Made by a program: the position numbers and the translations under genes
Part shown: positions 1 to 64,000 of the stretch, piece after piece
How positions within the stretch are numbered: position 1 is the stretch's first letter
Layout: each line of letters starts with the position of its first letter
Assembly (NCBI GenBank): GCA_030062745.1
Contig: CP099844.1
Coordinates: forward strand, 26,970,596-27,034,595
Length of the DNA stretch: 64,000 nt
Reading direction: 5' to 3'
Source of the DNA: Capitulum mitella
Taxonomy: Eukaryota; Arthropoda; Thecostraca; Pollicipedomorpha; Pollicipedidae
Notes under the pieces: generated by a model
What the model saw: the letters and a program-made list of their open reading frames with translations, nothing else
Database searches by the model: none
Told to the model about the DNA's origin: nothing

Positions 1-3000
1 GACGTTCGAGCTAGGCCCCGCGCTGGCCAGTATTTACTGTCCGATGTGGACACTGAATGGATGACGGACTCTGCCGCTGGCCTTCCGAAGGCATGTGTCC
101 GACTCACCAATAGCCTTCCGTGGCATATATACAGACGGTCCCCCGAGTGCTGTGCCGAAATACCAGGGGCTCTCAAATGTGCCGGCCTGAACTGGCCGGG
201 ATGGGCCGACGGTCACGTCTCTGGGATGACAGGAGGTCGGTCATTGCAACACTACGCAGTGGACAACAATTATAGGGCTCCTCTAAACAGACGAATATAT
301 ATATATGCGTTTTGTGCGGTACGTTAACGTTTCGTTACGTTTTGCTGTCGGCCGTACCGTCGCAGGCGGCTGGCCTGCAGGACCGGGCTCTGGCCCGCTG
401 CGCACCGACCGCGCTCAGTCGGGAACTTGCTTAGATAAAAAAGACCTTATTTGCCAATGTATATTGGTCGAGGTATTTCCTGCACTTAGCAGGTCACGAT
501 GTATAGCGCTCCCACGTTTTGCTGTTGGAAATTTCCTCTTAAAAATTCCGTACATGGCAATTTTCGCAGGTGCGAAAAAGTGGTTTGTGTCAATCGATCC
601 GCCAAGAACGGCATGTGTTCAAAAACTTTTCGTAGTTATCTGTCGACCGTGGGTGATATTTCTGTACTTTATCTTGTATTTTCTTACTACTAAGTTTTTA
701 CGTTATGTGATAGATCTTACATGTATCATGATTTGCTGTGAAATCTTCAGCCTCCGCCTGGTAATTATTTCATAGCCGTTTTGTTTTGCGTCCGTCTTAG
801 CGCCAAAATCATTTTCTGCGGCTCACTTTTTGATGCACCCTTGTTGTTCTTATGTTTCCCTGACTGACTTTGTGCCTTGTGAAAAGAAATGCAATAGGCC
901 AGAGGAACATAACGTTTCATAGAATTGTTCCCGAAGGCTGGAATGTTCTGTTGCCGTTGTCTGGGCCGAGCCCGACGCAGTTTTGGTGTCAGCCAGCCTT
1001 TGGCAGTTGTCAGGTCATGTCGACGACCCTGGCCTCCCCAGAGGCCGGGCCAGGCAGTGGTCCCAATGGCCCGCGGACGAATGTGCCATACCCGAAGGGG
1101 TTCGGTCAGGGGCCTCCCTGTAGCGGCGGCCGCTGTTCGCCTGTGTCCCGCCGACGCCCACCTGAGCGGAGCTGTTCCTGTTACAGCCGAATGGTGAGGA
1201 ACTCGTCCGCGACCGGCCCGACTACAACGCCGTCGGCAGCTTGGAGGAGTAGGTGCTGGCTGCGCGCGTGGCCGGCTGGAACACAACGGTCTCCAGCGTG
1301 GACGAGTAGGCTCTTACTACGGCACGTGGCGAGCCCGACTGCAAGTGTCTCGGGCGCGGAGGAATAGGCTCACATTACGCAAGTGGCCGGCTCGAATACA
1401 GTTGTCTCCGGCACTGCGTCGCCGCCGCCCTGTCCGGGGCGGCAGCGGCGGCGGCCAGCACTGTCCCGGGCTACCCCAGCTGACCTCAGGTGGTGTTCGC
1501 CAGTCCCCGCGGGCCCCCCGGCAGCCGCCTGGTGACCGCCACCAAGTCTGTCTCGTCCCGGCTTTGGGCTTTTAGACGCTGTTGATCGTGTTCAGATTTC
1601 CGAGGTGGCCTGTGCTCTTTTTGTCGGAGGATGTGGAAGGGACTGCCATCGCTGGATGGAACGCTTTTTAGGTGTTTGTGGACGTTTCATCTTTGCCGTG
1701 CGATGCTCTTGTCCGAAAAGAGTGTTGTCATGGACGTTCACAACTACTCATGATTGGCTTTTGGAGTTGGAAGTGTTAACGGTCGAGTGACCCTTAGAAA
1801 ATCCCTTGACATTTAAACGCCCTTTGTATGCTTTATAGCGACGTAGTTTTGCCAAGGTTCACACGGATTGTCTCTAAATGTTGTATTTCTTGGGTATAGG
1901 TGCGTTATAGGAATGCACGAACTGTATTTTGTTTGTTGCATTAGCCATCATTCTAGGGAGTTTAACGAACAAAGCCATAAGGTTTTCTGTGTTGCCCGAG
2001 GAGAGACCTTTGCTTGAGATAGATCCTGGCAACAAAATTTAGACTTGCTGGTTTGGGTTAAGGCCTTTCTACAAGAAGAGTGTTTATACACATTACAGTA
2101 GCATGGCAGCGCTCCTGACTAACATTACAAACTCATTGAAGACTGCCTCTGTTCATTTAGTCAGTTGGTCATGAACTGAAAGGTCAGTGAGGTATCCGAT
2201 TAATGGCTTTCCGTTGTATCACCAGCGTGTTTGACTTTAGGCCCATGAACTGTGGAAATACTGGCCAATGTGTACGGCGGACGGCACGGGCCAGCCACAA
2301 CTGTTCGCTGTTGGTGATTCCGCTTCGATGTCCCTTTGCCTCTCACCACTCGGTCCTGGAACCGTGAATGACATTGAGACTGACGAGCCACCCAGCCGTC
2401 CTCGTAATGGGTTGTGGAGGCGAAGATCAGACTGTCAGTCAAGCTAGGGGTGGAGCAGGCCACGATCGTATTCCGTGCGTTGCTCCCGCAGTGTCCACGC
2501 ACGCCTCGTTACCTCATCACGTCCCAAGACACATCCGCATCAGAGACTGAAGGAGATTCTTCGTCATCCGAACCTGGTGGCGCGCAGGCACTTCAGACGT
2601 GCTGCAGTCGTGTCGTGCTCTTGGACGGCTGCCTGGCGCAGCTCACAACTGCTGGACAGATGCTGGCGAAAATTTGTGATAATGCGAGCACGAGGCGAAA
2701 TACACAGACAGAGAACTTGGATCGTCGTTTTGCGAGCCCACTTCCGGACGCGGAGAGAACCTGACGGTTGCGCCAAGACAGGCCATGCCGGTATACGGAG
2801 ACAGCAACCCGCTGGGAAGTTCGGACTACGTGACACGACTTATCGGTGCGACGCCGACTGCGCAGGAGGGACGCGGCCGGAGGACAGCCGTCTCTGACGA
2901 GTATCACCCAGAGCGCCTGAAGGCCAATCACCACAGCATACACGGGTCGTCTCGTTCTGAACACTGAGTCACTGGGTCGCTGAGTCTCACAGATGACTCA

Positions 3001-4589
3001 GTGAGCCCCGACTGACCGCGGGGGTCTGTCAAACTCCGACCGACCGCTGAACCTTCTAAATCTAGACTGACCACTGAGTCTGTTCGGATTCCGACTGACC
3101 ACTGAGTTCCGTCAAAGTTCGAGGCCGCTGTGTGCTGATGTGGAGCCGTTCAGGTTTAGGAGCATGTATAGGATGGAAAAGGGCGTCAACCCGCTGCTTG
3201 GATTCTGAGTGTCGATCAAAGGCAGAGAACGGTGCCGGTATAAAGTTGAATGCCGTTTTAATACTCATCATATTTGGATTCCTATCAGGCTACGTAGAGC
3301 CAAATCCTCTTGTAAGAAAGTTGGGAGAACCTTCGTAAAAATTCGGTATTAGCAAACTTCGTTATCGCCGAAGCCACAAACCAAATAATAAATGATGTCA
3401 GAATCAAACTATTGGATTGTTAAAAGTTATGAAAAAAACAAAGAACAACGACAGGAATTTGCCTTTGGTGCCGTTCTTTCTCTTAAGGACAATTGACAAT
3501 GTCGAGTTCAAAGTAATGAAATCTCTAATAATTTTGCTTTTCTTGGCCGCAGGCTTCGCTTTCTCGGGTACCTCCAACAGCTTAACATGCAATGCTAAAA
3601 CACATCATCTGTTGCTCAATACAGCCATCGTGGAACGAGCACACCCTCAGAAAAGTATTTGGGTGCGTTCGCCCCCGCCTGCTCGCCGTATCCTCGTCGT
3701 ACCCAAGCACACTGCTCTGGCTCACCCAAGCCAACCGCGCTACTGACGCTGCCGATCCAGTGGTTCAACTTTGCACTGATGGGGACAGTAGTTGCCCGCC
3801 TCCTCATGTTTCTCTTCGCGTAACATCCGCGGCAATGAAGCCAGGAGGAGGAGATTTTGTGTGTCTTCTGCTGAACTCCTTATCCTTGAAGTTCAGTACT
3901 CTTTGGTAACTTTTGTCACCACAGCCCGGCGAAGACGATACGGCCGGTCGCGCGGCCGACCTTTGGTCGGTGACTGGCGCCGCACGCGTGACGGGCCTAC
4001 GGAAGGACGTTATTTTGCGTATATGGAATAGGTTATGCCGGGCAGCCAGATGCAGAACACTGTGGGGAGTTTAACTATGCGATAAATTTTAAGTCCAAAG
4101 GCACAGGTAACCTGGGTTAGGTCAATCGACGTCAACCGGGGCCGTATATGAAAAATGCAGTGTTCTGTCAATGGGTCACATGGGCATAGGTGTAGCCGGG
4201 GCCCAAAAATGGGGAGAAAGCCTCACCCAAAATCTTATTTTTCAACGGGAATTGCAAAAGCTTTTACCTTCCGACCAAAATTCAGGCAGGTGAAAAGTCC
4301 ATTTTGCCAAAATAACACGAGACATGTCCCCCCAGGCCCTCCCCGTGGTTACATCCATGCGCATGGGAAAGTGGTGGAGACATTGATCAAATGATAACTG
4401 CAATTACCTCAAAGCACGAGAAAATTAGTTCAGATCAGCTGAGGTATCCAAGGTCAATAAGTAAATGCAAATTTGTTTTTTTGGAATACAACCAAACGAT
4501 TTCACTTGTATTTTGTGAAGATGCATTCTGTTGACCTCAGATGATTTTAGTAAGTCACCTAATATACGGCTTTACAAGGATATCCTGCC

Positions 4590-5110
4590 TACTAGCACCC
4601 CACCAGTAGACTGGTCCGCTTTTCAAAAGAAGTTGAAAAGTTTATCGGCTGAAACAATTTCTGGTGGCACGGAACATAAAAATGGAAATCCCGAAGCGTC
4701 AGGTCTCTGTCTCGTAAATCCGAGCGGCGTATTAGGTCAAATTTGAGGTCAAAAATGAGCTTTGACTTCTAAGTGTCCAAATCACCGCAGTTTCTGTGGA
4801 TTGCTGTGAGTGGGAAAGTCCTACTTTGTAGGTATTTTTAGCATAGATGTTGCAAAAAGCGCCAGTTCTATCAAAAAAGCAAAAAATGTCACTTTGGTTG
4901 AAAGCACGTGTATTAAGTGACGGTTTGTTTACATGCATGATCTCGAAACTGGCTAATAGCACGGAATATTGAAAGAAAAGCAGATTCTCCTAGGGTGGAT
5001 GTGAGATACGTATGTCTGTAGACTGATATGGAAATTCAAAATGTTATTGAGAAACGGCTGCATACTATCATATGACGGTCAAAAAGGCATTGACCGGTCA
5101 TTGACACATT
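4590..5110 (-). repeat. Dispersed repeat, copy A (inverted relative to 7645-8165)
   Basis: The reverse complement of this segment matches 7645-8165 over most of its length. Shared blocks include GATCATGCATGTAAA, TGATAGAACTGG, CACTGCGGTGATTTGGA and a CCTTTGACCTAAATGCGCCGCT-like stretch, with mismatches and small gaps between them. It has no coding capacity. It could be one end of a single 3.6-kb element with long inverted ends, or one of two independent copies of a non-coding element in opposite orientation. Confidence 0.75.
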
Positions 5111-6433
5111 GACAGGTGACTGAAACATGCCATTTCCCTTACAAGGCCAAGCTATGTCAATAGCCGCTCATTATGTTTTTAATGTTTACGTGCTATGGCT
5201 AGGTTTTTTGCTGCACTCGTGTCAGGACAATGTGAGGCCCTCGCGGTACACTGAATTTGGCTTCATTGGCAGAAATTCACTCGTCTATGAAATATGCTTG
5301 AACACCGATATATCGGGATATATTTGGACTCGAAATCTAGCTGTGTTGTGGTGAAGCTCGACTTGGTTACACCGCCACTTCCCTTTGAAGTTTTCTCTGA
5401 ACGTTTCTCAATAATTACAAACCAACGAACAGTGGGCATTGTTCGTTGGTTTGTTTGAACAACTGCGTCCACCGGCGGAGCCAAAGGGTGGGGGTGCAGT
5501 CAAAGGGGGGGAGTGCCCCCCTTAGGCCAGCATTTTTTGTGCAAACCATTGCACATCGTCTTCCCGGTGGCGGTTTTCGTATGACTCCAGTTCGCACTGA
5601 GCTTCCCCCTTCAAGAAAATTCTGGCTGCGCCCCCGATTGCACCACATTGGCGCGCGCTCGTACATAGCAACACTTTCAACTGTCTGTGCACCACTACGT
5701 TGTTCGCTTACGACATAGTGATAGACGTAAAGTAACCGAAATCTGGGTTACTCTATGCCTGTCACTAGTCTAATGGATATCAAGAGCTTCCTTGCTGAAC
5801 ACTGGATAGCGCCGCTTATGATGCTCCACAGTTTAGAGCAGGTGCTGTCGGGACTCCTCGTGACACGCAAAGCCCTCGTTGTAGTCTGTGATGAGCCTTA
5901 AGGCCGGCTCGCTGGCGTCATTCACCGACTTCAAGCTCACGACAAACGCTTCGGTACTTTTGTAGCTAGACTTTTGTTCTCACAGTGGATCACTCAGCCA
6001 TTTCTTTTCTTTACGGACAAAAGTGAGGATGTTGTGGGGTCTCGGCCAAGGTCTGCAAGTGCTGCATCGTTGTCCACACTTGATCGTCGAAAACTTTGGT
6101 TTCAACCACGTTTTAAAGGTTTCGATGCTTGCGAGATTCTCAGCGCGATCTCCTGCTTCTGGCTGTAGCCCTCTTCTGATCCAAACAGAGCAAACGGCGC
6201 CGTTTCCCCGCATAGATACCACACATGACGGTCTAACGCATTCATGCAGGCACTGGCCACCGCACTATTTTCAGCATACTTGCCAAGTGTCCGAATCAGA
6301 CGTTTGCCATTATTTGGGGCATCGGCCGTGTTTGGTGCTCGCAGTCAATGTGTCGCGTACACTATGCATACAAGCTGAACGAATCGGCGCAACCGGCCAC
6401 ATGTGACTGAGCTGTTTGATCTGATTCATGGCG

Positions 6434-6476
6434 TAATATTTACACCCCGAGGGAATCGCTCAGGGTGTAAATATTA
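6434..6476. repeat. Perfect 14-bp hairpin, 15-bp loop
   Basis: TAATATTTACACCC is followed 15 bases later by its exact reverse complement GGGTGTAAATATTA. No gene sits close enough to suggest a role. It could be a small non-autonomous transposon relic or a chance AT-rich palindrome. Confidence 0.7.
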
Positions 6477-7112
6477 TTTGCTGTAAATATATGTAAATAT
6501 CATTCCTTTCCCACATCATCAACAAGTACTCGGCGGTAGTGCAAGCGGGCGGAATGCTGACGATGTTTCTACCCAGCGTTCTTCATCTTTCAGTTCACGA
6601 TTCCCAACAAAGTTCTGCAGTACCTGCCTCTTGGTTGGGAGCTGTCGAGTCGGCATTTCTCTCATACGATCGCCTATCAACCAGAGTTGTTTCGAAACTG
6701 GTCTGAAAGACGCAAGCCTGGGCTCCTTTGAACGTACAGGAAGGTCTTCAGTGTTTGGAGCTGGCCGGGTCTTCGTGGTGAAAATATGCTCAAAAACAAC
6801 ACCAGTCGCACTCGCAGCTGCTCGCAGGCGTTCTGTCGCTCCGCGGCCCCGATGACTACCAACTCGAAACAACGGCGGCACGACGTACAGTCCAAAGCGA
6901 ATCTTGCTTCGGCATTCCCTTGCATTTCGGCACTTCATGTCTCTCGGGGCGGTGCTGTGCCCCGTCCTGACTCAGGTTCCCCGTCGTCTGCTGACAGTGG
7001 CTCGGGTTGCTTCGCTACAGCCGTCAACATTCCTCATTTAAACCGTCCCCACCGCATATATTTACCGTTGCCTTAATAATCGGGCGAATTTGACATATTT
7101 TGATGTAGGACA

Positions 7113-7165
7113 TTAATTAATTAATTAATTTATTTATTTATTTACTTTCTCATTTATTTATACAC
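7113..7165. repeat. AT-rich microsatellite
   Basis: A run of ATTA units passes into ATTT units. It is a simple sequence repeat with no gene nearby. Confidence 0.85.
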
Positions 7166-7644
7166 TTTTAAGGCTCATCCTCACGCCGTGACCGAGGTCA
7201 TTGAGGCTTTTCTTAAGTCCGAGTCAAATGATAAGGAAGAGTTAAGGTGGAGGCGCGCACATAACATACAACATACAATGAGATGTATATATACAGGGTT
7301 ATACGTCAAGATCGGCACTGTGGCAAAAAAGCGAAGTCAAAGGCACATAAACACACATGGGCGTCATCATCATCGAGCAGTTCTCGAGGCTGTCACTAGA
7401 CGCCTCTTCAGAGCGCGTTGGAAACACGCCACTGACATATCGGTGAATTCGGGCGGCAGGGAATTATTTAAAGAAAGCGCACGGTACACGAACTTCCTCT
7501 TACTGAGAGCATGTTAATGCATGCCCTTAGTTTCTGCCCGCAAAAAAATTCAGTGCACCGAGAGCGTTTTACATTGCTCTCACGCCAAATTCGGCGAAAA
7601 TATCAGCTATTGTAAACAAATATATTGGAAAACGTAGTTATAAG

Positions 7645-8165
7645 TCATTGACCTTGACAAGTTCAATGGTTTGATAAAGGTTGGAGTTTTGGCCGTCATA
7701 TGGCAGTACCCATCCATTTCCGTAATGTATCACACAGCCGATAGAATCACACAGAATACAGAATCGGCCGATAAAAATGTCTCATATTCACCCTCAAAAA
7801 ATCTTCCGTGTTTCGCTCAGTATTTAGTGCTATTAGCCCATTTGGGGATCATGCATGTAAATAAGTGGCATTTTTACGTTCGTTTGATAGAACTGGTACG
7901 TTTTCTGAACATCTCTGTAAAAATATCTGCAAAGTAAGATTTTCACTCTCACGGCAGTCCTTCGACACTGCGGTGATTTGGAGACTTCAACGCCAAGAGC
8001 CATTTCTGAACTCACCTTTGACCTAAATGCGCCGCTTGAATTTACAAGAGGGACCTGCCGCTTTGGTATGCTCAGTGCTCACCAGACACTGCTTGAGCCA
8101 TTAAACTTTTCAAACTTTTTTTCAAAAAAACGGGCCGATCTACCCCACCAGGCGGTAGTATGACC
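7645..8165 (+). repeat. Dispersed repeat, copy B (inverted relative to 4590-5110)
   Basis: Partner of the copy at 4590-5110, read in the opposite direction. Similarity is patchy but runs collinearly for about 500 bp, from a TCATTGACC block to a run of T before CTACCCCACCAG. Weaker similarity may continue to about 8235. Divergence is clear by eye, so the copies are not recent. Confidence 0.75.
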
Positions 8166-9179
8166 GATTTCGGTGAATTGTAACATTGTTCATATGTTGA
8201 CTTAGGATGGCCTCGTTTGACCTGACTTAGGGTAACCTCACTTCGCCGGATATAACGCTATGGTATGAACTAAAACTGTTCCAAATTTGTTACCATCGGT
8301 TCTGTTGTTTTTAGAGAAAGGTGAGGCTCACCTCATTCAGCACTTGACTCACCTGACTTTAATTGACGTGACTTAGGTCATCCAATTTCCTGAAAAATGT
8401 GAGTTCACCATGCAAAATTTGTTCCCACGAGATTTTGCTGCAGCCGGTTGAGCACATCAGAAGATAGGGGAGGGAACGAAATATGTTCCATCCCATAAGT
8501 ACGAGTAGTTAAGGTCCACCAGCGCGAATGCTAGGTGCGATTTTTTCTGCAGGGCAGAAGCAAATGTGTTCTCATTAAAAACGGTCCCTCCTTTGGTACC
8601 CTAAAAAAAAGTTGCCTATATCTTTGGTGAAGGTACTTCCGGTTTAAGGATTTGAAGTAACAGACACGAGTGTATTGAATGATTCTTGGTCTGTGTCATG
8701 CTGTCCAGAAGATCGGAAGTTTTCAACTTTACCAAAATTTTCCTGTCCAAAACCAAGCTTGGTTTTAGACGATTTCGTTACATGCGACCTTTTACAATGA
8801 ATTCTGAGAGGATCAGACAAATGACTTCGGTATGGTCGACTTTCGTTATGAACGGGTTCTTTATGAAGCGGAATAAATGAATATTATTGTGAGCCAATCT
8901 TTGCTCTTATCGTCATTGTTGTACACGACCTCGTCTTGGTACTTCCCGTCTCGTGTTGTTGTCAATGACCGCTACCTCTTGTCACTGTGCCACGTAATCT
9001 CACGTGCCGTAACCCCACCCGCTATTTCTCTTTCATTCTTGATGTTTCTCTGCTTCATAGTCAGGGAACAGAGCTCCTGACGTCTGCACCGACTTCTGGT
9101 GTCGCTGTTGGTTCCATCTCTGCCCTCTGGTAGATTCCCTGGCGCCTTTTTTGGCCAATCTGATGACGCTCTTGACGCT

Positions 9180-9533
9180 CCTGACGCTTCTGCCGGCCGC
9201 GGATGATCTTCCTGACGCCTCTGCCGGCCGCAAGCGGTGCTCCTGACGCCTCTGCCAGCAAAGGATGGTGCTCCTGACGTCTCTGCCGACCGCGGCGGTG
9301 CTCCTGACGCCTCTGTCAGTAGGGGATGGTCCTCCTTACGCCTCTGTCAACAGGGGGCAGTGCTCCTTACGCCTCTGCCGGTCGCGGGCGGCGCTCCTGA
9401 CGCCTCTGCCAGCAGAGGGCGGCGCTCCTGACGTCTCTGCCGGTCGCGGGCGGCGCTCCTGACGTCTCTGCCGGCCGCGGGCGGCGCTCCTGACGTCTCT
9501 GCCGGCCGCGGGCGGCGCTCCTGACACCCGAGC
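9180..9533. repeat. 31-bp CpG-rich minisatellite upstream of the collagen gene
   Basis: About eleven head-to-tail units of 31 bp, built on CTCCTGACGYCTCTGCCGG followed by a variable CGCGGGCGG tail. The units nearest the gene are almost identical and those further upstream more diverged, which suggests recent expansion at the gene-proximal side. The array ends about 230 bp before the collagen start codon, so it lies in or beside the likely promoter. The reading frames it opens on both strands are by-products of the repeat. Confidence 0.9.
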
Positions 9534-9766
9534 CGGAGTCAGGAGCGGCCGGGCGGCCGCAGTGCCTGGCACTCGTCAGCAGCAGCGCCCAGACTTGTGC
9601 TCGTCGCATTATCGTCGCGGAAACATAAACAGGCGGGCGTCCGGCTGCGGCCGGCGCGGCGGTGGCGCTCAGTAGACGCCGGCGCAGCCGCGGACGGCGG
9701 CCGCTCCCCGCGCCGACCCGTGGCCCCCGGCGAGCCGCCGCGCGCCGCGCGCCGCCCGCCGGCGCC

Positions 9767-9884
9767 ATGCCGCCCTCCCAGCGGCTGCTGCTGCTGCTGC
9801 TGCTCGGCGCCGCCGGCGCCCAGGCCAGGGCGCAGAACGACTACGACAATGGCAACGATGACTACAACTACTACGACGAGGCCG
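9767..9884 (+). CDS. Collagen exon 1: signal peptide and acidic start
   Basis: Encodes residues 1-39 and ends in phase 1 at a GTAAGC donor. The start MPPSQR is followed by seven leucines and a small-residue stretch ending near AQARA, a typical secretion signal; the leucines are encoded largely by a CTG run. The following residues are rich in D, N and Y. The ATG lies in GCGCCATGC. An upstream in-frame ATG at 9662 would put a long Arg-rich stretch before the signal, so 9767 is preferred. Confidence 0.9.
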
Positions 9885-12800
9885 GTAAGCGGCGCGGCGC
9901 GCTCCGAGGGGAGCGTCGACCGCCCCGACGCGATGGGGTGGCGGTGGGCGAGACGGCGCCGGCGCGAGTCGCGCCAGGTTCCTTCGGTTGAGGTTCCGGC
10001 TGGCGTCGAGCGTGGCGATGAGGCCGGCACCGCACGCTGCGTTTTGCCGCGTTGTTCTTCCAGTGTCTCGATTGAAGCCTCTAGCCAAAGACTGCTTGGT
10101 TCTCAACGTGTCAACTCAGGAGGTTTTAAACCATGCTGAGTACCGTTTTCCGTCCAGAATCTTCGCCTGAGTCTGGCGGCTTTCTGAGTCAGGGCGCTGC
10201 CGGCGCGCCGTTTGCTGGTCCGAAGCACAGAACAACGCCTTGTGTCTCTGCTCTTTCTCGGCCAGGGATCGAAAATTTGCACTACTCCGTCCATGATCCG
10301 GGTCAGATGGCCATACGCACGGCATTATGACATTTTGTAACATTTTTGTGGCCATCCTGAGAAATGCAACAACCTTCTTATACACGTGCATGTCAGAACA
10401 ACACTGAAATACACACGCTTGCAGCCAAAGGCGTATGAAATGACAAAAGCTAAATCAACTTTGCGCTTTTTAATGCATTTGTCCCAATTTCCACGATCGC
10501 AAGAAAGGGAAAGCGCTCTTTGCGGCATGTTTCCCTGTATTCAATCCGGAAAATTATCTGCACACTTTCCAGTGCCACGACGATCCTAGCCCTTTCTTCT
10601 CGCCCATCCTCGCTGCCAGACAAGCCATACAGTGGCCCAGTCTCCTTTCAATCATATGTCAAACGGCGAGCGAGTGCCTCGCGCGAGACAAAGTGGCCGG
10701 AACAGAGAAGCGCCTCTCGCGAGCCGGCCTCGCCGCACACAGGTGAGTGCCGGGGCTTGTTGACCGCTTTCTGGCCCGCTCCGCGCGCGCTGACGGGCTC
10801 CGGGCTGCGGCTAGCTCTGCGTCTGCATGTGGCGAGCTGCGGATGCCAGGTGCCGCTCTCCCCTGCGCCGGCCGAGCGGGCCGACCCAACACCGGACCAC
10901 ACCGCACTGGACGACACTGTCGGCGGTGGGCCGACACACCTGGGAGCATGGGATCGCACTGTCGCTGTGGAGACCTCTGCCAGTAGCGTCGGAACCTCTG
11001 TGGAGATCGGGGCAAACGCGATTTTTACCTCGTTTCTTTCCGTGCACCCCCGTAGGGTTAATGTTAAATGTTGCACAAAGGCGAAGGGACAGCCGCCCCC
11101 CCCCTCCCCGTTCCTACGCCCCTGGCCTTCGATGATGGACTGAGACACGCCGAGACATTATCGCACTGTCTGTGGTGGCCGCGCCATCTGCAATGTACTG
11201 CGCTGTCGGTGGTGGGCTGACACGCGTGGGTACCGCACCTCACTGTTGGTAGCGTGGAGACACGGACCCCCGATCGCGGGCTGACACACGTGGGGACATC
11301 GGCCTGCATTGCCAATGTATAGGAAGTCACGGGCCTCACCGGTGCGGATATGACGTCCTTCGTCACTTTACTGTCGTAGTAGTTTCAAAGACGTAAGGTA
11401 GAGGCCATCAGGCTTTCCGATGTGTTTACCTGGACTTTTTGGGCTTTGCATTTTGGATTTCGGGTGTAGTTAGTGGGTGCCTTTTTATCCTACCCTAGCT
11501 TTCACAAATCATGGAAACTGAAAGAAGAATCAGTGTCTGCTGAACCTTAGAAAGGAAACTGGTATTATGACGCGAGAAACGTCCCTTTTAAGACATATTC
11601 CATATTACGGTGAGAGTTACTCACTTTTTTGCGGTGAGAGCGGAAAAACTCAATTTTGGGCGCAGAGTTAATGACCTGGCGTAACGAAAACGTCGGTTGC
11701 CCATTAACCCCTTTATATTCATGCAAGTATCTCATTGCGCGCAAACAAAATTGTAAATATGCTTGCTATCATCTTAGCAAAATGGCCGTTCTCATTCACT
11801 TCCAGAATCTTTCATCTGCATGCCAACGAAGTGATATTTGTTGTGGCAAAAGCGAGATTCGTAGGCGGATCAAGACCAGGTAGAGTATCAGTTACTGCCG
11901 CGGGCTCCACGGCGGAGCCAGTTTTCGACGGCGACGTTCAGGCACTGGACTCCTGACCCCCGTCCCCTCCCACTGGGCCTGTGCCGAGCGGGGCATGATT
12001 CGAGCACCACTCGTCCCCGCTCCGATCTTATTTGGGTCATCTGGGCGTAATGTAAACGCTGGCAGGACCGGCTCCGGTCCCATAAACAAAATATACAGCC
12101 GCCGCGTGTTTGACCGATGGGAATTTGGACAGGCTCCGGCCCGCCGGTGACCTCTCCTGGCGGAAGTACTAACGACTGCGCCAGCGCTCAACGCTGACCA
12201 AGTCGTCAGTGCTGCTGCTGTTGCAGTGCTGTTGCCAGACCTGCAGAGCAGTAGCATTGTTTCCCTGCTGCTTCAGTGGACGTGACGTGGGCATTGTAGC
12301 CAGAGAGGTGGCAGCTTCCTCGTTTTCTTCTGATATTACGTCTGTTGGATTGCAGCGGGCGCAGACTGGAGAAGTTTTTTCCAAAATATGCCAGTGTCCG
12401 AGACTCCACCCAGTCTTTTGTCGGGCGCCGACGGCATTTGATGCGAGTCGACGGAAACGTGGCAGCGGCAGATTAACAAAAAACGGAGGTTATGGTGGAA
12501 CGTGCTGGCTGCAGGTGGCAAGGTTGTAGTTTTTTTATGATCATTTTCGAGCAGCCTTGTTATCTTGACGAGTGCATTTTTCTCCCAACGGCGCGTGATT
12601 AACTGCCGCCATGAAAAAACAGGACCACCCGCAGCAAGGTCCTGAAACAGAGAGTGCCTGATTTGAAAGCTGTGCTTGTCTCGTGACTTGATGTCGAATG
12701 GACGTTAAATGTCTGGCAACCTTCTTCGTCGCTTCCTCGCTGTGAAAAGGTGTAAAATCACTACAAAAGGTGTAAAATGCCCATAGGCCCAGTGTTCTAA

Positions 12801-15800
12801 AATTTAATTTGGGTTAAGTTGTCAGAGGCGAAAGTTCATAGGAATTTAGGCTTTATGGATGGAGTATTAATAATCAGCTCTGTCAAAATTTTGTCATTAG
12901 TTTCATGCTGCCTGGGAAGATAAAATCACACCTGTGCAGGCCTCAGTCTTCAACAATCTTTACCTCTTCCGAGTTATGGGTGCAGATCGGGGTTGAGTTC
13001 CCAAAATCCCATGTGGTCCCGCTCAGGCGCCAGGTTTTTGTACAGGAGGGGCCTTTACCCCCCCCCCCCCGCCAAAAAGTCCTCGAGTTTTGGACACTTG
13101 ATTTTTAGATATCCCGAATTCGGGATCTTTGTTTATATTTTCTTGGTTAAAAAAACTCTAAATTTGAGTACATGAGAGCGCCTGTTGTCGCTAGGCTGCG
13201 CCTATTGGAGCATTTCTGTGGTGCGTTTTTTAAAGCCATGAAATGGATGTCCATACGTATATGCACACTGGCTTCCTTTGGATATTGTGGGTCCTTGTCG
13301 TGTTACGAAAGAGTCCATGTGCTATTTTGGGATCGCAATCTGTTTGTTGGTTTGTGGGTGCACAGATCTGGTTTGTGGGTGCATGTGCATCCACATGTGG
13401 TGCAGATGATCACTGATGTTTGTCTGCCAAGGAGCGTTTGCCACGGTTTTGGGGATGGAAATTAGTGATTCAGAACAGGAAATTGTTTCAGACTGGGTGT
13501 CATTTCCCAACGAAAACTAAATATTTTGCAACACTGCACAGGCCTCGTGAATGCAGCTGCAGTCCTCGTATCATGTTGCTGAAATCGTGTCATGAAATCA
13601 GCAGCAGTCCACAGCTGCCACCCATGCGAACCTGGTTTTCTCATGCTCTGCCTGTGGCACCGCTGTACGCGTCACCAAGTCGGACTAGCGTGAGCCTCCC
13701 GGCATGTTTCTGTGTCTGCGGTTAGCTGTCGCCTTCTCGGCATTCCAAGAACCTCGCCTTCCCAAAGGAGCCGTAGACCCCCCATCCCGCTCCTGACTCT
13801 GACGGCCATGTTTCGTCTCAATCGCGGTCCCGCCTTCTCTCTCCTTCTTCGGGTCCAGGGAGGCCCTCCTGTGCTCCTGCTCCTGCGCCGGCCGCTGCTG
13901 TCGCCGGATGTCCACCGGCTGCCGAGGTCCGTCTGGTGCTCAGGCGGCCCGACCGTGATAGGGTCCAGCGCCGGCCGGCCCGGTCAGCTCCATGGCTGGC
14001 AGCTTAGAACGGCAGCTCCCGGGGACTGTCGTGGGAGTTCAGTCAGGCAGCTCCCTACTGCTATGAAAACTCAATACGCCAGCTCCCCGAGGGGCTGTTG
14101 CTGGAGCTCCGTACGGCATTTCCACGAGGAATCGCCGTGGGAGCTCAGTACGGCAGCTCCCGAAGGGACTGCTGTTGGAGTTCAGAACGGCAGCTCCCGA
14201 AGGTATCGTCGTGGGAGCTCAATACGGCAGCTTCCGGAGGGACTGCTGTTGGAGTTCAGAACGGCAGCTCCCGAGGGTATCGTCGCGGGAGCTCAGTACG
14301 GCAGTTCCCTACTGCTTTGGCAGCTTCGTACGGCAGCTCCTGGAGGGACTGCTGTCAGAGCTCAGTACAGCGGCTCCCGAAAGGACTGTCGCAGGAACTC
14401 AGTCCGGCAGTTCCCGGAGAGACTATCGTGGGGCCCTCAGTATGGCAGCTCCTGGAGGGACTATCGTGGGACCCTCAGTCCGGCAGCTCCCGGAGAGACT
14501 ATCGTGGGACCCTCAATACGGCAGCTCCCGGAGAGACTATCGTGGGACCCTCAGTACAGCAGCTCCTGGAGGGACTGTCGTGGGACCTCGGTCCAACAGC
14601 TGCCAGAGGGACTGTCGCACGAGTTCAGCTCCGCAGCTCCGGGCGCCGCGAGGCGTTCTCCGCCACTGCGACATTCCAGGAGGAGCCAGCAGGCTCGCAC
14701 TATGTCCCAGCGTCAAACACGCAGGCGGAGGGCGTTCATCGTCACCTGTCATACTGCTTCCTACAGCTCCTACACGGCGGTCGGCAGCTGCCTCGATTGT
14801 TCCTCTGACAGTGACCCGAGTTTGGCATGACCCAGCGCACATCTGATGTCCGAAGGTTCACAAACGTTGTGAAAACTAAATCTGCGATGCGTGCCATGAG
14901 GAAGAAATGCAAAATGCAAATTAAAATAGCCATGGTATACGCAGCTCCGGAAAACGTCCCCCCATTGCCGCGGACATTAAAATCACTGAGCCACATATTA
15001 GGACGGTCCCAGAGTAAATTATCCTTGGTGGTCAGACGACTGAATACGGGACAAATTTACCAATCGAGATGTATGGTGTGTGGCATCCCCCCCCCCTGGT
15101 GGAAACCCTTACCGTTCGCCTAGCAGCTTGTGGTGAAATTCGGTAAGAAGCGCTGGTTGGACTTGCCCTTGTTCCATTTTTTGTGCAACGCACGCTGCCG
15201 ATACGAGGGAGATAATTGTCAGTTCTTGACTAAAGCGCTTTTATGTTCGATACTAGATTTTCATCTTCTAGATTCTAGATTCTTGATTCTAGATTCTAGA
15301 TTCTAGATTCATCATCTAGATTCTTGAAACTCCATTGCCAAATAGCCAAATAGTTAGAAACATACCCCATGATTTAGCTCGATGTTGTGATTTCGGTCAA
15401 ATGGTAAATAACTAGTGGACTGGAATGAAGCGCATATTTTACGAATGTATCATCAGCAACCAGAGTGCAACTACTTCGTCTCACGTACTGTTCCTCTCAA
15501 GTAAACCTTATAAATCAGGGCAGAGAGGCCACAAGCGTTATCCGATGTGAAATGTACATGAAAGTTCCTCAAAGTTTACGACTATGTTTAATTTGCCGTA
15601 AACTTATTATGACTTACACAGCAATGATATCCATCACCAGTGGATGTTTATGACGCACGGTATGATAAAATAGAGCTTGATACAGGCGTAATCTCACATA
15701 GCTCTTGACGCAACATTAGCTGACGTTAGTGTCATTGTGGCAAATTTATTGCGCTGACGCCATCAGCTTATGACATGTAGAAGATTCTCGACTTTTCTTA

Positions 15801-18800
15801 ACGACAGCGATGACATGGCTATCCTGCCAAACTTCGCATTTAGCAGCATTTACATTTCCGAGCAATGCGCTGCAAGCGATGCGACATGAACTCGCCAAAC
15901 ACTCGGCCAACACCAAACCACTCACCGTTCCCGCCAGTCCACTGGCCCCCACCTGGCGCCATTACCCGCGGAACAGTGGCGGCTAAGCTGCGTGCCGCCG
16001 CGGCTGTCGGCGCGAGGCGGCCGACAGGACCGGAGCCTGGCCAGCCGCCGCCCGCGGCAGCGTCGCACGCCATGCCGCCGCGGTGATCGCACCGCTGGGC
16101 CTTCCTGTTTAGGCGCTGCAGGCAACATGTGTCCGTTTGTTTACCCGGGCTGGTCAAAAAACACGGCCTCCGCCGGGCGGCGGCCGGCTGGCGGGCTCGT
16201 CACGCGGGGCGGCCGATGGCGGGACACACGGCATGATGCATGAAGCACACGGCATGCGAGTGCGCCAACGCTCGGCTTCGCAAGATGCGTCAACGGTCCA
16301 GGGCGCTGCCATCAGCCTTCGGCAATTCAGGGTACTTGGCGACGACGGCTGCCGATTGTTTAACTCGTCGTAACCCTCGGCTCACCTTGCTGCCTATGAC
16401 GGGGCGTTTTTGCTAATATCTCACTTGCAACCGTCTTTGCCCTTGGAACGTATCTACAAAACGCTTTCGAGCCTGAGAGAGCGTCATTACACGATTTCAA
16501 CCCAACCCAGTGCCTCAACATCAAAATGGTCTGTTAAAAAAGTAGCTTTAAAGGAACGCCTTGTTTTGTTTTTTGCTTTTGTTCTGTTTCATCAGCCGTA
16601 CGCAGAATGGTGCAAGCACTGCTCCGTCAACTCAGCATCACGTTAGGCCGTTGGTCAGTGCATCAGTAGCTGGCAGTGCCGACCTCGGTGTCTTCAGTGC
16701 TCTGCTCGCTCTGTCAGCCACGCGCCGGCCAACCGCCCTGGCCGGCGCGTGGAGCTCTCCCGCCCGCTGTGGTCCGGCCACAGGCCCGTAGCCACCCCGC
16801 GCGGCGCTGGGCCCGCGCCGCCACCCCCCGGAGCCGTGGCCGCGGCCGTGCGCCGCCAGCACGGCCAGCCGGCGCCTGGCAGCGGGATAGCTACGGGCCT
16901 GCATGCCGCCGGGCGGTGGGTCGCGCGCGCCGGTCGCTTACAGCTGCGCTGCGCGGCCGCTCTGTTCCAGACAACTACGACTACGACTACAATGCGAACG
17001 GCGACGACAACGGCTACACGGAGAGCGCCGCCGGCTCGGTGACCGCCAACGGCGGCGAGAGCTCGTACAGCTACACTTACGAGAGCAGCAGCTTCAGCTC
17101 AGAGGCCGCGGCCGAGGCGAGGCGACTGGAGGCCGAAGCTCGCGCGCGAGCCGATGCCGAGGCGAGGCGACTGGAGGCCGAAACTCGCGCGCGAGCCGAG
17201 GCTGAGGCGAGGCGACTGGAGGCCGAAACTCGCGCGCGAGCCGAGGCTGAGGCGAGGCGACTGGAGGCCGAAACTCGCGCGCGAGCCGAGGCTGAGGCGA
17301 GGCGACTGGAGGCCGAAACTCGCGCGCGAGCCGAGGCTGAGGCGAGGCGACTGGAGGCCGAAACTCGCGCGCGGGCCGAGGCTGAGGCGAGGCGACTGGA
17401 GGCTGAGAGGGAAGCGAGGCGACTCGCGGCCGAGGAAGAGGCGAGGCGTCGGGAGGAGGAGGCGAGACACCAGGCCGAGGCCGAGGCCGAAGCCGAGGCG
17501 GCCGAGCGCGAGCGGTTGGGTTTCGGCCTGGCGGCTGCGGGAGCCGAGGACGCGGCCGGCGCGTTCCCTGGCGGCTGCACGTTCGACGGCCGCCAGTACG
17601 CCGAAGGCGACTCGTTCCGGGCCGACGCGTGCACCACGTGCACGTGCAGCGGCGGCCAGATGAACTGCGTTACGGGCGACTGCGAGGAGGACCCGTGCGA
17701 CGGCGTTATCTGCCCGCAGACCGACTGCGACACGCAGGAGTACATCCCCCTCGGCGGCTGTTGCCCAATCTGTGCCGGTCAGTTCGGGCCCCTGTCGCCC
17801 CCTGCCGCCCTCTCCCCCTCCGGGCTCCTGCACTGCCGTGTGGCTGCCGCATCGGCGGACCGCCTGTCCCCTCCCGGGTGTGCGCCAACCCGCGTCTGCT
17901 CTGAACCACATTTGCATGCGCGCAGCCTCCCCCTGCACGCGCACTCAATAATTCGTTCCCCTCTGCTTGTCTTTGGCGCAGCACGTTTTCGTCTTGTTAT
18001 TTACTTAAGTTTACATTTCATGTCACCAACGAAAAGCGAAAAAACGGAATTAATTTACTAAAACCATGCCGAATATCAGACAGGAAAACGCGAGTCGACC
18101 TCTGCGAACGCTCCCAAATAAGACAAAAGAAACTCGCACACACGCACCCAAATCTTAACATTTATACACATGCATGTGGCGGACAGCTGTGTGTTCACTA
18201 AGACTTAATGACATCTTAAACTGCAGGTAAAACAATGAAATGCGCATTCACGTCGCCCGTCTGTAATGAAGCGTAGGCACTGCTGTCAGCATGGAGCTAT
18301 GCTAATGCCAACGACGCAAACCAATATAATGCGGTATGCCCAACCGACGAATGGCACCTGAACATACCCAAGGAATGGTAACGTCATTGTACCAGAATGC
18401 CACAAGTGTGAAAAGGTTTCGGGAAAATTTTGCACCTGATGAAGTTTGAATTTCTCCAAGACTCTTTGTTTTGAGGTCGCCCATTTATTTCAGTGTGGGG
18501 ACATAAAGCTAACGCCAGACATAGTAATGCTTCTATTCGTGACCAAATGCCCAGAGGAAATTCTGGCCAGAAATTCCCTGTTGGTTATGAGGGATCTGAT
18601 GTATAATGTCACTTTAAGTTGATTGCACTTGTCAACAAGAGAAAAGTAAACACATTCTATTCCTGCAAGGACAGTCCAAAAGTTGCCTCATCCTTTTCTC
18701 GATTTACAGGGGGAATGAAATTTTTTTTTTATTAAAACATCAAAATGTCCAAAAGTTTGGCTCCCTTCTGCAGGGAATCATTTACCGGCGGCTGATCAGT

Positions 18801-21800
18801 ATTAGTAATCGCTGGCCTGTTGCTGCACGAGCGCGTGGTTGAAGCGGCCGTGACGAGACCATAGTCCACTTCCATGTCAAAATGTCAAGTACAAGGTCAA
18901 GTATTCACGTCCTTCCTAATGTTTCAATGAAGATGTGTCGCCATTAACTTCCGTCGAACAGTGACATTTCGGGGTATTTCAAAATTACTTTGGATCTTTT
19001 TTTCGGGAGCAATGCCTGAAAAGGAATGAAGCTAGCAAAACCAAAACCAAAGCAGAGCAAATATCAGCAGTCACGATGGGAAAAGTTCAGAAGCACGAAC
19101 AAGTCAAGTGATGCTGAAAGGGGAGCGACGCGGCATAACGACGCGAACGACGGCATAACCGGGATAATCCAGTTCACGGGCTGCTTGGAAAGAATGTCCA
19201 GAAGGCAACTGAAATCTCTGAAACAACGATATTCCTGCGAATCTGAGTAGGGCCAACCAAATTGTCGAGACGAAACAGACCTACCAGGCACATGTAATGA
19301 CCCTGCGTTGGACTACTGGGGTTTCAGAGCATGCAGGTCCGTCCATAGATATATGGACGTCTCCTGGCCTTTAGATACATAGCCCAACTTTGCGGACCTT
19401 TACCTGTGAACAGACGTGTAAACGTTGGAATCCCTCTCTCCCTGACTCTTTCCCGTCTTCCCTCCGGCGATTTTTCAGGTGTAACGGACCGTGCAGATGC
19501 AGCCGTCCCCATTACGTCATTCCTGGACCACATGCAAGATCTCTGCATAACTCACGGTTCTTACTAACCATCCGGAACGTCGCGTTCCATGGTGCAGAAG
19601 TGGAGTAGTGTGCTTCTCCTATTTCGACAGTCTGCCCAATCTAACGTATGTTCGCCTGTGCAGGGGCGTCATCAAAACTGGTGGGGCCAGAGCTACTTTT
19701 CGGCAGTCCTTTCCAAGCAACACCGTAGACACGATGTTAAATTATTGGTACGAGCTGATAGGAATGCTGACCTAACTACCCTATGGACTGCTACACAGAT
19801 GTGTATGAGCATATTAGCGGGATATCAGGCTCTTTAAAACCAGGAAGGTACTGCTGACCAGAATTTCCTCGGCTGTGTGATTACAAATAGAGGCATGACG
19901 ACCCGCTCTGTGACATTTCTTTCATTCGTCCGAAATGCGCTGTTGACTTCAACTGTAAGAAGTTCGATGCGGACCTGCAAAAATCGGGAAAATGCAAAAT
20001 ATTCCAAAAGCCTTTTGCAAACTGAAGTGATTTTTCTTAATTTCTTAACATTGCTGAATATGTCCAAACAATCTTCGCTTATTTTACCCGAAACAAAAAT
20101 TACATTTTGCGATCCGGTGCTATGTGCGTTGTAACCGACGGCGTACTCCGCTGCTTGTACGGACGCTCAGTGCGCATCACCGGTCTGAATGGACTCCGAG
20201 TCCGAGTGGACTCTGAGTGCACGCCGGCGGTTCTGCTTCAGACGTTCCTGATCCAGCCATCGGCGTCGGAGGCCCCGAGCCCCGCCCGGAGGAGGGGCCG
20301 CAGCCGGTGAGTGGACCCGCGCCGGCCCTGACGGTGGACTGCCCCTCCTCTTCTCCCCCGCCATGGGACGGCGGCGGACTGCGAGCGTTGTCTTTGAGGT
20401 TTTGGCTTGTCTCGCTTTTTTCCGAGCTTAAATTAACGCTGGTAAATTATCCTCAGATAAAGCGACATAACTTTGGAAGCTCATCGTTCAGTTGATGTAA
20501 TGCGCTTGGTAGTGATGTCACTGTTTCACATAGAACACTTTGTGGTCTCCGAACACAGAATAGGTTCCGTTGAAGAACATCTCTACTTTTTATCGCTTGG
20601 CAACGGTCTGATGTTTTGACATTACGTCTGTACCGCACTCTCTTAACAGTACTCAAGTGTACCCGGATGATCTCCTGCTGGGTGCCGGCGACGCCTGCGG
20701 GTCTGCTGCTGTTTTCGCGGCGGGGTCTCGTCACCCGTGTCCTCTGCCGCAGCCGCCGACCGGACTCCCCGGAGACCCGGGTCCGCCCGGCTCGCCCGGC
20801 GTGCCCGGCACTCCCGGAACTCCGGGCACTCCGGGCCAGCCGGGCCCGGCGGGCCCGACGCCGGACCCGTCGCCCTACATCCAGCAGCTGCAGGCGTCGC
20901 TCGGCGGCGACAAGGGTCCGCCCGTGCAGCCGCTCTACCTGCAGGCGCAGACGGGGCCGGCCGGCGCGCGAGGGGCACCAGGTGAGCCGGCCGCGACGCG
21001 GCCGTGACGCCACATCATATCCGGACGGGCTATTTCCGGTGACGTCTGCATTAGACGATGAGGATGGCGCGGCAGGGGAGCAGTGACGTTACCACGTCGG
21101 AAGGTTTCTGGGAAGGACTGGGGTGGCGTTGGTCTTCACTGAAGCGTCTTTGAGAGCTGTTGCTGTCTGTCGTGGCCTATGTCATTTGTCAGGAAGCATT
21201 GCCATCGCAGATCCCGCGTGTCCTTTGTGGACCGAGCGGACCAGCAGGCGACTGCAAAATCAGTCGTGCGAGAGGAGCAAACCAGACGAACGCTTGCTGA
21301 AGGCGCTAGGTGACAGGACTTATCTTCGCGCTCTAACTGCGACCGAGCTCGTCTGTGCGACCGCTCTGCGACCGAGCTCGTCTGTGTGACCGCTCTGTGA
21401 CGGGGCAGCTCGCCTGTCTGACCGCTCTGTGACGGGGCAGCTCGCCTGTCTGACCGCTCTGTGACCGGGCAGCTCGTGTGTGTGACAGCTCCGTGACCGA
21501 GCTGGCGTGTTTCGACAGGCCCGCCTGGCCCGGCCGGACCGCAGGGTTTCCAGGGAGTGCGAGGAGAGCCGGGAGACCCAGGTCCCCCGGGCCCTGTCGG
21601 CAGCCCCGGACCCAGAGGCTTGCCCGGCATCCCCGGCAAGGACGTGAGTGAACCGTCCGCATCGAAGCTGCATCATGTATATTTTCATGTCTTTTATTCT
21701 TTTTTAGTTTTGCCATGCTGTGCTGTACCATTGAACAGTAACAGAACCGCCACGCCGTTTTTTCCGCACGCTGTTTTTAAACTATCGCAGGGACACACAA

Positions 21801-24800
21801 ATGTTTACTTCATCCGTCACAGGCTGCCTGTCTCCTATCAAGGACTGATTTGACCTTCTTCTTTCACCTGGACTCCTTGTCAAACCGGTCTCGCCTTTCG
21901 AGGCACCCCCGCCACCACCAGCACTCGCCGGGAACCCCCTCTATGCACGCCTGCAGGGACTCGTCCGTTGCTATCCATCACCGCAGCGGCCATCCATCAC
22001 TGCCTCCCACCCAGCGGACCCGTCCATTACTGCCCGCCACCTCAACGGCCCGGTGATTTCAGGGCGAGAACGGAGAGGACGGCGCGCCGGGCCCGGCCGG
22101 GGCCCAGGGGCCCCCGGGGCCGCGCGGTCTGCCCGGCATGCCCGGCATGCCCGGACCGAAGGGGCACCGGGGCTTCGCCGGCGTGGACGGCGCCAAAGGA
22201 GAGATCGGACTGCCCGGCGAGAAGGGCGCCATCGGGCCGGCCGGCCGGCCCGGCGAGCCCGGCCCGATGGTGGGTGCCGCGGCCGCCGGTGCTGCCATCT
22301 GGCCACGGCTGCGCGGCAGCTCGGAGAAGCGTGTCGCGTTCTGCTGTGTCGTGATTGCCGTCAGCTGCTGACGCCAAGCTCATTTCGGGCATCGGCCTTA
22401 TTAGATGCTGGTCGTCTCGTTTCTAAACCAGTTTCCTTTGTGTCATGACGCTAAAGCAGCACTTTTAATTGTGCAAGTTGATAAGCGGAGATCTTCATTT
22501 CTGTTCGGAATAAGTTGGTGTGCTAACGGAGCAGTGACGCCACCCACTGACAGCACTCCTCCCGGCACTGCAGGGTGTGGCTGGTCCTCGTGGCGAACGG
22601 GGCAGGGATGGTCCGCCCGGCCCGCCTGGTCTCCGAGGTATCGACGGCATAGCCGGACCACCGGGTCCACCGGTCAGTACCCATCCCGCCGTCATCTCTT
22701 CCTCGAGATGCTCCCACTGTCCCACAGCGTGAACAGTGCCCGACCTCTGACGGCCTCTCAGACTGCTCATCTGATCTTATTGCTAGGTTATCATTATCAT
22801 TTATCGTGATTTATGCTTGTTATATCTAGTTTAGCTTAGCTATGCATAGTAAAGTTAGCGATGGCCACATAGCGTGGCGTTGTAACTACCTGATTATCAT
22901 TTATTATTATCATTTACACAATATTCTCCTACTGTCAGAATAAGCTGACTTATCGCATCCAGCATGAGTTGCTTTCGACATCTAGCAGCACTGAGTCCCT
23001 CTGAGTGCAGGTGAAGTGCCTCTCCCCGCCACCCGCCGGTCGGCGGTTGATAACCACTGCCCCTGCCGCCGCCGATAGGGAGCGGCCGGGAAGTCCGGAC
23101 CGCCCGGCTTCCCGGGAAGCTCCGGCGCCAAGGGAGACCGCGGAGCCGAGGGCCCCAAGGGCAGCATCGGCCTGCAGGGGCCGCGCGGTGAGTGTCGGGA
23201 GGGCAGGGGGTGTCCTGTCCACCCGCCGACGACCGCAGCGGAGTGTCCTGACTTTCCGGCGGTTTGCTGAGACGTTGGGTGCTGTGTGGAGGATGTTCAA
23301 GAGGGAAATTTCAAAGGCCATGCGTGCGAAGACGTAAGATACCAAGTGTTCTTTGGACGGAGCTCACAGTGTCAGCTCTTTGTCGTGCCCCAGACGTGTG
23401 GTTGGCGTTGCTGCGCGCCCGGACGGCCAGTCGGCTGCGTGCGCTCTGATTGGCATCCCCTGACCGCCACCAGGCGAGGCCGGCCAGCCGGGTCTTCCCG
23501 GTGAGCAGGGCCCCATCGGACGCCCGGGCAAGGACGGCGCTGACGGCGAGAAAGGCAGCTTCGGCGCGCCCGGCCCGATGGGAGCGCCTGGCTTCCCCGG
23601 ACCGCGCGGCCCGCCCGGCAACGCCGGCAGTCCCGGCCTGCCCGGACAGAAGGGGGAGCAGGTGAGTCCAGCTCGGGCAGGAGGGGAAATAGGAGAAACG
23701 GTTCGTGACAGAGGAGGGAACAGAACCTGGTCTAGTTGGAACGGGAGACCACAGACTTCTATTCTGATCTTAATGTTCAGCGATGCACGAACAGTCCAGG
23801 CAGATACTTCACAAGTGTTTGGTTCTTTCGGTGCCCGCGAAGTGATTTGCCTGCTTTGTTTGCCCTGATATCCCCGTGAAGCAGAGTCCCTTGCCCAAAT
23901 TTCGTCCCTGCAGTGACGATACTGACCGTCCCCTGTCCGCTGCAGGGTCTGACCGGCACGCGCGGTCTGAAGGGCTCGCCGGGAGCCAAGGGCGACTCGG
24001 GCGAGGCGGGCGCTCGCGGGGCGCCCGGTCCTCCGGGCGCCGCCGGGCGGCGAGGCCGGCGCGGCCTGCGCGGTCCGCCGGGCCTGCTCGGCCCGCAGGG
24101 TGAGCGCGGCCCGCCGGGCACGCGCGGCCTGCCCGGCGCCGACGGCCCGCCCGGCATGAAGGGCGCAATCGGAGACCGCGGCCAGCCGGGCCGCATGGGC
24201 CAGAAGGGCGCCACAGGAGACACCGGCCGGCCTGGCCCGCCCGGCCTCGTCGTGAGTAAAGCCTCGTGGCCTGTCTGCGGCGCCGTGTGGTTCCTGGGCG
24301 GGGACGGGTGGTCGTACGTGCTGTTACTTGGACTGTCGCGATATGTCGTCTGTGTCTCTGTCGTTAACGTCGTCGGCTGTCTTTGCTGAGATGTCGAGAT
24401 TTCCGCCGTCTCATGCGGTGTCGTGTTCCCGATTAATGAACGTGCAGTCACGCACAGTCATCCAGTCTCACCACAGTGCTTCTTCCCGCCCAGAGCGAGT
24501 AGCCTCCTGAACCTGTCTCCACCAGTGCGCCAGCTGACCGGTCGCGGCGCTCGGCGCGTCTCCGCAGGGCGAACGGGGCATGCAGGGACGCACCGGCAGC
24601 CCGGGCCGACCCGGCCGCACCGGCGACCGCGGCCTGCCCGGCGCCGACGGCAAGCCAGGAGAGATGGGCGCCACCGGGCCGCCCGGTCTGCCCGGACCAG
24701 TCGGCCCCATCGGAGCCCAGGGCCGCCCGGTGAGAGCGCGCGTCCGCCGACGTCGTTCGGTCCACGCGTGAAGTGGAAACGGGCGCTCGCTTCTGGCAAA

Positions 24801-27800
24801 CACGCCGCTGATGCCACGGGCCAAAAATCTACCGCCATTTTCAATTTTGCCTGGTGTTTGCGTGTTTTACTTTCAGTGGCGTATTCGATGTGTTTCAGTC
24901 GAATCTGAGTAGGCCAGCAAATGGAAAATACCTGCTGTACATTCCCGTCAAGGTGCATAAGGCGCCGAAGAGCCGCCTGAAGCTGGGCAGGGGGCGCGAG
25001 TGGCACGCCTGAGCTGTGTTCTGCTCCGTCCCGACCCCGACACTGCGTGCCGCAGGGCGAGCCCGGCAAGGACGGCAAGCCCGGCGACGCTGGCCCGCCG
25101 GGGCCGCGCGGCGACGCCGGACGGGACGGACCCATGGGCCCCATCGGACCGCCGGGACCGCCCGGCTCGGCCGGGGCGCGCGGTCCGGTCGGCCAGACCG
25201 GCGCCAGAGGTTTCCAGGTCAGCCGACACTGCTGCTGGTGATAGCTGATAGCAACTGATTTGAAGGCTGATGCCGGCAGCCTCGCTGGAAGTGTCTGCAA
25301 CTGGACGACGACCAGGAATCTTACGTCACTGTTTGGAGCCTGTAATCTCCTTGGGAGTCTGGCCGCTTGTGTCAATAGCTTTAAAACTGCGCCATTCGTG
25401 CTGGTGCCTTCGTGTTGCGTCTTCTGTCGTTTTTCCTGCGTGCCGACTTGGGCACCTGAGAAAACAGATGTTTTTGTCAGAGCGTTTCATACCATGACCT
25501 CCGTGCGGCCTACTGCTGTTGCGTGGTTACCCGGACAGGGACCGGGCTGACCATAGCTAACGTTGCCCCGGCCCCTCGCCGCTCAGGGACCACCAGGCAC
25601 GCCTGGCAGCCCGGGCAACCCCGGCAAGGACGGCGAGCCGGGCCTGCAGGGTCCCACAGGCCCCCCGGGCGAGAGCGGACCTAGAGGATCGCGAGGCTTC
25701 AGAGGTAAAGCCCCACCCAGTCCGGATCCGACATTCTGCAGCGCTGGCTCCTGGAAATGGATCCTGAGATTGAAAGCAGATTTGAGACCTGAAAGCAACT
25801 CCTTTGGGACGAACATGGAGGGGTATTTTACGGGTTGTTTTACCGGTAAAATGCCGGCAAAAATACACATGAGTGCATGCCTGAGATGTGATCCTTCCTC
25901 TCATTCACCCACCATCTGGTCGGTTCGGTAATTCGGTGCTGCCATCTATTTCTAGGCGAACGTGGCGCCATGGGTCCGCCCGGAGAGGCGGGCGCCCGGG
26001 GAGAACAGGGCGCCGTCGGACCAGACGGCCCGCCCGGACCACCCGGACCTGCCGGAGCCAAGGGGCACCGGGGAGGACCAGGACTTGTGGTCAGTGTCAC
26101 CGCTGGCGCCGCGGTCACGGGCCTGGGGTCGGGAACGCGTTCGCGGCCACTTCTTGGGCGCTTTCGTGTGTTTTCGCAGAAATTAGCGTCCTGTTCAGTA
26201 TCCGTAGACATCGGACTTAATTTTGCGCATCACACGTCGCAAATTGAGACCAAGAAACGACTTTTGGCGACGATTTCACTTGCAAGTATAGCGCCGAACA
26301 GCCGCTGCGTAATTTCAATTTTCTTATTTTAGGACTCGCACAAACGGTTTTGCTACAGATAACTTCTTCCTTTATTTGTTTTATGTTGCAACGTCGCACC
26401 CGGAAGCTGACAGGTGTAAGATCTTTCTCCCGCCAAAACGGCTGTGATTCTGACGCCCTGCACCGCTGCCTGCAGGGCTTGCCTGGAAAAATGGGCCGCA
26501 CCGGGCCGCCGGGACCGAAGGGCGAGGCCGGCTCGCAAGGCAAGATCGGACCGGAGGGTCCGGCCGGCCGGCCCGGCCCACAGGGCATCCAGGGCGAAAT
26601 GGGCCCCGCGGGTCCTCCAGGACAGATGGGCGAGCGCGGAGAGACCGGAGCGCCCGGCCCGCCCGGCGAGCTCGGCAAGCCGGGTCTGATGGGCGCGCGC
26701 GGCCCGCCCGGCCCGCAGGGCCTGCGCGGCTTCCCCGGACAGCAGGGCATCACCGGTTCCACCGGACCCAAGGGCCAGCAGGGCCTGCCCGGACAGAAGG
26801 GCTCGCAGGGCAGCCCGGGAGCCGAGGGTGAGTCGGCCACGACGTGAGCGACATGTGGCTTAGTTGATGCTGGAAATGTGTTGCCAACACGGAGAGTTGT
26901 CCGTGACTGAGACTGCCTGGACCCAGTTGGAGGCTGCTGTTTTGTTCTCGTGACTGACCGCTGCGGCTGGTTGTGCACAGGGAAGCCTGGCAAGCCCGGT
27001 CCGCCCGGCCCGCTCGGTCTGACCGGCGCCAAGGGCTCGCGCGGCGACCCCGGCCCGGTGGGCCCGCCCGGCGCGTCGGGCGCGCCCGGCCGGCCCGGCG
27101 AGCAGGGGCCGCAGGGCCTGCAGGGCGCCACCGGCCAGCCGGGCTTGGCCGGCCTGCCCGGCCTCAAGGGCGCCCGTGGCGACCGCGGCCAGCCGGGCCA
27201 GCGGGGCTCCGCCGGCAACCCGGGCAGGCCGGGCCCGGAGGGCATCAAGGGCAGCGCGGGCGCGCCGGGCCTGCCGGGCCTGATTGGACCGGTCGGCCCG
27301 CCCGGAGCGGCCGGCGAACGGGGCCTGCCCGGACTGCCCGGCGGACCCGGAACCAAGGGACCACAGGGACCGCGCGGATCACCGGTAATGGGCGGCCGCA
27401 CGTGCCCGAGCGTTACAGACTTGTTTGCCCGGACGCGGGCTGATGAATGCTGACTGTCTTGGGCCGCTGTTACTCATGAGTGTCTTTAGTGAGCATTAGC
27501 AGTGATTGCTCTTAATGATGTTCACTTTGCCGTGATATTGCGACACCTTAAGCGTCTACCTTTGCTCTCGTCCGTTTGAGGCGGCTGTCGGAGCATTTGC
27601 TGTTATCTGTGAGTCTGGCCAGGAGCTGGAGGCCTGGACAGGAACTGACGACTCGTCCCGCCCTCAGGGAGAGCCTGGCGAGCCGGGACAGCGCGGCCTG
27701 GAGGGCCCCAGCGGCCAGCCGGGCCTGCGCGGGCCGCCCGGGAACCCGGGCCCTGCCGGCGAGCAGGGTCCCACCGGGCCCGAGGGCAAGATGGGCCCGC

Positions 27801-30800
27801 CCGGCATCAGCGGCCGGCCTGGCGACAAGGGCCCGCCGGGAGACGTCGGTCCGCCGGGTCTGGCCGGTCCTCCGGGCCTGCAGGTCAGCGGCGACGCGGT
27901 GCCGGGCCGGCCGCCGCCGCGCGCTGTCCTCGCCGACCCGCTCTGACCGTGGCAGGGGACGGTGTCTGGTGAACGTAATGACGCCGATCGTGTCAACTCG
28001 GCGGTGATAGTGGTGAAGTGTTGATTGATTGAAATTCCTAGGTCGCAAGTCACGTCATGCTGAGTTTATTAGTTATCAGGGGTGCTTCTCACTCCCTGGC
28101 TGAAGTCGGGGGTGCTTCATTGTAGTGGTTATTTGCTTATTATTTTGCAGGTCAAAAATGTAATAAGCCCACTTTATGGATTACCTGTCTCGCCGCATGA
28201 GCCGGTGCCGATTTTTGTGTGCATCTTGCTTGTGACGGCTGTTCCAGATCACAACACGTTACGGCAGCCAGCTGTCGACGGCAGCGCCTCAGCGACAACA
28301 GCCGGATGACGTTGCCATGACGACCGCTAACAGAGCGCGCCTGTCCTCAGGGAATGCCGGGACCCGTCGGCCCCTCCGGTCCCACCGGAGAGAGGGGCGA
28401 ACGCGGAGAGCCGGGAGTGCAGGGCGTCGAGGGGCCGACCGGCGAGAGGGGCAAGCAGGGTCCGCCCGGCCTGCAGGGCCCCAGGGGCGAGCGCGGCGTG
28501 GAGGGCCCCAAAGGCGGCAAGGGCCACAGAGGACTGCTCGGTCTACAGGGCCTGCCCGGACCGGCGGTGAGCACAGTCCGGCCGCGTCCGCAGGCGCAGC
28601 AGAATTCCCCACAGAATTCTGCCCCGTCAGAATCGTACTCCGGTCTCAAAAACGTGCAGCTTCCGTGGACACCTTAGACGCTTATCGTTCCTGAATCATG
28701 ATCGAGAAGTGATATATATATGCATATATATACACCAGACGATGATAACATTACCCATCAGTTTTGATTGAATTACACTGAGTGGGTTAACCCTATAACT
28801 GGATAAAATTAACATAAAATGCACGCATATTTTCATTGTGACTGGGCTCTAGTATTAAAACAAACACCCCTTTTGATTTTCTCAAGAGCCAAAACTATTT
28901 TCCGCATTCTGCTTATTCTTCAGTGAGGTCAATGCACCTGATCCGTCGTTTGCCTAACGTGCACGGTCTCTCCGCCTTCCAGGGTCCCACTGGCGAGAAG
29001 GGCCCACCTGGCTCCCCGGGCACGCCCGGACCCCCTGGCGAGCCCGGCATGAAGGGCCCGGCCGGCATGGACGGCCTGCCGGGGCCGCAGGGCCTGGAGG
29101 GGCCGCCGGGTCCCCGCGGACCGTCGGGAGACACGGGCCGGCCCGGCCAGGCCGGCGCGCCGGGCCCGGCGGGCCCACCCGGGCCGCCCGGCGAGTCGGT
29201 CGGCTTCGACATGGCTGCCCTGCAGGCGTTCATGCAGCCGCAGCCTAAGGTGAGACTGGCGCCATGACCAGTGCCTCGTCCTCCCGGGCGAGTGGACCGT
29301 AAGCAAGGACGCTTTTTCGGAACACAGGACCTACAATTTTTTATGCCCGCAGAGTTCTGATGTGGGGAACTCCGTCGTAACTTGATCATGATACGAACAG
29401 ATATGCCGATGTCAATAGCGATGTCAATTTTGGCGTTCAAATCGAGAGCATAGGTCATGGCTCAGCGGTAAAGGTAGAGGCGGCGGCTGACTTCTCGCCA
29501 ACCCGCGTCAAACCCACCGACGATGCGACCGCCGCGGGCCGACCACCCCTTTCTCTCCCCCCCAGGGACCGGACCCACTCAACAGCGACGAGCCGGCCCG
29601 CTTCGGCAAGGACCTGACGGACGACGAGCGCAAGGAGATCGTGATGATGGCGTACAAGCAGCTGCAGCAGCGGTTCAAGACGTTGGTCAAGCCAGACGGC
29701 ACGGCCGATGCCCCGGCCAAGACCTGCCGAGACCTGGCCGTCGCCTACCCGGACAAGGAGAACGGTGAGGCCGGTCAACGCCGGCCGAAACCCGGCGCGG
29801 ACACGGAGGCGGCGAAATCGTGATTCGTCGGAGGGAAAAACGTGGCCGCATCCGAGCTCCGTCCGCTGTCAGTGGTGTTCGCAGGCGTGCCACATGATTT
29901 GCATAAGACGAAAAAAGGCACCTGCGGGCAGAGAGGAGGATGGACAGTGGTCGAATTTTATTGTTGTAATGGGAGGCATCAGGACCATATTTAGGCACTG
30001 AGCATGATACTAGTAGGCCTATCGTGCAAACATGACAAACATGATGATGATGCTTGCCAAACACTTATCCCACTGAGGAAGCCGTAGCGGGTTGTGCCGA
30101 AATATTTTGGTTTTTATAACATCAGAACCCTTCACAATTCGCGTTTACACCGAAAAATTCATTGGTCAGCAACCGGGTAAAAATGCCATTACAGACCCAT
30201 ATGAATTTGCCTGTTTCGTTCTCCCGCTAGTCTTGCGCCTGCTGTTTCATCCGGCCCCCGGAAACCAGAGTCATTTGTCTTTTCATACTACGACATTCAT
30301 TAGCATTTGCCGTATCCAGTCTATGTACGAAGAGTCCCTCGGCGTGCTCCACCCACGTTCCGCTTGACACTGACTTGTTTGCGCGCCGCGGGTAGAAAGC
30401 GTTAACTCTTCTCACCCGCTCGCAGGAAACTACTGGATCGATCCGAACGAGAGCGACAAGAAGGACGCGATCCTGGTGTACTGCGACCTGGGCCGGCGCA
30501 TGAGCTGCCTGAACCCGGAGCCGGCCGTGTCGCCCGAGCTGAGCACCTCCAAGCGCAGCCGCGAGCACCAGTGGTTCTCGGAGGACATCGAGGGCGGATA
30601 CGAGGTCAGCAGGCGGCGCCGGCCGGCCCGTGGCCGCAGGGCAGCGGCCACGGGCCGGGGAAGAGCTCAGCTGGGCTTGCTGCAGCGCGGGAACGCTCAG
30701 AGGATTTGCCCGTCGGCGATGATTTTAATATTTTTTTCCGTCCTTGACCTACAAACCAAGCCTGTTGATCCGCTCGGTAATCGTTGGGCATGGAATGCAA

Positions 30801-33800
30801 CGGCGAGATCGTACATTTCCAGCTGAGACGAGAACTTACCTTCTCAGTATTTTCGTTTTTCGTTGCCATCTTGCCAGCGCACTCGATTTCAGGCGTTCCG
30901 GAAGCGGCCGGCTGATTTCTCCTCTGTTCGCAGTTCGCGTACAAGGCGGACGCGAACCAGATCGGATTCCTGCAGCTGCTCTCCACGCGCGCCGAGCAGA
31001 ACGTCACCTACCACTGCCGGAACCACGTGGCCGTGTACAACCTGCAGCGCCAGACGTACCGCGGCAGTCTCCGCCTGATGAGCTGGAACGACCAGGAGAT
31101 CTTCGCCCGCGGCCGCAACCGATACGAAGTGCTTTCGGACGGCTGCCAGGTGAGCGGCCGCCGATCAGCTGGGCACGGTCGGGGTCGACAGTCGGACTGT
31201 CAGGATCAGTTGAAGTCAGTCGAGGTCAGTGGATTTCGGCTGGAGTCAGAAGGGGTCAGCGGTCGGCCAGTCGGGGTCATTTTGGGTCAGCAGTAGGTCG
31301 TTCGGGGTCAGTTGGGGTCAGCCGGGACCAACTGTGGTCAGTCGGGGTCAGCCGCCGGACAGCTAGGGACTGTTCGGGGTCAGCAGTCGGTCAGTCTGGG
31401 TCGACTGGGGTCAACAGTTGGTCAGTCGTGGTCAGTTGAGGTAAACCGATCGATTAATCAGGGTTAACTGAGGTCAGCCTGTTGGTGCGGGGTGGGGGGA
31501 GGGCAGCCGAATCACGATTTTTTGCCGCCTCTTTTGGACATGACGGGTGAGCTTTACCATGTTGCTGGTCCCAACCACTGTAATGACCCATTCAAACAGC
31601 CGTAGTACATCTGCAGCCTGTCAGGGACGTATGCAAGGCTCTTAAAAAAAAAAACAAACGATGAAGACACCAGTTCACTACCTTCTCGCGCTGAGTACGG
31701 TGGGTGTTGGCCGCCCCCTGGTAAAAAGTCGGACCTCTATGGCGACCGAGACGAAGATAAAGAGCTAAGCATCCTCTATTCCGAAAGGCTGTAACGGAAT
31801 AACTCTGACCCGTCTCTGCGTCGGCCATACCGACAGCGCACACAAATTTCGACCGAGCAGATATCCTCACGTGTGAGAGGCGTTGGAACTTATTAAGTGT
31901 GAGGCATATGTTTGTCGACTGCTCTCTGCTCAGCTCAGAAGCACAGAGATTCTTTGGACGCTCCGCGACTCCGGCATCGTTTACAGGGGAATTTCCTGAC
32001 ATTGAAGTTTGTGTCACAACGCAGTTTTTAGCTGCGATTGGACTGAACGTCATTAATTCTCCCCAATAGGCGCCTACTACCATGTAAATGAACTTCTTGA
32101 TTAGATAGTCCATGTAACCATCGCAAAATGGCCGCGATAGCCGAGGCGCTGTATAAAACCCAATCATCATCACCTCTATGGCGGCTATCGACGGCTCGGT
32201 TCATGGTCTCGGTGTCCCTGCTGTTCGCGCCTCGCCGGTCGTTAGCGCTGCAGTCGGCAGGTCGCGCCGACCAGGGGCTCTGCTGGCACAGCGGGCGCCA
32301 TTATTCTGCGGACGGACCGGCGGGAGTTGCACCACCGCGCCGGCCCTGGGGTGCGGTAAATCATGCCCCCTCTGGGCCCGGGTGAAGGCCGAACGGCCCG
32401 GCGTTTGTCATGGAAGGACCGCCATCTGTTTACGTGCTGGTCCGCTCCTTTGTTCTGTGGCGAAGAGATGCCAACGGCAGTCGGGTTTCCTGAAACTGGC
32501 ATGACCCGATTCGCTTGACTTATCTGTTTTCGTCAGCGGCACGGCTGCTCACGTCTTTTTGGACTGTCAAAGCATGACACTGGTCGGCTGTTCCCTTCCC
32601 GTCCTTGTAGCGGAGATATGGAACGATGCCATCGATACCATACTTCGCAGAGGAATCACAGGTCTGCTTTGCTCCCACGAACTCGTCGCCGTGTGACGGA
32701 TGAACGCGGACCGTCCGCCCGTCCGCGCGCCGCCCGCGCCGCCCTCGCCGCCCGGCGCCGCCGTAACTCACGCGCCCGCTATCGGAAGATCGGGTCGTGC
32801 GGCGCCGATCAGCCGTTCGCGGGGCGGCCGGCGGGGATGGTTATCGCCGCTGACGTCTCTGTCCGCCGACGGAGGCGACGTCGAACGGTCCGCCGCGCCG
32901 GCACCGGGCGCGGGCCGAGCGCCGGGCTGCCCTTGCGTCACGTGCGCCGCCCCGCCCCCGCCGCCGCCGCCGCCGCCGCCGGCCGCTCGGGCCGTGTCGT
33001 AATGTTTGTAGTGGCCACGGACGGCGCTGCATGCGCGCGGTCGTGGCGACAATTGGCCACGCCGCGATGTCCTCACGGCGCGCGACGGCCGTAGGTATCC
33101 TCACGGCGCACTGCTGACAGAGATGTCCTTATGGCACACGACGGGCAGAGACGTCCTCACGACATACGGCGGACAGAGACGTCCTCATGGCACACGACGG
33201 GCAGAGATGTCCTCACGGCGCACTGCTGACAGAGATGTCCTCACGGCACGCGACGGGCAGAGATGTCCCCACGGCATACGGCGGACAGAGACGTCCTCAT
33301 GGCACACGACGGGCAGAGATGTCCTCACGGCGCACTGCTGACAGAGATGTCCTCACGGCACGCGACGGGCAGAGATGTCCCCACGGCATACGGCGGACAG
33401 AGACGTCCTCATGGCACACGACGGGCAGAGATGTCCTCACGGCATACGGCGGACAGAGATGTCCTCACGGCACACGACAGGCAGAGATGTCCTCACGGCG
33501 CACTGCTGACAGAGATGTCCTCACGGCACGCGACGGGCAGAGATGTCCTCACGGCATACGGCGGACAGAGATGTCCTCACGGCACACGACAGGCAGAGAT
33601 GTCCTCACGGCATACGGCGGACAGAGATGTCCTCACGGCGCACTGCTGACAGAGATGTCCTCACGGCACACGACGGGCAGAGACGTCCTCACGGCATACG
33701 GCGGACAGAGATATCCTCATGGCACACGACGGGCAGAGATGTCCTCACGGCATACGGCGGGCAGAGATGTCCTCACGGCACACGGCGGGCAGGGATGTCC

Positions 33801-36800
33801 TCACGGCACATGGCTTACACAGATGTCCTCAGTCACGGCTGGCAGTGACATTCTCGATGCGCGGTTGGCATAAACATTCTCGGTGCGCGCGTTCGAGTCA
33901 CGCTGAGACGACCTCCTGTCAGTGTGCGGCGGTTACCCAGGATGTGGAGCCGGCAGCCGGCAGACCTCCAGAGGACGCTGAGAAGCTGAGGGTTTGTACA
34001 GTTCCGCCTTCTCGCTCCAGTTTTTCAGATCTTGCTCTGCCACGCCGCTGCAGGCGACAAATATATGAGACCAGAACAGCAGTCGGAAAGCAAGACAGAA
34101 GCAGTAGCGGAAGACATTGAGCCAGACCTGTGTCGCGTACATAACACCATTGTTATGGAAAATTAAACATGATCGGGACCCGTCACTCCTCATAATGTAT
34201 CCTTCTGGAGATCTGTCCTTTCACTGGGTGCTCGGACTTCTGGCAAGTACGGTGTTGGCCCCCGTTGATGCATTTTAATATGTCGACACTGAAAGAATGC
34301 TTAACAGCATTGTTATTTATGGAGGCGTAGAAATTCCGACACAATGAGTCTTCTTAACAAATTCGGACGGCACGCCGCTGAACTGGACACAAAACCTCTT
34401 GCGGCGATATCGGAGACTGCGGGGTGTTGCGTCTCCTCTCTCGTTGGCCGTTCCCAGCGTCCCTCTCGGACGGAACAACATTGCACCACCGGGGGATGGC
34501 ACGGAGGCATTCAAGGGCCGGTCGTGCGGCAACCGCGCGCCAGCTTGCGCTTTCTCGACAGGACCTGTCACAGTGGCCGGCGCAGCGGGCCCTCGACGCA
34601 TGCTAATGGCCCGTGCAGGCTGGGATCGAGACCGGGCGACCGCCGCTGGCCTGCGAAGTCGGCCGAACGACGAAGCAACGCGCCGGCGGCGCGTGGCACG
34701 GTTGACAGGGGTCGTCTGTAATGGCCGATGGTCCATGCAGACCGGCCACGACCGTAGACATGAACGATAGCAGTGGAAGGGGCGGTGTAAGGAGCTATCT
34801 AGCCTGAAAGATATGACGTTAACGCTATGGCATCGCATGGAAAAAGACCATTATCGATTTGCTTTCCTCGAACACCCACTGAAAGATGTCACATCCGCTG
34901 GCCACTGTTTAAATGCGAAGGGTCAAGCTTGGCTATAGGGATAAGCCGTGAATCCACCACGCAATAAAAAAGCGAATAAAAACCTTGGCCGCGTATTCAC
35001 GAGGCCGATCAGGACCGTGAAAGTTCTGTCGAGACGTTATTTAACAAGCCTGATGTGGCTGTGGTCCGGTCCAAGGAGTGTCGTTAAGCCGTGATCATCA
35101 CGTGACGCACTCGCTTCGCAATGTTCTGTTCTATTGCCAGCACATCTCCGCACGCCAACGCCGGAAGAGCTGCCTCAGTCGCTGAGGACGGCCCCTGCGG
35201 GCATATTCCAACGTGCCGGCGATCGACCGCACAACGAGAAACGGCTGGAGAACGTGCCAGACCGTGCCGCTGATTGCCGGTAACATCATCCGTCTTCTGA
35301 ACTGTCAGAGAGCGCAAATTAGGGACCGAAAGCCAACGTTAACAAATCTATTTTCCATGAGCCGCTGCCGCCGTGTCGCGGAGCCGGACAGAGGTGCGAC
35401 CCTGGCCGGAGTTGGGATGCAGGTCCGGGCGCGACAGGCCGTCATATTGGGCCATCGCTCATTCGTCGGCCGCCGGTAATGGAGGGACTGCGTCTCACTA
35501 CATCACTACCTGTCTGACCCCCGCCGTCGGCCTGGCTCGGGGCCTCTCATCACGTCCCCCCGGCACCGGCGACTTGCCCCATCGACAGAGGGTCGGTCCC
35601 GTCCTCGGTCGAGCCGCCCGAACACTGCCTCCCCCCCCCCCGTGGAGCCCGTCCTGCCGCGGGGGACCGGGCGAAGGTCGGTCCGAGACCGTCAGAGAAG
35701 CGTCTTCAGTTCGTCACCCGGGACGGCTCGACGGGACTCGTCTGCTCTGCAGAGCGGTCGCTGCGGCGGGCGAGCTGTCGCAGCTCGCCCCATTCCCTGG
35801 TGCCGAGCGAGCCCGGTTCAAGGCGTTCACAGCCACCGGCCGCCAGCGGTGACCGCGAGGGCTACGGGACGTGCGAGCAGAAGGTCTCTGGTCGTCTTGG
35901 ATCATCTCTTGCTGTTCCTGGCCGACTCCGACCATCTGACCGTCCCTGGCAGTCCGGCCGTCTCTGACATCTTTGACCGCCTCTGGTCGTCTCTGGTCTG
36001 GTCTGGTCTGGTCTGGTCTGGTCTCTGGTCATCTCTGACCGTCTCTGATAGTTTCTTGATCGTCTCTAACCGTCTCTGACCGTCTCTGACGGTCTCTTGG
36101 TCATTTCTGACCGTCTCTGGTAGTCCCTTGATCATCCCTGACCGTCTCTGACGGTCTCCTGATAATCTCCGGCCGTTTCTGGCTGTCTCTTTCTGCAGTC
36201 GGTCGTCTCTGGCCCGATCGCCGTCTCTCTGTCTCTTGGGCTCCGCGAAGTTACAGACTAGCTGTGGTCAGTCATGTTGCGGCTGATGCTATCAGAAAAT
36301 GAATACACTCAGTCAACTTCGGGATAGGTGGCGAGACAAAACTTAGATCCAAGGCCATGTCTTGTCACTAAAGCGGTCTTCGAAGTCTGTTTACCTAAAA
36401 ATGCGACAAAAATCACTATTTTTGTGAAATCGATGGATAATAATGCGAGAGGCATTGTTCGGAGCTCAACAGCTAACACCGGGAAGTGGTGTGTTATCTT
36501 GGAAGCGCGGTGCTTTTACGTTTCAGAGGAGAGTTTGGAGGCTGGGGCGCCCGGGAAATGCCGATCGCCCCCTCACCATCACGGCTTACAGATCCAGTCG
36601 TGCTTCCACAATCATTAGTGCTGAGTGTGTATGAATGATATCGTTAGCCACGTAAGCGGCACAGCAGTGAGAAACCGCCAAAGCAACCAGCACCATCTGT
36701 TCGCTTAATGTACATACCATTGATTAATGGCGCGAGTCTTGGTCTTTATCACCGTACAAGAGGGTATGCCTCCTTACAGCAGAGGGGTTATTGAAAACAC

Positions 36801-38992
36801 ATTGGTTAGGAGTCGGAGAAACAGTTGCCTCTTTTCAAGTCAAGGCCACGTGGCAAATTTAGCTCACACAATGCCACAAGCTACCTGCCAAGGACGCTGT
36901 TGACAAATGTAAAAGGATTTCTGAGGAACGATTCGTCAAAACTCTTCCGACGATGCGGTCGCTTTCGGTATGCCATTTTGGTCACACCGTATCATTCTAC
37001 ATCAGGGATGCTGCTGACAGCTACAGCTGTATCTCCGAGGGCTTGCTTCTCCGAGTCTGACAACACCTTGAGAATGGACTTGAATTGGCCCACGTACAAG
37101 TTGCCCCAAAATCATCTTTCTGGGTGACAGACCCTGTTGATTCGCCTACTCTTGACGGTTAGAAGTTCGCTGAGGGCCGTTTTGTAACACTTTCTAATGC
37201 GTTTGCCTAATATCATGTATGTGGCGTCAAACTAGAGGCCGCTGTGATAAACTTCCCACAAAGGTATTTGGGTATGCCGCTAATGATCAAGAAAGAGGCC
37301 TAAAAGCTTCACACAAGAACTGTCTCTACCAGTATAAAGACACCACAGGCATGAACGTGGACTTTTCACAACTGCAGATAAATGTAAACCTAGAAATGAC
37401 GATTATGGAGGCGGAAAATCGTCTGGTTGTGAACACAGGCGGGCCATACCAAGAGACGAAACAAATTTCGGCTGTAATATTCGATTACCTGAACGGTCGG
37501 GACTTTATGCGGCTGCCCCAACAAGCTCGTGAGCCGTCCTACATCCACGTCACTGAGCATCTTGTGGGGACCAAGGGTATCAGAGTCTTTAAATGGACCA
37601 TTGTCATACGGAACACCAATAAGGAACAAATCGGTCACCAGACGACAGAATTGCACGTCAGTGCGAGCGGAGAACCGGAATGATATCATGCACAGATTAC
37701 ACTCAGGACTGGCGTCATACGTGAACTGCACTGAGGACAGGTGTCACACGGAAATGCACTCAGAACAGAGGTTACACAGGAGCTGCACTTGAACAAACAT
37801 CACACTGGAGCTGCGCTCAGAACAGGCGTCACACAACAGCTCCTCTCAGAATAGACATCACGCAAAGATGACCTTAACTGGTCACGAAGGGCAGAACTCG
37901 ATCAGACACGCAAGGACGGCCAATATTCGGACGTTCCTGAATCGAATGCCTCGACCGCAGGCTGGACGGGCGCCGAATTGACAGACATGGGACGCCCGTA
38001 GGCAAAATGCTAACGAGCGGTCGGGCCATTTGCATCTCATCACGACGTTCCGAGTATTTATGGCGCAGCTCTAGGCTGGCTCGCTTGCGACCCAATGGTG
38101 TAACCAAACTTGATCGTGGAAACAGTCGCGTATGGGCGAAGAACGCTAGATAATGTGGAAGTATCGCGTTCAATATACGATAACCAGCAGGGTGGAAACA
38201 GAAACGCCCAAATTTTGTAACGAGCAGATATCTTAACAAATATCTGTGTTTCCTGGCGTTGACGCAATATCTGGCCAGCAGATCGGTACCAGGGGGAAAA
38301 ATGATGGATCCTCCGTCCATCAATTCTCCTTCGGGATGGATGGAAACCGTCGCGCTTTGATGGCACAGTACCCCGAATTCTAATGCGGCATCCTGCCCGC
38401 CCACTGCTGTTGTAAATGTCAGCACCTTGACCTACGGGATGGCGGCATAGCGATGAGGCTTCGGCGAAAATGAGCAGGAGGTGGAACCGTTGTCTTCCCG
38501 AATTTCTCCTTTAATAGGGTTCGGCGAAAGATGCAGATGAAACATGAAGAACTCGTTATTTTGCCTAACGAATGATTCTTTGAACATCGCATCAACTATA
38601 GCAAATCGCACCACGGGGACTTGCTGACGTCGGAGCTCGGGTGGCATCGAGTGCAGCGTTGCTAACGCAGTTTTACACGTTCGGGCAAGGCGTCAGGAAC
38701 AATTAGCATCATTCGTCGAACACCATCCTCAGGTGCCCTGTTACACGCAAAACATTGTAATCCCGTGTTCAGCCGTCGGCAGGAGGCCCTGACAGAGACT
38801 CGGCCCTGCGATTCACGGTGTCTGACCAGCGTGCCGCCGTTGCAGGGTGCGCCCTCGTCCTGGGGGCAGACCTACATCCGCGTGCAGACCACGCGCACCC
38901 AGCGGCTGCCGCTGACTGACATCGGCCTGCGCGCCGTCGGCCGCCGCGACCAACAGTTCAAGATCGAGGTGGGCCCGGCCTGCTTCTACTAG
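9767..38992 (+). CDS. Fibrillar procollagen alpha chain (VWC type, clade A-like), 23 coding exons
   Basis: Secreted procollagen chain that would form extracellular matrix fibrils. The exons listed separately total 5,025 coding bases, giving 1,674 residues plus a stop; all junctions have AG acceptors, GT donors and matching phases. Domains: signal peptide (1-22), acidic Tyr-rich segment (23-87), charged 15-residue repeats (88-200), VWC (242-307), minor helix of 11 triplets (334-366), short non-helical link, uninterrupted 1,014-residue major helix (398-1411), C-telopeptide, COLFI propeptide to 1674. KGHR cross-link sites lie at helix positions 84 and 927, plus an extra one at 537. COLFI keeps the NVTYHC glycosylation site and calcium-loop Asp and Asn, but has only six of the usual eight cysteines. 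The VWC domain suggests the COL1/2/3 clade; a precise orthologue cannot be assigned by eye. Introns 1 and 22 each exceed 7 kb. Translation start and terminal exon are well supported; untranslated ends are not defined. Confidence 0.96.
10985..11130 (+). repeat. Short dispersed repeat, shared with 61146-61315
   Basis: Matches the reverse complement of 61146-61315. Shared blocks include GGAACMTCTGTGGAGA, CGTTTCTTTCC, GTAGGGTTAATGTTAAATG and a C-rich run before ACGCCCCTG. It is non-coding and about 150 bp long, and resembles a short non-autonomous element. Family unknown. Confidence 0.75.
13998..14650. repeat. 38-bp minisatellite in collagen intron 1
   Basis: About seventeen units of 37-38 bp of the type CGGCAGCTCCCGGAGAGACT followed by ATCGTGGGACCCTCA and a short linker. 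Because 38 is not a multiple of three, each unit shifts the frame, and stop-free frames arise on all three forward phases. Those frames are artefacts, not genes. Confidence 0.9.
15262..15325. repeat. ATTCTAG microsatellite
   Basis: Imperfect head-to-tail copies of a 7-8 bp ATTCTAG(A) unit in collagen intron 1. Confidence 0.8.
16971..17777 (+). CDS. Collagen exon 2: acidic Tyr segment, charged repeats, VWC domain
   Basis: 807 bp, phase 1 to phase 1, residues 40-308. It begins with a D, N and Y-rich stretch ([13 protein letters not shown]) and a Ser/Tyr stretch, then charged helical repeats of 15 residues ([15 protein letters not shown]) at residues 88-200, then a VWC domain from Cys242 ending CCPIC. 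I count twelve cysteines in the VWC region against the ten usual in collagen VWC domains. The donor is GTCAGT directly after the last cysteine plus Ala. The repeat segment is unusual for a procollagen N-propeptide. Confidence 0.93.
17114..17420 (+). repeat. 45-bp coding minisatellite in collagen exon 2
   Basis: Six nearly identical 45-bp units plus a diverged seventh. Each unit encodes [15 protein letters not shown]. The DNA copies are more alike than the protein function would demand, including the same CTCGCGCGCGAGCC core, so the array is probably recent and may vary in length between individuals. Confidence 0.93.
17778..20241 (+). other. Collagen intron 2 (2.5 kb)
   Basis: Runs from a GTCAGT donor to an acceptor with the tract GGTTCTGCTTCAG. 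I see nothing in it beyond ordinary AT-richer sequence and a short T run near 18721. An ORF continuing from exon 2 to 18060 is simple read-through into the intron. Confidence 0.7.
20242..20306 (+). CDS. Collagen exon 3: N-propeptide linker
   Basis: 65 bp, entering in phase 1 and leaving in phase 0 at GTGAGT. Encodes residues 309-330, a Pro/Glu/Gly linker ([19 protein letters not shown]...). The acceptor CTTCAG was chosen for its pyrimidine tract; a second AG 14 bp further on (ATCCAG) would also keep a phase-1 entry and shorten the protein slightly. Confidence 0.75.
20753..20981 (+). CDS. Collagen exon 4: minor helix, N-telopeptide and helix start
   Basis: 229 bp, phase 0 to phase 1. Encodes eleven Gly-X-Y triplets of the minor helix (334-366), a 31-residue non-helical stretch containing SLGGDKG and ending LYLQAQT, then the first nine residues of the major helix (GPAGARGAP). 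The non-helical stretch should hold the N-proteinase site and N-telopeptide; the Lys in GGDKG is a candidate telopeptide cross-link residue (inference). Confidence 0.92.
21340..21505. repeat. 32-bp minisatellite in collagen intron 4
   Basis: Four to five units of GACCGCTCTGTGACGGGGCA plus GCTCGCCTGTCT, ending about 15 bp before the exon 5 acceptor. Length changes here could affect the branch-point region of intron 4. Confidence 0.85.
21519..21643 (+). CDS. Collagen exon 5: helix
   Basis: 125 bp; the first Gly codon is split with exon 4. Adds 14 perfect Gly-X-Y triplets ending GIPGKD and leaves in phase 0 at GTGAGT. Confidence 0.93.
22063..22269 (+). CDS. Collagen exon 6: helix with N-terminal cross-link site
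   Basis: 207 bp, phase 0 to 0, 23 triplets. Contains GPKGHRG, with Lys at helix position 84, matching the conserved lysine at position 87 of vertebrate type I collagen that receives cross-links from the C-telopeptide. Confidence 0.95.
22574..22672 (+). CDS. Collagen exon 7: helix
   Basis: 99 bp, phase 0 to 0, 11 triplets from GVAGPRG to GPPGPP. The donor is GTCAGT. Confidence 0.93.
23079..23187 (+). CDS. Collagen exon 8: helix
   Basis: 109 bp, phase 0 to 1, 12 triplets plus the first base of a Gly codon. The acceptor is GATAG and the donor GTGAGT. Confidence 0.9.
23474..23661 (+). CDS. Collagen exon 9: helix
   Basis: 188 bp, phase 1 to 0. With the split Gly it adds 21 triplets from GEAGQPG to GQKGEQ. 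Confidence 0.94.
23946..24251 (+). CDS. Collagen exon 10: helix
   Basis: 306 bp, phase 0 to 0, 34 perfect triplets from GLTGTRG to GPPGLV. Includes a very basic patch ([13 protein letters not shown]) that could bind acidic partners such as glycosaminoglycans (inference). Confidence 0.95.
24568..24729 (+). CDS. Collagen exon 11: helix, 162 bp
   Basis: Phase 0 to 0, 18 triplets. 162 bp is three of the 54-bp units that build vertebrate fibrillar collagen exons. Confidence 0.94.
25056..25217 (+). CDS. Collagen exon 12: helix, 162 bp
   Basis: Phase 0 to 0, 18 triplets, again three 54-bp units. Contains an RGD in GPRGDAG. Confidence 0.94.
25587..25704 (+). CDS. Collagen exon 13: helix
   Basis: 118 bp, phase 0 to 1, 13 triplets plus the first base of a Gly codon. 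The donor is GTAAAG. Confidence 0.92.
25956..26089 (+). CDS. Collagen exon 14: helix with extra KGHR site
   Basis: 134 bp, phase 1 to 0. With the split Gly it adds 15 triplets. Contains GAKGHRGG with Lys at helix position 537, a third copy of the cross-link motif in mid-helix. Confidence 0.94.
26476..26827 (+). CDS. Collagen exon 15: helix
   Basis: 352 bp, phase 0 to 1, 39 triplets from GLPGKMG to GSPGAE plus the first base of a Gly codon. Confidence 0.95.
26981..27384 (+). CDS. Collagen exon 16: helix, largest helical exon
   Basis: 404 bp, phase 1 to 0. With the split Gly it adds 45 triplets. Contains two RGD tripeptides (GSRGDPG and GARGDRG). The donor is GTAATG. Its size suggests fusion of several ancestral 54-bp exons by intron loss. 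Confidence 0.95.
27668..27883 (+). CDS. Collagen exon 17: helix, 216 bp
   Basis: Phase 0 to 0, 24 triplets, four 54-bp units. Confidence 0.94.
28351..28566 (+). CDS. Collagen exon 18: helix with C-terminal cross-link site
   Basis: 216 bp, phase 0 to 0, 24 triplets. Contains GGKGHRG with Lys at helix position 927, matching vertebrate Lys930. Confidence 0.95.
28983..29249 (+). CDS. Collagen exon 19: helix end and C-telopeptide
   Basis: 267 bp, phase 0 to 0. Encodes the last 24 triplets (ending GPPGES) and [17 protein letters not shown], which resembles the GFD-type C-telopeptide of fibrillar collagens. The donor is GTGAGA. Confidence 0.95.
29566..29764 (+). CDS. Collagen exon 20: C-propeptide start
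   Basis: 199 bp, phase 0 to 1. Encodes [20 protein letters not shown], a heptad-like helix ([17 protein letters not shown]) expected to trimerise chains, and the first COLFI cysteine in KTCRDLA. The tolloid/BMP1 cleavage site is probably before an Asp around FGKD (inference). The conserved second cysteine is replaced by Ala in CRDLAVAY. Confidence 0.95.
30426..30604 (+). CDS. Collagen exon 21: COLFI
   Basis: 179 bp, phase 1 to 0. Encodes [20 protein letters not shown]. The calcium-loop Asp and Asn residues are kept; the third conserved cysteine is replaced by Asp. Cysteines 4 and 5 are present (VYC, MSC). Confidence 0.95.
30934..31149 (+). CDS. Collagen exon 22: COLFI
   Basis: 216 bp, phase 0 to 0. 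Encodes [20 protein letters not shown], then EQNVTYHC, which keeps the conserved N-glycosylation sequon and cysteine 6, and ends at cysteine 7 in SDGCQ. Confidence 0.95.
31170..31470. repeat. GGTCAGTCGGG-type minisatellite
   Basis: Degenerate head-to-tail units around GTCGGGGTCAG, lengths about 10-20 bp, immediately after exon 22 in collagen intron 22. Confidence 0.8.
31690..32175 (+). mobile_element. LINE 3' end relic (C-terminal knuckle region and 3' UTR)
   Basis: A broken frame reads [18 protein letters not shown], matching the RLRIGH-type motif near the end of arthropod LINE polyproteins. A second frame reads [19 protein letters not shown] and continues to a stop after NVINSPQ, as in the C-terminal zinc-knuckle region. 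The following 3' UTR (GCGATAGCCGAGGCGCTGTA) ends in ATC repeats, a common LINE tail. At least one frameshift and one stop separate the blocks. The 5' part is missing. The clade is probably I or Jockey, not decided. Confidence 0.75.
33063..33830. repeat. 27-bp minisatellite with 108-bp higher-order unit
   Basis: About 28 units of 27 bp built on CAGAGATGTCCTCACGGC followed by one of three tails (ACACGACGGG, GCACTGCTGA, ATACGGCGGA types). In the first half the variants recur in a fixed order of four units (108 bp). As 27 is divisible by three, all frames stay open and give long repetitive ORFs with no coding meaning. Confidence 0.9.
35890..36240. repeat. GACCGTCTCTG-type minisatellite
   Basis: Degenerate 10-12 bp units around GACCGTCTCTG, with an internal run of TCTGG repeats near 35994-36022. 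Located in collagen intron 22. Confidence 0.85.
37690..37865. repeat. ~30-bp degenerate tandem repeat
   Basis: Five to six units of the type CTGCACTCAGAACAGGCGTC plus ACACxxxAG in collagen intron 22, heavily diverged. Confidence 0.65.
38846..38992 (+). CDS. Collagen exon 23: COLFI end and stop
   Basis: 147 bp including the TAG stop, phase 0 entry. Encodes [20 protein letters not shown] through VGPACFY, matching the GxWGKTVIEYKT...VGPVCFL end of human COL1A1, including the eighth conserved cysteine. It lies 7.7 kb beyond exon 22. I see no AATAAA within about 1 kb downstream, so the 3' end is unplaced. Confidence 0.96.
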   Translation, partial: GAPSSWGQTYIRVQTTRTQRLPLTDIGLRAVGRRDQQFKIEVGPACFY

Positions 38993-41900
38993 CGAGCGCC
39001 CACTCGGGGAACGAACACTGCCAGCGCATGACGTCAGATCGGCTTCGGCGGCGTCACGCGTCAGGAGGAGAACCGCGGAGGAGGAGGAGGCGAAGCAGAA
39101 GGAGCTGGACGAGGACGAGGAGGAGAAGGAGGAAGGTGACGTGGAGTCAGGAGGTTGGTGGCGAAGGCAGCGCGGAGGAGAAGGTGGTGACGGTGATGGA
39201 CAGGTGATGGAAAGCGAGTGGCCAGAGGAGGTGGGACAACACCGGGGGTCATCGGTGGACTGGGTCCGGCCAGCCAGCCGTAACGTTTCGCGCCGGCGGC
39301 AAATCGGAACACCCAGCGAAACAGGCCGTCCACCTCTGACCCTCGGCGTGACCCCTCCTTGTCACGTGACTGACTCGTGAGAGACGAACGAGACAACTAG
39401 CTCTAAGTATTTTTATATGTCTGTGACTTAGGTAGCATTTGGTATAGGTAGGTTAAGAGCAGTACTTGTGCAATAGTGTTATGCTTGAGCTTGTGCTTGC
39501 CTGGTTTGCTTAAGTGCCGTATTATGTCTCCCCCACGTGATGTGTTCTGCAGCCGACACCATGCCTGTAATTAAGTAATTAAGGAATATACGCACCATGT
39601 AGTTCATGTTTTTGAATTGTTTGAGAGGGAGCTTTTGAGGCAGACCACTTCGTCAGGGCTTACTGGAAAACAAGAAGAAAGTCTGCGACCTGGCCGGCAC
39701 TTTGTCGATACATTCTGTGTTACGAAGCGTACGTTCGTCTGAGAATAATTAATCATCTTCCACCGATCGCTGTCAAAAGGACAAGGAGAAATCTTCACGA
39801 AAATCGCGAACATAATAGCACGTTAGCATTGTTATTATTCGGGTAACATCTACGAAGTATACGCTCAACCAGGGGACACCGCACTTTTGCAGTTACTTAG
39901 AATTTATCAGTGCATCTAGATTTACAGACACTAGCAGAAGATTCATTGTTTGTTCGTACAACACCTTTTTGCACTATAATTCCGGTTGTGCTGCTGCTCG
40001 TAAATTTCCACTGCAGCCTGACAGCTCCATCAAAGCCTCGCTTCCTCATGGGCACGCGACCATATAATGTCACGTGACTCTGCCGTGGGGGCGCCCAGCA
40101 CCCACAGCAGACGAATCCCGGGCCTCGACTGCTCGAAGCAGACGTGCTTCGGCCGACTTCTGCTTCAGCGTGCTTCGGGCGCCGGCCGTCCGGCCACCAG
40201 CCCGTTTCCGGCGCCGGCCCGTGTGACGTGACGTCACACGTCAGTTTGACGTGACAGGAGGTGCGCCGAGACGGGCTGACAGGGCGCCCTCGGCCGGCGC
40301 CGGGAGCCGGCCGCAGGTGTCGGCCGCGGCCGTCAGTCAGCTCTGATGACGGGCCAATCGTCTGACGGCCGGAGCGACGCAGGGTCGCGACCTGCGACCT
40401 GCGCTTTGATCCCGATCTCGCGGGCGCCACATCTGGGGCCCTGAGGACGGGACGGGAGCGCTTGGAACGAGGCTCGAATCGGAGGTTATTCCTCTAGGTT
40501 ATATCGTGACGCACTGCTGCTGGTAACGTCGACGTTTCGCCATCACCTTTCGAGCTCATGTCCTCAGGCTGAAGGGATACGAGGCATGTTCCAAAAGTCG
40601 GCTCTATCAAAATCAACAATTTTTGCTGTCACTTATTTTCTGTCGAAAGTTAAGTGGTGATTAAGACAATCCAAGCCATCAGACTGTCACTTTGATAGAT
40701 GGCCAAAAAGGCTGTGTCAGCTCTCTGGTGAATAACCCAACAGGTCGCTCCAAAGGTCATCCCTTGTGTAACCGACGTCTCATGCAAGGTCTTCAGTGAT
40801 TCACGTTCTAGGTCACCAGTTCCGCCTCTCAGGACGTACGCCAGTCTTATCTTCTGCCGTGAGATTCCCGCCCAACTGATAACATCTCAAAGTTCCCGCC
40901 GGCTCCATAAGTGGCAGTAGGAAAACTGTGCCCAATGTGCGCTAAAGCCATCCAAGGGCCACATCTTGCCACCAGGACCACCATCATCAGGCCACAGTCT
41001 TTAAGAGCCAGACGGTGTCTGAGCGCCTGTCACAGGCTCCCGTCAGTCAGCATGTGCCTGAGCGTCAGTCATAAGGGACCAATCCCCGCCACTCAACAGG
41101 AGCCTGAGCTCTACGCTCCCCAGCAGTGTCCCCGGCCCCTGTGGGCCCCCGGCGGCCGCGCCGCACGGCGGAGGGGCCGGCCCGGGCCAAGGCTGGCGGT
41201 CGGCCGCCCGGCGCGCGGCCCCCGCTGAGTGATGGCGCCCTCCGCGCCGCCGGCGGCCGTCGTCCGTCACCACCGGCGGCGATCGGCAGGAACACGGCGG
41301 CCCTGCCGGCGCGGCGGCGGCTCGGCTGAGCGGCCGGCGTCTCCAATGAGCGGCCATCACGCCGCTCTCGACCAGCACAAACAACGCGGCGCTGCGCGGA
41401 GGTCGCCGGCGCGGCACGCGACGACGTTTGAGTGACGCGGAGTGGGCTCCGCTGACGAAATCGCCGGAGAGCGGCGACACGCGCCCAAGTGTGACACCTC
41501 GGCGGACATCGTATTCTCGCCAGTCCGCTCCCTGACTCGCTGGCCGTTGTACTGGCCTTTGGCGTTAAGTATGTCCGACCCATCAGACACAGGGCTACTG
41601 ACCGGTATCCTTACGGTCTTAGAAACGTTGCATCTTTCTCAGGGAAGCGACGGGTATATTCAAGGTGAATTTTAGCATTCAGCAAGTACTCGGCCATTTT
41701 TTGCAATTCAGAACTACGAGCTATGACGTGATTTGCTGTCACATCCGGAGTGAACGCTTCTTATTCATGCAGAGACCGATGCCACTCATTTTCGGAATAC
41801 AGACGCTTATGCTCGCGCCGGTTCCAATTAGACCCTTGCATTACGCAGTGATAATTGCGTCCAAAACGTTGGAATAAGTAGCCACAGAAAACGACTGCCA

Positions 41901-44900
41901 TAAAAAATAAACAACATGACGGGGAGTGAGGACGCCATGCAATCACCCATAGTTTGTGTTTCTACGAGCCATGGTATGAACAATCATTTTGACACGCAAT
42001 ACAGGCAAAACGCTCCTCGTATCCACCTAGCGATGAGCATCCACCTACAACTGCGCTCATCTGGAACGATACCATCAACCATGATGCAGAGAGGAGTCTC
42101 TTCAGACTGTACACAAAGTGCGTGCATTCTGAGAGCTGAGCTACGTTCTATGGACGAAGGAAATTGCGCAATGGTGAGTTAAAACTGTAATGACCAACAC
42201 TTAAGACTCCTTTGCAACACCTGACCCTCTTCTACGACCCCTAACGACCGTCCAGAGTTATGGGCTATTGTTGAACCCGGCGCAGCGTACTGCCAGATGC
42301 CGCTGTGAATTCCACGCGGGAAGCAGGTGAGAGGAAAATGTGCTAAAGACGGAGTATGAATGACATTGTGTTGCAATAACACGTTTATCTGTGCGATCGC
42401 GTGCTTTGTACATTGGTGAAACGTGGACCATTAAAATGAGGTATTTTGGTGATAATTTCCGGTCTATGGTAAGGGATTGATGAAGAAACGTAGATGGTGG
42501 TTGCGAAACAGATCACGTCAAGATCGCAACTTTTAAAAAATCTCGTTTACTTGAGCAAACGAGTAGCCGATGGTATACGTTTCTGCAAGTAGATAAAATA
42601 TCACCAAAGATAAGTCTACCAAAGATATAATCACTAAAAGTACATGTATAAAGAAGTCTGTTGCTATCACGTTGAAATAATTCCAACGATAATTATATTG
42701 CAACCATCTTTTTTCCTGTCGCAGACAAAACTGAAATACCACCTGGAAACATGAGGATTCTGTTACGCAACGTGTGTGGGGCATGCCTACAGTAATTTTC
42801 GCGGTAAGCTGCGGCGGCAGCGACCATTGTCGCACAGCGTAATTGCCAGCGGTGCCGACCATGACTTTACCACTGTTGTTTTCGAGTTTCACGGGTGCTA
42901 CGGGTGCAGTGGAACATGAAGTCAAGGTCCGTAGGGCCAATCCACGGCATTAATAACTCCAAATTGAAACCGATTTCTACGCAATCGTCATCTCGCGGCG
43001 CCGCGCCGGCGGACCGGCGCAGTAAAAGCCACCGGGGGCCGCTCCAGCGCGCTGAGCCGAGCTTACCCAGCGGGGACCCCACCCAGGCGTCGGTTTTCTC
43101 GCGGGGCAGCCGCGTCGCCTGCCGACGTCGTCGGCCGGCGCGCCGCCAGCGGGCGCCGTCGGCGGCGGCGCACAACAAACACATCAGCGCCCGCCGCACG
43201 GCATTGCGCGGGTTCAGGGTCGCCCCGGGGCTGATTAACGAGCCGGGCCCGGCCGCCCCGGCCGGCCGGCGGTCGCCTCAGGGGACGACTCTGGCCGGAG
43301 ACTCTGCTCAATGCCAGGGGTCGGCCCGGCCACGAGCGACAATGGTCGTCACGCCCCCGGCCGCCGAGGCACCCATGTAATTAGCCGCTTTTGTGGCGCT
43401 GTAAAGCTGTCGGCTTTGTGGTCGCATGTCGTCTTCGGTGCTTTTATGCGTTTCGTTGCAGTATCCCTGGCATTTGTAGTATGTGATAGCCTTCGATACT
43501 CTTGAGTGTTTCATTGCAGTCTTCGATGCGTTTATGTCTTTCGTTGCGGTTCCTCAGGTGCCCGTTACATGTTCGAGTTTTCAGTTCTTTTTTATTCTTT
43601 TAGTTGTAGTCTTAAGTGTTCTGAGTTTTATTTCAGTTTTCTGTGCTATGTGTTATTGCAACTTCGGGTCTGTTGTCTGTCTGAATGAAGTCTCTATGGA
43701 TGTCTGTGTTTGTCGCGTAACGCGACTTGTTTTGGAAACGTTGTGTCGCAGTTCTGGTTTTTGTGTTTCGCAAAACGTTTTCTGTTTTTAAAACGCAAAA
43801 ACTGTTTTACGTCGACCATTCTTTTAAGACTGGTACGGGAACTTGAGCCGCTTTACACCATATGGGTCCGCTCCTAAATTACAGTACTGTAGGCCAGCCA
43901 GTTTTGTAACTTTTTTTAAGCGATCTGTGTGCAGTGTCAATATCATTAATATCAGGCCGACCGAGAAGTTAAAAAGTACGTTCCATCAGCCGCGGCGCAA
44001 AATTCGGCGTCCGAGCGCATCAGACGCGACAAATAAAGATTATTCCTGCACGTGACTACAAACAAGTCGATATCTTGAAACTTTTTAGTCATTGGTTTGC
44101 GAATCTTAAAACTACGCAAGCAAATAAAGCTAGTGTCCGACGACCTGACTAAGTGCTTAGGCATCCATGAATGAGTTTCTTACGAACGTGCTAACGTTAG
44201 CAGCGTGGCCTTGCTCTGGATGCTTAAACACTGAGTTGGCGTGGAAAACATGGATTCGTTTTGGCACAAAAGAATTAATAACCCTTTGTGCGGGGAAGAA
44301 AAATTAGTTGCCGCCCAGCCTCTAGTCAGTTCATGAATATTCAGTCCACTATGGGGAGTTGCCTGCTGGCACCAGCAAAGCGATCCGGTATTTTTCGGAC
44401 TACGTGTATGTAAGAGAGCACCTGGTATCTTGTTGCTTCTTATTTTGTCTAGAAATAGGTCAGATCTAGACTTTCAGATAGAGGGGTCGTGGTATTGGAA
44501 ATTAGACTCCCGAGCTGACTGCTCGGTAACCTCGAGACAATGCCGGACAGATCATGAAAGGTTCAATCAACATGGTTCAATCAAATTTCCTCATTGTCAA
44601 TGCACTCCACAAATACCATAATGCGTGCATGGTCGGAACTCATTTCCGGCTCCTGCTGTCCTATTTTGTGCTTGATGGCCAGCCTCCTGCCACCTGGCGC
44701 GGGCTCCAGACACCACGTGACCCCGGCATCGCCTTGGGCGGACGCAGCCGGTCGCGCCTCAGTCGGCTCGCTCAGTTATCTGCTGATCCCCGGTCGTCCC
44801 GATGGCCGGTGGAGGCTGAGAGCAGGCCATATGCGCCGCCGGTTTCGCTTTCTACCAGCTGCCACGGCGCCGCGGTGGCCGCCGCCGGAGCGTGTCGCAC

Positions 44901-45007
44901 GGGCTCGCGGCAGCGTTGCAGTCTGGCAACGGTCCGCGCCTCTCGGTCCGAACCGCTACTGGGACGGCCGCGCCGGCTACAGCGCTCGGAGAAAAGAACG
45001 TGCAAAC

Positions 45008-45565
45008 AGCGCGCGGCGTACGGAGAGCTGACCCGAGCACCTCTTCCGAGTCACGAACTAGTCTCTCTACCGGGACTCGAACCAGCACCTCTCCAGAGGT
45101 TCGAGCCAGCATCTCCCGAGACACGGGCCAGCAGGTCTCCTGAGTTACGAGCCAGCACTTCTCCTGAGACATGAGCCAGCATCTCTACCAGGACTCGAGC
45201 CAGCACCTCTCCTGAGACACGAGCCAGCACCTCTCCCAAATCTCAAATCAGCGCCTCTTGCGAGGCACGAGCCGCCAGCTCTCCCGAGACACGAGCCAGC
45301 CCCTCCCGAGACACCAGCCGGCAGGTCTCTTGAGATACAAATCAGTGCTTCTCTCGGGCTAGCACTCGTTGAGACACGAGCCATTAGTGCCCGAGACCCA
45401 AGACAGAACTTCTCGAGACACAAGCCGACAAGTCCCGGGATCCGATCCAGTACCTCTCCCTAGTCCCGAGCCAACGCGATTCTCGAGAAGCGAGCCAGCA
45501 CCTCGTGAGACGCAATCCGGCACCTCTCCGAGACACGAGCCAGCACCTCCCGAAACACAAACCAA
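45008..45565. repeat. ~24-bp minisatellite (ACACGAGCCAGCACCTCTCC type)
   Basis: Around twenty diverged units of about 24-30 bp built on GAGACACGAGCCAGCACCTC. One early unit reads GGGACTCGAACC, the reverse complement of a tRNA B-box, so the array may have grown from a tRNA-derived element (inference). The open frames through it are repeat artefacts. Confidence 0.85.
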
Positions 45566-48500
45566 CCTCCTTCCAGGTCGCGGGTCAGCACCCTCGAGAC
45601 ACGGATTTGCTTCATCTCCGCCTCCTGGCGCACGAAATCACTCTTCCGGCGCGGCATCCCGACAGTCGGCCTGGTTACGCCAAAACCCCACCAGGAAAGG
45701 AGCGGTGAATAGCCAGGCCCGGCGACAGAACGCTCATCACTCTTTGCTTGCGCATTAGGTGACCCGAAGTGACGAAGCACCGCATAAAAGAGTGTAGACC
45801 GAAAGGTCAGAAGCCAATTTCGTAACATCCTCCGAATACCATGAATAGCTAATGCGACCCACGTAAATGATGAATAGTAAATTGATTTGGTTACCAAAGC
45901 TCAATACGCACGAACGAGCGCAGTTTGGGAAGCTATGTGTCTGCGAATAACAGATTGAGAGCGTTTGCAGAAATCTCGAACGGACTTTGTGCATATGTTT
46001 TGCTCCTTGATTAGAAACAACACGATGCAAATGGATATATCTGTATCTCGGGTGGGAGCCACATACTCCCATACGATTTTGGAGTTCTTTGTAGCTACAA
46101 CGTTAAAAGCTGTCTCAGACATCGGGATTCTTTGCGCTGATCAATGGCCTTGTACCACAAAAGCCTTCTATCTTCAAGTACGCAAAGCATTATCGTAATA
46201 CCTGCCATGTGTTATGCATTACGCACCTCATGCAAAGCATCTCACCTCAATCACAAGAGTCAACCCAACATAATTCCATCCTATTTAGGTGCCACTCGTC
46301 ACACGATTGGAGCTGAATTTCAACGAAGGGGGCAAAAACCGGCGGCCTTGCGTGCGGTCCGCGCATCTCCAGCAAACATCCCGCACACCTTTCGACGGCG
46401 GCCACGGTGGCTGTCGTGATGACTGACTTTGGGTCATCGCAGCTCCGACTCGGGCCCAATGGTGTCGTCTCCGTCGCCTCTGACCCAGTCCGTCGCCGGT
46501 GGGCGCCGGCCGGCGCGCCGGAGCTGTGACGTCACGGCGAAGGTCAGACGCGAGAGGGATGGTATTAGACGGAGGGAAGAGGATGGGACTCGCCTGTTTT
46601 TTGGTGGAGCTTCTCTGAGGAACATCTTCAGGTGAGTCGGTGGTCGGCACCGCTTGGACCGGTGGAACGGGGACCCATAGGAATGGGTGAGTCAAGGAAC
46701 ACATGGACGGAAAATGTTTGTAGCATGCCGCGCTGTCCAAGCTTTCCGGTCTGCTAATCATTAAACCTTTTTAATGCGATAATCTTCAACCCGCAAAATT
46801 TGTCAACATGATTTGTTTCATGTACATTATTTTACACACGGAAATGTGCAATTCCTCCATTAGATGTGAGGCAATAATTTCGCTGTTCCAGTGCAGAAAA
46901 CAAATTGCGATTTAAGTGCACTGAGGAACATGACAAAACGTTTGGCGTGGATCTGGGGCGCAGTGGTATTTGTTCACAGATCACAGTTTAATGCCAAGCA
47001 CCATTGGCTCCTAAAATGACAACCGAAACATGAATAGATATGCTGGAAATATCAGTTCGAAGCCACCTATTTGAATGGAAGCAATATTGTTCCATTGTTT
47101 TCCATAACAACGTCCCACCACGAAGCAGTTTATAATTGTCACTGGGGTAAGTCTGAATTTCCTCGAATACCAAAATGCCATTTCTAACGCCAATAATACG
47201 TTCTGTGGTCCGCATGAAGAACCTGGCCCACGGCGCCTCATTTCAAGACTGGAGGCATATAAAACTGCACATCTTCATTTTTCTTTGTGATTTTTGAAAT
47301 AAAAACTGGCATTTTTCGATTTACATCAGTATTTTGCACTCGAGGTATTGCTTGTTTAAAGATCAAGCGCGTCCATGAGTTGCGCGTTACTGTCGTTGCT
47401 AAGAAATGCGAAAATACGGAATAAAAATAACCTTTAAAGGTGAAATCATCATTCACAGAATAGCTATGAGGACAAAAAGCTAGCAAGTTATCAGAATGTC
47501 GATGAAAGTTTAAAGTTTGCAGAACTGAGCTGAGCTACCGTTTGGTGAGAATTATACCCTGAAGAGAAATTCACTCTCAAGAGAGAGAGAGAGAGCTGCC
47601 TTTTGGTGAGAATCTTACTCTTGAGAGGGAAAATGTTTTGGTGAGAATGTGGTGCCCAGTCACTACCAGCTTATCAGCCTTCCAAAGCCGCGTCGGTCGG
47701 GCCGGGCCGCTAAGTTTCCTGCTTTTATTCAAGATTCCGCCATTGTATATAATGTATTATATATATCTGGTATTACACATAACAATGAAAGAAGTTTCAC
47801 GTGGCCCACAGTATCGCTCGTAGTCAAACGGTGCGAGGTCCGTAACTGACATCAAGGGACAAGTTTAGGTACGCCAGCTATTTTTCAGTACAGGCTGCAA
47901 GATGTGTTTAAACTTATTTATCTTAGCTGCGTTACGAATTAGAATAAACATCAACTTATTCACGTAGAAGACAGAAACAGATAGGCCCACTTCGAGAAGT
48001 CACCACATACTGTCAAAAACTGGCCTGGGTTTGATTATAATCGCAGGTTTGTTAAACTTATGACACACTGTAATATTACTTATGAGGAAAAAGTTTTGTT
48101 TTAGAAACATTCATAGTGCTGTTTTATCAGAAAATCGTACTTTTCGGAACGTTTCAGCAGAAGGCACACCATAATGTTGATATGTATGTACGCCACTTCA
48201 TGCTTACGCAACATCACACAGGCGCATTAAAGCAACAGTTCCTATTAAGCAACGTAACTCCTCACACTTTCATACAAGATAATAAATCCAATGGGCAGGC
48301 GTGCAGAACCTTTTACCCGCCTCGTCTACGGCTCGCACCCACGGCACACAGGGTCTCCAGGTCACCGTGAGCTGCAGCCTCCCGACCATCAAACTCTCCC
48401 GTGAGGCCATCGGTGGCCACCGGTCGGTTCCCCGGGGATGAGCTCATCAGGCCTGAAAACCACTCGGAGCCCGGCGAGACAAGGAACGGCGCCCGGGGCA

Positions 48501-50439
48501 CCGCCGGGGTCAAGGGTCGCCGCCGCCGCCGCCGGGGTCACGGCCGGCGGCCGGCGGCGGCGGCGCGGTCCGTGATACACCACAAACTTCCGTCCCCTCC
48601 CCTCCAGACGTCGCCACTCCGCCTCAGAGCAGCGAAGTCACGTGATCCTGGGAGGTTTTCTTCCTGGTTAGCGCATACTTGCGGCCTTGCTTGCGGCGGC
48701 GTCTGTTTGAATTGCTCCCAGCACCAAACAACCACGTTCGCTGTTTTATGCCTCATTAGGCTATACAAAGGTGAGAACTAATGCCTTCCCTAGTGTTATG
48801 CAAAATGCAAAATGATTTCGCCGCTCTTTCAACGAGTTTTAACATGCTGGTGGCGTCAACGCCCAGCATGTCATGCAAGTACGTACGTATAAGTGGGTTA
48901 TGAGTCGTCTTTCTGACGGAAACCATAACGCAAGCACACCCGCCCTCATAACATCTCGCGTTATTGTCATGACACATCAAGCTTCCTTACTTTTCCACAT
49001 ACACCGCGAGCTTACTGACTTTAGCAATGGCACCAATCATTCTCTCAATGTTCAACAGACTTTCCCTGCATGCACAAAGTCACGTCTCGTTCTTAAGGGC
49101 AGTGGTGCGAGTTAGTCACTGTTACAGCACTGTAACATCATAGTATTTATGAATCTTGCCTTGGCCGGATTATCGGGTGCGATCACGGTTTTCATTTTCT
49201 TCATCCCTAAACATGACCATAAAGAAGGGAAAAGCTGGAAAAGCTCAACCCCTCCCCAACATGATGTTTGGGAGACTTTTGATAATTTGTTCGCCATGTA
49301 ATCGGAGATCTGTCAGTACCTCGTTTGCGAAGAAAATTTGCGTTCGTTTCGTGCCGAAGTCATTCATGTAACAACCATAACAACGATTCTGCATTCACAA
49401 GAAAACAAGAAACTTTGGAATAGGTGTCATTAGCGACGCCAGCCAACAACTGTAGACACCAGATACAGCATGAATTTACCACGTGAAATCCCGAAAGGCA
49501 CCCAAAGAAGCATCACTCCGCATTACTGTAACCTGCAAAATTTGCATCTACCGCGATTATCACGGGAACAATGGCAAGGTCATGTCCTATCAGTATCCAA
49601 GCGATGTCTATGCCACCACAATGTTTGCCAATAACATGACGCATTTGCATAGGACGAGCATCACAACGGTCCAAAGCGCGGACTCAAGGCCGGGTTTGAT
49701 CTTTTACAAGGCTGCAGCTTGGAACAGTGCGCACGCATTGTCAGCAGCGGAGCCGGGGGGGGGGGGCAGAGGACAGAAGGCCTTAGCTCGGGAAAATTTA
49801 TCATGGTCCCTATAGCGGCCCACGGTAAGAATTCGGCAATGTTTCTGCCATGCCAGCCTTGCGTTTCGCCTGCGCTTGTGCAAGCACGTGGCGCCGCCAC
49901 AGCGTCAAGTACTTACTTGCGATACCCAGAACGGCCGACACTTGTCCCATTTGTCCGGCGCTCCAAATCGAAACTAAAACATTTCAGCTGTGACAACGCA
50001 TGAGCATCTCACGTTCAGACGCGACGAGCGACAATCAGAAAACAACGTGACTTCTTCGCACATATTCACGCCTACTCTGCACCCAGCGATCACAGTTCCG
50101 GGGGGTACCGAGGCCAGCGCGTGCTGGCCCGCTTAGCCGACGCGGTGAAAGACTCAAACTGTTTGCGTCCCGCACGGAGCATGCAGAGAGGTGCCACTGG
50201 CCATTAATCGTGCTCTGAAGCAGCCCGGCCTTCGATTAATTGCAAGAGGTCGGAGGTCGAAACGCTGCACGGGTTCGGGAATTTGCCGAGGTGCATTCGC
50301 CATGCGGTGGTGGAGGAGCGCAATGGAAGTTTCGTTAGTGAAATAATCAGTCGAGACTGCAGAATGATACTGGTGCGTCCTCCGTCGTGCATTCTTGATG
50401 CAATGTGGTCAGTTCGGGTAGGGCAAGCATGGAGCAAGG

Positions 50440-50580
50440 AGTGATCGGCAGCTCAACTGGTTGGGCGCTGGTCTTTCCGTCCTGGCAAGACGGGTTCGAA
50501 TCATCCCGTGACTCGATATTTGGCCCGCGGGTCAGCTGGCCATTGGCCAACATGGAGTCAAGCTGACCTCCGCACGATCA
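50440..50580 (+). mobile_element. tRNA-derived SINE head
   Basis: An A-box-like GGCAGCTCAACTGG is followed about 35 bp later by a perfect B-box GGTTCGAATC. The flanking acceptor stem cannot pair and the T-loop would be too long, so it is not a working tRNA gene. A tRNA-related SINE promoter is the best reading. Its 3' end is undefined. Confidence 0.55.
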
Positions 50581-51234
50581 CGTCGCACCCTTAGCGGCAC
50601 GCTAAACTTTCTCCACAAAATCAGCTGTACCAGGAATCAGGTACCAGGAATAAAGTACCAGGGTTCGGAGTCTATGTAACAGACTCTGCTTAGCATGGCC
50701 ACCGATCCATAACATCACCCTAACTAACCAATCGGACCAAATTTATGAAAAAATGAAATAAACAAAAAGTGCAGTATTGTTTTCGTCACTGAGAACTGAA
50801 AGCCGTCCAGTTTGAAAGGAAATCTGCCCAGTCAGCACAAGCGTCTTTCTGTTAGATTTTGACTACCGCTACAATGGTACGACTGTGACACCAGCGGCGT
50901 GGGGTAATACTAATATAAATGAAAGGAAATATTAATGCCTAATCATGTCATTGTATGCCATTAAAACGTGGCTGAGAGTGGCTGGCAGCGCCCACTCAGT
51001 GCCCGCGCCAAACCCTACAACGGAATCATTGTACGGCCAAACCCAGCAGCAGCAAATTGTGTTCATTGGCTCATATCCTTTCGGCTCAGCTGTGCTGTGA
51101 TTCCGTGAGCCCTGTCGTTAATCTTCCCACATTAGCCGCTGCGCCACCAGCAATTACCGTTCCCACCAGCCGGCATCCGCGCCGCGGCATATCATCCCGC
51201 CGCTCACAGCCCATTCACTTTCGTTCCAGACGCC

Positions 51235-51450
51235 ATGGCTAAGGCTCTATTCGCCACACTGAGCGCCGTGCTCGTTGCCATGGCGACCGCCCGCATGGCG
51301 TATCAGCTGTCGGACGGCGCACAGGACATCGTGCCTAACCTGGTCGAGTCGTTCAGCTGTGACGGCAGGCCTTACGGCTACTACGCCGACGTCCCCAACG
51401 GCTGCAAGCTCTTCCACATCTGCGTGCCGGTGCTTGGGTCGTCAGGGGAG
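51235..51450 (+). CDS. CPAP1-like exon 1
   Basis: 72 codons: signal peptide and the first half of the CBM14 domain through CVPVLGSSGE. The frame runs on past the donor to 51660, but the peptide after GTGAGG loses all family resemblance, while the next exon restores it. Confidence 0.88.
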
Positions 51451-52969
51451 GTGAGGCCAAACGTGGTAAGGTGTCCAGGACAACATCACGTTCAGACGCA
51501 TCAATCGGAGACTGAGGTACGGATATTGCATCGGCAAGGGAACATCCGAATCGTATGGCGTAACGTATGGATGGCTGCTGTGAAGAGATATACTGGCGAA
51601 TCAAACGCATTGCACTTTGTGATGTGCACGACGTACAAATACGGTGTTGTAGACGACTGAGCGCGTAAAAACATGCGTCCAGTTCCGCGCGTTAAACACG
51701 TGTGCTTTCTTTCCGGTAATCGCGTCTAATGGTACGTCTTAATAACGTAAACAGCCGCGAGATACGGGCACAGTTCTTCTCCAAACGCCTAATGACACTC
51801 GCGCGCCACATCAAAGTATAATCCGACCCTCCTGAATTAAATCACTGCCCACTAACCAAGGCCGCGTAAAACGCGCGACTCTCCGCCGCATCAGCATAAC
51901 ATGACCGAGCCCACGGGGCGTCCGGCGGGCGGGGGGGGGGGGCCGGTACTGACGGCGGGGGCGCGAGGGGGCGACGGGGACACAACAGCCCGGGGCCCTC
52001 CAATGGCGCGGCCCGCGCGCCGCTGCGGCGCCGGCCGGCGGGGTCAGGGGTCAGCCGGCCGATCGCCGGGCCGCCGGCCGTCCTACATCAGCCGCCTTGC
52101 GACACGGCGGGCCTAATAGGCGGACGCGGACGGGCCGGCCCGGCGGGAGGATGCGCCTCCTGCTGCGTGAGGCAACACTCGACCGGCGGTCAGGCGCCGC
52201 CACCGGCCCGGCTGTCGGCGCCGTTGAGAAACGCCTCGGCCGGCGAGATGCAAATGTGCGTGGAGGAGCAGTCTGGACGACGGCGGCCGTCGGGCACGGG
52301 GACTACGATAGCGGTCACGTGACGCACCGTGGGGACCGTGACTGCCGCATGGTCCTTAGACAGACCGCCGCTGTCCGGCATGCCACTGCCTTGCAGTCTG
52401 TAAATGCCTCACGCCGGAACGGCTCCTGCATTCAGATTGGATGAGTTGTGATGTCTGTCACGCGCTATTTGCAGATAACGTGCTAAGCTTTATGAATTGA
52501 AATTGCATGGTAATGTTTTCACGGCACATTTTAGGACAAATGGTTGTCTTCCGGAGACGGGAAAAGTATCGTGCACTACGTTCGGTGCGTAGAAGACGAA
52601 TACATCGTTGGCCAATAATTATTATGTTGGTATCTGTTGAGCATTTCTGACAGTGCAAATCGAAATGCTTGGAACAGATCTTCCGCAAATTTTCCCACGA
52701 TACATTAGCACCGGTCATAGGTTATTAGACCCATTTAAACCGAAGTGTAGTGCGATATGATTACACTGCGCGTGCAGTTCACACATTCTGTTTCGCAGAC
52801 GCTGCAGACGGACCAGTACAGCTTCCTGTGCGGCAACGAGACAATATTCGACCAGATGACCTTGACCTGCAACTACCCGGTGGACGCCCTGCCCTGCGAG
52901 GACGCCGAGAACATGTACTCGCTCCGAAACGACGAGTTCTTCAAGCTGGCGGACGGCAGCAGTGCATAG
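51235..52969 (+). CDS. CPAP1-like secreted chitin-binding protein (one CBM14 domain), two coding exons
   Basis: Small secreted cuticle or peritrophic protein of 128 residues, joined from 51235-51450 and 52799-52969. The signal peptide is MAKALFATLSAVLVAMATA. The single peritrophin-A (CBM14) domain has six cysteines in the right order: FSC, NGC, HIC in exon 1 and FLC, LTC, LPC in exon 2, with the DGRPYGYYADVPNGCKLFHIC core typical of CPAP1 and obstructor-like proteins. Such proteins bind chitin in cuticle. The domain is split by one phase-0 intron (donor GTGAGG, acceptor TTTCGCAG). A short acidic tail (EDAENMYSLRNDEFF) ends at TAG. The ATG has good context (ACGCCATGG). A few untranslated upstream exons may exist. 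CPAP1 subfamily not assigned. Confidence 0.9.
51451..52798 (+). other. CPAP1-like intron with GC-rich block
   Basis: 1.35 kb phase-0 intron. Bases 51900-52330 are very GC- and CpG-rich, including a G run near 51932-51942, and could be a regulatory island or a GC-rich repeat. Nothing coding is recognised. Confidence 0.75.
52799..52969 (+). CDS. CPAP1-like exon 2
   Basis: 57 codons including TAG. Supplies the last three cysteines of the CBM14 domain (SFLCGNETIFDQ, LTCNY, LPCED) and the acidic tail. Confidence 0.9.
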   Translation, partial: TLQTDQYSFLCGNETIFDQMTLTCNYPVDALPCEDAENMYSLRNDEFFKLADGSSA

Positions 52970-53318
52970 GACCCTGCGGTGTGCGGTGCGTGGTCAGTGC
53001 CTGTCTGCCTCAACTCGGCATCTGCCCAACATCGCGTCAACGGCGAAAGTAAAATTCATCAGTACTTCGGGTGCTGCGCAGGACCATTCCTTCACCCCGC
53101 CACTCAGGAGACAAACGTTTTGGCGAATTTCGCGTTGTGAGACAGTGTCAATTGGAGGTACAACGGCATTGGGCAATGGAGCAAAACAGTATGAAAGAAA
53201 AGTCTGTAACGAAATGCAAGACATTCCGTAATCCTGCTGCTATAACTCTGAGCACAACATTGTTGAAGTTATCAAGTCTGCTGTTACCATTTCATTATGT
53301 TGTGGAACTGTGTGTGCA

Positions 53319-53372
53319 AATAAACACTGCGCAAACAATGTTGTTTTTAATAGTTTATCTGCTTCCAATAAA
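53319..53372 (+). promoter_or_regulatory. Candidate poly(A) signals for the CPAP1-like gene
   Basis: Two AATAAA hexamers at 53319-53324 and 53367-53372, about 350-400 bp after the stop codon. Either would give an ordinary 3' UTR length. Confidence 0.5.
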
Positions 53373-54129
53373 CGAAGCACTTACGAGGGCCGCATTAGGT
53401 ACTTAGAAGACGAAAAGAAGAGTAGATTTCTCTTTCTATAGCCTTTTTTATAAATTTGATCTTTTTTATAAATCTGATCTCATTTCATCTTTTTTACAAA
53501 TTTGATCGGAACCTTTCTGAACTGGATGGCGTTAGGATCAGAGTCCTTATTGAGCAGAACCGTTATGTAGACCATTGCACGAATCTCGGCATTATTAAAA
53601 GCGAGGCCGAAGTCCGAGTGAGTCTTACTTCATGGAGTAGAAAAAAATGAAACTGAGCAGTCCGACCAGGCCAGGACATGACGATTTCTGAAGTCTATGA
53701 ACTTAGCAACCACTGGACATAAGTGAAAATATGTCAATTTCTCGAATTTTGTGCAGCTGCATTTTTCAATGCAGGAACTTACAAACTCTTTCCTTCACAT
53801 GACTTTTCAGGGAGTGATGTTTCCACTCTTAGACCTATTTTTCCCTTTTAACAGCTCAGGAATGGCAGCCCACAATATGAAGTGTACGCGCCACGTGCAA
53901 ACTTGCAATTCATCGGACACAAAACGGATGCAAACAACATCGAAGTAGGCCTCACACGTCAAGCCCCTCGCAAAGTGTCTCATACTGGTTATCTATACAC
54001 CATTTACCATATGCCTATGGTATTTGCGCCGCCCATGTACATTTTCTCATTAGGTCCTTCCCTGGAAAAGTCATCAACTGGATCACGAAGGACGTCAGTC
54101 ACGTAACCGATAACTAAGAACCGAACCTA
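53373..54129. other. No gene seen
   Basis: AT-richer sequence with short near-repeats of TTTTTTATAAATTTGATC around 53440-53505. Nothing else is recognised. Confidence 0.6.
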
Positions 54130-55057
54130 CAGGGTGTCCCAAAAAACGTAGCATTTCTTGAAAGCCGGTAACTCCGGCCATTACGGACGGCCAACACCGA
54201 ACCAGAATTAAAACGAAACTGCATTTGTGGGGAGTTTCCCTCATAACAGAAGGTCGCGATCAGTGTACACACATCGAACTACAGCGTGGGCTCGAGCTGT
54301 CCCCTTCACACGTTTCTCAGAGCTCAGGCCGCCGCAGGCCCTGTCTCACGGCTCGGGCGCACACATCCGGCTGAATCTTCTTGCACGCCGCTGGGATTTT
54401 CAGCTTCAGGTCTTCAAGAATTGTGGGCGGCTTCAGGTAGACTTGGTCCTTTAGATATCCCAAAAGGAAAAAAATCTGGGGCTGTTGGATCCGGGGAATG
54501 CGTAGGCCACCGAGTCATCATCTTCTTGGAGACAACACGCCCCCGAAGTGGTCCGGAGGTCATCCCAGAGCCACTCGAGACGTGTGGCGCCGCGTGCCGT
54601 CCTGCTGCAACCACTCGAGGTGGAGAGTGTCGACGCACTTCTGGTTAAACTCTTTCCGGAACCGATAGGACACTACCACGTAGCGATCTGCAGTGACCGC
54701 CACCACAACTGCAGTGACAGTTGTGTTTTCCTTGCGGTCCTGGAAGAAGGATGACCCGATGACTGACTGTTGGACGCACACCAAACAGTGACATTGGGTG
54801 ATTGCAGGGGAATTGTACGCATCTCCGCCGGTGGCTGCTGGCCCCAGCAGCGGTGATTTCGAGATTAAACATTCTATGCAGATGAAAATGTATCACGTCA
54901 GAAAAACACAAGCTGTCGATGAAGATGCCAGATGTGGCAGTCTGCTCCTTTAGACAGGTCCACAGCTTCAGCCTTTCCTCTCCGCCAGAGGAATTAAGTG
55001 TCTGGAAAGTTTGTATCTTGCAGCGATCAGATGAAGTTTTTCAAGATTCAATGGGTC

Positions 55058-55066
55058 GCCGACAGG
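55058..55066 (+). repeat. Left 9-bp target-site duplication (GCCGACAGG)
   Basis: Identical to 61146-61154 on the same strand and directly abutting the terminal inverted repeat. Confidence 0.93.
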
Positions 55067-55246
55067 ATGTGTGTCAAGACAGCCCACGGTCAGCCCACGC
55101 TCAGCCCACGCTCAGCCCATAAAAGCGACCCCTCCAAAAGCGGCCAAAATGCACCATATGATGCATCTCGACGAGCTGAACACGATGGTGCAATTTAATG
55201 TTGGGTGCATCCAATACCTTAGCCTGCAGAGCCAATTATCAATCAA
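55067..55246 (+). repeat. Left unique terminal inverted repeat
   Basis: About 180 bp matching the reverse complement of 60963-61145 with very few differences. Contains tandem CAGCCCACGGT/CAGCCCACGCT units next to the terminus, then an AAAAGCGACCCCTCCAAAAG stretch. Confidence 0.92.
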
Positions 55247-56549
55247 GGGGTGAGAGTTTCTCACTAATATTCACAGCCGACTGCATATAGTCGAGTAGCA
55301 CCTCAAACGACTCCCCGTGTCAAGCCGAGCTCAAAACTACCTCTTGTTTCTCAATATCTTTTCAACTTTTTGAGAAACATGCATCCAGAACCGGTTTTTC
55401 GCCTAATGCTTTATTTCCCATAGGCTTTAACATTGAGGGCAACGGTCGTGAATTGGCCGGCATCTACGATTTTTCTAATTTTTTGTGTATGGGTACCCTG
55501 ACCAGGAACACACTGCCTGGCAGTGAAATTTGCCGGGTGCATTGATATTCTCACCGATTACAAGGGGTGAGAATTTCTCACTAAAATTCACAACCGACTG
55601 CATATAGTCGAGTAGCATCTCAAACGACTCCCCGTGTCAAGCCGAGCTCAAAACTACCTCTTGTTTATCAATATCTTTTCAACTTTTTGAGAAACATGCA
55701 TCCAGAACCGGTTTTTCACCTAATGCTTTATTTCCCATAGGCTTTAACATTGAGGGCAACGGTCGTGAATTGGCCGGCACCTACGATTTTTCTAATTTTT
55801 TGTGTATGGGTACCCTGACCAGGAACACACTGCCTGGCAGTGAAATTTGCCGGGTGCATTGATATTCTCACCGATTACAAGGGGTGAGAATTTCTCACCG
55901 AAATTCACAACCGACTGCATATAGTCGAGTAGCATCTCAAACGACTCCCGTGTCAAGCCGAGCTCAAAACTACCTCTTGTTTATCAATATCTTTTCAACT
56001 TTTTGAGAAACATGCATCCAGAACCGGTTTTTCACCTAATGCTTTATTTCCCATAGGCTTTAACATTGAGGGCAACGGTCGTGAATTGGCCGGCATCTAC
56101 GATTTTTCTAATTTTTTGTGTATGGGTACCCTGACCAGGAACACACTGCCTGGAAGTGAAATTTGCCGGGTGCATTGATATTCTCACCGATTACAAGGGG
56201 TGAGAATTTCTCACCGAAATTCACAACCGACTGCATATAGTCGAGTAGCATCTCAAACGACTCCCCGTGTCAAGCCGAGCTCAAAACTACCTCTTGTTTC
56301 TCAATATCTTTTCAACTTTTTGAGAAACATGCATCCAGAACCGGTTTTTCACCTAATGCTTTATTTCCCATAGGCTTTAACATTGAGGGCAACGGTCGTG
56401 AATTGGCCGGCACCTACGATTTTTCTAATTTTTTGTGTATGGGTACCCTGACCAGGAACACACTGCCTGGCAGTGAAATTTGCCGGGTGCATTGATATTC
56501 TCACCGATTACAAGGGGTGAGAATTTCTCACTAAAATTCACAACCGACG
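55247..56549 (+). repeat. Left array of 317-bp subrepeats
   Basis: Four full units beginning GGGGTGAGAATTTCTCAC at 55247, 55564, 55881 and 56197, and a fifth from 56514 cut off after 36 bases by the central LINE. Spacing is 317, 317, 316 and 317. Each unit contains ACCGGTTTTTC, an AATGCTTTATTTCCC stretch and a GGGTACCCTGACC block. The outermost unit shares private variants with the outermost unit of the right arm. Confidence 0.95.
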
Positions 56550-59330
56550 CCCATTCCGTGCTTTTGACGTCAGGAGTCGCATGGAGAACCTGATAGCCTT
56601 CAAGAAGGGGAGAGCTTTAGCTCGGCGCACGATAAGGGAAGCGAAACGTATTTCCTGGCGTGCGTAGGTAACACGCTCAACCGATTTATGCCAACTTCGC
56701 AGATCTGGGCGCGTAACAAGTGTGTTTCTGGCCAGTTTTCATCCGTGCCGCTTCCTGTGCTACGTTTGGACGGCCAGACTGTGACGCAGCCATTGGATGT
56801 GGCTAACGAGATTGCACAAGCCTTGTCACACCGTAGCAAAGGTGGTAACACGAACCCACAGTTCTTACGGCACAGAGCACGATGTGAGCAAACAGTGATA
56901 GATTTTTCCACGAGTGAATCGCAGGCATACAATGAGCCATTCACTTTGATGGAGTTGGAATCGGCAATTGTCAAGCTTCGCAATGTGTCAGAAGGCCCTG
57001 ATACCATACGCAACGACATGCTCAGACATCTGCCGCCCTGCATACTTCGCGTGCTTTTGGTGGATTTTAACTCATTGTGGTTAAGAGATGAATTCCCAGC
57101 TGTTTGGCGAGAAGCTGTGATAGTTCCACTTCTGAAACCAGGCAAAAGTGGATTAGATCCTCTTCACTACAGACCCATTTCTCTTACGTCATCACTTTGT
57201 AAACTGATGGAAAAGATGGTGAACGCACGATTGACCTTTTTTTGAACAGCATCACGTTTTTACTAACGCGCAGTGCGGTTTTAGAAAGAACCGGACACAG
57301 TGGACCATCTTATAGCTCTAGACACTGTGATTCGTACCGGTTTTAAAGCGATCAGGCATATAGGCACAGTCTTCTTTGACACTGAGGGCGCCTACGACGC
57401 CACTTGGTTTCATGGTATTCTTGTAAAGCTGTTTAGATATGGTAAACGTGGTCGTATGAGTACTTTTCTTCGACTCTTTTTAGCTGACCGTTTTTTCCGT
57501 GTCCGTGTTGGAAACACACTCTCCGAAAAGTTCTCACAAATAAACGTTGTACCCCAAGGCGGTGTGTTAAGTGCAGCGTTATTCGCAGTTATGATAAACG
57601 ACATCGGTGATGTGCTCCCCCAGTCTGTTGGCCGTGCTCTTTTTGTTGATGTTTTTACCATTTGGACGAGTGCAGTAAGAGCACCATCAATGGAACGGCA
57701 TCTCCAGCTGGCTGTGGACCGCGTGGAGAGGTGGAGCACCATGAATGGGTTCAGTTTTTCAAAAAATAAGACCGTAGCCATGCATCTTCTTCGTCGCTGG
57801 AGATACGGTGAAATGACTCTCCTTTTGTATGGACAGAGCATTCCAACAGAGTCTGTGGCCAGATATCTCGGGGTATATTTTGACCGCCGCCTTACGTATA
57901 ATGCACATCTGGAAACTTTAAGCGATCGCTGTTTTAAGTCTCTGAACATATTAAAATGTGTGTCACGCACAATGCTGTGATATCGTTCTCTCGTCCGCTC
58001 CAAGCTGGATGATGCATGTTTTGTGTATGACAGCGCATGTGATCCAGCAAGTGCATTCTAGACACCATCCATCACACCGCTCTCCGCATCATCACAGGGG
58101 CCTTCCGCACATCACCCACTGTTAGCCTTATGGCAGAGTCACACGAGTCGCCACTGTCGACGAGGAGGAAAATGCTCGGCATGCGCTATCCCCTGAAGCT
58201 GCGACAATTCCCGTTACACCCGACGTATGACGCAGGTTTTTCACGGTCCACTGTGAGCTTCCTTCGCGGTGGATCGCAGCAGCGCACTCCGCCTTTCGGC
58301 TTCCGAATGCGAGCTCTGTTGCAGGAGTGCGAAATTCCTCTTCGAGGGGTGAAGCGAATAAGCCATCTGCCTTCTCCTCCCTGGCATTTGACGTCACCTT
58401 CAATAAACACCTTGCTTGCAGAAATTAGAAAGAATGAAGCCATGCCAAATATAATGGGATCCAGGGCGCTGGAGCGCATGGCGTCATATGGCGGATACAC
58501 ACTGACGTACATGGACGGATCTGAGACCGCCGGTGGTGTTCGTTGTGCGTTTGTGTGCGGTTCTGTCACCCGATCGTTCTCGTTGCCTGCACACGCGTCT
58601 GTTTTTACATCGGAATTGATAGCAATCACCAAGGCGTTATGTTTCATCGAAGTTGGTGACGAATCACTATACCTGATTTTAACGGATTCCCTTAGAAGCC
58701 TTTTTGCTCTTAGATCTTTGTATTCAGCATGTTTCCTTCTAGAGGACATTTTACTACGTCTGACACAACTGGATCGGACTGGGAATAAAATCATCCTGTG
58801 CTGGATACCCAGTCACGTCGGAATTACGGACAACGAGTTGACCGATGCCGCTGCCAGGCGAGCAGCGCTGACACTATGTACACGTTCTCTGCCAATCTTG
58901 CCAGAGACTTTTATCCGGCAATTAGGAACTTCCTGTACAACAAGTGGCAGCGCTCTTGGGATGAGACAGATGGCAATAAACTCACAATGGTAAAACCCAA
59001 GCCTGGTTCATGGTTATCCTGCTCTCGCAAGGCGAGACGAGAGGAAATAATACTGTGCAAACTGCGTATCGGTCACTTATACGACCCATGGCTATCTGTT
59101 GCTTAGGGCTGGTAGGCCTCTCTGCCATCGATGTGGTGCCTTCCTCACTGTCAACCACGTGGTCCTTTCGTGTCCATACTTGGCTGAAAAACGTTGACTT
59201 CACTTCGGACAGCACGCTTCGTCTCTGACGCTCTGCGATGTACTTGGAGACAACTCACGCTTTCTTGAATCGAAACAGCTCTTTCTATTTCTTAAAGACG
59301 CTGACTTCGATGTTTTTTACACACTTCACT
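56550..59330 (+). mobile_element. I-clade LINE fragment (reverse transcriptase, RNase H, knuckle), decayed
   Basis: 5'-truncated non-LTR retrotransposon lacking ORF1 and the endonuclease. Reverse transcriptase blocks run from about 56690 to 57980: DPLHYRPISLTSSLCKLMEK, DTEGAYDATW and QGGVLSAALFAVMIND. The catalytic YxDD box reads FVDV, having lost its second Asp. RNase H follows at 58490-58880 with all four acidic residues in place (YMDGS, SELIAI, LTDSL, ITDNELTD). The C-terminus has IILCKLRIGH and a zinc knuckle (PLCHRCGAFLTVNH...C) ending near FLKDADFDVFY. Frameshifts lie near 57240 (at a T run), 57298, 58050 and 58990, with a stop at 57978. RNase H plus this layout points to the I clade. 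It starts exactly where the left subrepeat array is cut. Confidence 0.88.
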
Positions 59331-59706
59331 AGTGAGGCAAAGCAACCTCGTTATAAGCGCACACTAACCTCAGAAGTCGGCGCGCCCGAAAACACCGATA
59401 AACAACAACAAGCAGCGAAACAACTGGCTCTACATCATGCGTGTTGTGCTGTATGCATCACTTTGTTTCACATTGAACGTTGAGAACGGCTGATAAAAAT
59501 CTAAATATCACCAGTAATGGTACCGATGCCCTACAGGATTTTGACCAACGATTTTGCGCTATAGAACCCTGTCCCAATAGTCGTTCTAAAGGGATGATAT
59601 TATCGCGAGCATTTGATCCCTGTGAGATTGTAATTCCTCGTTTCAGGTGTATAAAGATGCAATTGTTTTCCAGATAAATATACGTATGTTTTCGAGCCAG
59701 TATTTC
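59331..59706. other. Core of foldback element after the LINE
   Basis: AT-rich sequence between the LINE coding end and the first recognisable right-hand subrepeat. Probably LINE 3' UTR plus old foldback sequence; the LINE 3' end cannot be placed by eye. Confidence 0.5.
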
Positions 59707-60010
59707 AGGTGATGAGAATTAACCGAAACACACGTTTTTCTTTGATAAATCGGACAAGTAGTCGCCTATATAACAAAAAGAGGCACATCCTAGGAGTCAG
59801 ACAAATCACGCGCGATGCCCCCACAACAAGGGGACACATGCCTAACAAACCCTACAGGAAATACACCATTACGTGGAAAAAAACAAATAGATATGCATGT
59901 TACACAAAACTCGAGAAAATAGAAATTAACTAAAGATAGTTTTGAGCTGAACATCACACGGAGAGTTTGACAGCGTTTACAGCGATCAGAGTTTTCGGGA
60001 GAAACTCCCA
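59707..60010 (-). repeat. Ancient, strongly diverged 317-bp subrepeat
   Basis: Aligns end to end with the right-hand units but with many substitutions: CCATTACGTGGAAAAAA against GCATTAGGTGAAAAACC, and GATAGTTTTGAGCTGAACA against GGTAGTTTTGAGCTCGGCT. It is much older than its neighbours. Confidence 0.8.
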
Positions 60011-60962
60011 CCCCTTGTAATTAATGAGAATGTCAATGCACCCGGCAAATTTCACTGCCAGGCAGTGTGTTCCTGGTCAGGGTACCCATACACGAAAAAT
60101 AAGAAAAATCGTAGGTGCCGGCCAATTCACGACCGTTGCCCTCAACGTTAAAGCCTATGGGAAATAAAGCATTAGGTGAAAAACCGGTTCTGGATGCATG
60201 TTTCTCAAAAAGTTGAAAAGATATTGATAAACAAGAGGTAGTTTTGAGCTCGGCTTGACACGGGGAGTCGTTTGAGATGCTACTCGACTATATGCAGTCG
60301 GTTGTGAATTTCGGTGAGAAATTCTCACCCCTTGTAATCGGTGAGAATATCAATGCACCCGGCAAATTTCACTGCCAGGCAGTGTGTTCCTGGTCAGGGT
60401 ACTCATACACAAAAAATTAGAAAAATCGTAGGTGCCGGCCAATTCACGACCGTTGCCATCAATGTTAAAGCCTATGGGAAATAAAGCATTAGGTGAAAAA
60501 CCGGTTCTGGATGCATGTTTCTCAAAAAGTTGAAAAGATATTGATAAACAAGAGGTAGTTTTGAGCTCGGCTTGACACGGGGAGTCGTTTGAGATGCTAC
60601 TCGACTATATGCAGTCGGTTGTGAATTTCGGTGAGAAATTCTCACCCCTTGTAATCGGTGAGAATATCAATGCACCCGGCAAATTTCACTGCCAGGCAGT
60701 GTGTTCCTGGTCAGGGTACCCATACACAAAAAATTAGAAAAATCGTAGGTGCCGGCCAATTCACGACCGTTGCCATCAATGTTAAAGCCTATGGGAAATA
60801 AAGCATTAGGTGAAAAACCGGTTCTGGATGCATGTTTCTCAAAAAGTTGAAAAGATATTGAGAAACAAGAGGTAGTTTTGAGCTCGGCTTGACACGGGGA
60901 GTCGTTTGAGGTGCTACTCGACTATATGCAGTCGGCTGTGAATATTAGTGAGAAACTCTCTC
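60011..60962 (-). repeat. Right array of 317-bp subrepeats
   Basis: Three full units in inverted orientation; the CCCCTTGTAAT marker recurs at 60011, 60328, 60645 and 60962, exactly 317 bp apart. Nearly identical to the left-arm units. Confidence 0.95.
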
Positions 60963-61145
60963 CCCTTGATTGATAATTGGCTCTGCAGGCTAAGGTATTG
61001 GATGCACCCAACATTAAATTGCACCATCGTGTTCAGCTCGTCGAGATGCATCATATGGTGCATTTTGGCCGCTTTTGGAGGGGTCGCTTTTATGGGCTGA
61101 GCGTGGGCTGAGCGTGGGCTGACCGTGGGCTGTCTTGACACACAT
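60963..61145 (-). repeat. Right unique terminal inverted repeat
   Basis: Mirror image of 55067-55246, ending GGGCTGTCTTGACACACAT. Confidence 0.92.
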
Positions 61146-61154
61146 GCCGACAGG
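61146..61154 (+). repeat. Right 9-bp target-site duplication (GCCGACAGG)
   Basis: Exact copy of 55058-55066. Confidence 0.93.
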
Positions 61155-61315
61155 GGCGTTGGAACTGGGGGAGGGGCAGGGGACAGCTGCCCCTCCCAAC
61201 TTTGGGCAACATTTAACATTAACCCTACGGCGTTGCATGGAAAGAAACGTATTGCAAAAATCACGTTTACCACTCCCCCGTCTCCACAGATGTTCCACCG
61301 CTTCTGGTTGCCGAC
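61146..61315 (-). repeat. Short dispersed repeat, shared with 10985-11130
   Basis: Inverted copy of the intron 1 repeat. It interrupts the mariner relic just after the HTH fragment, and the foldback element entered at its end. Its C-rich run reads GGGGGAGGGGCAGGGG on the plus strand. Confidence 0.75.
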
Positions 61316-61741
61316 TTAGATATGCCCAAGCGTTGTCCGAGGCGACGCACAGAGGTTTTAGGCTCATTGGTGATGCCACGTGAGACCTCTTCGATCCCTT
61401 CCGAGCCCGACACGGTGATGGGAGGGCCAAGCTGACCCTTACGGCGGCTCGCCACAGTCCGTTAACTTGAGTATTGTTTTTTACTCGGAGCAACGCGGCT
61501 GGATAGATGCCCTTTAGATTTTCTGTGAGTAAGGACGACAAATTTTGTCTGGAGATAAATTTGGACAGTTTTGCTTACCTGCTCCGTGTTCATCCAGAAA
61601 TGATGTAGAACCCCGTGTGGGCAACAATAAAATCGCCTATGAATTTTCGTGCACCTGATGCATAAAATGTTAGATCACGCTTTGTGCAGAGGACTTATAT
61701 TATGGAATGAAATGTGATACCTCTTTATGGAACACCCTACA

Positions 61742-62284
61742 GAAAAGTCTAGTCTTCTGCGTAGACTGAGTTCCGCTTCTTTTATCGGTGAGAAACTGCT
61801 GATTATTTTTCAAAGTGGTTTGAAACCCAAGCCTTGTGTTGCATATTTCGACAACATTGTTCACACCAGGTAGTTCTGAGTGGAAAATTCCTTTGTGGGG
61901 ATAAAAAATATTTATTCGGCAGAAGGATGAATGATACCATTTATATTTCCTGCTGCCACCGTAAAATCTCCCTTCTTGCTGCGGCGGCGAGTGGTGCGGG
62001 CGCAGAAGTCACCATGGGAATCAACGACGATCTCCGTAACCACGACGATCCGGAGGAGGTTTGTTACCATGATGTGGTTCCTGATCGCCGGAAACTTAAC
62101 CTGTCCCGCCTTGAGTGCTGATTAAAACGACCATCAATAACACCACGCATTGGTTACGTGCGCCGGGTTCGCCTTGTCTGCTGACAAGTGGGGCATTCGA
62201 TGGATAAGGGATTTAAGTTTATGGCCTTATATGATAAAAGTTAAACAGTATAATGGTTAAAACTGCAAGAGAGGACTTCGGTCG
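61742..62284. other. No gene seen, CpG-containing side of the boundary
   Basis: Ordinary mixed-composition sequence with CpG still common (for example 61982-62170). A 95-codon frame at 61834-62121 has no recognisable domain. Confidence 0.6.
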
Positions 62285-64000
62285 TTTAAATTTCTTCCCA
62301 TCTGGGTAGTTGAAATCTTGGTAACATTACACATCACCATGGTTTGGGAGGCCATGCCTGGCTATGTCAGAAAGTTGATAATTTATGATTACCAGTGAGA
62401 AGAGGCATGTCTACTATACATGAAAAACCATATTCCTCTTGTTCCTTCTGCTCAGGCTTTGTCATACAGAAAATCAGGACAAAGAGGAAGAATGGACTGA
62501 ATTCAGTTTTGTAAACTAAGCAGTCAGTAAAACAATGTAGGTTTGGAAGAACTTTCATTGGGCAGGATTGAGGCAAGGACTTAATTATGGGCATAATTGT
62601 TTTGAACTGGGGAAACACAGCACATTGTCTGCAAAGCATTGCAGGTCTCAGTGAAATCTTGGGGAGAATTTAGGCATGATGCTGGGTTTGGGGCAGCTTT
62701 CAAAATTTTGAGGCTGAAGTACCAGAATTGGGGCAGCAGTCCACCTTAGGGCAGCAGAATGGATCAGAGCCCTTCATTTCCATCATAATGTTCCCAAAGG
62801 AACATCAGAGAACAAGCAGCTATGCTGCTTTTATTCCACATTTGTCTAATAAACTATAGGTATCCTGTCTTATGAGTCATGAAAAAATGATGTAGTGATC
62901 AGTGATCATGTTTTTGGCAGATTGTAAAATAAAGTGGTTCAGATTTGATAAAATGGCATTGCCATTTTAGGGGGAGGGGGTAAGTTAGGTGCATAGATTC
63001 TGCCCCCAAGTCAAGCAGTTTGCCACCTAATTTGGGAGCAGGGTTGAGGCTGCCAAAAATATCTTGTTGATCCCCTGTGACATGGTTTGTGGAATGCATT
63101 TGTGTGGCAGCCAAGTATACTTTTTGCCTATGGGTAGGATTGTACAGCATAGTGATAAGTATCCTCATAAAGAAACTGCTGGACAAGCAGCAATATTGAT
63201 ACTGACACAGTATCTCTCAAATGTGTCTTAAAGAAACTAGCAAAACAAATTTGTTTGGATTTTTGGATTACAAAATCACCCTACTTAAATCCATAAGGAA
63301 GCCATCTTTGTCCCCCAAATAGTGCAGCTGGCTGCCCCATTTAGAACAGAACAGGGGTTGCCTGAAATATCTTGTGGACCCATAACATTGTTTGCCAACT
63401 GATAATTCTAGCCTTGTAGTACAATAAATTATGCATATCAGTATGCATGTTGCATTTTTGACTTCATTTCTAAATATACACTGGAAGTTTTCAGTTTTTT
63501 CAATGCAAGTTTTTTTTTTAAATGGCCAAACATGCAAAATCTGGGTAGCAATCAACAGTTGGTGGAAGGTTAGGTTATGTGGATAAAAATTCCACCTTTC
63601 CCCATCACATGGTTTAGTTCCAACCTTCTTTGTATTCCTGGATGCATGACAACCTAAATTTTGCATCACATTGCATCACACCAGCATATTGAATGTTTTC
63701 CTATTAATGACATTCAGGGCAATGTTGTTTTGCATTAATGCAATGTAGTTGAAATGTAAACTTTAGGGGAAGGGAAACTGATGCCAAATGTATTAATTTT
63801 GTACTACAACATGTAAAATGATGTGTATTTCTGGTTTTGCTTGTTAGACTTTTATACAAATAAGTAGGGTTTTTTATATCTGCAGTGTGGATAATCTCTT
63901 GCCCTTCATGGAAAAGATATGTTGGTGGTTCATGATAATAGTCATATCAAAAGTGTCATTTAATTAACCAGCCAGATCCCCTGCTGAGAATGGGCATAGT
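62285..64000. other. CpG-free AT-rich block to the window end
   Basis: I checked every line and line junction and found no CG dinucleotide between 62285 and 64000, while GC dinucleotides, TG and CA are common. No gene is recognised; frames are short. Two stretches about 310 bp apart (63000-63090 and 63310-63390) look related, sharing CCCCCAA, GGGTTG and ATATCTTGT blocks in order, so the block may be an old tandem or repeat-derived sequence. Confidence 0.85.

Follow-up and report, generated by a model that had tools for sequence, protein, structure and literature searches.

What kind of mobile DNA accounts for a 6,079-bp structure with mirror-image arms in the genome of the thecostracan Capitulum mitella, what could have moved it, and does the likeness of its arms mean that it arrived recently? 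The structure lies within a 64,000-nucleotide stretch of contig CP099844.1 (the window), where positions 55067–61145 form one element with such arms at both ends. In our reading, to which we assign a probability of about 0.8, it is a foldback DNA transposon that is non-autonomous, most likely belongs to the Mutator/Rehavkus type, and carries a dead retroelement insert.

Ends and target duplication

The two termini of the element are exact inverted copies of each other, and a perfect 9-bp direct repeat abuts both ends:

55058–55066, no strand: left copy of the target duplication, GCCGACAGG
61146–61154, no strand: right copy of the target duplication, GCCGACAGG

With exact termini and GCCGACAGG on either side, the ends, arms, and duplication lie where the original prediction had placed them. 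The duplication is unambiguously 9 bp long, and the chance that 9 bp match at a given place is ~4e-6 with the composition of the window; known from one copy, this size does not separate families with 9-bp duplications from those with 8–10 bp. The whole window was scanned for exact 16-mer inverted pairs no more than 12 kb apart with abutting direct repeats of 7–11 bp. Of the 19 rows returned, the pair at 55067–61145 is the one real candidate; the remaining 18 have as their “direct repeat” one of three 8-bp palindromes that lie within the arms (GATGCATC, GGGTACCC, or AACCGGTT), and these rows were discounted because mirror symmetry yields such repeats for free. Outside the duplication the two flanks show no complementarity to each other, as judged by eye, and no second copy of the element was found elsewhere in the window (blastn, E up to 1).

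From 61151 onward the right flank is a dispersed repeat, a second copy of which lies on the other strand at 10980–11124 (78% identity over 157 columns). Both copies start with CAGGGGCGT; the same nine bases occur also at 19661, where the sequence that follows is unlike that of the repeat by eye. The element thus sits no more than 5 bp from where the repeat begins. The 9-bp duplication ends in the four bases with which the repeat opens, consistent with the duplication having arisen on insertion. Similarity to the 10980–11124 copy stops short of the left flank, so that copy does not represent the complete empty site. Elsewhere the window carries parts of a gene for fibrillar collagen (Collagen, COLFI, and VWC domains) and a chitin-binding match that falls below its cut-off.

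Arms built of 317-bp units

From the outside in, each arm consists of 13 bp, 3.6 copies of CAGCCCACGCT, about 120 bp of further sequence, and an array of 317-bp units:

55067–55243, + strand: left outer arm, 177 bp, the same as the right one by arm comparison, beginning ATGTGTGTC
55080–55119, + strand: 11-bp direct repeats close to the left end, 3.6 copies of CAGCCCACGCT
55244–56548, + strand: left array, units L1–L4 (317, 317, 316, and 317 bp), followed by a partial fifth (its first 38 bp)
59770–60017 (approximate), − strand: innermost right unit, highly diverged (70–72% over a 61-nt core)
60018–60968, − strand: right array, units R3 (60018–60334), R2 (60335–60651), and R1 (60652–60968)
60969–61145, − strand: right outer arm, 177 bp; the 11-bp repeats recur here in mirrored form at 61093–61132

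Tandem Repeats Finder recovers both arrays, at 4.1 copies of the ~317-bp unit on the left and 3.1 on the right, in agreement with the tandem arms originally described. The mirrored arrays of that description stand, but it overlooked the further, highly diverged right unit at ~59770–60017, whose local alignment score of 55.5 compares with a maximum of 15.5 among 60 shuffles. The left side holds no counterpart of this unit, and a search there for an inner diverged unit continuing beside the start of the retroelement gave nothing above chance; the missing counterpart needs either a deletion or an asymmetric history.

The arms are 99% complementary over 883 nt (55067–55949 against 60263–61145). 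Differences are absent from the outer 177 bp (0/177) and number 4/317, 4/317, and 9/316 in units 1–3 compared in register; over the register-matched arms as a whole, 17 mismatches and one gap stand against 1,110 identities (about 1,128 positions). Any greater conservation of the outer 177 bp relative to the units is borderline (P 0.04 with all three unit pairs, 0.11 with the outer two). For the Tetris element of Drosophila virilis, the tandem unit is proposed to derive from the outer arm; a like origin of the 317-bp unit is not established by our comparison, in which 33 of 200 shuffles reached the forward score and 1 of 200 the reverse, a marginal result.

Probable exchange among units and the age of the arms

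Near-identical arms might be taken as the sign of a recent insertion. We reject this argument for the present element, in which sites conflict as they would under exchange among units. Among nine informative sites, 16 of the 36 pairs fail the four-gamete test and are incompatible with one tree; these conflicts point to exchange within and between arms, as judged from the pattern of variants, and recurrent mutation could in part be their source. At four of the nine sites a variant is common to L1 and R1 alone, and the arms therefore hold register at the outer edge. Private variants number seven in R3 and zero to one in each of the other six units; together with the diverged unit next to it, R3 has what would look like inner-edge decay in a homogenized array. 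A perfect duplication and similar arms leave recent movement unproven, because conversion may follow insertion and nine bases survive moderate divergence.

A retroelement fragment in the interior

The 3,469 bp between the left array and unit R3 are largely taken up (2,784 bp) by a broken retroelement, which had gone unmentioned in the original prediction:

56549–~59332, + strand: decayed, 5′-truncated fragment of a retroelement, read as non-LTR, with reverse transcriptase and RNase H domains and at least six open segments
59333–59769, no strand: spacer with no domain match above curated cut-offs, in which any 3′ tail of the retroelement would fall

A Pfam scan places a reverse transcriptase (RVT_1, E 1.5e-14) in 57285–57977 and an RNase H (E 5.1e-6) in 58043–58990. 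The stretch preceding the reverse transcriptase is presumably the linker of a non-LTR polyprotein, and a C-terminal tail follows the RNase H by eye; on this domain order and on known motifs, we read the fragment as the latter half of the polyprotein of a non-LTR retrotransposon. The only matches of the reverse transcriptase to solved structures are weak (two 1,114-residue sequences named “Reverse transcriptase-like protein,” E 0.17–0.18), and a comparison of this piece with viral contigs gave three pattern matches, none of them confirmed. The open segments shift between frames, and the catalytic box reads FVDV. Active reverse transcriptases carry a double aspartate in this box, and we therefore take the retroelement to be dead. 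It adjoins the left array abruptly, at position 38 of a unit; its 3′ end, near 59332, is approximate, and a possible AAC-rich tail was seen by eye near 59400. Its two sides share no target duplication above chance; the longest common word is 8 bp, and four 7-bp words occur where about three are expected.

No transposase domain found in the interior

Could the element encode the enzyme that moved it? The Pfam scan covered 53 stop-to-stop frames of at least 40 aa overlapping 56400–60100, with frames below 40 aa or wholly within the outer arms left out. Only RVT_1 and RNase_H exceeded their curated cut-offs; none of the 53 frames held a transposase domain, whether a MULE-type DDE transposase or the PHD-finger transposase by which Rehavkus is recognized, and an NCBIfam scan of four interior pieces found nothing close to cut-off. 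Pfam matches below cut-off in the 53 frames were taken as chance, among them TAF8_C (E 0.013), Gag_MA (E 0.023), AGRB_N (E 0.032), RNA_pol_Rpb2_3 (E 0.083), and, antisense to the retroelement, the zinc-finger-protein C-terminus ZSWIM1-3_C (E 0.14).

The prediction that the element has no transposase of its own is thus borne out for all interior frames of at least 40 aa. Its companion claim, that the presence of a mobile, intact copy calls for an active transposase somewhere else in the genome, does not follow: arm identity may come from inter-arm exchange rather than from recent movement, a 9-bp repeat can outlast moderate decay, and the interior holds a broken retroelement.

Relation to known elements

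Long inverted arms made of tandem subrepeats, together with a target duplication at the ends (9 bp, from one copy), are what defines a foldback element; these composite arms, the duplication, and the lack of a detected transposase domain uphold the initial call of a foldback-type DNA transposon. The 9 bp, again from one copy, fall within the ~8–11 bp of MULE duplications, a size not exclusive to MULEs, and it is on this duplication and the shape of the arms that a Mutator-type superfamily appears most likely.

Comparison with known families was made by architecture alone, not by sequence. Exact probes of 23–24 bases had no matches, either in viral contigs (unit and outer-arm probes) or in bacterial and archaeal genomes (unit probe); both results are uninformative on the host. 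The FB and FB-NOF elements of Drosophila have 9-bp duplications and tandem-repeat arms, as does the element described here, whose 317-bp unit differs from the 10–31-bp repeats of FB.

Tetris appears very close in plan: an outer flanking domain is followed by an array of ~220-bp tandem units, an inner domain, and a variable middle (PMC4079207). Its description reports no conserved ORF, duplications of 8–10 bp, and no autonomous partner found; the number of units varies, for which unequal crossing-over was proposed, and the tandem units of its arms seeded satellite DNA (PMC4079207). The unit here is 317 bp rather than ~220 bp, the outer domain is 177 bp rather than up to 866 bp, and the middle holds a retroelement fragment. 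Tm1, a Mutator/Foldback family of root-knot nematodes, has mostly 9-bp duplications, with 8–10 bp in 45 of 53 cases (PMC3169594). Tm1 shares with our element composite arms with a varying number of tandem repeats, members without transposase and, in one copy, a nested element; unlike the symmetric ends and 317-bp units seen here, its end motifs are asymmetric 7-bp sequences and its repeats are ~14 bp (PMC3169594).

Rehavkus elements, from arthropods and annelids, have 9-bp duplications, a PHD-finger transposase, and inverted repeats of 26–400 bp, the 3′ one preceded by a minisatellite (PMC6446971). The 9-bp duplication is common to both; the arms described here are longer than those inverted repeats, and their tandem repeats lie inside both arms, not beside one. 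With no PHD-finger domain detected in the interior frames scanned, we do not file the element as Rehavkus, yet a non-autonomous relative would look alike. In an arthropod MULE survey, inverted repeats span 13–1,193 bp, so that arms of ~1.2–1.5 kb lie at or above the top of its range; because complete copies there were defined by transposase, the survey probably does not list this element (PMC13359780).

Alternative explanations

Several other readings merit consideration. Rather than having inserted in this copy, the retroelement piece could be cargo that the transposon picked up and carries in many of its copies, in the manner of a Pack-MULE. Such a history would fit the absence of a target duplication around the piece, its abrupt junction at unit position 38, and the contrast between a piece broken in several places and arms in which about 1,128 positions hold 17 mismatches and one gap. 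However, a 5′ truncation that retains the 3′ coding end is an ordinary outcome of non-LTR insertion, and arm identity may stem from inter-arm exchange, so that the piece is not shown to be older than the insertion of the transposon; we regard capture as unlikely. A bolder proposal still, in which the element represents an undescribed foldback family of this lineage, with captured reverse-transcriptase cargo in its copies and 317-bp units seeding satellite arrays elsewhere, strikes us as quite improbable.

It is likewise doubtful, to about the same degree as simple capture, that the element is a foldback transposon of another superfamily, be it P-type such as Galileo, hAT, or Merlin. That foldback shape evolves independently in different lineages is a view cited in the Tetris study (PMC4079207) and speaks for this assignment. 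Galileo, moreover, has been placed in the P superfamily. The 9 bp seen here nevertheless depart from the 7–8 bp of P and Galileo and the 8 bp of hAT. Merlin duplications are 8–9 bp and thus compatible by size. Finally, assembly errors too can give long, near-identical inverted arms, and array lengths may be misassembled, which makes it conceivable that the structure is an assembly fold-back, or else a segmental duplication in inverted orientation. Yet neither would readily produce exact ends with an abutting 9-bp duplication between flanks that differ, arms separated by 17 sites and a gap, and a right-flank repeat that opens with the same four bases in which the left duplication copy ends, and we consider an origin of this kind highly improbable.

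A proposed history and its implications

Returning to a non-autonomous, Mutator/Rehavkus-type foldback transposon, we start from the observed ends, duplication, arrays, and broken insert and infer the enzyme, its superfamily, and the order of events. A transposase encoded elsewhere would bind the ends, perhaps at the 11-bp repeats, and move the element by cut and paste, excising it and inserting it with a 9-bp stagger. Concerted evolution of the arms, through conversion or unequal exchange, would leave the inner units as relics, and a non-LTR retrotransposon would land, 5′-truncated, on the inner margin of the left array, to decay there.

A single transposon copy with long, mirrored tandem-repeat arms looks like a fairly ordinary mobile element of a known kind. 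Even so, this one copy offers a snapshot of arm evolution, with the outer units paired across the arms and the inner ones decaying. A foldback element with clean ends is also useful. Long inverted arms can drive inversions, as work on Galileo indicates.

Insertion site and other repeats

The point at which the foldback element inserted is the first bases of a dispersed repeat (61151-61307), both copies of which, lying on opposite strands, start with CAGGGGCGT(A/T)GGAAC:

61151-61307, dispersed repeat, right flank of the element
10980-11124, dispersed repeat, opposite strand to 61151-61307

Elsewhere, VWC, Collagen and COLFI matches mark pieces of a fibrillar collagen gene at about 16670-30823, a span that includes an in-frame 45-bp repeat (17105-17403). 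A minisatellite occupies 33066-33831 (13.7 copies of a 56-bp unit), and the open frame at 51136-51657 matches CBM_14 (chitin-binding peritrophin) weakly, with an E value of 8.4e-4, under the curated cut-off.

A second, older inverted repeat pair in the window, 4620-5006 versus 7780-8127, shows ~75% likeness, in two pieces. This pair possibly represents the arms of another decayed transposon.
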